A stretch of DNA of 64,000 nt from Ilex aquifolium. Taxonomy: Eukaryota > Streptophyta > Magnoliopsida > Aquifoliales > Aquifoliaceae. The DNA is taken from assembly GCA_951799425.1 (NCBI GenBank), contig OX637404.1, positions 18,934,045-18,998,044 on the forward strand, in the 5' to 3' direction. Below the pieces are notes generated by a model. That model was not told where the DNA came from, made no database searches, and saw only the letters and a program-made list of their open reading frames with translations. Position 1 is the stretch's first letter, and the number at the start of each line of letters is the position of its first letter. The translations under genes and the position numbers were made by a program. Shown here piece by piece: positions 1 to 64,000 of this stretch.

Positions 1-1044
1 ACAACATACCACATGGTTTGAAATATTGATTACATGTTTTTCGGAGCTTCTACTAAACACCCAGTCCTCCGCATTCATTTTTTTCAGTCGAGCTATTAGC
101 GTCGTGCTAGTGCCACTTTTTTTTATCAAAAACACATATACAATAAAATTAAAATACATAACTCATGTTATTGGGGTTTTTTTTTTTTTATATTTGTTAA
201 AATTTATCTTTATTTAATGATGTGACATGAGTTAAGCAAATCATTGTTTGTGATGAGTCACTCTATGCATGTATCATGGAGATTTTGAACTACTAACAAG
301 ATGTTATGTCATTGCTTCTATTGATGCAACACCGTCTCTAGGGAATATATTTTGTTGTTCTCATTCTTTTTGTGCTTGTTTGTGGGCTGCAACTGGTTTG
401 TTTTTGACATGATTTTTTAGGGTTAAGATTTGGGATATGACTGATCATAATCGAGTATGTATTCCAACATAATGGGTAATCGACCGATTCAAATGTTCAT
501 GTTTGATGTAGGTTCTTCATGTTTTAATCTCCAAACTGTTAATATATGAATTAACACTATCTTAACTAAAACAATCCCTTGAGATGGGTAGATTGTTACA
601 GACCTAACTTTTAGTGTTATTGTTTGAATGTTTAAATCTAGAAGCTCAAGTTCAACTTCTCTTAAAAATATTCACGTGCAAGGGACGTGTGTGATGACTA
701 GTCCATAGAAATATATGTTAGGGCATCTACGTGACATCCCTCATTCATTGTTATCGATGCTTGAAGCCTCATTGCAAATGATAAATTTGATATTTATGAT
801 TTTTTAATTTAGTTTTAATTAATGAGATATTCATAAAATTTAAGATCAATTATGGGGTGGAACACAAAAGTAAACCCTATTTTTAGTTCAATTAATTTTT
901 AATTAATGAGAAATCAGATTTCAACCCAAATTATAATCCTAGTTACTACTCGTATCACATAATTCGAGCTCAACCCAAGCTTATAAATTTAATCATGAAG
1001 GGACATAAAACGACTACGAATGATTAGGACAATTAATGAGATTA
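1..1044. other. AT-rich left flank, no gene seen
   Basis: This stretch lies outside the segmental duplication. It has no convincing coding region on either strand. The part just left of 1045 may belong to the same LTR that continues at 1045, but I could not place its start. Confidence 0.5.
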
Positions 1045-1930
1045 TGAAACACATGATCGAAAGTACGTGCAAAAAATACAAGAAAACACAATATCAATCA
1101 CAGTAAGAATGAGCAAATTATCAATGCTTGGCTCAATGGGCCGAGCTGTCAAATCATACAAGACAAACGAGTACAACGCAAAAAATAGCCTTTTACGTAG
1201 GCCCTTCGAGATGCATGTGAATAAGACAAGGCTGAATTGACGGGAACATTTCTTTAATCATAGAAGAATATTCATCACGCCCTTATAAATAGACATAACG
1301 AAGAAAATGTTTAGGAGATATCCTAACATCTATAAAGGAGTCGGCTAAACATTAGGTGTGGCACCTAATATGTCGAAAAGCTAAATTCTTGGCATAGACT
1401 TCATCATACAACCTCATAAAAATCAGTTTATGCGTGAGTCAATCAAAGGTACACATAAAAAATCCCTGTAAATTTGCTTTCTTTTTGAACCATTATTGAT
1501 TTCGGCATCAAAGTGCCTTCGACCGGTCTACCCTCAGTCTCTGACAGTTTGCTCATTTTGCAGAACCAATAGTGCAATCCTAGTTCACCTTTCTCAAATC
1601 AAAATCAAACTCTTGAAAAGTAAGAGATTTGTTGCCCTTTACAATTGACGCCATTTATGAGAAACTTGAACAAAAATGTTGATCATGTCAAACCTGCGGA
1701 GCACAATTGGATCACCACACAACAATCAACACATTCACGAGTATGACCCTTCTCGGAACTATCAAGTATCGTTTCCCTCCGATTGTGACATCCAAGAGGA
1801 CGTGGCAAGTAGTTCGGACGAGAATTGTGAAGATCTCGACAATGTATCGTCAAAGAAGATATTAACCTCGATATGAGACTCGGAAAAACGAAGAATATCG
1901 AGAGAGATTCCCACGTGCCAATGAAAAAAT
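1045..1930 (+). mobile_element. Truncated Ty3/gypsy Tat-like LTR end plus leader (unit 1)
   Basis: The 3' part of an LTR ends with TACA at about 1643. A degraded primer-binding site follows (TTGACGCC where unit 2 has TTGGCGCC), then a short residual reading frame at 1676-1876 that is conserved in unit 2. The LTR contains the GGCATCAAAGTGCCTTCGAC-type block common in Tat/Athila LTRs. No gag domain is recognisable and the element is cut off downstream. Confidence 0.6.
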
Positions 1931-2634
1931 CTCAACGTTTAATTTAATTATTAAAGATTAAATTCATGTGGTTCCATTAATTAATCTTGCAGTCGGACTC
2001 AATCAATTTAGTAATGATAGACATAATTTGATTGAAATTGATAACAAATAAAATAAAATAAAAATTGAAGAGGAAGAATCCAAATCCTAGCCAAAAATAT
2101 TGCACAGTAAAAGAATGTTCTATAATTTTCTCCCAACAAATTTTAAGTCCACAAAATCTAATGTCATTAAAGCACCGGGTGAAAGTTTATTATCCTCCTA
2201 CTAATGAGATCCTTTTTATTATGTTTTCACTGAATAATAGAGCACCTAATATGGTGAATAAATATTGAATGTAACGGTGATATCATATCACTATTGTCAC
2301 ATAGTGTTAAATCAATAATAAATTAACATCTTAGCAACCTATTTAATTTAGTAATTATCATGTCCATACAAAAAAAATAACTACCAAATATAATGAAATT
2401 AGATTCACTTTGCTAACTTGTAAGTTTGTTATTAAATGTTGACATCACGTGATAATAATGATGTGGTACAGTATCACCGTTACACATTATATTTACTCAT
2501 GGATTCAAGTAAGAGACACTATTTATGTGAGTTTCTCCTAGTGCATCATTATAAATTGATTGAAATTATGTGAAAATTAAGTAAAAATATAATAAATATT
2601 ATATGGAAGCACTTACCTGTCCTTGAAGTAAATA

Positions 2635-5366
2635 GAGTTAATCTCAAATTGCATCCTCAAAAATAAAAAATCTTAATTTGTATTCTCAAAGATAGAAATT
2701 TGTATCAATACGCACCTCAAATTAACAGCTGTCAGTTTGCCGTCTAAAACTAATTGATAAATTACACATAAACCCTCTCATACTTGTCACTTAATTACCT
2801 AGACTCATCACATTTGAAATGTTACACCTACATCCGTTGAGAATTCAAATATGACTAAAAATATTCTCTCAATTAGGCATTCAAATAATTATGTTTAAAT
2901 GATGTATTACATTGGATATAAAGAACATTATATAAATACCTGCATTATATTGAGCATTCAAATAGTAAGTTTGATTTTAAAATTTAGAGTATAACGGGCC
3001 CACAAAATAAAGTGTAATATGAAATTATAATTTTTTATTAGGATGAAATTATATTTTTTAACGGTTACATTAACAAACATCAAAGATAAGGAATTATGTG
3101 TTACACGTGCTGTAAACCCCCACATGTTTATATTAATATAGTAATATACTTGTTTAGTGATTCTTATATATGTAATGACGTAAGAATAAATCATATATAT
3201 ATTGAAACCGTAAGAATAAATACTAAGGAGACAAATTGATTGTGAAATTTAATTTTTTTTAATTTTGAAATAAATCATAAAAATAAATGTTTTTAGTTTA
3301 AAATAACATTAAAAATGAATCCGGAACGTCGAAAAACCTTAGGGTAATCATATGGATCAAATTGGAGATTTTAGTGGCAAAACCGTAATTTTGGAGAAAA
3401 CAAAAACATACTGTGAACAGTGTTTTTCGAGGTTGGCTGTGTTTAAAACACTGACTTCAGCCCTTTACTCCCATTTCTTTCACTCCACTTTCACCCCACA
3501 CCTCTTGGAACCTTAGAGGAAGATTAAGGGAGGAAGAAAAGGGAAGGAAAATGTCTATAGAGCTTCACTTGGAATCTTTGATTCAAGGTAGGGTTTCTCT
3601 CACTCTTGTTCATTGAGGCTAGGGCTATATTTATATATATATATATATATGTTTTTGACTCTAAATCTTAGATATGTGATAGGAAATCTTTGATTTTTAA
3701 TATTCTTGCAAATATTATCATGTTTAAAACAAGGCTATGATTAGATTACCATGAAACCTCTAATTTCTTATTTTGAAAACCCTTGTTCTCATTAGAGGTG
3801 AATTTTTCTCTCAATATTCATTTGTTCTTGATTTCTAAAACTTTAGTGCTTTGTGTTGAGTAATAAATGATATTGTTGTGATCTCTTGTATTTTTTCTTA
3901 ATTGGTCATTGAAATAGTTACATGATAAATTTGGGGATTTTTGAGATATGCTTGTAAAATGAGAAATTGCGGATTTTGTATTTATTTGGAATTGTTGGTG
4001 CATTGAGAATATTTTGGTTTCCTCATTTGTATGGTTGTTGTGATGGACTTGGATTACCCTCGAGAGATGTCGTAGAGTGTTAGAGGTTAGTATATCCCAG
4101 TGGGGGTGAGATGGTTTCCTAACACTTGTAGTGGATTGTCATTTGGTAATGCGACCACTATCGTTCACGGGAGTTCGAACAAGGAATGATATATTTTCCC
4201 TGGGAATGGACTCGTCACTGCCATTGGGATGGTAGACACCCTTTCCTAAAGTGTTTGTGATTGTGATGGTGATTGGTGGACTATGTATAATCGTTGGATA
4301 GATTCATGAGAAGCAATCAACATACATGATACGGGGATGAACTAATATACATGGGATGATGGGTTGGATCGTCTTGGCCGGTGCATTGGTATGGGACAAT
4401 GCATCGGAAGGCGCCCTTCCTATATGGCTTAAAGTTGGAAATTGTATATTGTTATGAAATTTACCTTAACTTTTCACTTGATTATGGTTACGGTTTAAAC
4501 TTGAGATCTATTTAAAATGTCATGTTTTTCCTTCAAAAATTGATATATGTTATTTATGAAATGAGACCGACCGATTCTTATCTGTTTTCTAAACCTTGTT
4601 CGAGTTTGGGGAGGATTTTTCTACAGAGGTTCGTGCTTACCCCCTACAGTTAAACATTTTACAGATTATGGATCGGAGGAGGATCTCGGTGCTAACGAGT
4701 CGGGCCATGGAGAAGCTTCATTAGAGAGGTACTTGGATCCCGAGTGGGACATCTAGAGATGTCGTTTATTTTTGTGCTAGACTAGGAACGATTATGTACA
4801 ATCATGTAAAGTCTAGTATTTTGTTTATTTCGCTGCTAAGTTCAAATGTAATTCTTTTGATGTAGTAGCCATGGTTTGAGCTTATTCTTTTGGATAATGT
4901 TGTAAATATTTTATGGATCAATGGACCTGGTGTGATTAATGTAGTATAATTGCACATGTTGTGTTTTGGGTAGAGCTCCCCGAACAAATGAGACTCTGCC
5001 CGAATTTTGTTAAATTAAGGAACCCCGGTTATTTATGGATTTTATTAGTTGCTCTCATGGTATGAATGGTGTTAGAAGGTAATGTCTTCTAATGTGGTTT
5101 TTGGGGCGTTACACGTGCATAAACATTATGAGGTGTATGAGTAATATTTTAAATGTGAAAAAGGGTCTAAATGATTAAGTGACATACATTAGGAGATCTA
5201 GGTGTAATTTATCCATTTAATTTTAGACGGCAAACTAACAGCTGTTAGTTTCAGGTGTGCATTGATACAAATTTTTATCTTTGAATGTGCAAATTGAGAT
5301 TTTTTATCTTTGAGATTATAAATTGAGATTCGAATAATCTTTCGGCGTACAAATTGTAATTAACCC
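2635..5366. mobile_element. Mutator-like TIR element with 9-bp target duplication
   Basis: Long inverted repeats of roughly 180-200 bp occupy the two ends (about 2635-2800 and 5177-5366). They share the stretch TTTTAGACGGCAAACT in opposite orientation. A perfect 9-bp direct repeat AAGTAAATA flanks the element (2626-2634 and 5367-5375), as expected for Mutator-superfamily insertion. Without the nested solo LTR the element is about 720 bp and non-coding. Unit 2 keeps only an internal piece (about 15000-15150). Confidence 0.85.
3111..5113. mobile_element. Solo LTR nested in the Mutator-like element
   Basis: This 2003-bp sequence begins TGTAAACCCCC and ends GGGGCGTTACA, typical complementary LTR ends of Ty3/gypsy elements. 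It is flanked by the 5-bp target duplication CGTGC (3106-3110 and 5114-5118). No internal domains are present, so it is a solo LTR left by LTR-LTR recombination. The orientation is not certain. Confidence 0.8.
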
Positions 5367-5698
5367 AAGTAAATATTAGGTGAACCGTTACACTACATCA
5401 ACATTATCACGTGACATAATTATTTAATAATAACTCAACAATTAAAAAAATAGACCGCACTCCTTCGAATAACAACTCTTCGATAGAAGATAAAGTAAAG
5501 TTTATTTTCTAATTTTTTTATTTATTATTGGACAATTGCACATGATAACACTACCGCGGTACAAGAGTTATACCCAATATTTACTCATAGCCTTGCAGGC
5601 TCACATGACCAAAAGGAGAGATAACTCGTCAGGTTATGATTTATCAAACTTCCGAATACCAGGTGAATTATGAATGGTTGGCAAGCAATTCCTCGGTA

Positions 5699-7144
5699 CT
5701 AGGATTTCTGAAAAGCCAGTTGGGCCAAATGCCTCACCAACCCATCCAAATCCTTGAAAGAACTTCCATTCTCTCCAATGGCTTCCAAAGCCACCCTTCT
5801 CAACTCCATGGCTCTCACCATCTCCTCCCTCTTCTCCCCAATTGCTCCGGCAATCAAACCGGCAAGCGCGCCGGAGTTCGGCACCGTTTTTGCACCCTCA
5901 CAAACCCTAACCGCCACTTTAAGCTCATCAACCAGCAAAGTAGCATTGATAAACTGGTCAGCCCCCATAGGCCAAGCCAGCATTGGCACCCCAGCAACAA
6001 GCGCTTCAAGAACTGAGTTCCACCCACAGTGAGTCAAGAACCCACCCACTGCTCTGTGACTCAGTATCAACACCTGTGGGACCCACCCTTGGATCACCAG
6101 TCCCCTCCCAACCACACGATCTTCAAACCCAGATGGGATCATACCGTATTGATCTGCTTTTTCATGTCCTTTTGTCGCCATTTTCACTGACCAGAGAAAT
6201 TTCACTCGGCTTTTTTCTAACGCTAATGCTAACTCCTCCATTTGCTCATTTGTCAACACTGCCTGACTACCAAAACACACATACACCACAGTTTGATCTT
6301 CACAAGTTTCAAGCCATGATAATATCTTAGAAGCCAAATCTGAGCTGGATCCACCTCTCTCACTTGGCCCTCCTTGATCATCATCAGGAGGGAGTAATGG
6401 TCCAACCGCCCACACCCGATCATGACCCAACTCCTGCTTTAGATGATCCAAGTAATCTCGTTCCAACTCACTGAATGAGTTGATGATGAGTCCCCAACTC
6501 GCTATATTTGAACGGAACCCATCTTTGATGAATTCTGAAATTGGGTCTCCTGACTCTCCATCAGCATAGCTCCGGTAAACCGGAGAGAGCTGATACCATG
6601 GGTAAGCCGGAGTCCCCGGAATTTTTAAAAATGAAATCATTTCACTTTCATCGTTTGGATCAATTCTTTTCGGTAGGTCGGACCAGAGGGAGTAAATGAT
6701 GGACAAGGTCAGAGCGCCGGACGGCGAGAACATGAACCGGCGGATGCTGAGCTGGCATGCGAGGTGGTGGGTCCACCCCAAGAACATATCGGAGATGATG
6801 GCCACCGGCGGCGATGGGTGGTTTTGGAACCATTGGACCGTAGGATTGTGGAGTTTCCCTAGGGTGTGCATCATAGTGATGAAGCCACCGTCTGGAAGGT
6901 CTTTGGCGTTTTCGACGCCGGCGGGGATGGAAGGGTGCGCAGGGAAAGGCAAGACTAAAGTTTCGATTGATGGGTGTTTGGAGAGAAGAGGGTTTAGAAG
7001 AGGGAGGTTTTGTGGGGTGACTAGTATGGTGATGGTGAGGCCACGGCTAGCTAGTTGATGGGTTAGGTCCAAAAGGGATAACATGTGGCCCTGAGCAGGG
7101 TAAGGTATGACCAGGATGTGTGCTCCGGCGCTGGCAATCGCCAT
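5699..7144 (-). CDS. UGT89B-like: UDP-glycosyltransferase, UGT89B-like (copy 1)
   Basis: This 481-residue, single-exon family-1 plant glycosyltransferase should transfer a sugar from a UDP-sugar to a small phenolic or flavonoid acceptor in the cytosol. The N-terminal acceptor half contains the catalytic His20 (AQGHM) and Asp119 (IISDMF). The C-terminal half holds the 44-residue PSPG box at about 354-397, starting WVPQ, containing HCGWNS and ending ADQ. The final Gln is the state usually linked to UDP-glucose. The framework (GHDRVWAVGP, SHPSPPVAI-like) resembles UGT89B enzymes; the acceptor cannot be read from sequence. It differs from copy 2 at 23 residues by my count, none in the PSPG box. 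At positions 22-23 it has LS where copy 2 has the usual IP. The reading frame is intact. Confidence 0.93.
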   Translation of the reverse strand: MAIASAGAHILVIPYPAQGHMLSLLDLTHQLASRGLTITILVTPQNLPLLNPLLSKHPSIETLVLPFPAHPSIPAGVENAKDLPDGGFITMMHTLGKLHNPTVQWFQNHPSPPVAIISDMFLGWTHHLACQLSIRRFMFSPSGALTLSIIYSLWSDLPKRIDPNDESEMISFLKIPGTPAYPWYQLSPVYRSYADGESGDPISEFIKDGFRSNIASWGLIINSFSELERDYLDHLKQELGHDRVWAVGPLLPPDDDQGGPSERGGSSSDLASKILSWLETCEDQTVVYVCFGSQAVLTNEQMEELALALEKSRVKFLWSVKMATKGHEKADQYGMIPSGFEDRVVGRGLVIQGWVPQVLILSHRAVGGFLTHCGWNSVLEALVAGVPMLAWPMGADQFINATLLVDELKVAVRVCEGAKTVPNSGALAGLIAGAIGEKREEMVRAMELRRVALEAIGENGSSFKDLDGLVRHLAQLAFQKS

Positions 7145-7232
7145 GGTAGATGGAGTTTTGGAGGAGAAACCCTGTATATATCACTTTATATATATGTCAT
7201 GAGTCATGTTATGTATATAGATGAATAAATTG

Positions 7233-7260
<28 letters not shown>
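7145..7260 (-). promoter_or_regulatory. UGT copy 1 upstream region with TATA-like motif and CT run
   Basis: Read on the minus strand, a TATATATAAAG motif lies at 7184-7194, about 40-50 bases before the start codon. A pyrimidine (CT)n run lies further upstream (about 7232-7259). About 40 bp including the TATA-like motif are missing from the matching place in copy 2. The motif is unusually close to the ATG, so its use as the core promoter is inferred. Confidence 0.4.
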
Positions 7261-7263
<3 letters not shown>

Positions 7264-9462
7264 TGAAGAAAGTGAATTTGTGCATCATGTGAATTTCGGG
7301 AGTAATTTAGGAAGGAATTGACAACTTACTAACAAAAAAAATTAAAAAATTTAAATTGTTTTTATAATTTTTGTGTGTGATTTTAGAATTAAAAAAATTA
7401 TTATTTTTGTGAATAATTTATCTCGATATTTTTAAAATTATTGTGGATGTTTTTATGATTTTGTGGTAATTATTTTTATTATTTATCTTCGATATAAAAA
7501 AAATTATTATTATTATAGTAATTATTTTTATCATTTTTTTTGATATCACAATAATTATAAAACACTCATAATAATAATAAAATATTTATAAATATGATAA
7601 ATTAAAGTATAATAGCAAAATTTATTATTTCGGTATAATAGACAAATCCATTTAGGAAAGTGACCGATAAATGTGTTTTAAGCTTGGTTATGTGGTGATA
7701 GACATAAAGACAAAGAAATATATAAAGTATATGAGACCTTTTATTTATTCTAAAGTCTAGATATTGTCGAGATTATGTAATCAAGACACCCCCAAATAAA
7801 ATTGTGGATTCCATTTAGACACCTAGCTGACCATGGGACCTAACCCACCAACATTGTCGCATGTGATTAGATTTTTTCGAGAATGGAAATTTGCTAACTT
7901 TAACGGTAAGTTTGGTAAGAAGAATGAAAAAATAGGAGGGATAAATTTTTTATTTTTTATTTTTTGTATGATGAATGGAAAGTTGAAGGATTGAATTTTT
8001 TATTGTTCGGTATCAGAGAAAATATGTGAGGAAAGAAAACACATAAAAGACTAATTTACCATTATTGTACCCTCACAATAAACTTATGAATAAGTTTGAG
8101 CATTTCAATTTAATATTGATTTTTAACCCAAAAATATTTAATTATTGACAGTTACAATAAAAAATTTTAAATAACATGGTAGTAGATTTTCAAATTAAAA
8201 TTTTAATGTCTCAATAATATAGCTGGTAAAGAAAAAAAAAAGCCTATTATATGTCCACATGAAGAGCACGTGGCATATTGTCCCACCAAATGGACAAGGT
8301 CAGCAACAACATAAGCATTTCAAGTTTTAAAACATTTGGAACATAAAATAGGCAAATTAGTAATTAACATCTTTCTCATTGGAGGCTGCCACTTTCCAGT
8401 CAACTTTCCGCCCAAAATTGGACAATATTTTTTGGTGGGCGGCGGATGGATGGCCTTTCCATCCAATTTTCCTTTCCATTCAAATTTTTCTTTTTTTATC
8501 AAACGGTGGAAAATTATTATTTTCTTCCCATTTTTCACTCTCCATTTTCCTTCCTCTCTATTTTCCTTCAAACCAAACAAAAGGTAAGATATTCAAATTT
8601 CCTTCTCATATTTTAAAAAATCAAAATTTTGACATTGCAAACTCAATAATATAAAATGGGAATCTCTACGGTAATGTCTTTGATATCGTATTAAAAATTA
8701 TAGTTTTTTAAGATTAAATTATAATATTTTTTAGATGTAAGTTACAACTTATAAAAATTTAATCGATCATAAAATATTGTGATTGATCTTATATGTTACA
8801 ATTTTTAAAAATTAAGTTACAATGTTTGAAAGTTAATTTAAAACTCGTAAAAGAAAAGTTACAATTGTTTAAGAAAATTAATGGTCGACCATGAATTTCC
8901 TCGAGCAGTTGTGATTTTACCTTTTAAAAAGTATAACTTACAAGTAGTAAACTTCGGTATGATATTTTTGTTTTTGTTTTTTGCAATATCATGCAATGCA
9001 CGAAAATTATAACTTTCTCCATTTTTCTTCTAAACGCCCTTCTTCACCATTTTCTCTCTCTCATCCGTTACTTTAAAAGCCGGAAAAAGAATAATAAGAA
9101 TTGATTATAAGACTATTAAAATTATATTCTATGATTTTTTTTAATAAGTAGTATGTAATTACATGAAATATTTTTTATTTTAATAAATCAACAAATTGTA
9201 CATTAAAACAAAACGAATGGAAGGCGTACCAAGCTATTACCCTCAAATCGGATTACTACAATAAAATAGAGAGATTTTATCCATATTTATAAATTATACT
9301 GATATCAAAAAGGATATGCCATTTTTAGATTTACATGGATTTGAGTAGCATAAAAAAGGATATCACATTCCTTGGCTTTAGCAATTTTCCAACTAGGGAA
9401 CAAGGTTAGTAGTAGAACAAAAAAATATATTTATGGATTTTAGGACACTATTCTAATAAAAA
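7261..9462. other. AT-rich intergenic DNA, no gene seen
   Basis: The part up to about 7900 aligns with the upstream flank of UGT copy 2. The rest contains only short unremarkable frames and AT-rich low-complexity sequence. A G/C-richer patch at 8380-8590 reads in several overlapping frames, but none resembles a known protein. Confidence 0.5.
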
Positions 9463-9705
9463 TAGGGGTGTTAACTCTGAAATGTTGGTACGAACTTGAC
9501 ATGAACTCGACACGAACGATTATAAAATTTACACGATTATTAAATACGCATAATAAATAGTTTAAACTAATGTTTAATACTCTTAACGCACTAAATAGAT
9601 TTTCTTTTTCGTGAGTTTTGACACGAACACGACACAAATAACAATGACACGACACGAATAACACGACATATGAGTCACACGAACACGACACGATTGACAC
9701 CCCTA
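9463..9705. mobile_element. hAT-type MITE with TAGGGGTGTYAA-like termini
   Basis: The left end TAGGGGTGTTAA and the right end TTGACACCCCTA are inverted copies. The interior has the repeated ACACGACACGA stretches seen in the related elements at 18924 and 53305. An exact target duplication is not visible. Confidence 0.65.
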
Positions 9706-11126
9706 ATATAAAAATATGATAATAGTTTTTGTGTGAAAAACTAAGATTCATAGGTAATTTGTAAATTAGTAAAACATTTAGGTTGTAAGAGTTGAAGAAT
9801 ATAGGATGGTGGATGTAAGAGCAACTGCAACTCTCCATTTTAACTACTTAAAATATATTTAAACTAGGGTTAATCTGTGTTTGAAGGCACGGTGTAATGT
9901 GAATGATTTTGAGAGAGATGTTAGTGACCGTTAGATAAGTCTATTTGAGACCGTCGGATGAGTTTATTGAAGTTTATCCTGTTTTATATTATAGATATTA
10001 CAACTATTCAATAAATTTGTGGATTGCGTTGACACAACTATCTAACCAGTGGATGGCTTCACTATTTGCCATTTCATGCTATTGTGTATTAAACTTATTT
10101 AACCTATATTGATCCGTCAATAGTCATGTGGAATTCATATTGTTTGAGGTTAGGATCATATCTAAATCGTGGTTAATCGGGTTCATACCAATATATTTAT
10201 TAAATGAATTTAACATGCCAAGTTATTTATGACTCAAAAGAGTCAAAACATTAACTTTGTACAGGGCCGGCTCAAATGCTAAGCGGATGCTTAGTGCACC
10301 ATTTGGGATGGAGGCCCCTTTTTTTTTTTTTGAATAATTAGTTATAATTACAATAATATTTATTTTGATTTTGTTTTGTCTGAACCCTATCTTTTTATTT
10401 AGTTATAGAATATAAATTATCATCTTTTAAAATATGTAAGGTAACTCATATTTTAGACACTATTTTATATGTTTGTGATTATCCCATCAGTCAATCATAT
10501 TACGAGTCCTAATTAATTCAATTAATCTTTTCACTACAAAACACAGGTTTACATATTTTAAATGTATATGATGGAAACTTTTTTCTAACTTACACTTACT
10601 TTCAACGCATCTTCTTGATAGTTTCTCCCACTATATATCTCTAGTTTTTTGAACACTTAAAAGATTAATTTTTTAAACTCACATCATTTTGATGTCAAAT
10701 TACAATTTTCTTGGTACTTAGGATCAATCCTACCCTTGTAAATTGAACAAACAAACATTAATCTTTCTAGGTACTTAGGATCATTAACAACTCATGTTGA
10801 GTTGTTAATGAGATCCAGTGTGATACAATAATTCAACTGTTCTTAATAAGTTATTTTTTCTAAGAAAAAATTGAAAAGAAATTAATTAGTATAATATAAT
10901 TGTTGATACTTGATAAAATGCTGAATGAGTATTTCGAGAGTATGACAACATTCCATTGGTTTCTATAAGCCTATTTGATTACTTTTAATTTTTTTGATCA
11001 AAAAAAAAAAAAAATTAAAAGTAATCAAATAGATTACTTTTAATTCTCTCTAGATTTTAATTTGTCCTCGTTTGAGTGTTTTATTTTTGCCCCTCTTTCG
11101 CTTTGTTTTTTGCTCTCTCTCTCTCT
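9706..11126. other. AT-rich intergenic DNA with a possible transposon end
   Basis: No gene is seen. CAGGGCCGGCTC at 10264 resembles a hAT-type terminus, but no matching second end was found. A long hairpin lies at 10971-11032. Confidence 0.4.
10971..11032. repeat. Long near-perfect hairpin
   Basis: The left arm (CTATTTGATTACTTTTAATT plus a T run) and the right arm (an A run followed by ATTAAAAGTAATCAAATAG) are perfect inverted copies of about 25 bp. They are separated only by GATC and extra A residues. It may be the core of a short foldback element. Confidence 0.8.
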
Positions 11127-11311
11127 GGATGTTTTCTCTTCTTGCCCATAATATAAATCCATTGTTCCTCATTGTAATATTGGATTATCTATTGTAAGAG
11201 CTTGCAAATCAACAAGATTCTAGGTATTTTTCTCTCCCAGATAAAAAATTAATTATTATCAAAAAAATTTCTTAACTAATTACCATTGCTACATATTAAC
11301 TTCTAAGAAGC

Positions 11312-12596
11312 AATGCTAGTTGATCTTTTGCCTGGGCGTAAGACCATTGGTAACAAATGGGACTTAAAGATTAAACCCAAGGCAGATGGATTGATTGACA
11401 AGCATATGGCTTGACTTGTGGCGAAAGGATATACCCAAAATAAGGATATAGACTATGAAGAGACATTCTCCCTAGTGGTGAGGTTTGCCTCTACTCGCCT
11501 TATCCTAGCTATTGTCGCATAGATAGATTTGGAATTATTTCAGATGGATGTTAAAACAACATTCAGGAAGACCATGTGTGTATGTTGAACGATCCAAAAA
11601 AGGAATTTTAATTCTATCACTGTATGTTGATAGCATTCTTCTTACTGGGAAGAACATGTAGATGATTGTCGCCTCTAAAGAGTGGTTATCCTCATACTTT
11701 TGAGATGAAGGATATAAGTGAAGCAAATTGTGTGATGGGAGTTAAGGTTATAAAAAAATTGTGCAAAGAGACTTCTCTGTTTGTCTCAAGAGACTTATAT
11801 AAAGAAGGTCCTTGAATGATTCCACGTGAACTACTTCAAACCCATTGACACTCCAATAGAAAAGGGTCGTGAGCTTAGTATTAACCAGTGCCATAAAAAT
11901 GGATGAAGAAAGGAAACAGATGTTCAAATTACCATATGCAAGTGTAGTTGGAAGTTTGATGTACGTCATAATGTGTACTTGCCCTAAACATATGTTATGC
12001 AGTTGGTTTGGTTAGTCACTTTCAAAATGACTTAGGACTTGCTCAATGGCAAGCAGTTAAAAGGATCCTTTGATACCTTCATGGTACCACTGATCTTGTA
12101 CTTTGATATCACAGCGGAGACATGAGATTAAGGGGGTTTAGCGATGCAAATTGGGCTAACAATAGGGACGAGTGTAAGTCAACTTCTGGCTATGCATTTT
12201 TGCTCAGAGGAGGGGTTATTTCATGGTGTAGCAAGAAACAATCATGCATTGCCCTGTTTACTATGGAGTCAGAGTAAGTTGCATGTTCATCAGCATACAG
12301 GAGCCAGTTTGCTTGAGAAGATTTTTACAGCATCTAGGCATCATGCCACATTGGCATGATGTTGTGCTGATTCATTGTGATAGCATGACTGCTCTAACAT
12401 ATGCAAAGGATCTCAAGTATCATAGAAGAATCAAACACATTGATATTCATTTCACTTCATTCGTGATATGATTAAGCAAAGAGAGGTGGTCTTAAAGCAC
12501 ATCTCTACCGATAGGATGTTGGCTAACCCTTTCACTAAACCTATTCCTAGAGATATTTTTCTTTCCCACATTAGAGATTTGGGTCTTCATAGGAAT
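11312..12596 (+). pseudogene. Ty1/copia RT-RNase H remnant (unit 1)
   Basis: Translation in shifting frames shows copia reverse transcriptase landmarks: [31 protein letters not shown], and LILAIVA followed by DLELFQMDVK. It then shows the RNase H region: FSDANWANNRDECKSTSGYA, HCDSMTALTYAKD and RRIKHIDIHF. It carries many stops and frameshifts and lacks integrase and most of the palm with the YVDD motif. The same fragment occurs at 20442-21770 in unit 2, so it predates the duplication. Confidence 0.85.
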
Positions 12597-13108
12597 CGAT
12601 GTGCTTAGACACTTATTGACATTAATAATAATATTTCATTCCTTTCATTTTGTTTTTCTATGGAATGATTGATTTATGAACATACATTTTTTATTTCAAG
12701 ATGTCATTAGGCTTAAGATCGGCTTACTCACACAAGCGATCGCCTTGGCGCTAATCAGAGTAGCGAGCTTTGTTATTAAAAATGTCCCCTTAATGTGATT
12801 AGGCTTGGACACCTGCAAAGGTTAACATGAGGAGTTTCGATAGTTTCAAGTAGCTTGAATAGAGCCGAATGTGAGACTTTAGACAAGTGCTAAAAGAATG
12901 ACTAGGTTGTAGCACTCAGGTTAAGTGCATTGATAGCGACTCGTACAATATATTTTATATTATGACAAGCTCAATTGAGTGGGAGCTTTGTCGTAAGATA
13001 CATGTCATACTGTATGTGCTTTTGTCGCCTATTATAAGAGAGTAACTTAATCGATCACTGCTTAATCACTGTTTTGAGCTCTTTGGATGATAATATTGAT
13101 GATGATCC
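12597..13108. other. Non-coding 3' tail of the copia remnant (unit 1)
   Basis: This stretch aligns with 21771-22235 of unit 2 and has no coding potential. It probably represents the 3' untranslated or LTR-proximal part of the degenerate copia element. Confidence 0.5.
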
Positions 13109-13296
13109 TATTATGGAAAATATGTATATAATTAGATTATATTAAACCGTATGAAGTCAAATTTATGCAACAAACATAATTCAAATTATATCTATATATT
13201 GTTAAACAAAAAACAGTGCACTTACAGTGACGTAGATCTACACGAACAATAAATAACAAAACTAGAATTTCAATCTGAGCCTTGTGAAACACATGA
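13109..13296. mobile_element. Truncated start of the solo copia LTR at the duplication junction
   Basis: It begins right after GATCC (13104-13108) and matches the first 180-190 bases of the complete solo LTR at 22236-23352. It then switches at TGAAACACATGA (13285-13296) into the Tat-like LTR sequence that starts unit 2. The truncation marks the tandem-duplication breakpoint. Confidence 0.85.
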
Positions 13297-14175
13297 CCGA
13301 AAGTACGTGCAAAAAATATGAGGGAAACACAATATCAATCACAATCAAACCGAGTAGCTTATTAATGCTTGGCTCAATGGGCAGAGCTGTCAAATCATAC
13401 AGTACAAATGAGCACAATGCAAAAAATATCCTTTTACGCAGGCCCTTCAAAAAGAAAGAGAGTAAGACAAGGCCGAATTGGTGGGAACATTTCTTTAATA
13501 ATAGGAGAATATTCACCACGCCCTTATAAACAGACATAACGAAGAAAATTTTTAGGAGAGATCCTAGCATTTAAAAAGGAGTTGCTAAACATTAGGTGTG
13601 GCACGTAATACGTCGAAAAGCTAAAATCATGGCATAGACTTTGCCATACAACCTTATAAAAAGTAGTTTATGCCTGAGTCAAAGGTACACACAAAAATCC
13701 TTGTAAATTAGCTTTCTTTCATAACCATTGTTGACTTAGGCATCAGAGTGCCTCCGACTGGCCTACCCTCAGTCTCTAACAGTTTGCTCATTTTGTAGGA
13801 CCAATAGTGCGATCCTAGTTCATGTTTCTCAAATCAAAATCAAACTCTTGAAAGTAAGAGATTTGTTGCCCTTTACAATTGGCGCCATATGTGAGAAACT
13901 TGAACAAAAAAGTTGATTCGGTCAAACCTGCGGAGTACAATTGGATCACCACGCAACAATCAAAACATTCACAAGTATGACCCTTCTAAGAACTATCAAG
14001 TATCGATTCCCTCCGATTGTGACATCCGAGAGGACGTGGCTGGTAGTTCCGACGGGAATCGTGAAGATCTCGACAATGTATTGTCAGGGAAGATATTACC
14101 CTTGATATGAGACCCGGAAGAACGAAGAATATCGGGAGAGATTCTCACGTACCGATGAAAAAATCTCAGTGTTTA
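13285..14175 (+). mobile_element. Truncated Ty3/gypsy Tat-like LTR end plus leader (unit 2)
   Basis: The LTR part ends TTTACA at 13877, followed by the well-preserved primer-binding-site core TTGGCGCC (13879-13886). A residual frame at 13913-14110 is homologous to the one at 1676 (shared SNLRSTIGSP and DCDI motifs). This matches the Tat-like layout of LTR, TTGGCGCC site, then gag leader. No gag domain remains. Confidence 0.65.
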
Positions 14176-14324
14176 TGAAATTGATCCAATCACTCTAACA
14201 CCGACTAGATGCTCACGATGACATGCTAAGAAAATCCCAAGAGGGGACGGAGAAACTAAAGCAGGAGAACAACACAACCACCTCTTAATTATTAAATTGT
14301 TCAATTTTGATCATATTTAATTAT

Positions 14325-14505
14325 GAGCAATGCTATTGAGACATAATTTACTAACATAATTTACTGACCTAATTCATTGTGACCTTTGGATTCACTTTAG
14401 ACCCCATCAAACATTGGAACTTGGTGTTGATCCAATGATTCCAATCAAGCCACATCATTATGTCACCAAATTAGGTCAGATTTTTAGGTCTAAATAATAT
14501 TACTC
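14325..14505. mobile_element. 181-bp MITE, present in unit 2 only
   Basis: The termini GAGCAATGCTATTGAGAC and GTCTAAATAATATTACTC are imperfect inverted repeats. They are flanked by a perfect 9-bp duplication TTTAATTAT (14316-14324 and 14506-14514). Unit 1 has a single TTTAATTAT at the equivalent place (about 1941), close to an empty site. The 9-bp duplication suggests a Mutator-type mobiliser. Confidence 0.85.
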
Positions 14506-14999
14506 TTTAATTATTAAAGATTAAATTCATGTGGTTCCATTAATTAATCTTGCAGTCGGACTCAATCAATTTAGTAATGATAGACATAATTTGATTGAAT
14601 TGATAACAAATAAAATAAAATAAAAATTGAAGAGGAAGAATCCAAATCCTAGCCAAAAATATTGCACAGTAAAAGAATGTTCTATAATTGTCTGCCAACA
14701 AATTTTAAGTCCACAAAATCTAATGTCATTAAAGCACCTAATATGGCGAAAAAAATGTTTATTATCCTCCTACTTATGAGATCCCTTTTATTATGTTTTC
14801 ACTGAATAATAGAGCACCTAATATGGCGAAAAAATATTGAATGTAACGGTGATTATTGTTACATGGTGTTAAATCAATAATAAATTAACATCTTAGCAAG
14901 TAGACTCTATTTAATTTAGTAACTATCAATTATAATGAAATTATATTCACTTTACTTTCCGGAAAAAAAAAATTATATTCACTTTGCTAAATTGTAAGT

Positions 15000-15150
15000 G
15001 ATGTATTGCATTGGATATAAAAAACATTATATAAATACCTACATTATATTTGACATTCAAATAGTAAACTTAATTTTGAATTTTAGAATATAACACATCT
15101 ACAAAATAAAGGGTAATACAAAATTATAATTTTTTATTATGATAGAATCA
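15000..15150. mobile_element. Internal remnant of the Mutator-like element (unit 2)
   Basis: It aligns with 2902-3050 of unit 1, which lies inside the Mutator-like element. Both terminal repeats are absent here, so two deletions removed the ends after or during duplication. Confidence 0.7.
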
Positions 15151-15389
15151 TATTCGAATAACCACTTTTTTATGGAAGATAAAGTAAAGTTCATTTTCTC
15201 ATTTATTTATTTATTATTGAACAATTGCCCGACATGATAACACTACCGCGGTACAAGAGTTATACCAATATTTACTCACGGCCTTGCAGGCTCACATGAC
15301 CAAAAGGAGAGATAACTCCTCAGGTTAGGATTTATCAAACTTCCGAATACCAGGTGAATTATGAATGGTTGGCAAGCAATTCCTCGGTA

Positions 15390-16835
15390 CTAGGATTTCT
15401 GAAAAGCCAGTTGGGCCAAATGCCTCACCAACCCTTCCAAATCCTTGAAAGAACTTCCATTCTCTCCAATGGCTTCCAAAGCCACCCTTCTCAACTCCAT
15501 GGCTCTCACCATCTCCTCCCTCTTCTCCCCCATTGCTCCGGCAATCAAACCGGCGAGAGCGCCGGAGTCCGGCACCGTTTTTGCACCCTCACAAACCCTA
15601 ACCGCCACTTTAAGCTCATCAACCAGCAAAGTAGCATTGATAAACTGGTCAGCCCCCATAGGCCAAGCCAGCATTGGCACCCCAGCAACAAGCGCTTCAA
15701 GAACTGAGTTCCACCCACAGTGAGTCAAGAACCCACCCACTGCTCTGTGACTCAGTATCAACACCTGTGGGACCCACCCTTGGATCACCAGTCCCCTCCC
15801 AGCCACACGATCTTCAAACCCAGATGGGATCATACCGTATTGATCTGCTTTTTCATGTCCTTTTGTAGCCATTTTCACTGACCAGAGAAATTTCACTCTG
15901 CTTTCCTCTAACGCTAATGCTAACTCCTCCATTTGCTCATTTGTCAACACTGCTTGACTACCAAAACACACATACACCACAGTTTGATCTTCACAAGTTT
16001 CAAGCCATGATAATATCTTAGAAGCCAAAACTGAGCTGGACCCGCCTCTCTCACTTGGCCCTCCTTGATCATCATCAGGAGGGAGTAATGGTCCAACCGC
16101 CCACACCCGATCATGACCCAACTCCTTCTTTAGATGATCCAAGTAATCTCGTTCCAACTCACTGAATGAGTTGATGATGAGTCCCCAACTCGCTATATTT
16201 GAACGAAACCCATCTTTAATGAATTCTGAAACTGGATCTCCTGACTCTCCTTCAACATAGCTCCGGTAAACCGGAGATAGCTGCCACCATGGGTAAGCCG
16301 GAATTCCTGGAATTTTTAAAAATGAAATCATTTCACTTTCATCGTTTGGATCAATTCTTTTCGGAATGTCGGACCAGAGGGAGTAAATGATGGACAAGGC
16401 CAGAGCGCCGGACGGCGAGAACATGAACCGGCGGATGTTGAGCTGGCATGCGAGGTGGTGGGTCCACCCCAAGAACATATCGGAGATGATGGCCACTGGC
16501 GGCGATGGGTGGTTTTGGAACCATTGGACCGTAGGATTGTGGAGTTCCCCTAGGGTGTGCATCATAGTGCGGAAGCCACCGACGGGAAGGTCTTTGACGT
16601 TTTCGACGCCGGCGGGGATGGAAGGGTGCGCAGGGAAAGGCAAGACTAAAGTTTCGATTGATGGGTGTTTGGAGATAAGAGGGTTTAGAAGAGGGAGGTT
16701 TTGCGGGGTGACTAGTATGGTGATGGTGAGGCCACGGCTAGCTAGTTGGTGGGTTAGGTCCAAAAGGGGTATCATGTGGCCCTGAGCAGGGTAAGGGATG
16801 ACCAGGATGTGTGCTCCGGCGCCGGCGATCGCCAT
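15390..16835 (-). CDS. UGT89B-like: UDP-glycosyltransferase, UGT89B-like (copy 2)
   Basis: This is the tandem duplicate of 5699-7144, also 481 residues in one exon and intact. It keeps His20, Asp119 and a PSPG box identical to copy 1 (about 354-397, HCGWNS, final ADQ), so the same sugar donor is likely. Residues that differ lie mostly in the N-terminal acceptor half: positions 22-23 are IP (usual in the family) instead of LS, 80 is V, 85 is V, 89 is R instead of I, and 97 is E instead of K. A Tyr to Trp change and a Thr to Ile change lie near the middle. These could change acceptor preference. By the conserved positions I can judge, this copy is closer to the ancestral state. Product specificity is not determinable from sequence. 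Confidence 0.93.
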   Translation of the reverse strand: MAIAGAGAHILVIPYPAQGHMIPLLDLTHQLASRGLTITILVTPQNLPLLNPLISKHPSIETLVLPFPAHPSIPAGVENVKDLPVGGFRTMMHTLGELHNPTVQWFQNHPSPPVAIISDMFLGWTHHLACQLNIRRFMFSPSGALALSIIYSLWSDIPKRIDPNDESEMISFLKIPGIPAYPWWQLSPVYRSYVEGESGDPVSEFIKDGFRSNIASWGLIINSFSELERDYLDHLKKELGHDRVWAVGPLLPPDDDQGGPSERGGSSSVLASKILSWLETCEDQTVVYVCFGSQAVLTNEQMEELALALEESRVKFLWSVKMATKGHEKADQYGMIPSGFEDRVAGRGLVIQGWVPQVLILSHRAVGGFLTHCGWNSVLEALVAGVPMLAWPMGADQFINATLLVDELKVAVRVCEGAKTVPDSGALAGLIAGAMGEKREEMVRAMELRRVALEAIGENGSSFKDLEGLVRHLAQLAFQKS

Positions 16836-16915
16836 GGTAGATGGAGTTTTGGAGGAGAAAACACGTATCTAGATGAATAAATTGGAGAGAGAGAGAGAGA
16901 GAGGGGTCGAGGGAA
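16836..16915 (-). promoter_or_regulatory. UGT copy 2 upstream region, TATA-like motif lost
   Basis: The (CT)n run on the coding strand is kept (about 16886-16903). The segment holding TATATATAAAG in copy 1 is deleted, so the two copies probably differ in core promoter or transcription start. Confidence 0.4.
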
Positions 16916-17037
16916 GTGGAGCTATGGGTTTGTGGTTCAAATGGTGAAAGAATTTGTCTGGCCGGGGTCAAGTCCTTTTCGCTCTCCCTCCCAAAAAATA
17001 AAAAAACAGAAAAAGTGGAGCTTGGTCTTTGTGGGTG

Positions 17038-17412
17038 AGTGTTAGATGATCTGTAATCTACTCTCTATTTCTTCTCTTTTATCTATTTTTGTTAATCAAA
17101 CATAAAAAATCCTCTTCAACTCACTCTCTATCACATTCTCTATTTTCCATTTCACCCAGATAGCTCTCCAAATGTGGAGAGCCATTTAGCCTCTATAAAT
17201 TCTCTCTATCTTTTTTTCTCTTTATCTTTGTACATATATGTTGTACTCCTTTTAAATTATTAAAAATTAGTTAAAGTTAGATGTAGTAATTAGTTAAAAT
17301 AGAGAGTGTGGTTGGAGTGAATTTATAAAAGTGACTAGTTAAAGTAGATAATATAATATTTAAATATATTTTGACTAGCTATTTTAGAGAGGTGAGTTGG
17401 AGATGTTCTTAG
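17038..17412. mobile_element. Probable MITE upstream of UGT copy 2
   Basis: This block is absent from unit 1. Its right end, read in reverse, starts AAGAACATCTCCAACTCACC, the style of a common plant MITE family. The left end at about 17040 is a weak inverted match (GATCTGTAATCTACTCTCTA). The target duplication is not clear. Confidence 0.4.
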
Positions 17413-18426
17413 CGGTATGAATCTGTGGATCATGTGAATTTTGGGAGTAATTTAGGAAGGACTTGGCTACGTACTAACAAAAAAAAAGTCTGTACTGTAC
17501 TTTAATTTTTTTTATTTTAATAAATATTTTATAAGTTATTTTACAATAAAAAATTTTATTATTTTTATAAATATTGTAATTATTATTATGAATATTTTTA
17601 TCACTGTTATGATAATTATTTTTATCATTTTTTGATACAAAAAAAATTATTTTTGTATATAATTGACCATTGTTGTGTTAAATCACCCACAACAAAATTA
17701 AAAATATTTAAAAATATTATAAATAGATATATGGTATCAAAATTTATTTTTTCCTTACCATATACAAGTCCATTTAGGAAAGTGCATGACTCATAAAATA
17801 TGTTTTAAGCTTGGTTAGGTGGTGATAGACATAAAGATAAAGAAATATATAAAGTATATATTAGACCTTTTTTTATTTTATCATTTGGTAAGTGTAAAGT
17901 AGTAGACTTTTGTCTATTTATGGGCAAGTCTAGATACTGTCGAGATTATGTAATCAAGACACCCTCAAATAAAATTGAGGATTCGGTTTAGACAGATAGC
18001 TGACCAGCTGACCTCACTTAACGAGAAAATTTTGCGTAGGTAGCTCTTTTTTTTTTGGTACAGTCCAACTAGACTTAAGGTTAAGGGACTTGACTACGAC
18101 ACGGAACAAATAATTTTGGTATTTGATCTCTAATTTTTATTATATTAATGAGTATTTTTATAATTTTTATGGGTCATTTTATAACTTAAAAATTTATTAT
18201 TTTTGTGGATGATTTATCACTTTTGTAGATATTTTTACTACTGTTGTAGGTATTTTTATCACATTTGTGATAATTATTTTTACCATTTTTCTTTAATACA
18301 ACAAAATTTATCATATTTATGAGTATTTTTATTATATTTGTGAGTATTTTTTATTATTGTTCTAATAACTATTTTTATTATTTTTTAGTGTATCATAGAG
18401 TGATAAAAGAACCTACAAATATAATA
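17413..18426. other. AT-rich intergenic DNA, no gene seen
   Basis: The part up to about 18010 aligns with the UGT copy 1 upstream flank (7290-7900). No coding region is visible. Confidence 0.5.
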
Positions 18427-18730
18427 AAGGGAATTCTGCGGTACCGACTTGGGTACCGTATTGCCGGTTGCTACTTTTTTGGTAAAGTTACAACTCAAAA
18501 GAGAGAAGTTACAACTGCTCAGGAGAAGTCAATGATCGATCAAGGGTCCATGATCGATCACAGACACATATGATCTATCATGGACTTCCCCTAATCAGTT
18601 TTAACTTCTCTTTTTTGAGTTATAACTTGACTTTTAAAAATTGTAACTTACACCTCAAAAAAATTATAACTTAACTTAAAAATGTTGTAACCGACGGTAC
18701 GGTACCTCATTCGGTACCGTAGACTTCCCC
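18427..18730. mobile_element. Small TIR element with GGTACCG-rich ends
   Basis: The left GGGAATTCTGCGGTACCG and the right (reverse complement) GGGAAGTCTACGGTACCG match at 16 of 18 positions, and the similarity continues inward. ATATAATA occurs at both borders (18419-18426 and 18731-18738) as a candidate target duplication. It does not encode protein. Confidence 0.65.
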
Positions 18731-18923
18731 ATATAATATAGGAGTTATAATACCGAAACGTTAGCTCTACAGAGTGAGAAGACATCTGTGAGGTCAAATG
18801 TGCATAGTTTTGCAGGTTTCACCATTATTAATCAAATTTTAAAAATGAATTGTTAAAGAATGCATTGAAATTGTTAAACAATGCATTGAAACTGTTTACT
18901 CCATTTCCATAGAGCACGCACAC

Positions 18924-19311
18924 CGGGGGTAGTAATTTTTGACACGATACGATAATTCGATACGAACACGATACGAATAAATAAGTTTGGGTTGACTATT
19001 TTTTTGTACAAACCCGTGTATGATACGACCCGTCAACACGAAGTGTTAATGGGTCGTGTTCGGATTCAACCCGCTTAACCCGAATTGACCCGTCAACACG
19101 AAGTTTTTAACTCGAAGGAGATTGATCTGACCTTTTCGTTGCATGTATGAGTTTTCATGTTCTGATGGCTTATTTTTTTCATTACTTCTAATGTTTAATT
19201 TGGATGCGCGATGTACGATTAACATATTTAATTAGTATTATAGAAATAAAATATTAATTATTTGTAACTGTTTATCAAGCACTAACATAATTATTGTATA
19301 AAAAAGATATT

Positions 19312-19347
<36 letters not shown>

Positions 19348-19586
19348 GTTAATTTTTAGTTTGTAGAAAAAGTATGAGGAGAGATTCAATGAAGTGAAAA
19401 AAAAATCTTATCGTTAAATTTTTTATTCAAAGTTTATGTGTGTCAACACGAATACGAACACGAACACGACACGAAAATAAACAGGTCAACTCGACACAAC
19501 ACGATTAGTTAAATGAGTTGGGGTAGGGTTGACTAATGTTCGACATGACACGAACCCGACACAACACGACTCGATTGCCACCCCTA
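18924..19586. mobile_element. hAT-type non-autonomous element with 8-bp target duplication
   Basis: The left end CGGGGGTAGTAA and the right end TTGCCACCCCTA are inverted. The perfect 8-bp repeat ACGCACAC flanks the element (18916-18923 and 19587-19594), the hallmark of hAT insertion. The interior has ACACGAACACGACACGA repeats and a (TTA)n microsatellite at about 19316-19346. It has no coding capacity. Confidence 0.85.
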
Positions 19587-19594
19587 ACGCACAC

Positions 19595-20441
19595 CACACT
19601 TCTCCCCACACTTCTCCACTTTATTCTCGAGTTTACTCTCTTCATTTACATGAACGAGTTCTTTCCTCTGTAAATTAGAGTACATTTGCATCAACTAATT
19701 CATTCTTATGAAATTAGATTTCAAAGAGAGTAATTTTCGGCCAAATAAGTAAATCTTTATTCTATTGTTGCGATTTTGTTTTGTAGGTGTCCAATTGGTG
19801 AAAGATATACATTTAATTAGAAAATTAATTTGAATCTATATTGTACATTTAATTAGAAAATTAATTTGAATCTGCGTATATAGAGATTTGGTGAGGAGCA
19901 TGTTAAATCCTTTAGTACTATGGCTCACATATAGACTAAGACAACCATACATTTATAGATTTGGTCAAGGGCATATCATTGTATTGCAGAAATCTGAATA
20001 ATGTAGAGTGTTACTCCCATAAAGATCCAGTTGATTGGCAATGAAGTTGTGGAGATAGGGTTGCCATTAAAATAACAGAGTCTAAGAGCATCTCCAACCA
20101 TGATTCAAATTTTTACTCAAATTTAAGTTAGTATCTGAGTAAAAAACTTAATTTGATACAAAATGCTCCAATTGACAAACTCAAATTTAAAGAAGGAGAA
20201 ACTTAAATTTAAATGAGGGCAAACCCAAAATTAAATAAGAATAAAGATGACCATTGGATGTTTTCTCTCCTTGCCCATAATATAAATCCTTTGTTCCTCA
20301 TTGTAATATTGGATTATCTATTGTAAGAGCTTGCAAATCAACAAGATTATAGGTATTTTTCTCTCCCAAATAAAAAATTAATTATTGTCAAAATAATTTC
20401 TTAACTAACTACCATTGCTACATATTAACTTCTAAGAAGCA
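19595..20441. other. Intergenic DNA leading into the copia remnant
   Basis: No gene is visible. AAGAGCATCTCCAACCATG at about 20083 resembles a MITE terminus. Similarity to unit 1 resumes at about 20256 with the copia-associated sequence. Confidence 0.4.
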
Positions 20442-21770
20442 ATGCTAGTTGATCTTCCGCCTGGGCACAAAACCATTGGTAACAAATCGGACTTAAAGAA
20501 TAAACCCAAGGCAGATGGATTGATTGACAAGCATAAGGCCTGACTTGTGGCGAAAGGATATACCCAAAATAAGGGTATAGACTATGAAGAGACATTCTCC
20601 CTAGTGGTGAGGTTTGCCTCTATTCGCCTTATCCTAGCTATTGTCGCATAGACAGATTTGGAATTATTTCAGATGGATGTTAAAACAATATTCAGGAAGA
20701 CCATGTGTGTATGTTGAACGATTCAAAAAATGAATTTTAATTCTATCACTGTATGTTGATAGCATTCTTCTTACTCGGAAGAACATGTAGATGATTATCG
20801 CCTCTAAAGAGTGGCTATCCTCATACTTTTGAGATGAAGGATATGAGTTAAGCAAATTGTGTTCTGGGAGTTAAGGTTATAAAAAAATCGTGCAAAGAGA
20901 CTTCTCTGTTTGTCTCAAGAGACTTATATAAAGAAGGTCCTTGAATGATTCCACGTGAACTACTTCAAACCCATTGACACTCCAATAGAAAAGGGTCGTG
21001 AGCTTAGTATTGACCAGTGCCATAAAATGGATGAAGAAAGGAAACAGATGTTCAAAGTTCCATATGCAAGTGTAGTTGGAAGTTTGATGTACGCCATAAT
21101 GTGTACTTGCCCTAAACATATGTTATGCAGTTGGTTTGGTTAGTCGCTTTCAAAATGACTTAGGACTTGCTCAATGGCAAGTAGTTAAAAAATCCTTTGA
21201 TACCTTCGTGGTACCACTGATCTTGTACTTTGATATCACAGCGGAGACATGAGATTAAGGGGGTTTAGCGATGCAAATTGGGCTAACAATAGGGATGAGT
21301 GTAAGTCAACTTCTGGCTATGCATTTTTGCTCTGATGAGGGGTTATTTCATGGTGTAGCAAGAAACAATCATGTATTGCCCTGTTTACTATGGAGTTAGA
21401 GTATGTTGCATGTTCATTAGCAGTATAGGAGCCAGTTTTCTTGAGAAGATATTTACAACATCTAGGCATCATGCCACATTGGCATGATGTTGTGCTGATT
21501 CATTGTGATAGCATGACTGCTCTAACTTATGCAAAGGATCTCAGGTATCATAGAAGAATCAAACACATTGATATTCATTTTCACTTCATTCATGATATGA
21601 TTGAGCAAAGGGAGTTGGTCTTAAAGCACATCTTTACCGATAGGATGTTGGCTAACCCTTTCACTAAACCTATTCCTAGAGATATTTTGTTTCCCATATT
21701 AGAGATTTGGGTCTTCATAGGAATTGATGTGCTTAGACACTTGTTGACATTAATAATAATATTTCATTTC
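20442..21770 (+). pseudogene. Ty1/copia RT-RNase H remnant (unit 2)
   Basis: This is the duplicate of 11312-12596. It shows copia RT pieces ([35 protein letters not shown]), the linker region (VNYFKPIDTPIEKGRELSID, ASVVGSLMYAIMCTCP) and RNase H (FSDANWANNRDECKSTSGYA, HCDSMTALTYAKDL). The stretch at 21441-21800 is the longest uninterrupted part. Several stops and frameshifts make it non-functional. Confidence 0.85.
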
Positions 21771-22235
21771 TTTCATTTTGTGTTTCTATGGAATGATTGA
21801 TTTATGAACATACATTTTTTATTTCAAGATGTCATTAGGCTTAAGATCGTCTTACTCACACAAGCAATCACCTTGGCGCTAATCAGAGTAGTGAGCTTTG
21901 TTGTTAAAAATGTCACCTTAATGTGATTAGGCTTGGACACTTGCAAAGGTTAACATGAGGAGTTTCGATAGTTTCACGTAGCTTGAATAGAGCCGAATGT
22001 GAGACTTCAGACAAGTGCTAAGAGAATGACTAGGTTGTAGCACTCAGGTTAAGCGCATTGATAGCGACTTGTACAATATATTTTATAATATGACAAGCCC
22101 AATTGAGTGGGAGCTTTGTCGTAAGATACATGTCATATTGTATGTGCTTTGTCGCCTATTATAATAGAGTAACTTAATGGATCACTGCTTAATCACTGTT
22201 GTGAGCTCTTTGGATGATAATATTGATGATGATCC

Positions 22236-23352
22236 TGTTATGAAAAATATGTATATAATTAGATTATATTAAACTATACGAAGTCTAATTTACGCAACAA
22301 ACAGAATTCAAGTTATATCTATATACTATTATACAAAAAACAGTGCACTAACAGTGACGCAAATCTGCACAAACAATAAATAACAAAACCAGAATTTCAA
22401 TTTGAGCCTTGTGAAACACAATCTCCTTAAGACAGATTTGCTCCCTCTTGGTGCTCAAGATTGATGAGCAACTGTCTCACAAGATAGAACGGATTTTACA
22501 TTCTTGAAGAAGCAGCACTTCAATCTTCTAGACTCCAGCGAACACAACTTATGTTTATACTTGAACTGAACCAAATGAAAAATGAAGCAATATGCAGAGA
22601 GAGAGAAGAAATTCTGAAACTGGAATCCAGAATTAGGATGGATCGATTGAAATGGCAATGGGACAATCTATTTATAAACCCTTGGTGGCTGTTCAGATTG
22701 AAGAGACACATTCCTTAATCTGAACAGACAAAGGCACCTCAGGAGTGAACACAACCTTTCTGGAATGAACCAGACCCATTTGGGCGCCAAATTCAAAGTA
22801 ACGGATAGAAATTTAAAAATCCGGTTGAATTTAAATTTCGGTTGAAATTTTAATTTTGATCCGCGTTTGGATCTGATTGGTTTGACCCATGACTCGTACA
22901 GCTCCAAATAAATTTTGTTCAAAACAAATTATATCTTTTTGGCCCAAGCCCGGTCCGATTGTGGTGAGGCGGGCGACGCACACGTGTGATAAGCAAGCAA
23001 GGTAGTGTAAGCACTCACTCCGCTCACAAAAGTGTGGTGCCCCTTGGGGCCCAACCCATGAAGCTAACTAAGAGTATATTAACTCATCAAAGTGTTGGTC
23101 TTTTTTCAATGTGGGACAAGCCTTATTCCACTACACATATTTTAGTTTATTTATTCACTTCAAATGGGTCACTTTTAGACATAATTTCTCATTCAATATT
23201 TAATAGTTTTAGACAAATAAATATACGACGTTCATCTCCTAGAGGAGGAGAAAGCGTTTAAACTTGGTCCCACCAATTCGAGGTGTGAGTCCCACTTTTA
23301 TTTAAGTTTAAAGTTACTTAAATAATCTTGTTAAAAACCATTTTTTCCAACA
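22236..23352. mobile_element. Solo copia-type LTR with GATCC target duplication
   Basis: The 1117-bp sequence starts TGTTATG and ends CCAACA. The 5-bp repeat GATCC flanks it on both sides (22231-22235 and 23353-23357), so it is a solo LTR inserted in the tail of the copia remnant. Its first 180-190 bases recur truncated at 13109, and the duplication breakpoint falls inside it at 22412-22420. Confidence 0.8.
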
Positions 23353-23357
23353 GATCC

Positions 23358-24197
23358 TTCTTGTGCACCAAGGGACCTAGAGCTATTGTCTCTACTTTAG
23401 CATGTTTTCCAAGGACCATGGATGATACGGTCTCACAGGGCATGTCTTGGAAAGTAGTTGAGTCTAATTGGATTGGCTTGAGGATCTAGGTAAGGCGCTT
23501 CGTATTACACTAATGTTTTGTGACTCATAGCTTGGACAATTATGTCTACAGTTTTGATATAATTATGAGTACATTACACATTTGAGGTATTTGTCCACTA
23601 ATCTGAATGGAGGTTTGAGAAGGATTAAAGGTGTCAAATCCATTGTGGTGAGCAAGTCTAGGGCATAGATGAGATACTTCTGAGTGATGCGCTATGTTTA
23701 GGCTTGTTAACGGGTCGAATTTGGATCGGAGTTTGGCTTATCCAAATCCAAATTCGATTTTAAAAGTCAATTCTGAAGGCTTGTAACGTAAGGACAAGAT
23801 TTGTTACTTTAATTTTGGTTTGAGAACAAGATAAACAGAATACCTGTACGTGTTTATGTGATCTGCATATTTTTTTCCTTCAAATTTCATATCACAGTGT
23901 CTCAAATTTTAGACCTAAATAACCCCCACGGACACCTAATTGATTGGTAAATCTGTTGTCCCTTTATAGAAGTGTCGTTGTCATCGGTTTTGGGTGGATA
24001 GAGGAGTTTCTTAATAGTGCTACTACCACTACCAGTTATGCTGTCAGCAACAATAAGGGAGGAAACAATCCTAGTTATTGCCTCCATTGTTGATCGAAAC
24101 ACTCAGGTGGGTTAGGCTTCAAGAGGTGGTGGATTCGGTGGGACTTGTGGTGGTGTGCTCGTGGTTATGGGTGCGAAGGGATTGATGGTGGAGGCGA

Positions 24198-24233
<36 letters not shown>

Positions 24234-24362
24234 AACACCCATAATTGCTCTGATAGTGAAGCAATCTATTCCAACTTTCAATTTGAAAGCACGAAGATAA
24301 TACAGTAAAATCTTGCATTTAATTGCCTAATTGTTTCAATTGTTTGCACTTATATAGCATAA
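23358..24362. other. Intergenic DNA without recognised gene
   Basis: A minus-strand frame at 23902-24102 and a neighbouring one at 24112-24318 are short and match nothing I know. A (TG)n(AG)n microsatellite lies at about 24198-24232. The first part may be the tail of the copia remnant. Confidence 0.4.
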
Positions 24363-26594
24363 CTAGTCATTACCCGTGCCTGAATGCACTATATAACAAA
24401 CAAAAAATTCTTACACAATTGTCCAAATTCAAAAAAAATGGGCCAAAAATATTCATACAAATTCTTCTTTTAAAATGACTCGAAATATATCGCCGATCAT
24501 ATCCTCCATATTAATATAACTATCGTAAAAATATATACAACTCTTCAAAATAACACCATATATACAAATGCCTCCGAAAAAAAAACAAATATTAACATAA
24601 TCCATTGAAATTTACAATCTTTAAGTAATAAATAAATTTTTTCTCATTTATAAGACTCAAGAATTTATCACATTTACCACCACTCAATCCAATAATAGAA
24701 TATAATTATCAACTTAATCACCATATTTTCAATCCACCCTATCTCCATGTAATATATATCTCAAGAAAAAAAAAAAAAAAAACTACTAACATAACACAAT
24801 TAAATTCACAATCGTTAAACGATAAATAAAATCAACCAAATCTTACTCATTTATAAAACTCATGAATTTATCACCACTATCATCATTCAACCCCAAATGG
24901 CACAACAAAATTATAAATTTAATTACCAAATTTTCAATCCTTCACATATAAATATACACAAAAACATACTCTCACACATTTTTTTTTGGCTACCAACAAA
25001 CCTTCCTAATTAATAACTGTTTTTATTAAAAATATAATAATTCAAGTTTTTATGATAAAATAATAATAAATTAATATCTAATTAAAAAATAGGGAAAAAA
25101 AATACGGACTTCCCCTGAGTTTTGACAATATTATGAAGACACCCCTTGATATTTTATAAATAACACGGAAATCCCCAAAATTTAAAATTTATTATACAGA
25201 GACCCATTTGTCTCTCTTCCTTCAATATTGCTAACGTAAAGTGATGATTTTATCCCAAAAAAATTATTATTTTTATAATTGCCTTTCTCCAACTTGAGTA
25301 CCCAAAAAAATTAAAAATTTAATAAAATAAAATAAGATTTGATTTAGTACCCAAAAAATTGATATAATTTAGTACCCCCCAAAAATTGATTGAATGAATT
25401 TTAATATTAATTTGATAACAATAAAAATTAATTTGATATTAATTTGACAAATTTGAATATAAATTGGACAAAATTAAATGTCAATTTCTGATAAAAATAT
25501 ATATTAATTTACAATTTAAGGTTCATTTCGTGTTTAATATTATTTGTTGTTGATTAAACCAACATGAAATTGACCTTAAATTCTAAATTTTTTTGTTGTA
25601 TATAAACTTAAAAATTTGTATTTTAACCCATATAATTTAAATACAGATTTTTTCATAGCATAGCGTATTCTCACTTACTATATAATTTAATTATTCTTTA
25701 TTATTTTTACAATCAATTTCAATTTTGACTTCAATTTTGAATATTCGTAAAATTCAAGCAAAGTTAAGTTTAAACAAAAATATATATTTTATACTTGACA
25801 ATCAAATTCAGCTAAATTCGAATTCTAATCATAATCACGTCAAACCGATAATTGAGTAAACCGGTAAAAAAATTTTAAAAAATTTTAACACGAACACAAA
25901 CCATTTAATAAACAGGTAACACGACACGACTCGTTTAACCTATTTACAAAAAAATAAAAGAAAATATTATTTTAATAAATTTTTACACTCCATTTATTTG
26001 CTTCCAACTGTACTTTCCTCAATTGAAGGAATTCCAGCTAACAGCTCACGTGAAAATCACACCACAAAGGTTGGTTAAAATGAGAAGTTCACTACCCTTT
26101 TTATAGGCAACTGAAGTCTCCCCTCTCCACTCCTTGTCGATGTGGGATTCAAAGAAAAGGGCCAAAAGGCAATTCAATGCCTCAAGGCTCAAAACTTCAC
26201 TTTCCTACTATTAATATGCTTTTTTTTTTTTTTTTGAAATGTTTTCTTTATTTTTTTTTTCTTTACTCATTCATTATTTTATATATATATAATTTATTAT
26301 TATATTAAATTTATTTAAACGGGTTGACATGTCTCACCCGAATATGACCCATTTATTAAACATATGTTAATAAACCTATACTTTGTTAGCGATAATCCTT
26401 GTTATTGTACTATTATTTTGTTAATTTTAAATTACGCGTTTGAACTGTTTATTATATAAATTGAATTATATATATAGATATAGATATCAATATAAATCTA
26501 TAAATATGACGGCATATGTTAATGAACTTATATTTTTTTTAGAGATAATCCTTATTATTAGAGTTTTAATAGATTTTAGATATATTTTATTTTT

Positions 26595-26596
26595 AT

Positions 26597-26652
<56 letters not shown>

Positions 26653-26662
26653 TGTGTGTGTA
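26595..26662. repeat. Compound (TA)n(TG)n microsatellite
   Basis: Alternating TA followed by TG repeats with one GG interruption lie within Helitron 1. The short frames across it are not genes. Confidence 0.9.
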
Positions 26663-26688
26663 TAACCGTCCAAGTCAATCTCTCCCAT

Positions 26689-26821
26689 AGTTTGAATGGA
26701 AATGAGGAGAGATGAAAAAGAATGTAGTAGAGTCCTGTAAGGATGTAGATATCTCTCCAATGGTTTGAATGGGGATGAGGAGAGATAAAAGGAATGTAGT
26801 AGAGTCATGTAGGAATGTAGA
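26689..26821. repeat. Two-copy tandem repeat of about 65 bp
   Basis: Two adjacent copies share GTTTGAATGG, ATGAGGAGAGAT and AATGTAGTAGAGTC, each ending in ATGTAGAT. It sits close to the Helitron 5' terminus. Confidence 0.75.
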
Positions 26822-26910
26822 TTAATTAGAATCGTTGGATCAAAAACTTAAAAATGATCTGAGCCGCGAAAAGCTAAAGACAAAGAAATCTAGCTACTTT
26901 ATTATATAGA

Positions 26911-27487
26911 TAGAATACAAAACATTAAGAAACAAAATGTATCACCATAAAATACTTATTCCCTTACAAAGAAAACATGAGATAAAAAGTGTTTTAAGGA
27001 ACAAGAAGTTATTAACTCAACTCCTGTCTCATCTCAAACATTTGGGAAGCTATTACGACCACCCTTTTCACGACAAACTTTTCAATGTTTACCAGACATC
27101 ACATGACACTACCATGTGGTACCCGTTAAGTACTAAGTATTATTTTTTTTTTTTGCATAACATGATTGCATCTTGCCAAATGAAAAAGTACCACTAAGAA
27201 AAAGAGCAAACATAATCAGAAGAAAGGTATGAAATCATATTATTATCAAAAAGAAAAAAGATAGATTAAGATTAAAAATGGTACTACATGGTATCTTACC
27301 ACATAAATAGAAGCACTCATAAAATAGACCAAGAACAACCACAGAGCTACATAAGCTATATTAAAAAAAATCTCACTTTAGAATGGACCCACATCCGTAT
27401 TTACAACCAAAATTTACTTCAAAATGCAATTATTTTCACAAATCAGCTTGAGAATTGATCTACATCACTAAATGCTAATACAACCCA
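26911..27487. other. Intergenic DNA, no gene seen
   Basis: AT-rich sequence lies between Helitron 1 and the truncated second gag of the Tat element. It has no coding evidence on either strand. Confidence 0.5.
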
Positions 27488-28322
27488 TGAAGTGGGACAC
27501 GAACTGTATGGATAGTTCTCTGAAGGATGAGATCGACGCTGGTCGTATCCGGTTAAACCAGGCTATGGCTGACCCTTTGAGGGTGATGGCGAATGCCCGG
27601 CAGCGGATAGGATCCGGGTATCCTTGAAGCTCCATCTGATTTTTATACAGGTTTAGATGGTCAACGGGGTCTTTGGTCCCGTCAAATGCCTCTATCGAAG
27701 GGGTCCTGAATTTTTGAGGGAGGGGGAAATGGAGGACCTCTGGGGTGAACGGTGACTCCGTCTGCTGAACCAAGGCGTCCATGGTGTCGGGGGTTCGCCC
27801 CTTAACCACTTCTTTCATATTGCCTAGCTCCCGTTGGAGTTCACGGATTTCTTGCTCCCAGGCATTGTCATTTATATTCTGGGGGTGGGGCCTATCTTCT
27901 TGGTAGGCGGCCCTAGCCCTACTGTGAGCTTCATCGTCACGTTCTTCAGGATGTCTTCTTCGGTGGTTTTCGCCAGAATGGCTGCGCTCATGGAGCTCAG
28001 TTATCCCGTTGGGTGGAGCTTGGCGTTCTTGAAGCGGAGGAGCGTCGTCGTGCTCCTCTTGGAGGGGAGGTGGCTCTTGTCGAGCCGGGGGAAATCGGGG
28101 AAGAGGGAACTGATGAGTTTGTATCCAGTCCATCAGCTCCTGGTTTTGTTTCATCAGCTGTATTGTGGTTCTATGGTAAGTTTTCAGTTCGTTGAGAGGA
28201 GGGACGTTCGCCGCTGAGGGATGACCCTCAATGTCCTCCATGTGCGCCGGAAAGTTCTCCAGCAAGTTTGGGTGGCCTTGAGGATTGGCTGGAACTTTAC
28301 TCATATTCCGAGTGGAGACCAT
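27488..28322 (-). pseudogene. Second, truncated Tat gag following the 3' LTR
   Basis: This region is nearly identical to 42551-43382, the gag start of the main element. Starting at the Met at 28322 (MVSTRNMSK), it reads openly through the retrotransposon gag domain (start of the IRCRAFAITLKGSAIAWFN region) and breaks off at about 27488 in unrelated AT-rich DNA. It has CAA where the main copy has a TAA stop, and lacks that copy's 2-base deletion. It shows that a second element, or a recombinant of two, once stood here in tandem. Confidence 0.85.
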
Positions 28323-28360
28323 CAAGTATATAAGATTCACAAGAGAACGATGAAAACCGT

Positions 28361-28379
28361 TCCCACAGACGGCGCCAAC
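28361..28379 (-). promoter_or_regulatory. Primer-binding site of the truncated second copy
   Basis: On the minus strand GTTGGCGCCGTCTGTGGG directly follows the LTR end (CATCA), identical to the site at 43421-43439. It is the tRNA-primed start of minus-strand synthesis in Ty3/gypsy elements. Confidence 0.75.
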
Positions 28380-29085
28380 TGATGGTTCCTCGGAAATCAA
28401 TCTCCCAGGCCCGAGTTGATTAGGCCCTTCTAGGATCTTATGAGATGGGTTTCAGAGAAGTTGAAATTAAGCGATGACAAACAAGCAAATGTGAGTGGTT
28501 CACCCTAGCCAAAAGACTTGGGCTACGTCCACTGTAATGGAGGCTCTTGCTCCTGGGTTGTGTATATTGATTCCAACTGATTACAAGAGGATAATTGGCT
28601 CTGGGCCAACAACGATGCTCTCTACTGAGGCTGTCCTAGGGTTCTTGACGAAAATACCAGCTAGAAGACGGGGAAGAAGACCCAGGAATTCGATCCCCTT
28701 TCCTCCTTTTACTGTTCTATTTATATGGTGTCTGCTCCTAGGGTTTTGTTGTCCCTGCTGTTCTTTCCTTGATCTTGTGGGGACCGTTCGTCCTTTCTCT
28801 GCGAGCCACTCTGACCGCCGGCGATTCTGTGCCCACGATCGCCTGGGCTCGTTCGACACTACCCCTCTGTTTCTGCAGGGAGTAACTCTGAGAAATCAGA
28901 GCCGGTTTCCTTTGTCCTTGGAGCACGTGGCGTAACAGGCTTTAACTCGGGTCATGGGCTAAGAAACAAAGGCGGGCCGGTTGGGACCACTCCTGTTTAG
29001 GCTTCGGGGCTCTCATCCAACATTTTCTGGAGGTCTTTGGGCTTGGTCCTAATGGCAGCCCAGGCCCAAAAACCTATTCTCATCA
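28380..29085 (-). mobile_element. Tat element 3' LTR (706 bp), shared with the truncated copy
   Basis: On the minus strand it begins TGATGAGAATAGG and ends GAACCATCA. Aligned by eye with 43440-44145, it differs at 5 of 706 positions (for example 28597, 28768 and three between 28920 and 29000), which suggests a recent insertion. It borders a polypurine tract on the integrase side and a primer-binding site on the other. It is therefore both the 3' LTR of the full element and the 5' LTR of the truncated one. Confidence 0.93.
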
Positions 29086-29104
29086 GTTGCCCCCCAGCCC
29101 CTGG
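29086..29104 (-). promoter_or_regulatory. Polypurine tract of the Tat element
   Basis: On the minus strand AGGGGCTGGGGGGCAAC directly precedes the TGATG start of the 3' LTR. It is the expected plus-strand primer site. Confidence 0.7.
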
Positions 29105-29339
29105 TCACGAGAATGACGTCTTCTCTGACCTGGGGATAGAAAGTGTCTTTTCTGAATTCATCATAGTCATCACTCGTGGCAGAACGCGTGGTCAGGGGGC
29201 TTTGCGTTGGTTTGGTCTGCTCTGGTATTTGCCGGCTGCAATGGGATGGTTTTTACACGTGTCATCATCGGGTGAGCCCAACGGTACGGTTCCTGAGGCG
29301 AGTCCTGTAGTCACGCCTTTCAGGGCATTAAATGTTTCG

Positions 29340-29347
29340 TATAAAAG
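29340..29347 (+). promoter_or_regulatory. TATA box of antisense gene 1
   Basis: TATAAAAG sits in a G/C-rich setting 432 bases upstream of the likely start codon (29772). The long gap may hide a 5' UTR intron; CTAG followed by GTACGT at about 29500 is a candidate donor. Confidence 0.5.
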
Positions 29348-29771
29348 CGGGGAAGTCCCCTCGCCTACGTCGTTCTTGCGTTTTTTGAATTTCCTTGCGT
29401 TTCTCTTTCCTTCGTTGGCTCTCGAGGTGCTTTGCTTCAGACTTTCAGGCGGCTCTTAGGGTTTCTGCGTCCTTGGTCATTTTCTGCATCTAGCACCCTA
29501 ACTAGGTACGTCTTTCCTCTTTTCTTTATTCTTGCTCGATCCGGATCCCTTTAACCCTCCTTGGTGGGGTTTTGGGTTTCGCTTCTTGATATGGAGGTTT
29601 AGTTACTTCAGAAACCACTCCGATGACCTTTCTCCCCTTACGTGTTTTGTGGACCATCCTACTTCGCTTTGGATATCCTTCCTTCGAAGTTGGTGTCTGA
29701 GACCTGCATTTTTGACGGACTGTGCTTTACACTTTCCTTCCCTTCACTCCGGCTTACGGCCTGGATCTTTG

Positions 29772-31951
29772 ATGGGGAAGTGGGTCGTTTCCTCCTCAGA
29801 ATCGGATTCCGAGGATCTAGTAGACGAGGAGGTCGAGATAAGTTCTCAGAGCGGTAGTTCTGTTGATAGGGCCGCTTCCGGGTCCGCTCACGGAGTTTCT
29901 GCCTCTGGGTCCGCCCTTGTAGAAGAAGCTCGTCCTCTTTCCTCCCTTCCTCCTGATTCTTTTGTTGCGTCGAAGACTAAGAAGTCCAAACCGGCTCTTC
30001 CCCCAATTCCTAGGAAAAGAGCTCGTCGGGACCAGGCCGACCTGGCCTGTTGCGCAGCATCGACTCCCAGTTGTCTCAGCGACGAGGACTTAGGCGAACT
30101 GAGGCGGGAGTATTGCTTTCCCGACTCCGTCCTCTTACACTCTCCTGAAGAACACGAGAGGTGCAATTCTTCTGTTCCCGGATTGGTCTGTTTTTACGAA
30201 TCCGCCTTCCGAGCTGGTTTTGCGGTTCCCTGTTCATCCTTTTATCCGGATAGTTCTTTCTTTTTATAACATATATCCTGCCCGGCTTTCTCCAAACGGA
30301 TGGGGTCTCCTGATCGGATTTCTTGTCCATTGGTTGAAGAGTGGGAACGACTCTCAGCCCTCCATTAATGAATTTGCCTCCCTTTTTCAACTTAAGTCCT
30401 CCCCTTCTGCTGGTTTCCTTTATTTTTCGAAAAGGGTCAGGGCGAGGAATCTGATCACCGGGCTTCCTTCTTCCAACAAAGGGTGGAAACCCAAGTTCTT
30501 CTTTGTTAGAGGTGATTCCTGGGAGCTTTCCGGGAAACCAGGGGACGTCCCTCTCATTCCCCGGTCTTGGGGGCCCCAAGGAATATAGGTAAGGCCCTTC
30601 AGTTTAGCTGCATCTTTTTCCTTCCCTATTCTTCTTTTTCTGACTTAACTTCTGATGTGCAGATTACCGTCCTGTCCTTGGGGTCGAGGAAGCGGCAAGG
30701 GTTGCTAGAGCCGAGGATTTGGGGTCGCAGTCCTTCTTCGATTTGGTGACGGATGAGAATTTAGCCCTCTACGAACTCGGGCCTCCAGTTGAGCAACCCT
30801 CAGTGCCTTCATCACCCCCTGCTGCCCCAACTGCCCCCATGAAGAAAGATTTGATAATGGCGGTATTCTCAGATGCCGAGAAGTCGAGGAAGAAAAGGAA
30901 GGTGGTGAAGGATTCCCAGCTGTTATCTACTGGTGCGTCGGTATCCGACCCCCCACCTGCTATTTCTGAGCAGAAGGAAGAGACCCTCCTTCCCCGCGAG
31001 GATGCGCCTCCCCCCCTGCTCCCTGTTGAGGCTTCTAGGGGCAAATCATCGACCGAGGGAGGTTCAGAAAAAGGACGCGAGGTTCCAGCAGTTCTTCCTC
31101 ACTCTACACCTCAGGAAGGTGGGAAGGTGGGCCTCGCTCGATCTGCGTCTAAGGATCAAGGGGATGGTTTCCTGCGTGACCCTGAGGTCGCAGTTGCTGC
31201 CTTGTCCGACCTCGTCTCAACTTTAGATCTCAGGGCATCCATGCGGGTTCCTTTCGACAAGAAGGTCGATCGCGCTATCCGGGGCATGGCAGAGGTACTT
31301 TTTATCCTTGTCTTTCCTCTTCTCCTGTATTTCTTTATGCCAAGGTCTCCAGGGATTTTTTGTTTGACCCTTTTTTCTTCTCAGACGCTCGCCTGCGTAA
31401 AGATGCTAGGATTCCACTACAACGAGGAGCTTTAGAAGGCAAAGGAGTCCAGGGCCGCCCTGTTAGTGAGCAAGGAGGCTGCCGAGGAGAAGGTGAAGAT
31501 TTTGGCCTCAGAGGCCGCTGAATTGAAGAGGATTAACGACGAGATGGATGCTCGCCTTCAGGATTTTGTCAAGGTCATGAACTCCAAGGAGAACAAACTC
31601 AAGGCCGCCGAGGCTGACCTGGTTGCCAAGGATTCCGAGCTGTTGTCTTTGCGGTCTCGTGTTTCGCAGCTCGAGAAAGACTGCGCCTCCGGCTTTGTGA
31701 AGGGTTTTCTAAACCTTAAGGATCAACTTGAGGAGGCTCATCCTGACCTGGACTTGGATCCTTTTGTACCAGTGTTGGACTCCGAGGAGGCCGCCGTGAT
31801 GGCTGAGGAGGCCGGGACCTCTGATCTCCCTGAGGGTGTGGCTCCTGATGCGGAGAAGGTGTCTGGACTTGTGGTGGCAGCGGCGGAGGGACCATGCATG
31901 CCAGCAGGGGCATCTGATGAGGGGGCAGGTGATGAAGAGATTGCTTCTTGA
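29772..31951 (+). pseudogene. Antisense gene 1 of the Tat element (broken)
   Basis: My exon model is 29772-30588, 30663-31294 and 31385-31951 (2016 nt, a multiple of three). Exon 1 has a Ser/acid-rich start (MGKWVVSSSESDSED), a basic nuclear-type signal (PRKRARRD) and the domain shared by all three antisense genes. That domain contains LSPNGWGLLIGF, NKGWKPKFFFVRGDSWE and a Pro-Arg-Ser-Trp block, and resembles the 'putative gypsy type transposon' domain of plant elements. Exon 3 is a coiled coil ending near FVKGFLNLKDQ and DLDLDPF. It is disrupted by one extra T at 30216-30219, a compensating one-base loss near 30573, and an in-frame TAG at 31433-31435. Function is unknown. Confidence 0.75.
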
Positions 31952-32441
31952 GGTTGATTTGAGGCCTTCCTGCAGTTTCCAACTTCCTTGTGACTCTTCA
32001 AGTAGTTTCTTTGTGGAATGCTTGATTGTAACTTCTTTAAGTGCTGAAATGAGAACTCTTGTGGTTTTTCCTTTTTTATGATTGTTGTGTGATGCTTTGC
32101 TACAAACTTCTTTGACTTGTGGTTGCGTTGTATTTTCCTTAGGCGCTGACTTCTGCTTTTTCACTTATGGCTGAGCTTCTTTGAACCGATCTGACCTTCA
32201 CGCTTTCCCCTTGGGTCTCTTGAACTTCTTTAGGGCTATTTTGGTCTTTTCCCGCTGTTTTACTTGTAGTGGAGACCCGACGGTTTTGTTCGTTTGAGAA
32301 CGTGCGCCGTCAGAGGGTTTAGTGGTCCCTCGATCGTGGCGCCTGAAAAGCCCCCATGACGCCATGTGTCCACTTCATTAATGGCGAGAGACGTGCATTA
32401 ACTTCCTTCGGCGTCAGTGACAAGGCTTGTCCTGCAGTGCC
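31952..32441. other. Spacer between antisense genes 1 and 2
   Basis: Presumably the 3' UTR of gene 1 and the promoter region of gene 2. No reading frame of note. Confidence 0.5.
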
Positions 32442-32450
32442 TATAAATAG
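32442..32450 (+). promoter_or_regulatory. TATA box of antisense gene 2
   Basis: TATAAATAG lies 86 bases before the start codon at 32528, a normal plant core-promoter spacing. Confidence 0.65.
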
Positions 32451-32527
32451 GCCTCCGGGGAATGATTGTTCTTCACGAATTGTGTAAAGTCCTAGCTTCT
32501 GAAAAAACCTCTCTGATTCCTACATTC

Positions 32528-34491
32528 ATGGCTTCTCCTCCCTCTTCATACGAAATCATGGAGCGAGTTTTTGGCCATGTTGAAGCAACCGAGATCGATG
32601 GGGACGAGGCTCAGCTCCTTGCTAGGCGCTTCGATTTTCCCCCCGGTGTTATCGTGCGTTCTGCGGATTTGCGTAGGTTTCACAGCTCGGTGGTTGGTGA
32701 AGCTTGTTTTTTCGAGGCCCCCTTCTTGTTGGGGCTTCGATTTCCCCTTCCTGGCCTGATACGAGACGTTCTTCACTTTTTCAGCTTCTGTCCTGCCATG
32801 CTCCTCCCATCTGGCTGGGCGATGTTAATGACCTTTACTGCGGCGTAGGAAAGGATGTTTCCTCAGGCTAGGGCTAACTTGAAAGAGTTTCTTCACTTTT
32901 TCCGCCCCGAGGAGGTATCCAAATTCTACCACTTTGTCCCTAGGCGAGGGGGTGAAATTCCCATCCGGGATCTCCCGTCGAGCCCTGAGGGGTGGATAAG
33001 GAGATATTTCTTCATCTCTGGAGACGGCTGGGAGTTTGGTTCCCAATTCCCGGGTTCTGTCAGAGTTCCTAACGCCTGGGGGAGCCGTAGAAACTTAAGT
33101 AAGCTATTTACCTTAATTTCTGTTGACGCTCGTGCTTGTGTACTAACAGTGTCACCGGTTCCTAATGCAGGAGAGCTCCCGCCCCTTGACTCTTCCGAGC
33201 AAGCCCGAGTCGACCAAGCCCGCGCTCGTCTGCCCTTTTCTTATGTTGAGCTGATGCACCCCGGGGTCCCCTTGGCGTCAGGTGATTGCATATAGACAAT
33301 GTCTTTTATCTCTCTGCTCCTTAGTTCGGAACCTTGCTAAGTTTTTGATCTTGTCTGCGTAGTTCCTTCCTACTTGGTGACTCAGCGCCACATGATCATG
33401 GAGCGCGTAGATGAAAGAAGGCGGGGTAGGGCCGTAGGACCTCCGGCGAAGAGGACGAGGTTGGAAGTGGGTACCACTTCTGGCGAGGTCCCCGTTCCGG
33501 CCGCCGAGGCTCCTGTTCCTGAATCTAGTGTTCCTGTTCCTTCACCCGAGGCCCCGAGGTTGACATCTGAGCCAGTCGTCAGTGAAGTCACTGCGGGTAC
33601 CGTGGCGATTGATCCCGTTGGAGGGCCTGTTCGGCGAGGCACTGCTTTATTTACTGCAGCTGGTTCCAGCTCGGCCCGTGCCCCCCAGGCCTCCATTACT
33701 GACCCAGAGGTCGGCCTACTTCGGGACGTGAGTTTGAGCAGTCGGGCTCTGATGGAGTTGATTCCCCGAGCCGACCTGCGTCGCTCTGTAGACCTTCCAT
33801 TTCAAGTTCGAAGCCGTGATGCTCTTCACGCCTTGCTCGAGGTATGCCTTGGTGCTTTTATCTCTATTTCGAACTCCTCGGTTTCTTACATTGTCCCTTA
33901 TGTTTCCAGTCGGCAACGCATGTTTGTGCTCTTGGGAGGGAAATCTTTATGCTGAGGAGCGACGTTCAGAGGAGAAATGCCGAGGTTCTTGACTCCCGTC
34001 GGCAAGGCACCGAGCTGCTGGACTGGGACTTGGCCACTGAGAGGGAATTGGAGCAGGTCCTTGAACAGCGGGCCCATACTTACAGACAGCTGATTGCCAG
34101 CACTTCTGCTGAGGTGTCTCTAAGGGAGGAGCTGGCTCGTTTAAAGGAGGAGCGGGAGGCTGAGGAGGAGAGACTGCTAAACGCGGCCGTCGCCCGCACT
34201 CTTTTGGAAGATGAGCTGAAGGAGTCCCGGGCTGAGGTATCTGAGCTGACCAGGTCTTTAGCTGCTGAACGTCGGCTCGTAGAAGATCAACGGAAAGAGC
34301 TTGAGAAAGCGAGATTGGAGGCGGCTAGGGCTTTTGTTGACGGGTTCTTCAATTTCGCTGACCAGGCGATGGAGAGATTCCCCGACCTAGACCTTGAGCA
34401 ATTTCAGCCAAGGTTTGATGCTTCTTCAAGTGGCTGTGCTCCTGATGTTACTCTTGCTCCCGACGCCACTCCTCCTGCAGATTGGTCTTGA
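32528..34491 (+). pseudogene. Antisense gene 2 of the Tat element (one nonsense codon)
   Basis: Four exons fit: 32528-33098, 33171-33281, 33363-33841 and 33910-34491. They sum to 1743 nt (581 codons) with consistent phases and GT/AG borders. The only break is TAG at 32846-32848. Exon 1 encodes the shared domain (LLPSGWAM, SPEGWIRRYFFISGDGWEF, VPNAWG). Exon 3 has a basic patch (RRRGRAVGPPAKRTR) and a Pro/Val-rich low-complexity stretch. Exon 4 is a long coiled coil (LREELARLKEEREAEEERLL and onward) ending FVDGFFNFADQAMERFPDLD, clearly homologous to the tail of gene 1. Likely nuclear; function unknown. Confidence 0.78.
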
Positions 34492-34911
34492 GTACCGGGA
34501 TTTTCATAGCTGATTTCTTTTGTAGATCTCTCTTTTTTTTTTTTTTTTTTTGACGCAATTTTGTAGTGGAACTTCCCCTTTGGAATGCAAAAATTTTTGT
34601 GGTGTTGTACTTGTGTTGTGCTGTACTGGGTGCTGTACTCGTTGCTGCACTCCCCTGCCCCCTCTACTCCGAAGAGGCCTTGGCCTGTTGGGAGTAGCGT
34701 CACCGCTCGGAATCTGGGCTTCCTTACATTGGATCTGCTGCGTGTATCATCCATACATATATATGTATATATATATATATATATATATACTTCTTGCAAT
34801 ATACGATGTAGATTTAAGGAACTTTCTGGGTGGTTTACCAACCTCGTCGTAAGTTGAGCTAGCATTCAATGCTATCTTGATTGCGAGATTCCAACAGTCA
34901 CCCTTGGATAC
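34492..34911. other. Spacer between antisense genes 2 and 3
   Basis: It holds a T-run (about 34530-34550) and a (TA)n microsatellite (about 34752-34790). The overlapping short frames are not genes. Confidence 0.6.
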
Positions 34912-34919
34912 TATTTATA
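34912..34919 (+). promoter_or_regulatory. TATA-like box of antisense gene 3
   Basis: TATTTATA lies 65 bases before the start codon at 34977, matching the layout of gene 2. Confidence 0.55.
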
Positions 34920-34976
34920 CCCATTTCTCTCATCGCTTTTCAGAAGAGTCTCTTTGTGTACTTGAACTTTGCAGTG

Positions 34977-36017
34977 ATGGATTCTTCTCCACTTTTCAAG
35001 CAACGAGCCCGTGAGTCGCTCAAGGGCGATTGGTGCTCTATCTTTCTTCTTCCCTCCCGGCTTACGGCCGCGGAAGCTGCTGATATGAAGGGTCGATATG
35101 ACCTTCCGGCGGATCTGGGAGTTAGGGCTCCCACTCCTGATGAACCTTGCAGTATGCCTATTTCGGGCGAGGTCTCTTTTTTTGTGGACGCATTTGAGTG
35201 TGGTCTTCGACTCCCTCTTCATCCGGATTTCGCCCGGATATTGTCTCACCATGGCTTGTGTCCCTCTCGTCTTTCCCCCCAGGGGTGGGCTGCCATGGTT
35301 GGCTTCTTCATTTTCTGGCGCATGCAAGGCTTTGAGACCTTTCCTACAGTTTCCGAGTTCTTCTACTTCCTTGATCTCTCTTTCGACTTTCCACCTTTCT
35401 TTAGCTCTCTCTCTTTTAAGTGGTATTTTCATCCACCATTGATTGCTGATATCCCCACTTCCCCTGAGGGGTGGTCCCAACGCTTCTTTTTCGTCTCTGG
35501 GGACTCCTGGGAATCTGCTGTTGGGGATGATGGGCATGTTTGGGTTCCTCGTTCTTGGACAAGCTTCCGGGAGAGAGGTAGCCATTTTTCCTCAAGGTTA
35601 TTCGTGTTTGAACGGCAACAACCTTGCTGATCTTGTTTGTGCTGTGCAGGTATTCCAGCTCTTACTCCATTGGAGGCGTTCCATGTCGGAATGGTGGAGA
35701 AAGCTTCTCCCCGTCCTTACTCTGCTCTGGTTACCCCTCAGAACCTAGTCCGTTATGGGATCGGGGGAAGTTCCACCAGAATCCAGCGTCCGCCCTCCCT
35801 TGTAGAAGAGCAGGAAGAAGCCGACTTGGCAGGTTCTGAGGTGGAGGTCCTGAAGAGGAAATTGGCAGAGGTGGAGAGAGAGAGAGATGTTCTGAAAGAG
35901 GAGAATGCCAGGCTTAGGGTGGCGGCTGTTCATCTTCAGAAGGTGGAGGAGGGAGATACCCCGATGGAGGGGGAGGTTGCGGAAGTTTTGGGTGGGGTAG
36001 GAGGCCAGGGGGCCTGA
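34977..36017 (+). CDS. Antisense gene 3 of the Tat element (intact, 322 aa)
   Basis: Two exons, 34977-35577 and 35650-36017, join with GT/AG borders into 969 nt without a stop, giving 322 residues. Exon 1 begins MDSSPLFKQRARESL and carries the shared domain: LSPQGWAAMVGFFIFW, TSPEGWSQRFFFVSGDSWES and VPRSW. Exon 2 opens IPALTPLEAF, aligning with the spliced start of exon 2 in gene 2 (phase-1 introns in both), and ends in a short coiled coil (EVEVLKRKLAEVERERDVLK). It lacks the long middle and tail of genes 1 and 2. It lies convergent to gag-pol, its 3' end facing the hairpin array. Such antisense ORFs are known in Tat elements without a settled role. Confidence 0.75.
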
Positions 36018-36170
36018 TCTTTGTATAACTTCTATGTACTTGTTCGTTGTTGTTTCTTTTGAACTGTTGACTTTCTACTCATGGTGCAATGAAATTCCGG
36101 GCTTTTGTCTTCCAGTTTTTTTTTTGCTAAGAATGTGGTTATCTGTTGAACAAGGAAACCTGCCTGTCTT
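36018..36170. other. Likely 3' UTR of antisense gene 3
   Basis: T-rich non-coding sequence runs from the gene 3 stop to the hairpin array. CAATGAAAT at about 36087 could serve in polyadenylation; this is inferred. Confidence 0.35.
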
Positions 36171-36670
36171 AGACTGAAGAGTCTGTAGTTCTTGAGCTTA
36201 CGAGCTCTTAGACTGAAGAGTCTGTAGTTAATGAGCTTACGAGCTCTTAGACTGAAAAGTCTGTAGTTCCCGAGCTTACGAGCTCTTGAGCTTACGAGCT
36301 CTTAGACTGAAAAGTCTGTTGATCCTGAGCTTACGAGCTCTTAGACTGAAAAGTCTGTAGTTCCTGAGCTTACGAGCTCTTGAGCTTACGAGCTCTTAGA
36401 CTGAAAAGTCTGTTGATCCTGAGCTTACGAGCTCTTAGACTGAAAAGTCTGTAGTTCCTTAGCTTACGAGCTCTTGAGCTTACGAGCTCTTGAGCTTACG
36501 AGCTCTTAGACTGAAAAGTCTGTAGTTCTTGAGCTTACGAGCTCTTGAGCTTACGAGCTCTTAGACTGAAGAGTCTGTTGATCCTGAGCTTACGAGCTCT
36601 TAGACTGAAGAGTCTGTTGATCCTGAGCTTACGAGCTCTTGAGCTTACGAGCTCTTAGACTGAAGAGTCT
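36171..36670 (+). repeat. Array of 27 tetraloop-type hairpins (11 type A, 16 type B)
   Basis: Type A is AGACT-GAAR-AGTCT and type B is GAGCT-TACG-AGCTC; each has a perfect 5-bp stem and a 4-nt loop. Type A starts at 36171, 36210, 36249, 36304, 36343, 36398, 36437, 36508, 36563, 36602 and 36657. One, two or three B units (16-bp period) follow each A, giving A-to-A steps of 39, 55 or 71 bp in the order AB, AB, ABB, AB, ABB, AB, ABBB, ABB, AB, ABB, A. One B (36460) has a mismatch at its first base. It lies between antisense gene 3 and the integrase end. On the plus strand the loops are GAAA/GAAG and UACG, resembling GNRA and UNCG tetraloops. Confidence 0.9.
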
Positions 36671-36769
36671 GTTGATCCTGAGCAGGGCGAACTTTTGGGA
36701 AACTTTTGTATCTCTTCGTTGATAAAATCGGATCTTTTTACAATAATCTTCCATTCCTTGCTACAGACT

Positions 36770-39508
36770 CTACTGGTAATATTGCTTCAAGTGGTCCGCA
36801 TTCCATGAGTGCTGTAGGTCCCTGCCCTCCTCAGTTTGCAACTGGTAGTTTCCAGGTCGGATAATCCTTTTCACTACGTACGGTCCTTCCCAGTTTGGTC
36901 CCAACTTGCCATGGGCCGGGTCTTTCCTGGCTGGAAGCAATTTCTTCAACACTAGATCTCCTGGTTTAAAGCCTCTCCTTCTTACTCGTTTGTTATAGTA
37001 TTTTGCTGTGCTCCTTTAATAGGAGGAGATTCGCTGCAGGGCCTCGTCTCTCTTCTCGTCTAGGAGGTCGAGGTTGACAAGCAGGGACCTTTCGTTCTGC
37101 GTAGGATTGAACAGCTCGGTCCTCGCGGTGGACACTCCTACCTCGACGGGAGCCATGGCCTCCGTCCCGAACGCCAGGCTAAAAGGGGTTTCTCCAGTCG
37201 CAGTCCGAGTGGTCGTTCGGTATGCCCATAACACTGCGGGGAGGTGGTCTACCCATTGGGACTTAGACGCCTCCATCCTGGTCTTGAGTGCCAGTTTGAT
37301 AGTTCTGATGGTAACCTCGGCCTGCCCATTAGACTGCGGGTGGGCTGGTGCCGAGAAGAAATTTTTGATTCCCAGTCCGCTACAGAAATTCGTGAACATC
37401 GGATTATCGAATTGCTTTCCGTTGTCAGAAACCAACGCTCTGGGGACTCCGAAGCGGCAAATTATAGACTTCCAAACGAAACTCTTGACCTTCTGAGCTG
37501 TGATCCTCGCCAGAGGTTCGGCTTCAGCCCACTTGGTGAAGTAGTCTACCGCGACCACGACGAATTTGCACTGGTCTACTCCTATTGGTAGGGGTCCTAG
37601 GATGTCCAAACCCCACTGTTGAAAGGGCCAAGGGCTGACCACCGGGGTGAGGAGTTCTGGTGGGCAGTGTGGCAAGTTCCCGTGAACCTGACAAGCTTGG
37701 CATTTCTTCACTATCTCTTTGGCGTCTTTGGACATGGTTGGCCAGAAGTAACCTTGCCGTAGGGCTTTGCTAGCTAATGTCTTTGCACCGATGTGATTGC
37801 CGCACATGCCTTCGTGGATTTCTCTTAGGATGTAGTTCGCTTCCGTTCCTGTCACACATTTCATTAAGGGAAAAGAAAAGCCTCTTTTGTATAGGTTACC
37901 TTGGATCAGTGTGAACCTTGCCGCCCTGGCCCTTAGTTTAGAGGCGCCCTTCGGGTCCTCTGGCAGTACTCCGTCCTGTAAGAAGGATATGATGGGGTCC
38001 ATCCATGAAGCCTCTTCTTCAACTGGCATAGCCTGGGTTTCTGTGGCTGCTTCGTCGTCAGGCTGAATGCTGGGCCGTGCTAGGACTTCGATGGGCATCC
38101 ACCCTGGTAAGTCTTTACTGCCGACAGTGGCCAGCTTGGCAAGGGCGTCTGCCCGCTGATTGGCTTCTCTGGGGATTTGGATGAGCTCGGCTGAGACGAA
38201 TTTCCTCAGTAGTCTTTGCACATCTGTTAGGTATAGCGCCATCTTCTCGTCCCGGGCGGCATATTCTTCTTCGACTTGCCTGACTACCAGTTGCGAGTCA
38301 CTATACACCACGATCTGTTGAGCTTCCATTGAAAGGGTCAGGTTCAGCCCGGCTATGAGGGCTTCGTACTCTGCTTCGTTGTTAGACGCCTGAAAGTCAA
38401 ACCTCAAGGCATACTCTAGGTCATACCCCTCCGGTGATGTTAGGATGAGCCCGGCTCCACTTCCCTGCACATTTGAAGCCCCATCTACGCTTAATTTCCA
38501 GGTGGGAACGTCGGGAACATGGTCTTGGCTTTCTTCGTTTTCCTCGGGTGGGGAGGTAAACTCAGCGAGAAAGTCTGCCAGGACTTGTCCCTTGATGGCG
38601 GTCCTAGGCTTGAACTTGATATCAAATTCGCTAAGCTCCATCGCCCACTTCATCAACCGTCCCGAGGCTTCAGGTTTGTGCAGGACCTGCCTCATTGGTT
38701 GGTCCGTTAGGACTTCGATGGTGTGCGCCTGAAAATATGGTCTTAACCTCCGTGCGGCGACTAGCAGGGCCAGCACGAGCTTTTCCATCTTCGGGTATCT
38801 TTCTTCGGCGCCTAGGAGGGCTTTGCTGCAGAAGTAGACAGGCAGCTGGATCCGATCTTTGTCTCTAACCAGTGCGGCGCTGACCGAGAAGTCTGAGACT
38901 GCGAGGTAGAGTGTCAGAACTTCTCCCTCTTGAGGGCTTACCAGCACGGGTGTGGACGCCAGGTACACCTTTAGGGCTGGGAAAGCCTCTTCGCATTTCT
39001 CATCCCACTGAAAGGCTGCCTTAAGAACCTTGAAGAACGGCTGGCATTTATCGCTGGAGCGTGATACAAAGCTGTTGAGCGCAGCTACTCTCCCGGTTAG
39101 GCACTGGATTTCTCTGGTGGTAATGGGGGGCTTCATTTCGAGGACTGCTCTGACCTTTTCCGGGTTCGCCTCAATGCCTCGGCTGTTGACGATGAAGCCC
39201 AAAAACTTTCCAGCTGACACCCCGAAGGTGCATTTTGCGGGGTTCAGCTTCATTCGATACCTCCTCATGATCTCGAACGACTCCCTGAGGTGCTGAATGT
39301 GGGCCTCGGCTTTAAGCGATTTCACCAGCATATCATCTATATATACTTCCATGGTTGAGCCTAGTTTCTCTCTGAACATTCGATTAACCAACCTTTGGTA
39401 GGTGGCCCCCGCGTTCTTTAGTCCGAACGGCATCACTTGGTAGCAAAAGGTTCCCTGTTCTGTGACGAATGAGGTCTTCTCTTGGTCATTAGAGTTCATC
39501 CGGATTTG
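36770..39508 (-). pseudogene. Tat polyprotein, C-terminal part: RT (second half), RNase H, second RNase H, integrase
   Basis: From the insertion point the frame resumes at QIRMNSNDQEKTSF and runs through RT (FGLKNAGATYQR, catalytic VYIDDMLVK). A classical RNase H follows (YFCSKALLGAEERYPKMEKL, EVLTDQPMRQVL), then a second archaeal-type RNase H (LSVDGASNVQGSGAG, NNEAEYEALIAGL, SDSQLVVRQV, ANQRADALAKLA). Integrase has an HHCC zinc finger (HEGMCGNHIGAKT, CQACQVH) and the DDE core (GLDILGP, VSDNGKQFDN, NGQAEVTIRT). A TAA at 37016-37018 interrupts the integrase tail, which continues in frame to a final stop at 36770 (tail WEGPYVVKRIIRPGNYQL). The two RNase H domains place it in the Tat lineage. 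Confidence 0.92.
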
Positions 39509-39512
39509 GTTG

Positions 39513-40588
39513 TTGCTTCAACTTTAAAAGTGTAAACCCAAGCGCAGGTTGAGCAGAGTAATATAATCTCGGAAGTCCGAGGTCGATCCCACGAGGAATT
39601 GTAACAAGGAACAATCACACAAACAACAAAAGTAATTTGAACGGAAAAGGATTTGTTTAGAAAGTTGTTGATTGGAGAAAAGTGATTTTTGGTAATTAAA
39701 ACAGTAATAAATAAAATACTAGAGCATCAGGTACTCCCTCTCAACTTCATACAATAATAGTTAAAGACTCAAAGCTTGACTTGAAAGAGGAATTAAATGT
39801 CAGTTAACCCAATTAACAACTCAAGTGATAAATCCAATGGTTATAATCAAAAGACTACCAGGAACCTGAATAATCATTCAATCATATTATTTTATGAAAT
39901 AATGTTAATCCTTCCAGCGTGGAATAACTAGTGATTTACACGCAGGGAAACTCAAGCAATTGATGTACGTGGCACAACAACTCAAGAATTTATACAGCAT
40001 AAACACTTTGCTAAAATATTAGGAATTAAATTAACACAGTTCCATAAATCCTTAAGTACAAGAGTCAATAAAAATACCGTACTCCGTCGAGAGATTTTCT
40101 CCTAGCCCTAGCTTAGCCTTCTAGCCAGACATGGTAACGGATGCAGAAAATAGACTAAAAACAAAAAGAGAAGACCCTTTACAAGATTCTAGGTTCGTAT
40201 TTATACAGTACAGTTGAAAGAAATTGCATCCCATTAGAACTCTAAATTCGGCAGCAGAGGTTTGACACGCGTCCGGACGCACCTCTCTCATCCGTCCGGA
40301 CGCGTTCTCCAGAATGATCTTTGCTTCGTTTGTCAACTTTCTGCCAATCGCGTCCGGACGCGTATATTTACTCCGTCCAGACGCGTGTTCCAGTGTGATC
40401 CGTCCTGAGCTATGCTTCCTTTCTTCTCATAGTTTCACTCCAATTGTGCACTATTAACCTGCAAAACAACACAACTCATCTTTTATTCTCATAGCCTTAA
40501 TCTTCAATTAAATCATCATAAATATCACACTTTCACAATAAAATGATCAATATTACCTCTGACAAATGTAATTATTAGACCTGAATCA
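39513..40588. mobile_element. 1.08-kb unclassified insertion splitting the RT
   Basis: It interrupts the RT between DAFSGYN and QIRM. GTTG occurs at both borders (39509-39512 and 40589-40592) as a short target duplication. The ends (TTGCTTCAAC and, in reverse, TGATTCAGGT) are only weakly alike. It has no coding region. It contains CGTCCGGACG palindromes at about 40268, 40293 and 40351, plus a one-base variant near 40375. Its class is not clear to me. Confidence 0.7.
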
Positions 40589-43382
40589 GTTGTATCCTGA
40601 GAAGGCATCCATGAAGCTCAGGAGCTCGTGACTGGCTGTCGCGTCGACTATGAGGTCGATCCGAGGCAGTGGGAAACTGTCCTTTGGGCATGCTCGATTG
40701 AGGTCGGTAAAATCGATGCAGAGTCGCCACTTGCCGTTTACTTTCTTCACCAGAACGACGTTAGCTAGCCAGGTCGGGTAGTCGACTTCTCTGATGGCTT
40801 TGGCGCGCGATAGCTTGGCTACCTCTTCGTTGATCGCCTTTTGCCTGTCCGGCGCGAAACTTCTCCTCTTCTGCCTTACCGGCTTGCAGTTAGGATCTAC
40901 GCTGAGATGGTGCACGATCACGGCGGGGTCTATCCCTTCCATGTCTTCTTGTTTCCAAGCGAAGGCGTCAGCATTTTCTTTTAGGAAGGAGATGAGTTTC
41001 TCCTTGATGACTGGTAACAGTGTGGAGCCTACGAAGACTACGTGCTCCGGGTCCTCACCCAGCTGCACTGGCTCCAACTGCTCCGAAGGGGAAGGTTGGG
41101 CTTCCACCTCATCCCTCATGTCCAAGTCCTCCAGCTGTACTGACTCCACCTCTTTTTGCCGCATGGAGGCTACGTAGCATTCCCTGGCGAGGCGTTGGTC
41201 TCCTTTCACCACCCCTACTCCACTTTCGGTTGGGAATTTCATCACCAAATGATACGCAGAGGGCACCACCTTAATGGAGTTGAGGGACGGCCTCCCCAAC
41301 AGGACGTTGTAGGCAGACGGGGCGTCCACCACTAGGAAACGGGTGGTGGTGGTGACTTGGCAGGGCGGATCTCCTATGGTGAGGACCAGCGGTAGTGATC
41401 CGACTGGCAAAACTCTTTCTCCCGAGAACCCCAAGAGGTGGGTTTTCACGGGTTTCAGTCTCGACTTCTCTATTCCAAGCTTCTCGAAGGCCGCTAAGAA
41501 GATGATATCTGCCGAGCTGCCGTTATCGACTAGTACCCGATGTATGGTCTTGTTTGCTATGATTGCTTTTATGACCAAAGGGTCATCATGAGGGTGCTGG
41601 CACCCTTCTAGGTCCGCGTCCGAGAAGGTGATTTCTGCATCTCGACGGGGCACCTTGTTGACAGCATAAACCGTGAGGAAGTCTTCCGAGCGGGCCCTTC
41701 TGGCGTGGGCTCTCCGGGCCGAACTCAATTCACCACCGCCAGCGAAGCCCCCCGAGATGACTCGGATCTCTCCGATGGCTTGTTGATGTTGTGGTGGCTC
41801 GGCAGCAGCTTGGGCTTCTCGCCCTTGATTGTTCTGTGCTCTCTGCTCTCCTGCTATGTATTGGCGCAGATGGCCTCTCTGAATTAAGTATTCGATCTCC
41901 TTCTTCAACTGAATGCAATCGTTCGTCTCGTGGCCTGTGTCTTTATGGTAAGCGCAGTATTTGGTGGCGTCCCTCCTGTTGGGATCTGACTTCATCCGGG
42001 GTGGCCACCTTACGAACCTCTCGTTCTGCACCTCGTGAAGGACCTGGGCTATCGAGGTGACGAGGGGCGGGAGCCGTGCTGGCATATACCGCTGTTGTAG
42101 TTCTTGGAGAGGAGGTCCCAGACGGTCTCGAACGTTCCCTCTCCTTTTAGGAGAAGGCTCTCTTCCTCTTCTCGAGGAGCGATCCCTCCTCGGAGATCGG
42201 TCGCGTCTCTTCTCCTTCTTGGGGCTGTGATCCCTCCGTTTCTTCTCTCCGTCCGTCGTCACCATACTCCCCTTCAGGCGGAGGGCCTCTTCGCCGTTTA
42301 TGTACTTCTCGGCTTTCGTCAATACCTCGGCCATAGTGGCTTGAGGATTCTTCGCAATCGAGAAGAGAAGGTCCTTGGACTGAACTCCGAGTCCTGACAT
42401 GAAGGTAGTCAAGGCGAACTTGTCGTCCACGCTTTCTACTTTCAGGCACTCCTGGTTGAAGCTCTGCACGTAGCCTCGGAGGGATTCGTTGGGTCCCTGT
42501 TTGACGCTTAGTAGGTGGTAGGACGGCTTCCTATAAGTCCTTGCCCCAATGAAGTGGGACACGAACTGTATGGATAGTTCTCTGAAGGATGAGATCGACG
42601 CTGGTTGTATCCGGTTAAACCAGGCTATGGCTGACCCTTTGAGGGTGATGGCGAATGCCCGGCAGCGGATAGGATCCGGGTATCCTTGAAGCTCCATTTG
42701 ATTTTTATACAGGTTTAGATGGTCAACGGGGTCTTTGGTCCCGTCAAATGCCTCTATCGAAGGGGTCCTGAATTTTTGAGGGAGGGGGAAATGGAGGACC
42801 TCTGGGGTGAACGGTGACTCCGTCTGCTGAACCAAGGCGTCCATGGTGTCGGGGGTTCGCCCCTTAACCACTTCTTTCATATTGCCTAGCTCCCGTTGGA
42901 GTTCACGGATTTCTTGCTCCCAGGCATTGTCATTTATATTCTGGGGGTGGGGCCTATCTTCTTGGTAGGCGGCCCTAGCCCTACTGTAAGCTTCATTGTC
43001 ACGTTCTTCAGGATGTCTTCTTCGGTGGTTTTCGCCAGAATGGCTCCTCATGGAGCTCAGTTATCCCGTTGGGTGGAGCTTAGCGTTCTTGAAGCGGAGG
43101 AGCGTCGTCGTGCTCCTCTTGGAGGGGAGGTGGCTCTTGTCGAGCCGGGGGAAATCGGGGAAGAGGGAACTGATGAGTTTGTATCCAGTCCATCAGCTCC
43201 TGGTTTTGTTTCATCAGCTGTATTGTGGTTCTATGGTAAGTTTCTAGTTCGTTGAGAGGAGGGACGTTCGCCGCTGGGGGATGACCCTCAATGTCCTCCA
43301 TGTGCGCCGGAAAGTTCTCCGGCAAGTTTGGGTGGCCTTGAGGATTGGCTGGAGCTTTACTCATATTCCGAGTGGAGACCAT
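40589..43382 (-). pseudogene. Tat polyprotein, N-terminal part: gag, protease, RT (first half)
   Basis: Gag probably begins at the Met at 43382 (MVSTRNMSK), just after the LTR and primer-binding site. It includes the retrotransposon gag domain (RCRAFAITLKGSAIAWFNRI, FMSGLGVQSKDLLFSIA), a basic stretch and a zinc knuckle variant (CAYHKDTGHETNDC). The protease active site reads LVDNGSSADIIFL. RT starts with KVNGKWRLCIDFTDLNRACP and stops at FMDAFSGYN, where the insertion lies. It is broken by TAA at 43080-43082 (CAA in the copy at 27488-28322) and by a nearby 2-base deletion (about 43045) that shifts frame. Confidence 0.92.
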
Positions 43383-43420
43383 CAAGTATATAAGATTCAC
43401 AAGAGAACGATGAAAACCGT

Positions 43421-43439
43421 TCCCACAGACGGCGCCAAC
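43421..43439 (-). promoter_or_regulatory. Primer-binding site of the Tat element
   Basis: On the minus strand GTTGGCGCCGTCTGTGGG immediately follows the 5' LTR end. The same TTGGCGCC core occurs in the older fragment at 13879. Confidence 0.8.
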
Positions 43440-44145
43440 TGATGGTTCCTCGGAAATCAATCTCCCAGGCCCGAGTTGATTAGGCCCTTCTAGGATCTTA
43501 TGAGATGGGTTTCAGAGAAGTTGAAATTAAGCGATGACAAACAAGCAAATGTGAGTGGTTCACCCTAGCCAAAAGACTTGGGCTACGTCCACTGTAATGG
43601 AGGCTCTTGCTCCTGGGTTGTGTATATTGATTCCAACTGATTACAAAAGGATAATTGGCTCTGGGCCAACAACGATGCTCTCTACTGAGGCTGTCCTAGG
43701 GTTCTTGACGAAAATACCAGCTAGAAGACGGGGAAGAAGACCCAGGAATTCGATCCCCTTTCCTCCTTTTACTGTTCTATTTATATGGTGTCTGCTCCTA
43801 GGGTTTTGTTGTCCCTGCTGTTCTTTCATTGATCTTGTGGGGACCGTTCGTCCTTTCTCTGCGAGCCACTCTGACCGCCGGCGATTCTGTGCCCACGATC
43901 GCCTGGGCTCGTTCGACACTACCCCTCTGTTTCTGCAGGGAGTAACTCTGAGAAATCAGAGCCGGTTTCCTTTGTCCTTGGAGCACGTGGCGTAACAGGC
44001 TTTAACTCGGGTCATGGGCTAAGAAACATAGGCGGGCCGGTTGGGATCACTCCTGTTTGGGCTTCGGGGCTCTCATCCAACATTTTCTGGAGGTCTTTGG
44101 GCTTGGTCCTAATGGCAGCCCAGGCCCAAAAACCTATTCTCATCA
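43440..44145 (-). mobile_element. Tat element 5' LTR (706 bp)
   Basis: This is the intact partner of 28380-29085 (5 differences by eye). It ends at 44145, after which unrelated AT-rich DNA begins. Confidence 0.93.
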
Positions 44146-45453
44146 CTAACAATCAATGTACGTTGAAAAATAAATTTCTTAAACCTCAATTTTATGCTAT
44201 GCCAAACACAGCCTAAATTACTTCTTTTCTTACTTTTGGTTGTTTTGTTTCTTCTCTTTTCCTTTGTATTTTTTGGATATTTTTTCAGAGAGGGAAAACA
44301 CGAAAAAAGAGTAAAAATATTCCAGAATTTTTATTGCTTTTCTACCTCTAAATTTTCATAGAAAACAAATGATAAGTGTATCAATGCTAATTACATTTCA
44401 AAAACACAAAACATTAATCTTTGACCTACAATTACATAACTAAACCTAAGGATTTATTTACATTATATTAATTAAGTGGAGGATTGGGAATGTGTTGTCT
44501 CAAACATGGTTACTCATCCATGCATGTGTACATATAACATGGTGCATTTACAAATGATACTCATGTGTCTTATAAAAACATGTGTTAGGTGCGGAGGCGA
44601 TATCGATATCGATATCGACATCGATTCCACCTAAGGTATCATAGGAAAACTGATTTTTGGGTTTGAAATTAAACCCAAGATGAGTATATTGATTGAAAAT
44701 GTGATTGATTGTTACTAGTCATACTTATGTATAAATAGTTAGATTGTGATTTAGTAGTTTTATGATTTGTGTTTTGGTGTTTTGGTTGTGGGTTCAAGTA
44801 CTTGAGATGATTATTGTGTGTTTTTCAAAATTAATGGTTGTCGAGACTCCCGATCGTAAACGGGTAGGGAAGTGATTGTCGAGACTCTCGGACAAAAACG
44901 GATAGTTGTTAATTCTCGTCGATACTTCCAAGTGATATTGGATAGTCGGATATTAGTTTCCACTTTTATTATGTGTAACCTATTGTAACTATTTTGTATT
45001 TATACGTTTTCGTTCTATATGCCTCGAATATACTTACTGAGCATGTAATTAGCTCACCTACAACAATTTTTTTTCAAGACAAAAGAGAGGGAGATGTGGA
45101 TTATTGAGGTTATCTAATATTGGAGAGCGTCTAGTTGAGTTGTTAGACAGTGTGAGCCATGTAGAGAAAATAATGTTTTTAGGTTATTTTTTTTATACTG
45201 TTAAATGAAATTAGATAAAGATTAAATTAAACTCGACCATTGTTGTGCTTTTATAAGTATTGTTTTTTTTAAAGGAGGTATTTTAAAATACCTCAATAAC
45301 TCTCTGTATTCTCTCTCTCTCTACCAGCACTCGAACCCACAACCAAGTGGTTGAAATTTGAGGTCCACAGCCATGGAGCTAGAAGGAAGGCCAGTGTGCT
45401 TTTATAAGTATGCAATTCAAATTACTAGCTATAATAAATGAGAGTTTATATTC
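44146..45453. other. Intergenic DNA, possible old Ty3 LTR remnant
   Basis: A (GATATC)n-like run lies at about 44597-44620. The stretch 44810-45070, with paired GTCGAGACTC motifs and a TTACTGAGCATGTAATTAGC block, looks like part of a Ty3/gypsy LTR, but I found no ends. There is no gene. Confidence 0.35.
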
Positions 45454-46337
45454 GAGGGCTAATCTTAACTTGCACCCTAAAAGATCACTTGAATCTTAAT
45501 TTGCACCCTCAAAATTTAAAAATATCAATTTACACCCTAAAAAATATAAATTCGTATCAATGTGCACCTGAGATTAACTGCCATCTATTTTGCCATTAAA
45601 AAAATTTGAACTAATTATAAATTGCACTTTTAAAGTTTAAATATTTCATATTTATGATCCAAAAATAATTTTTTTCATTAATGCTCGTTAAATAACCCTC
45701 AATTGTATCGTGTCATGTTCGAGTCAATAAAAAAAAATTTAAATTATAAAATACCTATTTGTTTGCTTACAATACTTGTTAAATAGTTATTTTATGTCTA
45801 CAGTTAGACACAAATCTTTTAATTGTTCGATCAAATTAAAATTAGATATTAATAACACAACTATAGACAAAAAATAACTATTTAACGAGTATTGTAGGCA
45901 AAAAATAGGTAATATTATAATTGTTAAAAAATATTAAATAGTATTATATAAATTTTTGTAAATGTAAAATATACGACGCAATGTAATTAACTCAACACGA
46001 AAATATTTTGTGTTAAAAATATTTTTTTATCGACTCGAACACAACTCGAAAATGATATGACATGACACAAAATAACATGATACGACACAATTGAGAGGTA
46101 TTCAACAAGTATTAATGGATGAAATTCTTTTTTAATCATAAATGTGAAATATTTAAACTTTGAAGGTGCAATTTGTAATTATTCCAAACTTTTTTAATTG
46201 CAAAGTGGATGACAGTTAACCTCCCGTGCATATTGATATAAATTTATATATTTCAGGGTGTAAATTGATATTTTTAAACTTTGAGGGTATAAATTGATAT
46301 TCGAGTGATCTTTTAGGGTGAAAGTTGAGATTAATCC
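45454..46337. mobile_element. Second Mutator-like TIR element
   Basis: Long inverted repeats start GAGGGCTAATCTTAACTTGC and end in the inverse (AAAGTTGAGATTAATCC). The ends resemble those of the element at 2635-5366: both contain 'literally matching' blocks around TTTRCACCCTMAAA and ATCAATRYGCACCTS. The 7-bp repeat TATATTC flanks it (45447-45453 and 46338-46344). There is no coding region. Confidence 0.7.
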
Positions 46338-46604
46338 TATATTCAATATATATATATATATATATCAAATATAAACACCCAGCAATTTAAATTAAAGATT
46401 TAGGGCCTGTTTGATAATATCATTTAAAGTTTAAAATTGAATACTTTAAGTATTTAATAAATTAATCCCGTTTGATAACCTAAAACTCATACTAAATTTT
46501 TTAAACATTTTTTAAAAATAGGCTAAAATTTTAAATAACAAATCACATACTTATCACTTAATACTGAAAATATTAGTTAGTAAGGATTTTATCAATTTCT
46601 CATA

Positions 46605-47180
46605 ATGGATAAATATACCATCACCACCATTGTGTCATCGCCACTACGACCAACACTATCATCACCACCACCACTACCACAACCACCATCGATGCCGCTA
46701 CCACTACCATTATGCCACCGTCTCCACTACCACCACCATTGTCGCCACCACCACATAATTACCACCACTATTGCTGCCACCACCATCACCACTACCACTG
46801 TCACAATCATTGTGTCACCACCACCATCACTACTATTATATCATCGCCACCATAACCATTGTGTCATTACTATCACCACCACCACTGTCGTCGTCACCAC
46901 CATCGCTGCCACCACCACTATCATTGTGCCACCGCCACCACCGCCACTACCATTGTCATCATCACCACCATTGCCGCTACCTTCTACACCACCATTACCA
47001 CCATCATCGTCACCACCATTACCATTGTGTCACCCCCACCATCACCATTGTGTCACTACTACCACCACCATCACTGTCGCCACCATCACCACCATTATTG
47101 TGTCACCACCACTGTCACTACTATTGTGTTGCTGCCACCACCATCACCATAACTATCGCCACCACTACCATTGTGCCACC
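46605..47180. repeat. Long imperfect CCA/CAT trinucleotide array
   Basis: About 575 bp of CACCAC/CATCAC-type repeats give His/Pro/Thr-rich frames in all phases. It resumes after the hAT element at 48099-48150. The overlapping frames are artefacts of the repeat. Confidence 0.9.
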
Positions 47181-47558
47181 CAATGTTATCAGAACCGGAC
47201 TGGACATCGAACCGGTAAAAGGACTGGGTCAATGGTTCACTGGTTCAACTGTTGGGTTAACTGGTCGAACCGGTTGTATAATTAAAAAAATTTAACTAAA
47301 AATTTATGATCACAAAAAAAAAATAATCAAAGTGTACTATATATGTCTTCACTCTTCACTGTTAGAATTGAATGTGTTTGTATTAACTATTTAATTTATA
47401 TTCAATTATTCAATATGATCTTTTGTGTGTGTGTGTGCACGTATAGAGAGAAAGGGAGAAAGAGACAAAAACAGACCCAGCAATGTGGGAGAGAAAAAGA
47501 AAAAGCATACCCAGCAAGCAGACCTAGTCTTTTTTCTTTCATTATCACTGTGTCTGCG

Positions 47559-47603
<45 letters not shown>

Positions 47604-48098
47604 GATAAGAAGATGAAGTGGGAGATCTAGATCTGTGGAAGTGGAAAGAGACAATTTATGTGTTCTGTGTTCTATGTCTATGTTTTAGATCTGTGGGAGA
47701 TCTAGATCTGTGGAAGTGGGAGATCTAGATTTGATGTTCGGTTCTTCGAGGTATGTGTTCTGTGTCTCTAATGTTCGATCTTTGAGGACTAGATCTGTAG
47801 TGTTCGAGTTTTTGAGATCTAGATCTATTGTCTGCGAGATTTAATTCGTCGTGTTCGACGGAGAAGACAAAGTGGAAGGTGACGGAGAAGAAGAAGGGCT
47901 GCCGACTGGTTTTAAGCTTTGAACCAACCGGTTTGAGGAATCTTTGGTTCACCGGTTTTGGCCAAAATCGGCCGATTTTTTCGGTTTCCAACGGTTCGAT
48001 TCCTTATGCGGCTTAACTAAAGAATCGGACCGTTTGAAGTCCCAGTTCAAGGTTCAACCGGTTTGACCGGCTGGTCCGGTCCGGTTCTGACAACACTG
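47181..48098. mobile_element. hAT-type element (918 bp) with 8-bp target duplication inside the CCA array
   Basis: The termini CAATGTTATCAGAACCGGAC and, reversed, CAGTGTTGTCAGAACCGGAC match at 18 of 20 positions. A perfect 8-bp duplication GTGCCACC flanks it (47173-47180 and 48099-48106). The interior has a (GA)n run (about 47562-47598) and repeats of GATCTGTGGAAGTGG; there is no transposase. Confidence 0.88.
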
Positions 48099-48439
48099 GT
48101 GCCACCAACACCACCATTGTCGCCACCACTACTACCTCCACTATTGTGATGGTGGTGATAAAAATAAGGTAGTTGCAGAGATATGGTTAAAGAAAAAGAC
48201 AAAATTAGAATAATAATAATTTTTAGACTTCAGCCCTTTATATTTGTCAAATAATTTTATTAAATTCAATACTTAAATTTCAGTTGATAACAAACAGTCT
48301 GTGAATTAAAAAATTCAGCATTCAACACTTAAAATTTAGCATTTAGTTTTTAGTCTTTACCTTTCAATTTTATTAAATACCACCTTACTTATATGTACAT
48401 AAGTGAGAGTTAAACATGATGATGCACAAAATTGATTTG

Positions 48440-49140
48440 CACACCACCTGTCAATCAAACAATATAAAATGCAGTAAAGTAGAGGGAGAGAGAAGACAAG
48501 GTTTATAGTGGTTCGGTTAACGTGACCTACGTCCACTTTGAATGGCAAGGGTCGCCGGTATTTTATTAACTCCGGTGTGTAGAGAGAGCAAATGGTTACA
48601 GACTTTGACAGAGGAGGAAAGAATTCTCTCGAATGAGTCTCCTGCCTCCCAAGTGTTGGTGGGACTTACATTTTATAGTAGTCACCTCGTAATGAATATT
48701 AATTAAATAGTTGATCCAGCGGTCGTAACGGATTCTAGGGCGACTTTAATAGTAATTTAAATGGCTTGGCGACCTCTCATCTCCTCAACGGGCAAGAGAG
48801 TTATAGTGCACTCCAAAAGACTCGGTCAAAGATGAGGTAGGGGTTGACTCCTTCCAAGGTAGCGAGGGTGAGGCTCTTGGATGACCTTGCATGCTCCAGG
48901 GTGGTGAGGAGGAGACTCTTGGATGACCCTTACTCCAAGGAGGCTTGGAGGAGGCTCTTGGATGACCTTGCATGCTCTCTGCTGATGTAGTAGCTCCCTG
49001 AGCCTGATGAGCTTGACCAGGTTGACCACATTGGGCTGAATTTGCTGGATCTCTAGGAGTTGGGCTATAAACTCGGACCCAGCTTTATAACATGAGTTGG
49101 GCCTTGGGCTTGGCCCATCAAAACATGTAAATTATTATGA
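48440..49140 (-). mobile_element. LTR-like remnant with a 40-bp minisatellite
   Basis: The stretch around GTGGTTCGGTTAACGTGACC and CTACGTCCACTTTGAATGG parallels the Tat LTR (TGGTTCACCCTAGCC, CTACGTCCACTGTAATGG), suggesting a related, older LTR in the same orientation. A minisatellite of three units with GAGGCTCTTGGATGACC lies at about 48870-48990 (steps 42 and 39 bp). The ends are not defined. Confidence 0.45.
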
Positions 49141-49503
49141 TATGTCAACCACTTATAAAAAATTACTTTCCATCCACTTTTTGTTACTCGGTTATCTGAC
49201 AATGACTAATAGGGGTGTCAATGATATTTCAAGAAATATAGGTGGTGTCCCTAAAATTATGCTAATATATAAGGGGTATCAATGATATTTACGCTTAAAA
49301 GTAAATATGATATAATTAACTTTGTACTGAATATTAGAGATTTAAAACAAAATTATTATTTTTTACATCATTTATAAGTAAAATATAAATATAAATATAA
49401 ATATAGTAGCTTGTAAAATTAAGTCGGTTCACTTCGCCGGCATTTCAATTCAGCTCAACAAACTAAAACCAACCCGTTAGAGAACACCAGCGACCGACTA
49501 CCA

Positions 49504-49917
49504 ATGGCGACTGTGTCGGACACCACCTCACAACTCTCTCTCCACCGAACCCAGAAAACCCACGAAAAATCCCTCGAAATTTCTCCAAACAAACGCCTCA
49601 AAACCCGAAAAGATTCACCTACATCCTCATCCAAAGGCAAAGCCAAACTGAGAGAAAAAGAAGAAGATGATAATGAATCAACAACTACCAATTCAGAAAC
49701 TAATTGCTGCGGGATTTGCCTATCAGAAGAGGGTAGTTCAATCAGAGGGTGGATTGATAGCTGCGAGCATTACTTCTGCTTCGTTTGCATTATGGAATGG
49801 GCCAAGGTCGAGTCCAAATGCCCAATTTGCAAGCGCAGATTCTCCACCATTCGACGTCCTCCCAAAACAGGTGTGTTCCCCTCCGAGCGAATTGTTACAG
49901 TCCCGGTTCGCGATCAG
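49504..49917 (+). CDS. RING/PHD zinc-finger protein, exon 1 (RING)
   Basis: Exon 1 encodes residues 1-138. A basic, Lys/Ser-rich N-terminus (about 28-55) precedes a C3HC4 RING finger with C69, C72, C87, H89, C92, C95, C106 and C109. The RING suggests E3 ubiquitin ligase activity. The exon ends VPVRDQ at a phase-0 donor (CAG then GTGAAA), which joins in frame to VYHHFG at 59725. The pairing of RING and PHD fingers matches a plant 'PHD and RING finger' family of probably nuclear, chromatin-linked proteins; targets are unknown. The start is the first ATG after a short non-coding leader and has a good context (ACCAATGGC). Confidence 0.88.
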
Positions 49918-50244
49918 GTGAAAAATTTATTCTTACAAGTTGTTTTTCAGTTGGGTTGTTTTTGTTTCAGTTATTGGTGTTATTTTTGATGTATTTCCAA
50001 GTATTAATTGAGTTTGTATGTTTTATGTGAGTAAATGTTAGCTTGGATTTGTTTACTTTTCCAGATATAGGGATTGCGCTCTTTTAATTATTTTAGGTAT
50101 GCCTTTATGAACAGTATACGCATTGTAGCCTGACGTTATTGAGTTCAAATAGAAATATGTGGTTTTAAGGAATTTAAACATCATTAAGGTGAGACTGAAC
50201 CTATTTGGTTTTATTTGTTAGTGTTATGTTATGATATGTTAATA

Positions 50245-53058
50245 CTAGTTAATGCCCGTGACTAAGGCACTATGTAGTAAAAAAAAATCACAACTTACAA
50301 AATTTGAATCCCCATTCATCCCACACACATACGCATGCAAAAAAGGAAACCCATTAATCCAAGGCCATTCCAACAAATTTCACCCGCCAACACAGCCTAT
50401 TCCCCGTCTCCCCTGCCACCATCACCTACAACCCAAAGTATGGCATCCAGCTTTTGTTGTGAGCATTCTACAATTAACTTTTATGTACAAAAAATAATTT
50501 CCAGCTGGCTTCCAATGAATTTCAGCATAATTGTAAACTCAAATTTACATTTCATTCAATAAACATATAAATCAAACTTTGACTATCAAAAGCAGCTTCT
50601 AAATCAAATATTCAAATCAAATCTCCAACCTTCACATAAACTGTCAAAAGACAAACCCTACAATACCAGTTAAAATACTCTTTTTTTTCTTTTCACAATG
50701 CCCAACACAAATAATTTAATGGTCAAAACAAAGCATTTAAATTAAGCCAAAAAGGAAAACTTTGAACTAAAATAATAAATAAGACAAAAAAAAAAGTTAA
50801 TACCAACATAATCCGACTGAATCCACAGCTCAAATAAGTGAAAGCCTCTAGGGCTTTCGAGCTATAAAAATAGAAACACCAAGGTAAAGACCTTGGACAC
50901 ATGGGTGTCCATCCTAAGAACATAGCCTGTTGCAATAGCTTCTTTGATGTTTGACATGTGGCCAAGCACTTTAAAATCACTTGATTGATGCGCTTTGGAT
51001 AAAAAGTGTATAATGACCTTGAGATTCCAAGTTCAGATAGTTTGAGCTGAAGTTACAACAGGAGCATTGAGAAAGTAGATTTAATGATTTTTAACCAAGA
51101 CATGCAAAACATGTGAAAAATTACGGAAAACTAATTATGATGTCCATACTAATGAGCATTAAGACATCCATCATACCAACATTTATTTGTCTAATTAAAG
51201 TCACAAATGATCAACATCAAAAAAAATACACGCCTAATCGCCCCTAAAAAAATTAAACTTGTAACTTTCATAATGCAAGCAAAAGAATAAAACAATTAAT
51301 AAAATATATATCAAGCAATTGGCCTCACAGAAAACCACAATGAAGATATTGATCAAAGAACGATGAAAAAATTTGGTAATGCTTCGCAAAATAGACACAG
51401 AGTTTGAGAAAAACCCAAAGCCTGCATGAGAGAGGGAATTCTTTTTCATGACACCAATTTTAATGACAGACAAAGTACAAACAATGGAGAATGGTAATTA
51501 CTTCTAAAGGTGCCACCACTGTTGCCTCATAAGTAATAGAAGAATCATATCTTTGAGCTCTATAATGTTGTACCTGTTCTTTGTGCCATCGCAACCAACT
51601 AAAAAATAGAAAAACCATCAACACCTCTAGGGTTTTACCTCTTCAATAAATTGAACCACAAATATTTAATACATGAACAAATCAAAGCATGTAAGAAGAG
51701 GTAAAGTTTACTTTTCATTATAGGTGAATGCTGCCAATGACTTATAGGTAAAACAATTTTTGTAAATCATATTAAGAAGCTTATGCAACATAAAAGCAAC
51801 TTAGAAGTTCATATTGCTTATAAACCTTCGACAAAGATACAGGGCCCTTTGTAAAGGGATTCATTGTTACATAATGTGGTAGACTGATGATCAAGAGAAG
51901 GAAGAATTAAGGTGGCATACCACCAATAATTAAGTAAATAAAACTTAAGTACAAACTTTGAATTGGGCATATATCAAGAAAAAAAAATTGATTTTGTGCT
52001 CTGGCGCTTGATGAATATGGAAATAGAAAAGTTGAACATACATATTTGATCCCTTGGTCGAGTAAGGCATTAATAGTTGTTATCTCTGTTTTCTTTCACC
52101 CAAATTTCTAGTAATGTAGCGGTATCGTAATTTTTCGGACTATCGGAGTCCAAACACAACCAAAACCTCTACAAAAGTTAAACAAATTTAACTTGTTTCC
52201 ATACATTTCAAATAATCCTCTGTTCATCGAAAAAGAGGAACCCAATTTTATGCATGGAAAAAGCCTAGAAGAAGTAACTTGCAACTTTTCCCAAATGTCT
52301 TTCAACATTCCCAATGCATAAATAAACAGAATGAGGCCCAAAATAATGGGCATATATCAGAGTTGATAAAATCAAGAAAATGCTTAGAAGCTTGAATGGA
52401 AGAAACCCATCTCAATCTACCTAAAATCAATAGACCACATAAATGATTTGAGGCAAAGACAACGAAGACTACCAAGCATGAATAAAACAAAATGAATAAT
52501 AAAGAGTTCAGATGAAGTGAAGATTGGAGCATATAGCAAACTGAGAAATACAACAAAAAAACTAAAAACCGAAGCATACTGAAATTCAAAGTGCAATAAC
52601 AGAAGTAAACACAAACTTGATCTTAGGGACTACAAGAAGCAGAAGAAGTGAACACAGTAGGATCTGAGTGCGTGTGTGTGTGTGTGGGGGGGGGGGGGGT
52701 CTGTGATCTGAGTGCTTTTGTGTGTGTTCTGTGAGCTGATTGTGTTTTTTGTGTTCTTGTGCTGTGTGTTTTTTGTTTTCTATGTGTGTTTTCTACGTGT
52801 AGAGAGAGAGACGAAGAGGCGTGACTGATAGAGGAGACTGAGGGAGGGAGAGAGAGACATCGTATGAGTGATAGAGAGAGAGAGGGGGTACATGAGCAAT
52901 AGGAGTCTAGAGTTGTATATGGGATGAAAGACTTACTCAAATTTTTGAACATGAAAAAAAATTCAAACATCAATTAGGATCGTCAAATCAATAATTTTAA
53001 AACAATTTGAGCTGCGAAAAGCTCAAGACAAACTAAACTAGCTACTTTATTAGATAGA
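50245..53058 (-). mobile_element. Non-autonomous Helitron 2 (minus strand)
   Basis: On the minus strand it begins A^TCTATCTAATAAAGTAGC (53058). It ends GTGCCTTAGTCACGGGCATTAA then CTAG^T (50245). The ends and about 70 bp near the 5' terminus (GAGCTGCGAAAAGCT) match Helitron 1; the interiors do not. It encodes no Rep/helicase. Part of the interior could be captured host sequence, but I recognise none. It also holds a 13-G run (about 52686). Confidence 0.83.
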
Positions 53059-53304
53059 TGTATAAATTGGGAATTAGGATGTAGCTATATAACTCTTAAC
53101 ACATGACACGACACTCTTTCTTAATCACTTCTATACTCTTCATGTTCTTCTCTTCCCTAACCCTAATTACTTTGCAATTTAACTTGATATTTGAGCAACG
53201 ATCTAAATTTGAAGTCTTAAATTTGTCAAAAATGTCAGGAGTTATCGGATCTGAACGGTGTGGCTGATGTCATCTTCTAACGTGTTGATGTATGCATGAA
53301 CAGT

Positions 53305-53859
53305 TAGGCTTGACAAAATGCGACATAACACGATTATCCGACACGAAATTAGCGGGTTCGGGTTTAACCTTTAGCGGGTTCGGGTTTAACCTTTAACGGG
53401 TTCGGATGATAAACAGGTGGACCCGCCTGTTAAATGAGTTGTGTTCGGGTGAATAATGTCTACCCATTTACACCCCTTTGCCCAATTAAATTAAATAGGT
53501 TTACATAATTGTTGAGCCTTGAACCAAGTCAATTTTAATTTTGCAAGCCCATGTATTCCTATAGCCCATTTGCTACTTGTTTCCCTAGCCTCTAACATAT
53601 CTCCCGTTTTCCACGTCCATTGCTCTTCAATGTCATTTCTGTCATTGCTCTCTCTCTCTCTCTGTGGCAAGTCCTTGTGGCGAACAATTTGGCATGTTAC
53701 ACAGGTTGTGTCGGATAACTCGCCAAATAAACGGGCCATGTTCAGCTTTTACGATTTTCACCCATTTAATAATCGGGTCATGTACGAGTTAAGTGGTTTT
53801 TTACACGAATCCGTTTACCTGAAACGAACTCGTATAACCTGACATGATTGCCAAGCCTA
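53305..53859. mobile_element. hAT-type MITE with AGGCTTGNCAA termini
   Basis: The left AGGCTTGACAA and the right TTGCCAAGCCT are inverted. TGAACAGT (53297-53304) and TGAATAGT (53860-53867) form an 8-bp duplication with one mismatch. The interior has CGGGTTCGGGTTTAACC-type repeats as in the other members at 9463 and 18924. Confidence 0.75.
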
Positions 53860-54508
53860 TGAATAGTGTCAAAATTTTTCGATTTGTACATGAATTGATG
53901 GATTGGATGCCATGAGTTTTATGGTGATTTTTTTTGGAATTTTTGGAAATCATATGAAGCAAGTTTGAATTTTCGAAGAATTTTCTTTTTTTTTTTAAGA
54001 GTTTAAACCTCAGATCTATATTCTTGGTATTGTGACTGTTTTTCCTTGATTTCATTGGATGAGGTGTAACTAATGTGGATCTACCACACCCATGCAGTTT
54101 TGTTGGAGTTTGATCAATTTTGAGATGATTTCTAGGCATTTTGGAGACTCGGCTAGAGTGTTTTAGTGTCTTTTTGGTTTTTGCTTCTGTTTTGAGGCTC
54201 TTTGACCCCAGATCTGCTTAGTGAGGCTCGACTAGGGTACATATATGATGCTCAGGGGTCCTTGCTGCTCTTTGGAGTAGATTTGTGAAGATTTATCATT
54301 TTTTTGGATTTTTGTCTCTGTTGGCGGTCATATTTGGCCACTGTTGGCCAAAATCTGCTCCGGCAGCCACTGTTCTACTCCGAAAGCTACTGTTCTTGCA
54401 CAGTCAGATCTGCTTGGGACTATTTGGGCATTGTTCTGGTTATAGACCAATTTTTTGGTTGTGTTTTCCGTGATTGCTTGGATTTTGTGTTGATCCCATT
54501 GTGTGGAC

Positions 54509-54985
54509 ATGTCGGAAGGGAGTGTGACCTCTACTACTGTTGGAGGAAGTACGGGAGGAAATGTGTTGAGCTGTTTAGATGTTCTCGCAAATAACTTTAT
54601 CTTCAAATTAGTCCAGAAAAATTAGATGGACACAATTATTTGACAGGGTCACTAGCTTGTTTATTATCGATCCAAACCATCTCCTTGGATGGATATTTGA
54701 CCGGGAAGACTAAGAAACCCATTGAGTCTGGTTCTCCACTGAAACAGTGGACATCTGAAAATGCCTTGTGATGTCGTGGTTGCTTAATTTAATGCAACCC
54801 TCTATTAGTCGTGGTTTTCTATTGCTTGATACAACTTATAAAATTTGGACAGTTGTTGCACATACACATACATATTCTCAGAGGAGTAATGATGCTAAGG
54901 TGTATGATCTTGGGAATAAAGTTTGGGAGACTAACTAGAAGGATAAGACCTTTGTAGTATACTATGCAGGGTTGACTACACTTAC
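54509..54985 (+). pseudogene. Ty1/copia gag (UBN2-type) remnant
   Basis: From the ATG at 54509 (MSEGSVTSTT) the sequence reads, across frameshifts, through copia gag landmarks: LDGYLTGKTKKP, MSWLLNSMQPSISRGF, TTYKIWTVVAHTYSQ and NDAKVYDLG. It breaks up after about 54985. No pol or LTRs are seen next to it. Confidence 0.75.
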
Positions 54986-56109
54986 ATAATTAACTCAACA
55001 TTAAACATAATAAAGTAACACTTTTGATGGTTAATCACCTCCACAATATACACTTAAGAAAAGGGGAAAAAGATTGAGTCATATTGTCAGCACTCAAAAG
55101 CTTTTATGGTGTATTGTAGTTATGATAGATATCTTGTACCACAGTGGAGTCAAAAGGTAAGTTTAGAATTGGGCTACACTTGTCAGGCCATCGAAATTGG
55201 GTAAACACATTAGTCGATTATTTGTTAGTAGTCATGTCTTCCATTCCTATTGGTTTTTACAGAGTTACGGAGTTAATCCTCTTCCCAAACATTTAGTTAC
55301 TATATACAGGGTAGGTCTATTTGTAGTTGTATGAAAAATTATTCTTTAGATAACGAGTGCTAATTTGTTAAATTTGGAAAGGGTAAAAAAATTTCTCCAG
55401 GCTTGGTATACGGGTGAAAAGGTGTTTGATTAAGGGATTCACTCTAGTTCCCCCAACCCTTGCCAGATTTGTGAATTCTTGGTTTGCTAAAGAGATCATA
55501 TGGATTGCCAAAATTGGAAAGTTAATGTGTAACGTTAGCTTTGCTTGTATGTGAATTAAGTTTTCTAGAGACAATTGCTTCAAATATGAGCATGTTTGAT
55601 TATATGAATTCTGTGTTTTTTTTACTCTATTGAGAATCCATTAGTCTTGTCAATAGTCAGCGGTCCCATTGGAATGGACACCAAACCACCCTCTCCTTTT
55701 ATGAGTAGTATAGTTATGAATAGTTGTAGCTAAGTTCTAGCACCTTTATCTTATATTCAACATAAAAAATGACTTTTGTATCTTATATTCAACATAAAAA
55801 ATAACTTTTGTTTTTCGCGGTTGTGATCGTTTTAAATTTTATTTTAAAGTTAATCCGACAGCTAATATTAACTCCCCAAATTTAATAGGGAAAATAGGCT
55901 TCCTAAGGATTTGTTTGGAGTGACTTTTCAAAAGTGCTTCTAGGACTTATCACTTCTCATAAGAACTTTAAAAAAAAAAAAGTAATGTTCGAAACAACTT
56001 ATTTTAATTATTTCGAAATAAGTCAAAAATAGTTTTACCACTTAAATAAGTAAGTAAAAGTAAAAAAAATAAAATAACTTCTACTTCTTTAAAATCACTT
56101 CCCTACAAA
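54986..56109. other. Intron DNA without recognised feature
   Basis: AT-rich, with short repeats such as the doubled CTTATATTCAACATAAAAAA near 55750-55800. The segment from about 55915 (GATTTGTTTGGAGTG) may start a TIR element around the CCA array. Confidence 0.35.
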
Positions 56110-56625
56110 ACATTTCACCACCACCACAGTACCGCCGCTGCCACCCCACCACCACCACCACCATCATCACCCATCACCGATTGCTACCATCGCCGTCCAC
56201 CACCATCATCATCTCATTTTTATATTTATTACCACTACCACCATCATCTCATCACCACTGTCGCTCACCGCCACCACCATCATTGCCCACCACCACCCAC
56301 TACCACAACCCCCCACCACCCATTGTCGCCCATCACCGCCGCCACCCACTGTCACCCACCCCCACCACCATCGTCACCACCCATTATCACAACCCACTAT
56401 TGCCACCACCACTTCCAACTACCATCACCGTCGCCCACTACCACCCACACCCACCATCACCACCACCAGCACCGTCGCCCATGGCTGTCACTACTACCAT
56501 CGTCACCCAAAATTCACCACCACTACCACCACGATCGTCGTCACCCACTACAACTATCACTGTCTCCCACCATCACCATTGCCGCCCACCACTAGTACCA
56601 CTGCTCACCCGCACTATAATTGGCG
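56110..56625. repeat. Second long CCA-rich trinucleotide array
   Basis: About 515 bp of CCACCA/CATCAC repeats, like the array at 46605. The flanks contain GTTTGGAGTG (left) and, reversed, CCTGTTTGATAATGTG (right, about 56885), so it too may sit in a TIR element. Confidence 0.85.
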
Positions 56626-57777
56626 CTTAAATTCTTTTCTATCTCCTCTATGTTTGTGATTTAATTTTGAGTGTGAATACAAATATATTTATTATTGGCA
56701 ATAACTAGTATATTAATAAGCCTAAAAATATACTCCGTAATGCAATTCCTAGACCATAGTCTCCTCTTCTCAATCATTAACTAGCAATTTATAAAAGTTT
56801 TCCTTTCCTTTCTAAAATATTCCTCTTTCTTTGTGTTTTTTGTTTCATATTATGATCAATTTAATAAACATGTGCAACACATTATCAAACAGGCGTTCTT
56901 TCTTGTCTTGTAGGAACTTGAACATGTCTACACTACTAAGACATACCCATTATCCAGAAAAGATAAAAAGTGGATTTCATAAAATGAATGCCAAAAGCTT
57001 TTAGCCAAGATCTCACTTGAATTTTAACCTTATCTTGCCATGACTGGAGTTTTATGTGTTTGACTACTTTGGTATCTGATATCGTTCTTTTAAGGGTTGA
57101 AAAGTTTCGACCCAAGCCGAGTAGAAAGTGTAGTTACCCCTAAATCAAAGATTAGGTTGGATTGATTTGTATAAGCTGCTGAGTTAGTTGTTGGACACTT
57201 TTCGATTCATCATTTTGATCAACCCATTTGTGAGATCTGTTTGGACACTGAAACAATATTTTACTTCATTTAGGTTTTACTATTTACTTATTTCCCAATC
57301 TTCAATCCCCATCCCCTCCCCACCCAAAAAAAAAAGAAAAAAAAAGAAAAAAAAAAGAATGAGCTATTCATTTTCGTAGTATATCTATATGCACCAGAAT
57401 GGGGAGAAAAAATTGGGGGGGGGGGGGGGGGGGGGGTGCTTAAAATGCACATATTTGAGATTGCATCAAACTCTTTCTACTATTTTACTAGTTTCGTGAT
57501 AGTACTCTCTCCTTGTACCAATTGGCTGGTTATTGTAAGACTCGATCAAACCATGAGGGCTTCCATGCCCAAACTATTAGTGAGATCAAGCCCGAAGTTG
57601 GCTTAATAGCATAATACAGACAATTTTATATTCTCCCTTTGACTATTTAAAATACACCAGCTCAATTGTGAACTGCACGAGCTAATTTACACACGACATA
57701 AATTCATGAAATCACACGTGGGTGTGACCCTATGTTTGGATTTTGGAGAGATTCCATGTTGTCTTTGATACCTTATC
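56626..57777. other. Intron DNA with poly-G tract
   Basis: No gene is seen. A run of 22 G lies at 57415-57436 and A-rich runs at about 57327-57358. Confidence 0.5.
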
Positions 57778-59609
57778 ATGGTTCAAAGTATCGACGAAGT
57801 CATATTTGATTTGGCCGTAACGGTACGCGAATCAAAAAATCGTGCATTGAACTAGTATCGACGATATCTCGTACGTTTCGGCCGAAATCAGAGGAACTCG
57901 AGCTACATAAGCTAGTTTTTGTGCACTACAATATGCGGTTGCGAGTCAGAAATTTGACGTATCAGCGTAAAAATGATGATTTTTATAATCCAATTGATTT
58001 GAACAACATTTTTAATGATGAGGACATATTAGATGAGTGAATAAGAGAGGGGGAGGAACCAATTTTATCACCTGATAACTTAGATTGGCTGGATGTAGGT
58101 ATTCGTGATATTGAAGAGGGTGGAAGTGGATGAAATGCGGTTGATGAAGGTGACACTAACACGGCTCCTACATCTAGCAATTATGCGGCCACCAAAAGTC
58201 TTGGAAAAGATACGAGGTCAACCAATAAGGGTAAAAAGCCTATGAGAATTTTTGTCAGTTCTAGTGATTCTTCTTCTTCTGATGATTTTTTTTTCGGTAA
58301 GTCTTCTTCTTCTGATGATGATGGTGATGATAATATTGATGATACTTATGGTAGTGGTGGTGGTGGTGGTGGAAGTAATAATGATGATGATGATGCTAGT
58401 AATCATAGTGGAGATAATGATGAGGGCAACAAGAGTGGTGGTGGAGGGATTACTAGAGATGGTGGTGATACTCAACTAGCTAGCGGTATATCATGGGCAC
58501 AGGGGCAAAAAAATTATTATGCCATATAGGATACAGACCATGGATATCGACCGGGGATAATGAAACAACGAGGAATTTAAACTCTTCTAGTGGTGATTAT
58601 TCTAGTAGACGCCATCATCATTCACTTGGTCGACAGGGTATTGATGATCATACTTGGAGTTTGGGATTGGCATCACATGAAGGATACATTTTTTTTTTTT
58701 ACCTTTTTTTTTTTGAGGGGGGGGGGGAGAGGGGGAGGAGAACTTGAACCCTTAGCCTCAGGAAGGCAAAACTTTCACAAGGTAAGGAGTACCATTGGAT
58801 CAAAGACCCGTTGGTCACATGAAGAATACATGCCTTATGAACATCATCAAAGTAGTGGTATAGAATATAACGATGCACATGAATCATATGGATATGGTAT
58901 CCCTTCGCAACTTGAGAGGTCTACTAGTACTAATAGTGCTAGGTATTATGGTCATTGCCCTACGCATCTTGAGAGATCTACTAGTACTGGTACTGGTGGC
59001 TAATATGATCGTGCTCTAAGAAGACATCATGATGGATCTTCTAACACGACATCGGATAGTGTCAACTTTTCTGGATATGTTCAATCTTCTGCTAGTAGTG
59101 GTCATGAATATCTTGGTTTTGGGTACTATCAACATGGGAACCAGCCAGTACAACCTCCACAATCATACTAATCTGATTATGGGTCATCTAGCAAATCAAC
59201 TCAATCAGACTAGTATTCACACACTGTATTCTTCTCCTTATAGTTGACATTATCCTAATTTGTATTATCCTGCATACAATAATGATGATTTTAAACCTCA
59301 TCATCATTCAATGTGGCAATGATTATGGCTCAGTATGTTCTTAAATGCCTACGTTGAACATTGATAATGATAATTATTTTTGGTAGCGTCCTCATGTTTC
59401 ATTTTAATTATGTTTAATGTATTTTTGAATGTATTGTGGACATATGATGCATGAATGATAATGTTTATATTTTTAGAATTTTCTATAATTTTTTCAAATT
59501 TTTTTGGAGCTTCTATCTAGCGTTCTGAGCGTATCGGCCGATACCGTGCCGCGATCGATGTGTATCAGTATCTTCCGAGTCGATGACCGATACCGCAACT
59601 TTAAACCAT
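57778..59609 (+). pseudogene. hAT-like element with degenerate transposase C-terminus
   Basis: The ends ATGGTTCAAAGTATCG and, reversed, ATGGTTTAAAGTTGCGG form short inverted repeats. From about 57975 the translation NPIDLNNIFNDEDILDE, stop, IREGEEPILSPDNLDWLD matches the acidic C-terminal tail typical of plant hAT (DUF659/dimerisation-type) transposases. A Ser/Asp- and Gly-rich low-complexity tail follows (58260-58480, GAT and GGT repeats), with further stops. A T-rich/G-rich insert with a GAACTTGAACCCTTAGCCTC motif interrupts it at about 58685-58800. Confidence 0.6.
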
Positions 59610-59724
59610 ATTCCCTATGTCCCTGTTTGGCCATGAGGCTCATTTTCTCATCCCAATGATAGCTTTATTTGGTGCTAGCTCGCTAACTGTCACATTTGAT
59701 ATTCTGATATAAATTTGCTTGCAG

Positions 59725-61162
59725 GTTTACCATCATTTTGGAAATGCAACAGTAGGGCCTCCTGACCCATATTCAGAAGTTCGATGCAGTGTTTGCCTTG
59801 GTACGACCGATGAAAGTTTTCTACTTCTATGTGATCTTTGTGACTCTGCTTCTCATACGTACTGTGTTGGTCTGGGTGCCACTGTACCTGAGGGTGATTG
59901 GTTTTGCCAAGACTGTACTTTGTTGAGGGCTGAACATTCCAAGAATGATATTGATACCAAATATGAGAGTCAATCTAGTTTTTGGGACATCCGTAAAGTG
60001 TCATCTGTTGAACGTACGTCAGTGTTTGATATTGTACGAGAAGCCAGCATTACTGAGGTTGGGAGATCTTCTACAACAGTCTCTCGACTTCCAAGTCAGT
60101 TTCCATCTTTTGTAGTCTCTGACAGCGGAGTTACTCTACCAGACAACATGACTGGGCCAGATACAGGAACGCAATCAAGGGTTTCATGTAATTCAACCGC
60201 GGTGGCTGCAAGAACACTGGGTCATTGTCGCAGTGTGCATGATCGGATAAGAACGTTACGTGCAAATTGGAATGCTTTTAGAAGTGGGTCCTTGAGCTTC
60301 TCTTGCAGCTCAGTTAATAATGGTGACTGCGCTGACCAAAAAAGTGACACTGGTTCTGTACTTCGTGGCAGATCAGGTCAAACACATCCTGCATCTTGCT
60401 CAAGTCCACAATTGACATCTGAAAAGGATTCTTCCTGTGATATGTTACATAATAGAGGCTCACTTGATGTAGACAAAGCTTGGAAAATGATGGCTGTTGC
60501 AAAGTCCTTAAATCAAGGTCGTGACGAATCCAGCGTGGCTCATCAGGCCTTAAAACAGCCTTCAACGAAAGTAAATTCCCTCAAAGAACCAATCAAAAGG
60601 ACATCAAGGATTCTTCCATTGACTAACAAACAATTTTGGACTAGGAATCTTGGTGGCATTGGACCAGAAAAGCATTACCAGTATTATTCTCTTCAACAGG
60701 ACGACAATGGGCAAAAATCTCAAATGTTCCAAAATTTTAAACAGCACAAGGTTACCATGAGGGGGGTTCCAAAATTTGGTGAGGGTTCCCCAACGACTTG
60801 CTCTCCAGGATATGGTGAGTTACCATCTTCTAAGAACCGTATTTCAGCTAACACAGATGCTCGTCATTGTGGTGGGGAACTAGTGGTGGGGAATTTGCGT
60901 GGAGCTCCGTCGAATGATTTTAATGAGTGTGGTGAACCTTGTACGAATTCTCCAATTGCATCATTGCCAGTAGCTTTAAATATTTCTCATCCCAAACTGG
61001 AGCTTTGTGCCTCTTCCTCGTCGAGCAAGACGAAACCTCATGGGGGAAAACAGAGGAAAGAAAAATGTTGTGCTAAAAGTAAAGCTAGGGGAGATGACGC
61101 CAAGAGCGAGATTCAATCTCTTGTCAAGCTCAACTTGAAGCTTCTCAGTGGATATAAATTAG
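59725..61162 (+). CDS. RING/PHD zinc-finger protein, exon 2 (PHD), gene continues beyond the window
   Basis: Exon 2 gives residues 139-617 plus one base. A C4HC3 PHD finger (C159, C162, C174, C177, H182, C185, C199, C202) follows closely after the RING, so the pair would bind chromatin and ubiquitinate. A long, Ser-rich, largely disordered region contains RIRTLRANWNAFRSGSLSFS and DKAWKMMAVAKSL blocks. A basic tail follows (KTKPHGGKQRKEKCCAKSK, about 570-590). The donor after SGYKL is G then GTATGG (phase 1, intron from 61163). I find no matching next exon to 64000, so the C-terminus is presumably outside the window. The frame would otherwise stop at 61206 after intron read-through. Confidence 0.87.
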
Positions 61163-61679
61163 GTATGGCCATTACATTTGACCTTACGATTTCCACATAT
61201 GCATAGGTTTCATTTCACTCACTCCAGTTATTATGCTATTTGTTGACATGCTAAATAATTCTTGTAACTTCACTGTCAGGCCTTCGCAATGTCTTTTCCT
61301 TATTTCCTCTAGGCAGTTATTATTCTGCCAAAATATGCCTCAATAAATTCTGAATTATCTTCAGCAGGAAAAGAAAAAAATGATATATTTATATTTTTAC
61401 CTAGCCTGCTTTCTGTCTAAATCCTTGCAAACCGAGATGATGTCCCTGTAATTCAGAGTTAGGATCTTACATAGATTTTGGAGCACTGGTTTCTCACGAG
61501 AAATCCTTGACAAATTGCTTTCTTTACACATGCCCATCATGACCAAAAACGCTGCAGATATTTCAGAAGGCGTGAAATGCTGTTGGGAGGCAGATTTTGA
61601 ATGCTGTAGCGTGTCAATGTACTTAAAAGTAAGAAAAATGAACTGTTAAAAAATCTAGGCATTACATCCTAAGATTTGA
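61163..61679. other. Start of the next intron of the RING/PHD gene
   Basis: AT-rich non-coding DNA after the phase-1 donor; no exon recognised. Confidence 0.5.
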
Positions 61680-61935
61680 AGTGACATTGAAATTAAGTAC
61701 AGCAGAGATATGGAAGGTGAATGGATGAATGTTAAAATAGGGAAGAATCAAACTAAAAGCTGAAGACCTTCGTCAGACCACAGAAGGAACACAAACTATA
61801 GATAAACAAAGAACTAATATTGTATGGGCACGTGAAGCAAAGACCAATAATTGCACCCTTCAAGCATAATGAACTTAGTCCATGCCGATGCTAGTGCCAA
61901 GGGAAGGGTCAGACAAAAATTGATGTGTTTTTTGA
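61680..61935 (+). pseudogene. RTE-type LINE, C-terminal fragment
   Basis: Around 61810 the plus strand reads LILYGHVKQRPIIAPFKHNE, like the conserved RWFGHV..RP region near the end of RTE LINE polyproteins, then CQGKGRTKID. It lies upstream of the more N-terminal RT piece at 62134, so the order is permuted. It is degenerate and short. Confidence 0.5.
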
Positions 61936-62133
61936 TAGGAAACATAACATTTGTATTAAAAAATAAAAGGGAAATTACATAAGAAGAGGTTGGATAAGAG
62001 ATCCAACTAAGAACAGACAAAAAAACAATAAATAAAAAAGAGCCCATGCATCACATGTAACTCTTCATCCCGCTAAAATTGCAAAAAGTGGAATTTCTTT
62101 CACTTCCTTTGAGGTGGCTAAAAACGTAGTGTA

Positions 62134-63199
62134 GCTTATAGATGTAAATCATATTAAATGTATTAAGAGTGAAAACTCTAGGGTCTTGGTACAAAATGAG
62201 GAAATTAAAGAAAGGTGGAAGAATTACTTTGAAAAGTTACTGAATGAAAATCATATAGAGAGCCTAGTTATTGAGGATAGTAGAAATCGTAGAGAGTTTA
62301 GGGAAAACACATTTATTCGTAGGATTAGGATGTCGGAGGTAAAGGATGCACTAAAGAAAATGAAAATAGGAAAAGCGTTAGGACCCTATGGTATGCCTAT
62401 TGAGGTGTGGAAGTGCCTAGGGGATGTTGGAGCATCATGACCAACTAAATTGTTTAATAAAACTCTAATGTCAAGAAATTGCCCGATGAGTGGAGGAAGA
62501 GTATTATAGTACCTATATATATGAATAAGGGAGACATACGAAGTTGTACAAATTATCGAGATATTAAATTAATGGGTCATACAATGAGACTTTGGGAGGG
62601 GTGATTGAGCAAAGATTAAGGGTGCGAACTACGGTTTCTGAAAATCAATTTGGATTTATGTCTGGGAGATCAACAAAGGATGTTATATATTTACTTCGGA
62701 GACTAATGGAGATGTATAGGGAGAAAAATAAGGACCTTCATATAGTTTTTATAGACTTAAAGAAGGCATATGATAAAGTGCCTAGAGAGATATTATGAAG
62801 GTACTTGGAAAAGAAAAATGTTATTGTTAGGTATATTGATATTATTAAGGATATGTATGAAGATGTAGTGACTTTAGTGAGAACAACGCCAGGGGAGACT
62901 AAGGAATTCTCAATTACTATAGGTTTACGTCAGGGTTTTGCTTTAAGTCCATATCTTTTCGCATTACTATGGATGAATTGACTAGGCACATTTAAGATGA
63001 GTTCCTGTGGTGTATGTTATTTGCGGACGATATTGTACTAGTTGATGAAAATAAAGAAGGAACTAATAATAAACTAGAAATTTGGCGAGAAACCCTAGAA
63101 TCAAAAGGATTTAGGATAAGTAGGGCTAAAACTGAGTATATGAAATGTAACTTTAGTAAAAGAAGAAATCGAAATCAAAAAGTAGTGAAAATTGAATAA
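62134..63199 (+). pseudogene. RTE-type LINE reverse transcriptase fragment
   Basis: The frames NEEIKERWKNYFEKLLNE, EVKDALKKMKIGKALGP, ENQFGFMSGRSTKD, DLHIVFIDLKKAYDKVPRE, MLFADDIVLVDENKE and ESKGFRISRAKTEYMKCNFS appear in the order of an RTE-clade RT, including the FADD active site. At least five frame breaks or stops separate them. No endonuclease domain and no intact frame remain. Confidence 0.82.
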
Positions 63200-64000
63200 A
63201 AGCAGTGTTTTAAAACCTGCTTGGCGGGTTGACCCTGAAACTCGTCGAACCAAATCCTACAGCGGGCCTGGTCTTTAATTAGATCGGTCAAGCATAAAAC
63301 CCGTCCAAGACCTTTTAGACCGGCTGGTATTCAGATAAATCTTTCAAACGGGTTATTATAAACTGTTTGGTTCAGTGAAAGGCTTATAAAATCAAAATTT
63401 TTTGGGCCTTTTTGCCCTGATCCCACTATCGTCTCTCAGCCTCTCACTGGTCTCTCTCTCTCTCTGGCTTTCTCTCTTTTCTACACTCTCCGATAGTCCG
63501 ACGCTCATCTCCGATTGGCAACTCCACTTTACCAGGACACCAATCACTTATGGCTGTGACTTTTTCCTCTTCTTTACGTACTGCTACATCCTTGGTCTTC
63601 TCTTCTACCCAAAGCCATGAAACCTTCGCTGGTTATGTCTTTTTACCTGTGCAGCTCATTTCCTCGCTCTGTAGTAGCTGAATTTTTTTTCTTCCTTGTT
63701 ATTTCGTTGGTTATTGTTCTAAATTGTTGGAGTCCTCATAGAACTTGATGTGGTTGGTTATCATTAGGTGTGGTTTTTAGTTTCAATATTAACCCTTAAT
63801 GATTGAATTATAAATAGTAATCCATGGAGGTCTGTGTGATTAGTATAATTCATGATGTTTCTCTATAATTTCCTTTTTTTTGACAGTATACATTACAGAA
63901 GTTAAATGCCAACTGTCTTGAGAATCAATTAGGGTGTTGACAATGTCATGGAATTGATAATTTCTAGGTTTTTGTTTGATGTAATATACATTAAATATGC
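63200..64000. other. Right flank, possible hAT-type terminus
   Basis: CAGTGTTTTAAAACCTGC at about 63204 resembles the CARTGTTRTC ends of the element at 47181, but no partner end is present. A short frame from the ATG at about 63549 (MAVTFSSSLRT) is not recognised. If the RING/PHD gene continues, this is intron. Confidence 0.35.

Follow-up and report, generated by a model that had tools for sequence, protein, structure and literature searches.

Does a retrotransposon that carries three spliced genes on its antisense strand represent an expansion inside one element, or an arrangement that its family shares? We addressed this question in a 64,000-nucleotide stretch of the Ilex aquifolium genome (contig OX637404.1, positions 18,934,045 to 18,998,044), which we call the window. 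The element lies on the minus strand and is a Ty3/gypsy Tat element of the Retand type, with three plus-strand genes located between the integrase and the 3' LTR (Table 1). The order of its pol domains (RT, RT_RNaseH, RVT_3, Integrase_H2C2, rve) places a second RNase H before the integrase, a feature that passages of PMC6317226 describe as common to Ogre and Retand elements. An antisense TRP28 ORF is present between pol and the 3' LTR in the form of the three genes, two of which score above the Pfam cut-off. Judged by these features, the label Tat given in an earlier note on this DNA can be made more specific: the element has the Ogre/Retand domain order together with a TRP28 gene of Retand type. 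The LTRs of the element are paired and the left one adjoins a further, truncated copy at a tandem junction; positions 27484-29085, comprising the truncated copy and the shared LTR, match 42545-44145 at 98.9%. An ORF at 27468-28451 in the truncated copy has no Pfam match of its own.

Table 1. Features of the element and its antisense genes, in window coordinates.
Feature	Position	Strand	Detail
Truncated further copy: PBS and 5' gag-side part	27484..28379	-	Tandem junction; 3' LTR common to both
3' LTR of element	28380..29085	-	706 bp, TG...CA; 5 differences/706 from 5' LTR
TATA box, gene 1	29340..29346	+	TATAAAA in 20/20 aligned rows (19 copies and window)
Gene 1 (long) exon 1, TRP28 module	29772..30588	+	Frame broken in window; PF04195 E 1.3e-7 at 30103-30585
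Gene 1 exon 2, basic (NLS-like) stretch	30663..31294	+	
Gene 1 exon 3, coiled-coil-like, PDLDLD tail	31385..31951	+	One in-frame stop in window
TATA box, gene 2	32442..32448	+	TATAAAT in 17/21 aligned rows
Gene 2 (middle, long) exon 1, divergent TRP28 module	32528..33098	+	One in-frame stop in window
Gene 2 exon 2	33171..33281	+	AG acceptor before and GT donor after in 20/20 copies
Gene 2 exon 3, basic (NLS-like) stretches	33363..33841	+	
Gene 2 exon 4, coiled-coil-like, PDLDLE tail	33910..34491	+	
TATA-like box, gene 3	34912..34919	+	TATTTATA in 18/21 aligned rows, TATTAATA in the remaining 3
Gene 3 (short) exon 1, TRP28 module	34977..35577	+	Open; PF04195 E 8.5e-10
Gene 3 exon 2, short coiled-coil-like end	35650..36017	+	Without PDLDL tail
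Tandem array, hairpin-forming 16/39-bp units, between gene 3 and integrase	36167..36683	+	
pol part: RT (part), RNase H, second RNase H, integrase	37016..39517	-	PF00078, PF17919/PF17917, PF13456, PF17921, PF00665, in order
gag and next part of polyprotein	40586..43060	-	PF03732 E 1.9e-13
5' LTR of element	43440..44145	-	706 bp, pairs with 3' LTR

The earlier note had described three tandem, homologous, intron-containing genes, each with its own TATA box, on the strand antisense and convergent to gag-pol. Our analysis confirmed the coordinates, the GT/AG introns, the shared module, the separate TATA boxes and the convergent orientation. It also bore out the matching intron phases: each of the three genes has a phase-1 first intron, and genes 1 and 2 each end with a phase-0 intron. 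The exon models needed one correction, which is that gene 2 has one extra intron. The spliced lengths of 2016, 1743 and 969 nt stand, but for gene 1 the exact multiple of three is merely net and does not reflect one frame. When the window exons were joined unaltered, gene 1 contained seven in-frame stops, gene 2 contained one and gene 3 contained none, in agreement with the claim that only the third gene is intact here. Across copies of the element, GT donors were found at 119 of 119 sites and AG acceptors at 117 of 119, and the start codons of the three genes were also kept.

The genes share a TRP28 module that corresponds to Pfam Transposase_28 (PF04195; gathering cut-off 26.2 bits). An HMM search proposed earlier placed genes 1 and 3 of the window above this cut-off with 32.2 and 39.2 bits (E values in Table 1), but not gene 2 (16.4 bits, E 0.011). 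Two copies with an open gene 2 exon 1 scored 20.3 and 23.9 bits (E 6.4e-4 and 5.1e-5), which is still below it. Comparison of the three modules as profiles built from the copies, two of them also with members of another family, gave hhalign probabilities of 99.1-99.8, with the gene 2 profile matching gene 3 at E 1.8e-19 and gene 1 at E 1.8e-18. Pairwise identity among the paralog modules is about 30-31%. A sequence comparison with the PDB gave no relatives at E <= 1, and one scan of IMG/VR confirmed none there.

One intron lies at an identical codon in nearly all paralogs examined. A phase-1 donor 19 nt past a conserved Trp was present in 23 of 24 motif rows, equal to 22 of 23 genes as one gene was entered twice (L046 lies inside L053), and the lone exception was the frame-broken gene 1 of the window; three of the 20 short pieces L031-L050 contained no motif. 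This bears on whether three host genes were captured independently. Passages of PMC6317226 argue that plant LTR retrotransposons took up their extra ORFs independently, from several sources. Against such an origin here, nearly all the paralogs and families that we examined have a single module and a single intron position, and Vicient 2025 (PMC11963269) reports that no resemblance to TRP28 was seen beyond transposable elements. We consider independent capture very improbable.

We fetched 20 copies of the cassette from elsewhere in the genome, all from the best 32 of 150 scored matches. All 20 kept the gene order 1-2-3 and the orientation, and all 20, like the window, contained the tandem array in the region between gene 3 and the integrase. 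Among the 150 gene-3 matches listed, at least 100 showed the same order and orientation, and at least 99 loci with all three genes were found among the matches listed. At least 109 gene-3 matches had a gene-2 partner, versus about 0.09 such pairs expected from chance placement. Neither partner was found for 31 of the 150 gene-3 matches listed, which may only mean that the partner was unscored; the match lists hold the best 150 of about 5,800-8,000 candidates, so that these counts are lower bounds. In this sample the near relatives carry all three genes, rather than the single one that the earlier note had named as evidence against its reading. The survey of related elements that it suggested also gave the intactness of each gene: over the joined exons, gene 1 was fully open in 10 of the 20 copies, gene 2 in nine and gene 3 in 10. 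All three genes were open in three copies and none in three others, and 17 of 20 do not keep all three. In one copy, L009, the genes look mosaic. The dN/dS and stop counts exclude it and cover 19 copies and the window, but the counts of order, splice sites and open genes include it.

In a tree of the copies, each of genes 1, 2 and 3 formed one group. The tree started from 87 reads; filtering by length and occupancy retained 74, and discarding near-copies brought the set down to 59. Two L029 reads were excluded by name, and the bootstrap of the tree had not settled. These results rule out a one-off triplication. The two defective genes of the window could suggest a recent, private and functionless triplication in one decaying element, but the modules are only about 30-31% identical, each gene is one group across copies and the cassette occurs in every fetched copy. 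The copies already refute this explanation, and we give it practically no credence. The cassette is a family-wide and partly older arrangement, and not, as had been proposed, an unusual expansion within one element.

We also looked at selection on the reading frames. Over pairs with dS > 0.1, median dN/dS for the module-exon pieces was 0.21 and 0.10 in gene 1, 0.14 and 0.08 in gene 2, and 0.11 in gene 3; for the other exons of the three genes it was 0.16-0.45, and for the integrase end 0.06 (fewer sequences; 66 of 190 pairs). Among recent copies (dS <= 0.1), pooled dN/dS was 0.26-0.95 in nine of ten pieces, 1.55 in one and 0.19 in the integrase, as for decaying insertions. Shifted forward frames of the antisense pieces gave 0.73-3.27. 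Coding on the gag-pol strand across the same exons was considered and rejected: the frame that shares wobble positions also had low dN/dS, yet it contained stops in 19 of 19 copies for all ten antisense pieces. A second opposite-strand frame had no stops in any of the 19 copies across one 82-codon piece of gene 2, and in many copies it was also open across a single piece of gene 1 and a single piece of gene 3; dN/dS of 1.17-2.68 in these open pieces led us to reject coding there as well. All three antisense genes are under purifying selection and their frames are kept as protein-coding.

The age of the paralogs was approached through other families in the same genome. In two other families the short gene groups with gene 3 (support 100/99), so one or more duplications seem to be older than those families. 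Support for grouping gene 1 with the long genes of other families was just 83/81 and we do not claim this grouping; gene 2 joins other long branches and we claim no placement for it. A third other family shows one TRP28 gene. The two families have only a long and a short TRP28 gene in the fetched stretches, which represent one element each, and in one of them a short gene lies 3.4-3.6 kb downstream of the long gene in at least 19 of 32 cases. Together with the sub-threshold Pfam score of gene 2, this is consistent with the long and short genes being a general, ancient Retand pair to which the middle gene is a lineage-specific addition, now on its way out. The gene 2 module, however, is under purifying selection like the others, and gene 2 is open in nearly half of the copies. 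We regard a departing middle gene as unlikely, although it deserves some weight.

We consider it likely that the locus holds a conserved antisense accessory cassette of three old, diverged paralogs (long, long and short), with their own TATA boxes and introns and with a TRP28 module followed by a coiled-coil-like tail, whose long proteins would act in the nucleus, associate with their paralogs and control the transcription or silencing of the element. The host would transcribe each gene from its own promoter and then splice the transcript. Retrotransposition would leave the introns in place, since the genomic gag-pol RNA represents the opposite strand, where these sequences do not act as introns. 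The NLS-like stretches and shared C-terminal motif suggest that the long proteins enter the nucleus, where the paralogs may join one another through coiled coils and govern whether their element is transcribed or silenced, in the manner of antisense regulators of retroviruses. A role in nuclear regulation, probable for these proteins, is suggested by their basic stretches, by weak Pfam matches of coiled-coil type and by analogy with published systems.

Alternatively, the antisense RNA rather than the protein could matter, with convergent transcripts pairing into double-stranded RNA that supplies or modulates silencing; the frames would then be incidental. The genes do converge with gag-pol, a hairpin-unit array lies between them, and the review PMC7264820 proposes this very function as one that antisense transcripts might have. 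However, protein-level selection on three genes, open frames and precise conservation of splice sites are not expected from RNA alone. We give this explanation only a small chance, and it may hold in addition to a protein role.

To go by these gene models, two or three spliced antisense proteins, old and diverged as a set, can be encoded by Retand-type elements. More tentatively, it is quite possible that Retand elements generally have two or three spliced paralogs of ancient origin and diverged function (an LTR-proximal long gene, an integrase-proximal short gene and sometimes a middle gene) whose products would form a hetero-oligomeric nuclear regulator. The extra genes would have been missed because introns split every one of them and some score under the Pfam cut-off; spliced models explain how ORF-only annotation can under-report antisense TRP28 genes. 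The cassette consists of spliced, diverged orthologous sets with module constraint not far from that of the integrase, and suggests a multi-subunit rather than a single-protein activity. It also points to a route by which introns may persist in a retrotransposon, namely on the strand opposite the genomic RNA. For this abundant plant retrotransposon lineage, concrete antisense TRP28 gene models are now available for expression and testing.

The Retand TRP28 ORFs described in parts of Vicient 2025 (PMC11963269) are, like those here, antisense, located between pol and the 3' LTR, and matched by Transposase_28, and about half of those elements have tandem arrays in the same region. That study gives 57 TRP28 ORFs of at least 600 bp in 63 clusters (56 clusters as counted from its Table 1), or about one per element, and the words intron and paralog do not occur in its main text; by contrast, we find three (or two) paralogs with introns and separate TATA boxes. 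Silene Retand-2 resembles the present element in having more than one extra ORF, ORF3 and ORF4, the latter antisense with Transposase_28; the relevant passages of PMC3290532 and PMC7264820 do not state paralogy of the two or introns. Gene23 of maize Grande, as presented in a section of PMC7264820, is likewise antisense between pol and the 3' LTR, is transcribed from an upstream promoter and encodes a nuclear protein; a single gene is described there versus three here, and the likeness drawn is one of arrangement. HBZ of HTLV-1, likewise a nuclear regulator encoded on the antisense strand of an LTR element, is cited as an analogy with no claim of homology. It differs from the cassette in being a single gene with its antisense promoter within the 3' LTR (as given in PMC7264820).

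The three genes lie on the plus strand of the window, between the 3' LTR and the integrase of a Ty3/gypsy element. The two LTRs of this element are 706 bp each with mismatches at 5 of 706 positions, and its pol domains are ordered as RT, RNase H, a second RNase H and integrase, an arrangement described for Ogre and Retand elements in the cited part of PMC6317226. A truncated further copy shares the main element's 3' LTR. Because the PBS and gag-side start of this second copy adjoin the 3' LTR, the insertion is, judged from its sequence, one half of a tandem (or recombined) pair. Elsewhere in the window there are two UDP-glycosyltransferase genes (PF00201) within copies that are 96% identical; the neighboring repeats are 95% identical, and together they are probably a recent segmental duplication.

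Coordinates of the window, the host element, the antisense genes and other features
Feature	Position	Strand	Remark
Window	C14:18934045-18998044	forward	800-Mb genome
Ty3/gypsy element	28380-44145	minus	bounded by LTRs 28380-29085 and 43440-44145
Truncated further copy	27484-28379	as main element	PBS and gag-side start; left of 3' LTR, cut at 27484
Gene 1	29772-31951	plus	3 exons
Gene 2	32528-34491	plus	4 exons
Gene 3	34977-36017	plus	2 exons
T run	34533-34551		between genes 2 and 3
TA microsatellite	34756-34789		between genes 2 and 3
Hairpin array	36167-36683		16- and 39-bp units alternating
UDP-glycosyltransferase genes	5699-7180 and 15390-16868
UDP-glycosyltransferase copies	5464-7169/15153-16860
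Neighboring repeats	11126-13293/20255-22420
Distant copy (L029)	C1:872241-880040		7.8 kb fetched

The spliced lengths proposed in the earlier note for genes 1, 2 and 3 (2016, 1743 and 969 nt) were reproduced exactly. When the exons were joined unedited, the window's genes contained seven, one and no in-frame stops, respectively, in agreement with the earlier view that the third gene alone is intact here. Comparison with the Pfam model for TRP28 (Transposase_28, PF04195) placed genes 1 and 3 above the cut-off and gene 2 below it. Profile comparison, in which the profiles of genes 1 and 3 also included members of other families, showed that the three are mutually homologous over approximately 170 residues, far past the 69 positions of the Pfam model. 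The C-terminal exons of genes 1 and 2 are coiled-coil-like with a PDLDLD/PDLDLE motif; the tail of gene 3 is shorter and lacks this motif. Genes 1 and 2 contain basic runs resembling nuclear localization signals, and gene 3 has almost none.

The earlier note regarded the three genes as an expansion within one element. This was not upheld, since genes 1, 2 and 3 occurred in the same order and on the same strand in 20 of 20 copies fetched. These copies rank among the first 32 of the best 150 gene-3 matches (at least 92% gene-3 identity). With partners drawn from the best 150 matches for each gene (three match tables), 100 of the best 150 gene-3 matches had both partners upstream, 9 had gene 2 only, 10 had gene 1 only and 31 had neither. 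At least 99 loci contain all three genes. Median spacing among the matches listed was 2356 bp from gene 1 to gene 2 and 2430 bp from gene 2 to gene 3, and approximately 0.09 gene-2/gene-3 pairs are expected by chance. The three-gene feature is real and is family-wide within this genome. In the distant copy L029, gene 3 is 60% identical to that of the window. This copy also keeps the last exons of gene 2, the final one being 84% identical; gene 1 was not found within the 7.8 kb fetched. This contrast in identity suggests that the cassette genes may evolve or recombine as modules.

Intron donors were GT in 119 of 119 intron instances and acceptors were AG in 117 of 119, and each of the six introns is more diverged than its own exon flanks. 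Gene 1 has TATAAAA in 20/20 rows and an ATG in 18/20, gene 2 has TATAAAT in 17/21 and an ATG in 21/21, and gene 3 has a TATTTATA TATA box in 18/21 and an ATG in 21/21. The T run and TA microsatellite occupy the stretch where the end of gene 2 and the promoter of gene 3 would fall. With the window's exon boundaries transferred to the 20 copies by alignment, an open frame running from ATG to stop was present for gene 1 in 10 copies, for gene 2 in 9 and for gene 3 in 10; all three were open in 3 copies and none in 3.

On the plus strand, the array units read as hairpins with UACG and GAAA loops, which we take to be of the UNCG and GNRA types. In the 20 copies and the window, the TACG units numbered 475, of which 341 had all five arm pairs; the GAAA units numbered 240, of which 204 had them. 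Some variants altered both arms (AGGCT/AGCCC, 60; GGGCT/AGCCC, 9) and others a single arm (GAGCT/AGCCC, 26). Predicted energy was -233.5 for the plus strand versus a mean of -146.4 (sd 4.9) for 30 mononucleotide shuffles, and -162.6 for the minus strand versus -123.8 (sd 6.5). The array could serve the antisense genes as a 3' RNA element.

Selection was examined in 19 copies plus the window, leaving out the mosaic-looking copy L009; median dN/dS values are over pairs with dS > 0.1, which are not independent. Medians for the module exon (exon 1) were 0.21 and 0.10 in two overlapping pieces of gene 1, 0.14 and 0.08 in two pieces of gene 2, and 0.11 in gene 3. Later exons gave 0.45 and 0.25 (gene 1), 0.28 and 0.16 (gene 2) and 0.25 (gene 3), and the integrase end gave 0.06 on 66 pairs versus 190 elsewhere. 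The gene frames contain few stops besides the terminal ones. We are highly confident that genes 1-3 are coding and selected at the protein level. In close pairs (dS <= 0.1), pooled dN/dS was 0.26-0.95 in nine of ten pieces, 1.55 in one and 0.19 for integrase, values that would be expected of decaying copies. Wrong forward frames gave 0.73-3.27 across the ten pieces. The wobble-sharing frame on the opposite strand also had low values (0.15-0.55; integrase 0.10), but it has stops in 19/19 copies for every antisense piece. A second opposite frame is open in 19/19 copies in one gene 2 piece and in many copies in a single piece of gene 1 and a single piece of gene 3; its dN/dS in these open pieces is 1.17-2.68 and therefore this frame shows no sign of constraint.

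The best 150 PF04195 matches in the genome scored 46-53 bits versus 16-39 bits for the window's genes; inspected by eye, none overlapped the places of genes 1-3, and 20 of 20 sampled matches (L031-L050) belong to other families. Of three such elements viewed over a wider stretch, two (L030/L051 and L053) have a long and a short TRP28 gene, and the third (L052) shows one long gene. In the L030/L051 family, using 61 of the best 150 short-gene matches, a short gene lies 3.4-3.6 kb downstream of at least 19 of 32 near-identical long genes, and two further long genes have one at 9.3 and 17.4 kb. Gene 3 and the short genes of other families form one group (support 100/99; identity 44-46%), gene 1 groups weakly with the long genes (83/81), and gene 2 forms a long branch of its own. 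Of 24 modules where the motif was found, 23 have a phase-1 GT donor exactly 19 nt past a conserved Trp (22 of 23 after dropping one double-counted gene), the sole exception being the window's frame-broken gene 1. Based on the tree grouping and common donor position, a single spliced ancestor very probably gave rise to the TRP28 genes, and gene 3 very probably separated from the long genes before these families arose.

The paralogy is old, the proteins are constrained, and the splice sites, the TATA boxes and the start codons have been kept. The host would transcribe the genes from the three TATA boxes, the plus-strand transcripts would be spliced, and the proteins would act in the nucleus. The mechanism that we prefer, though at less than even odds, is that long and short paralogs join via coiled coils into a regulatory complex. 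According to the cited parts of PMC7264820 and PMC11963269, the antisense gene of maize Grande has its own promoter and a nuclear product, and TRP28 is predicted to be capable of binding DNA. In the part of the 2025 survey used here (Vicient 2025, PMC11963269), 63 clusters carry 104 antisense ORFs, 57 of these ORFs with TRP28; when shorter ORFs are counted, TRP28 is in all but two of these clusters. By our own count of its Table 1, 56 clusters have a TRP28 ORF of at least 600 bp, and therefore approximately one per cluster. The words "intron" and "paralog" do not occur in its main text. Among the titles and abstracts listed, we recognized no earlier report of multiple TRP28 genes or introns. 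The Retand antisense TRP28 gene is of a known kind; here it takes a new form, as two or three old paralogs that are spliced and constrained.
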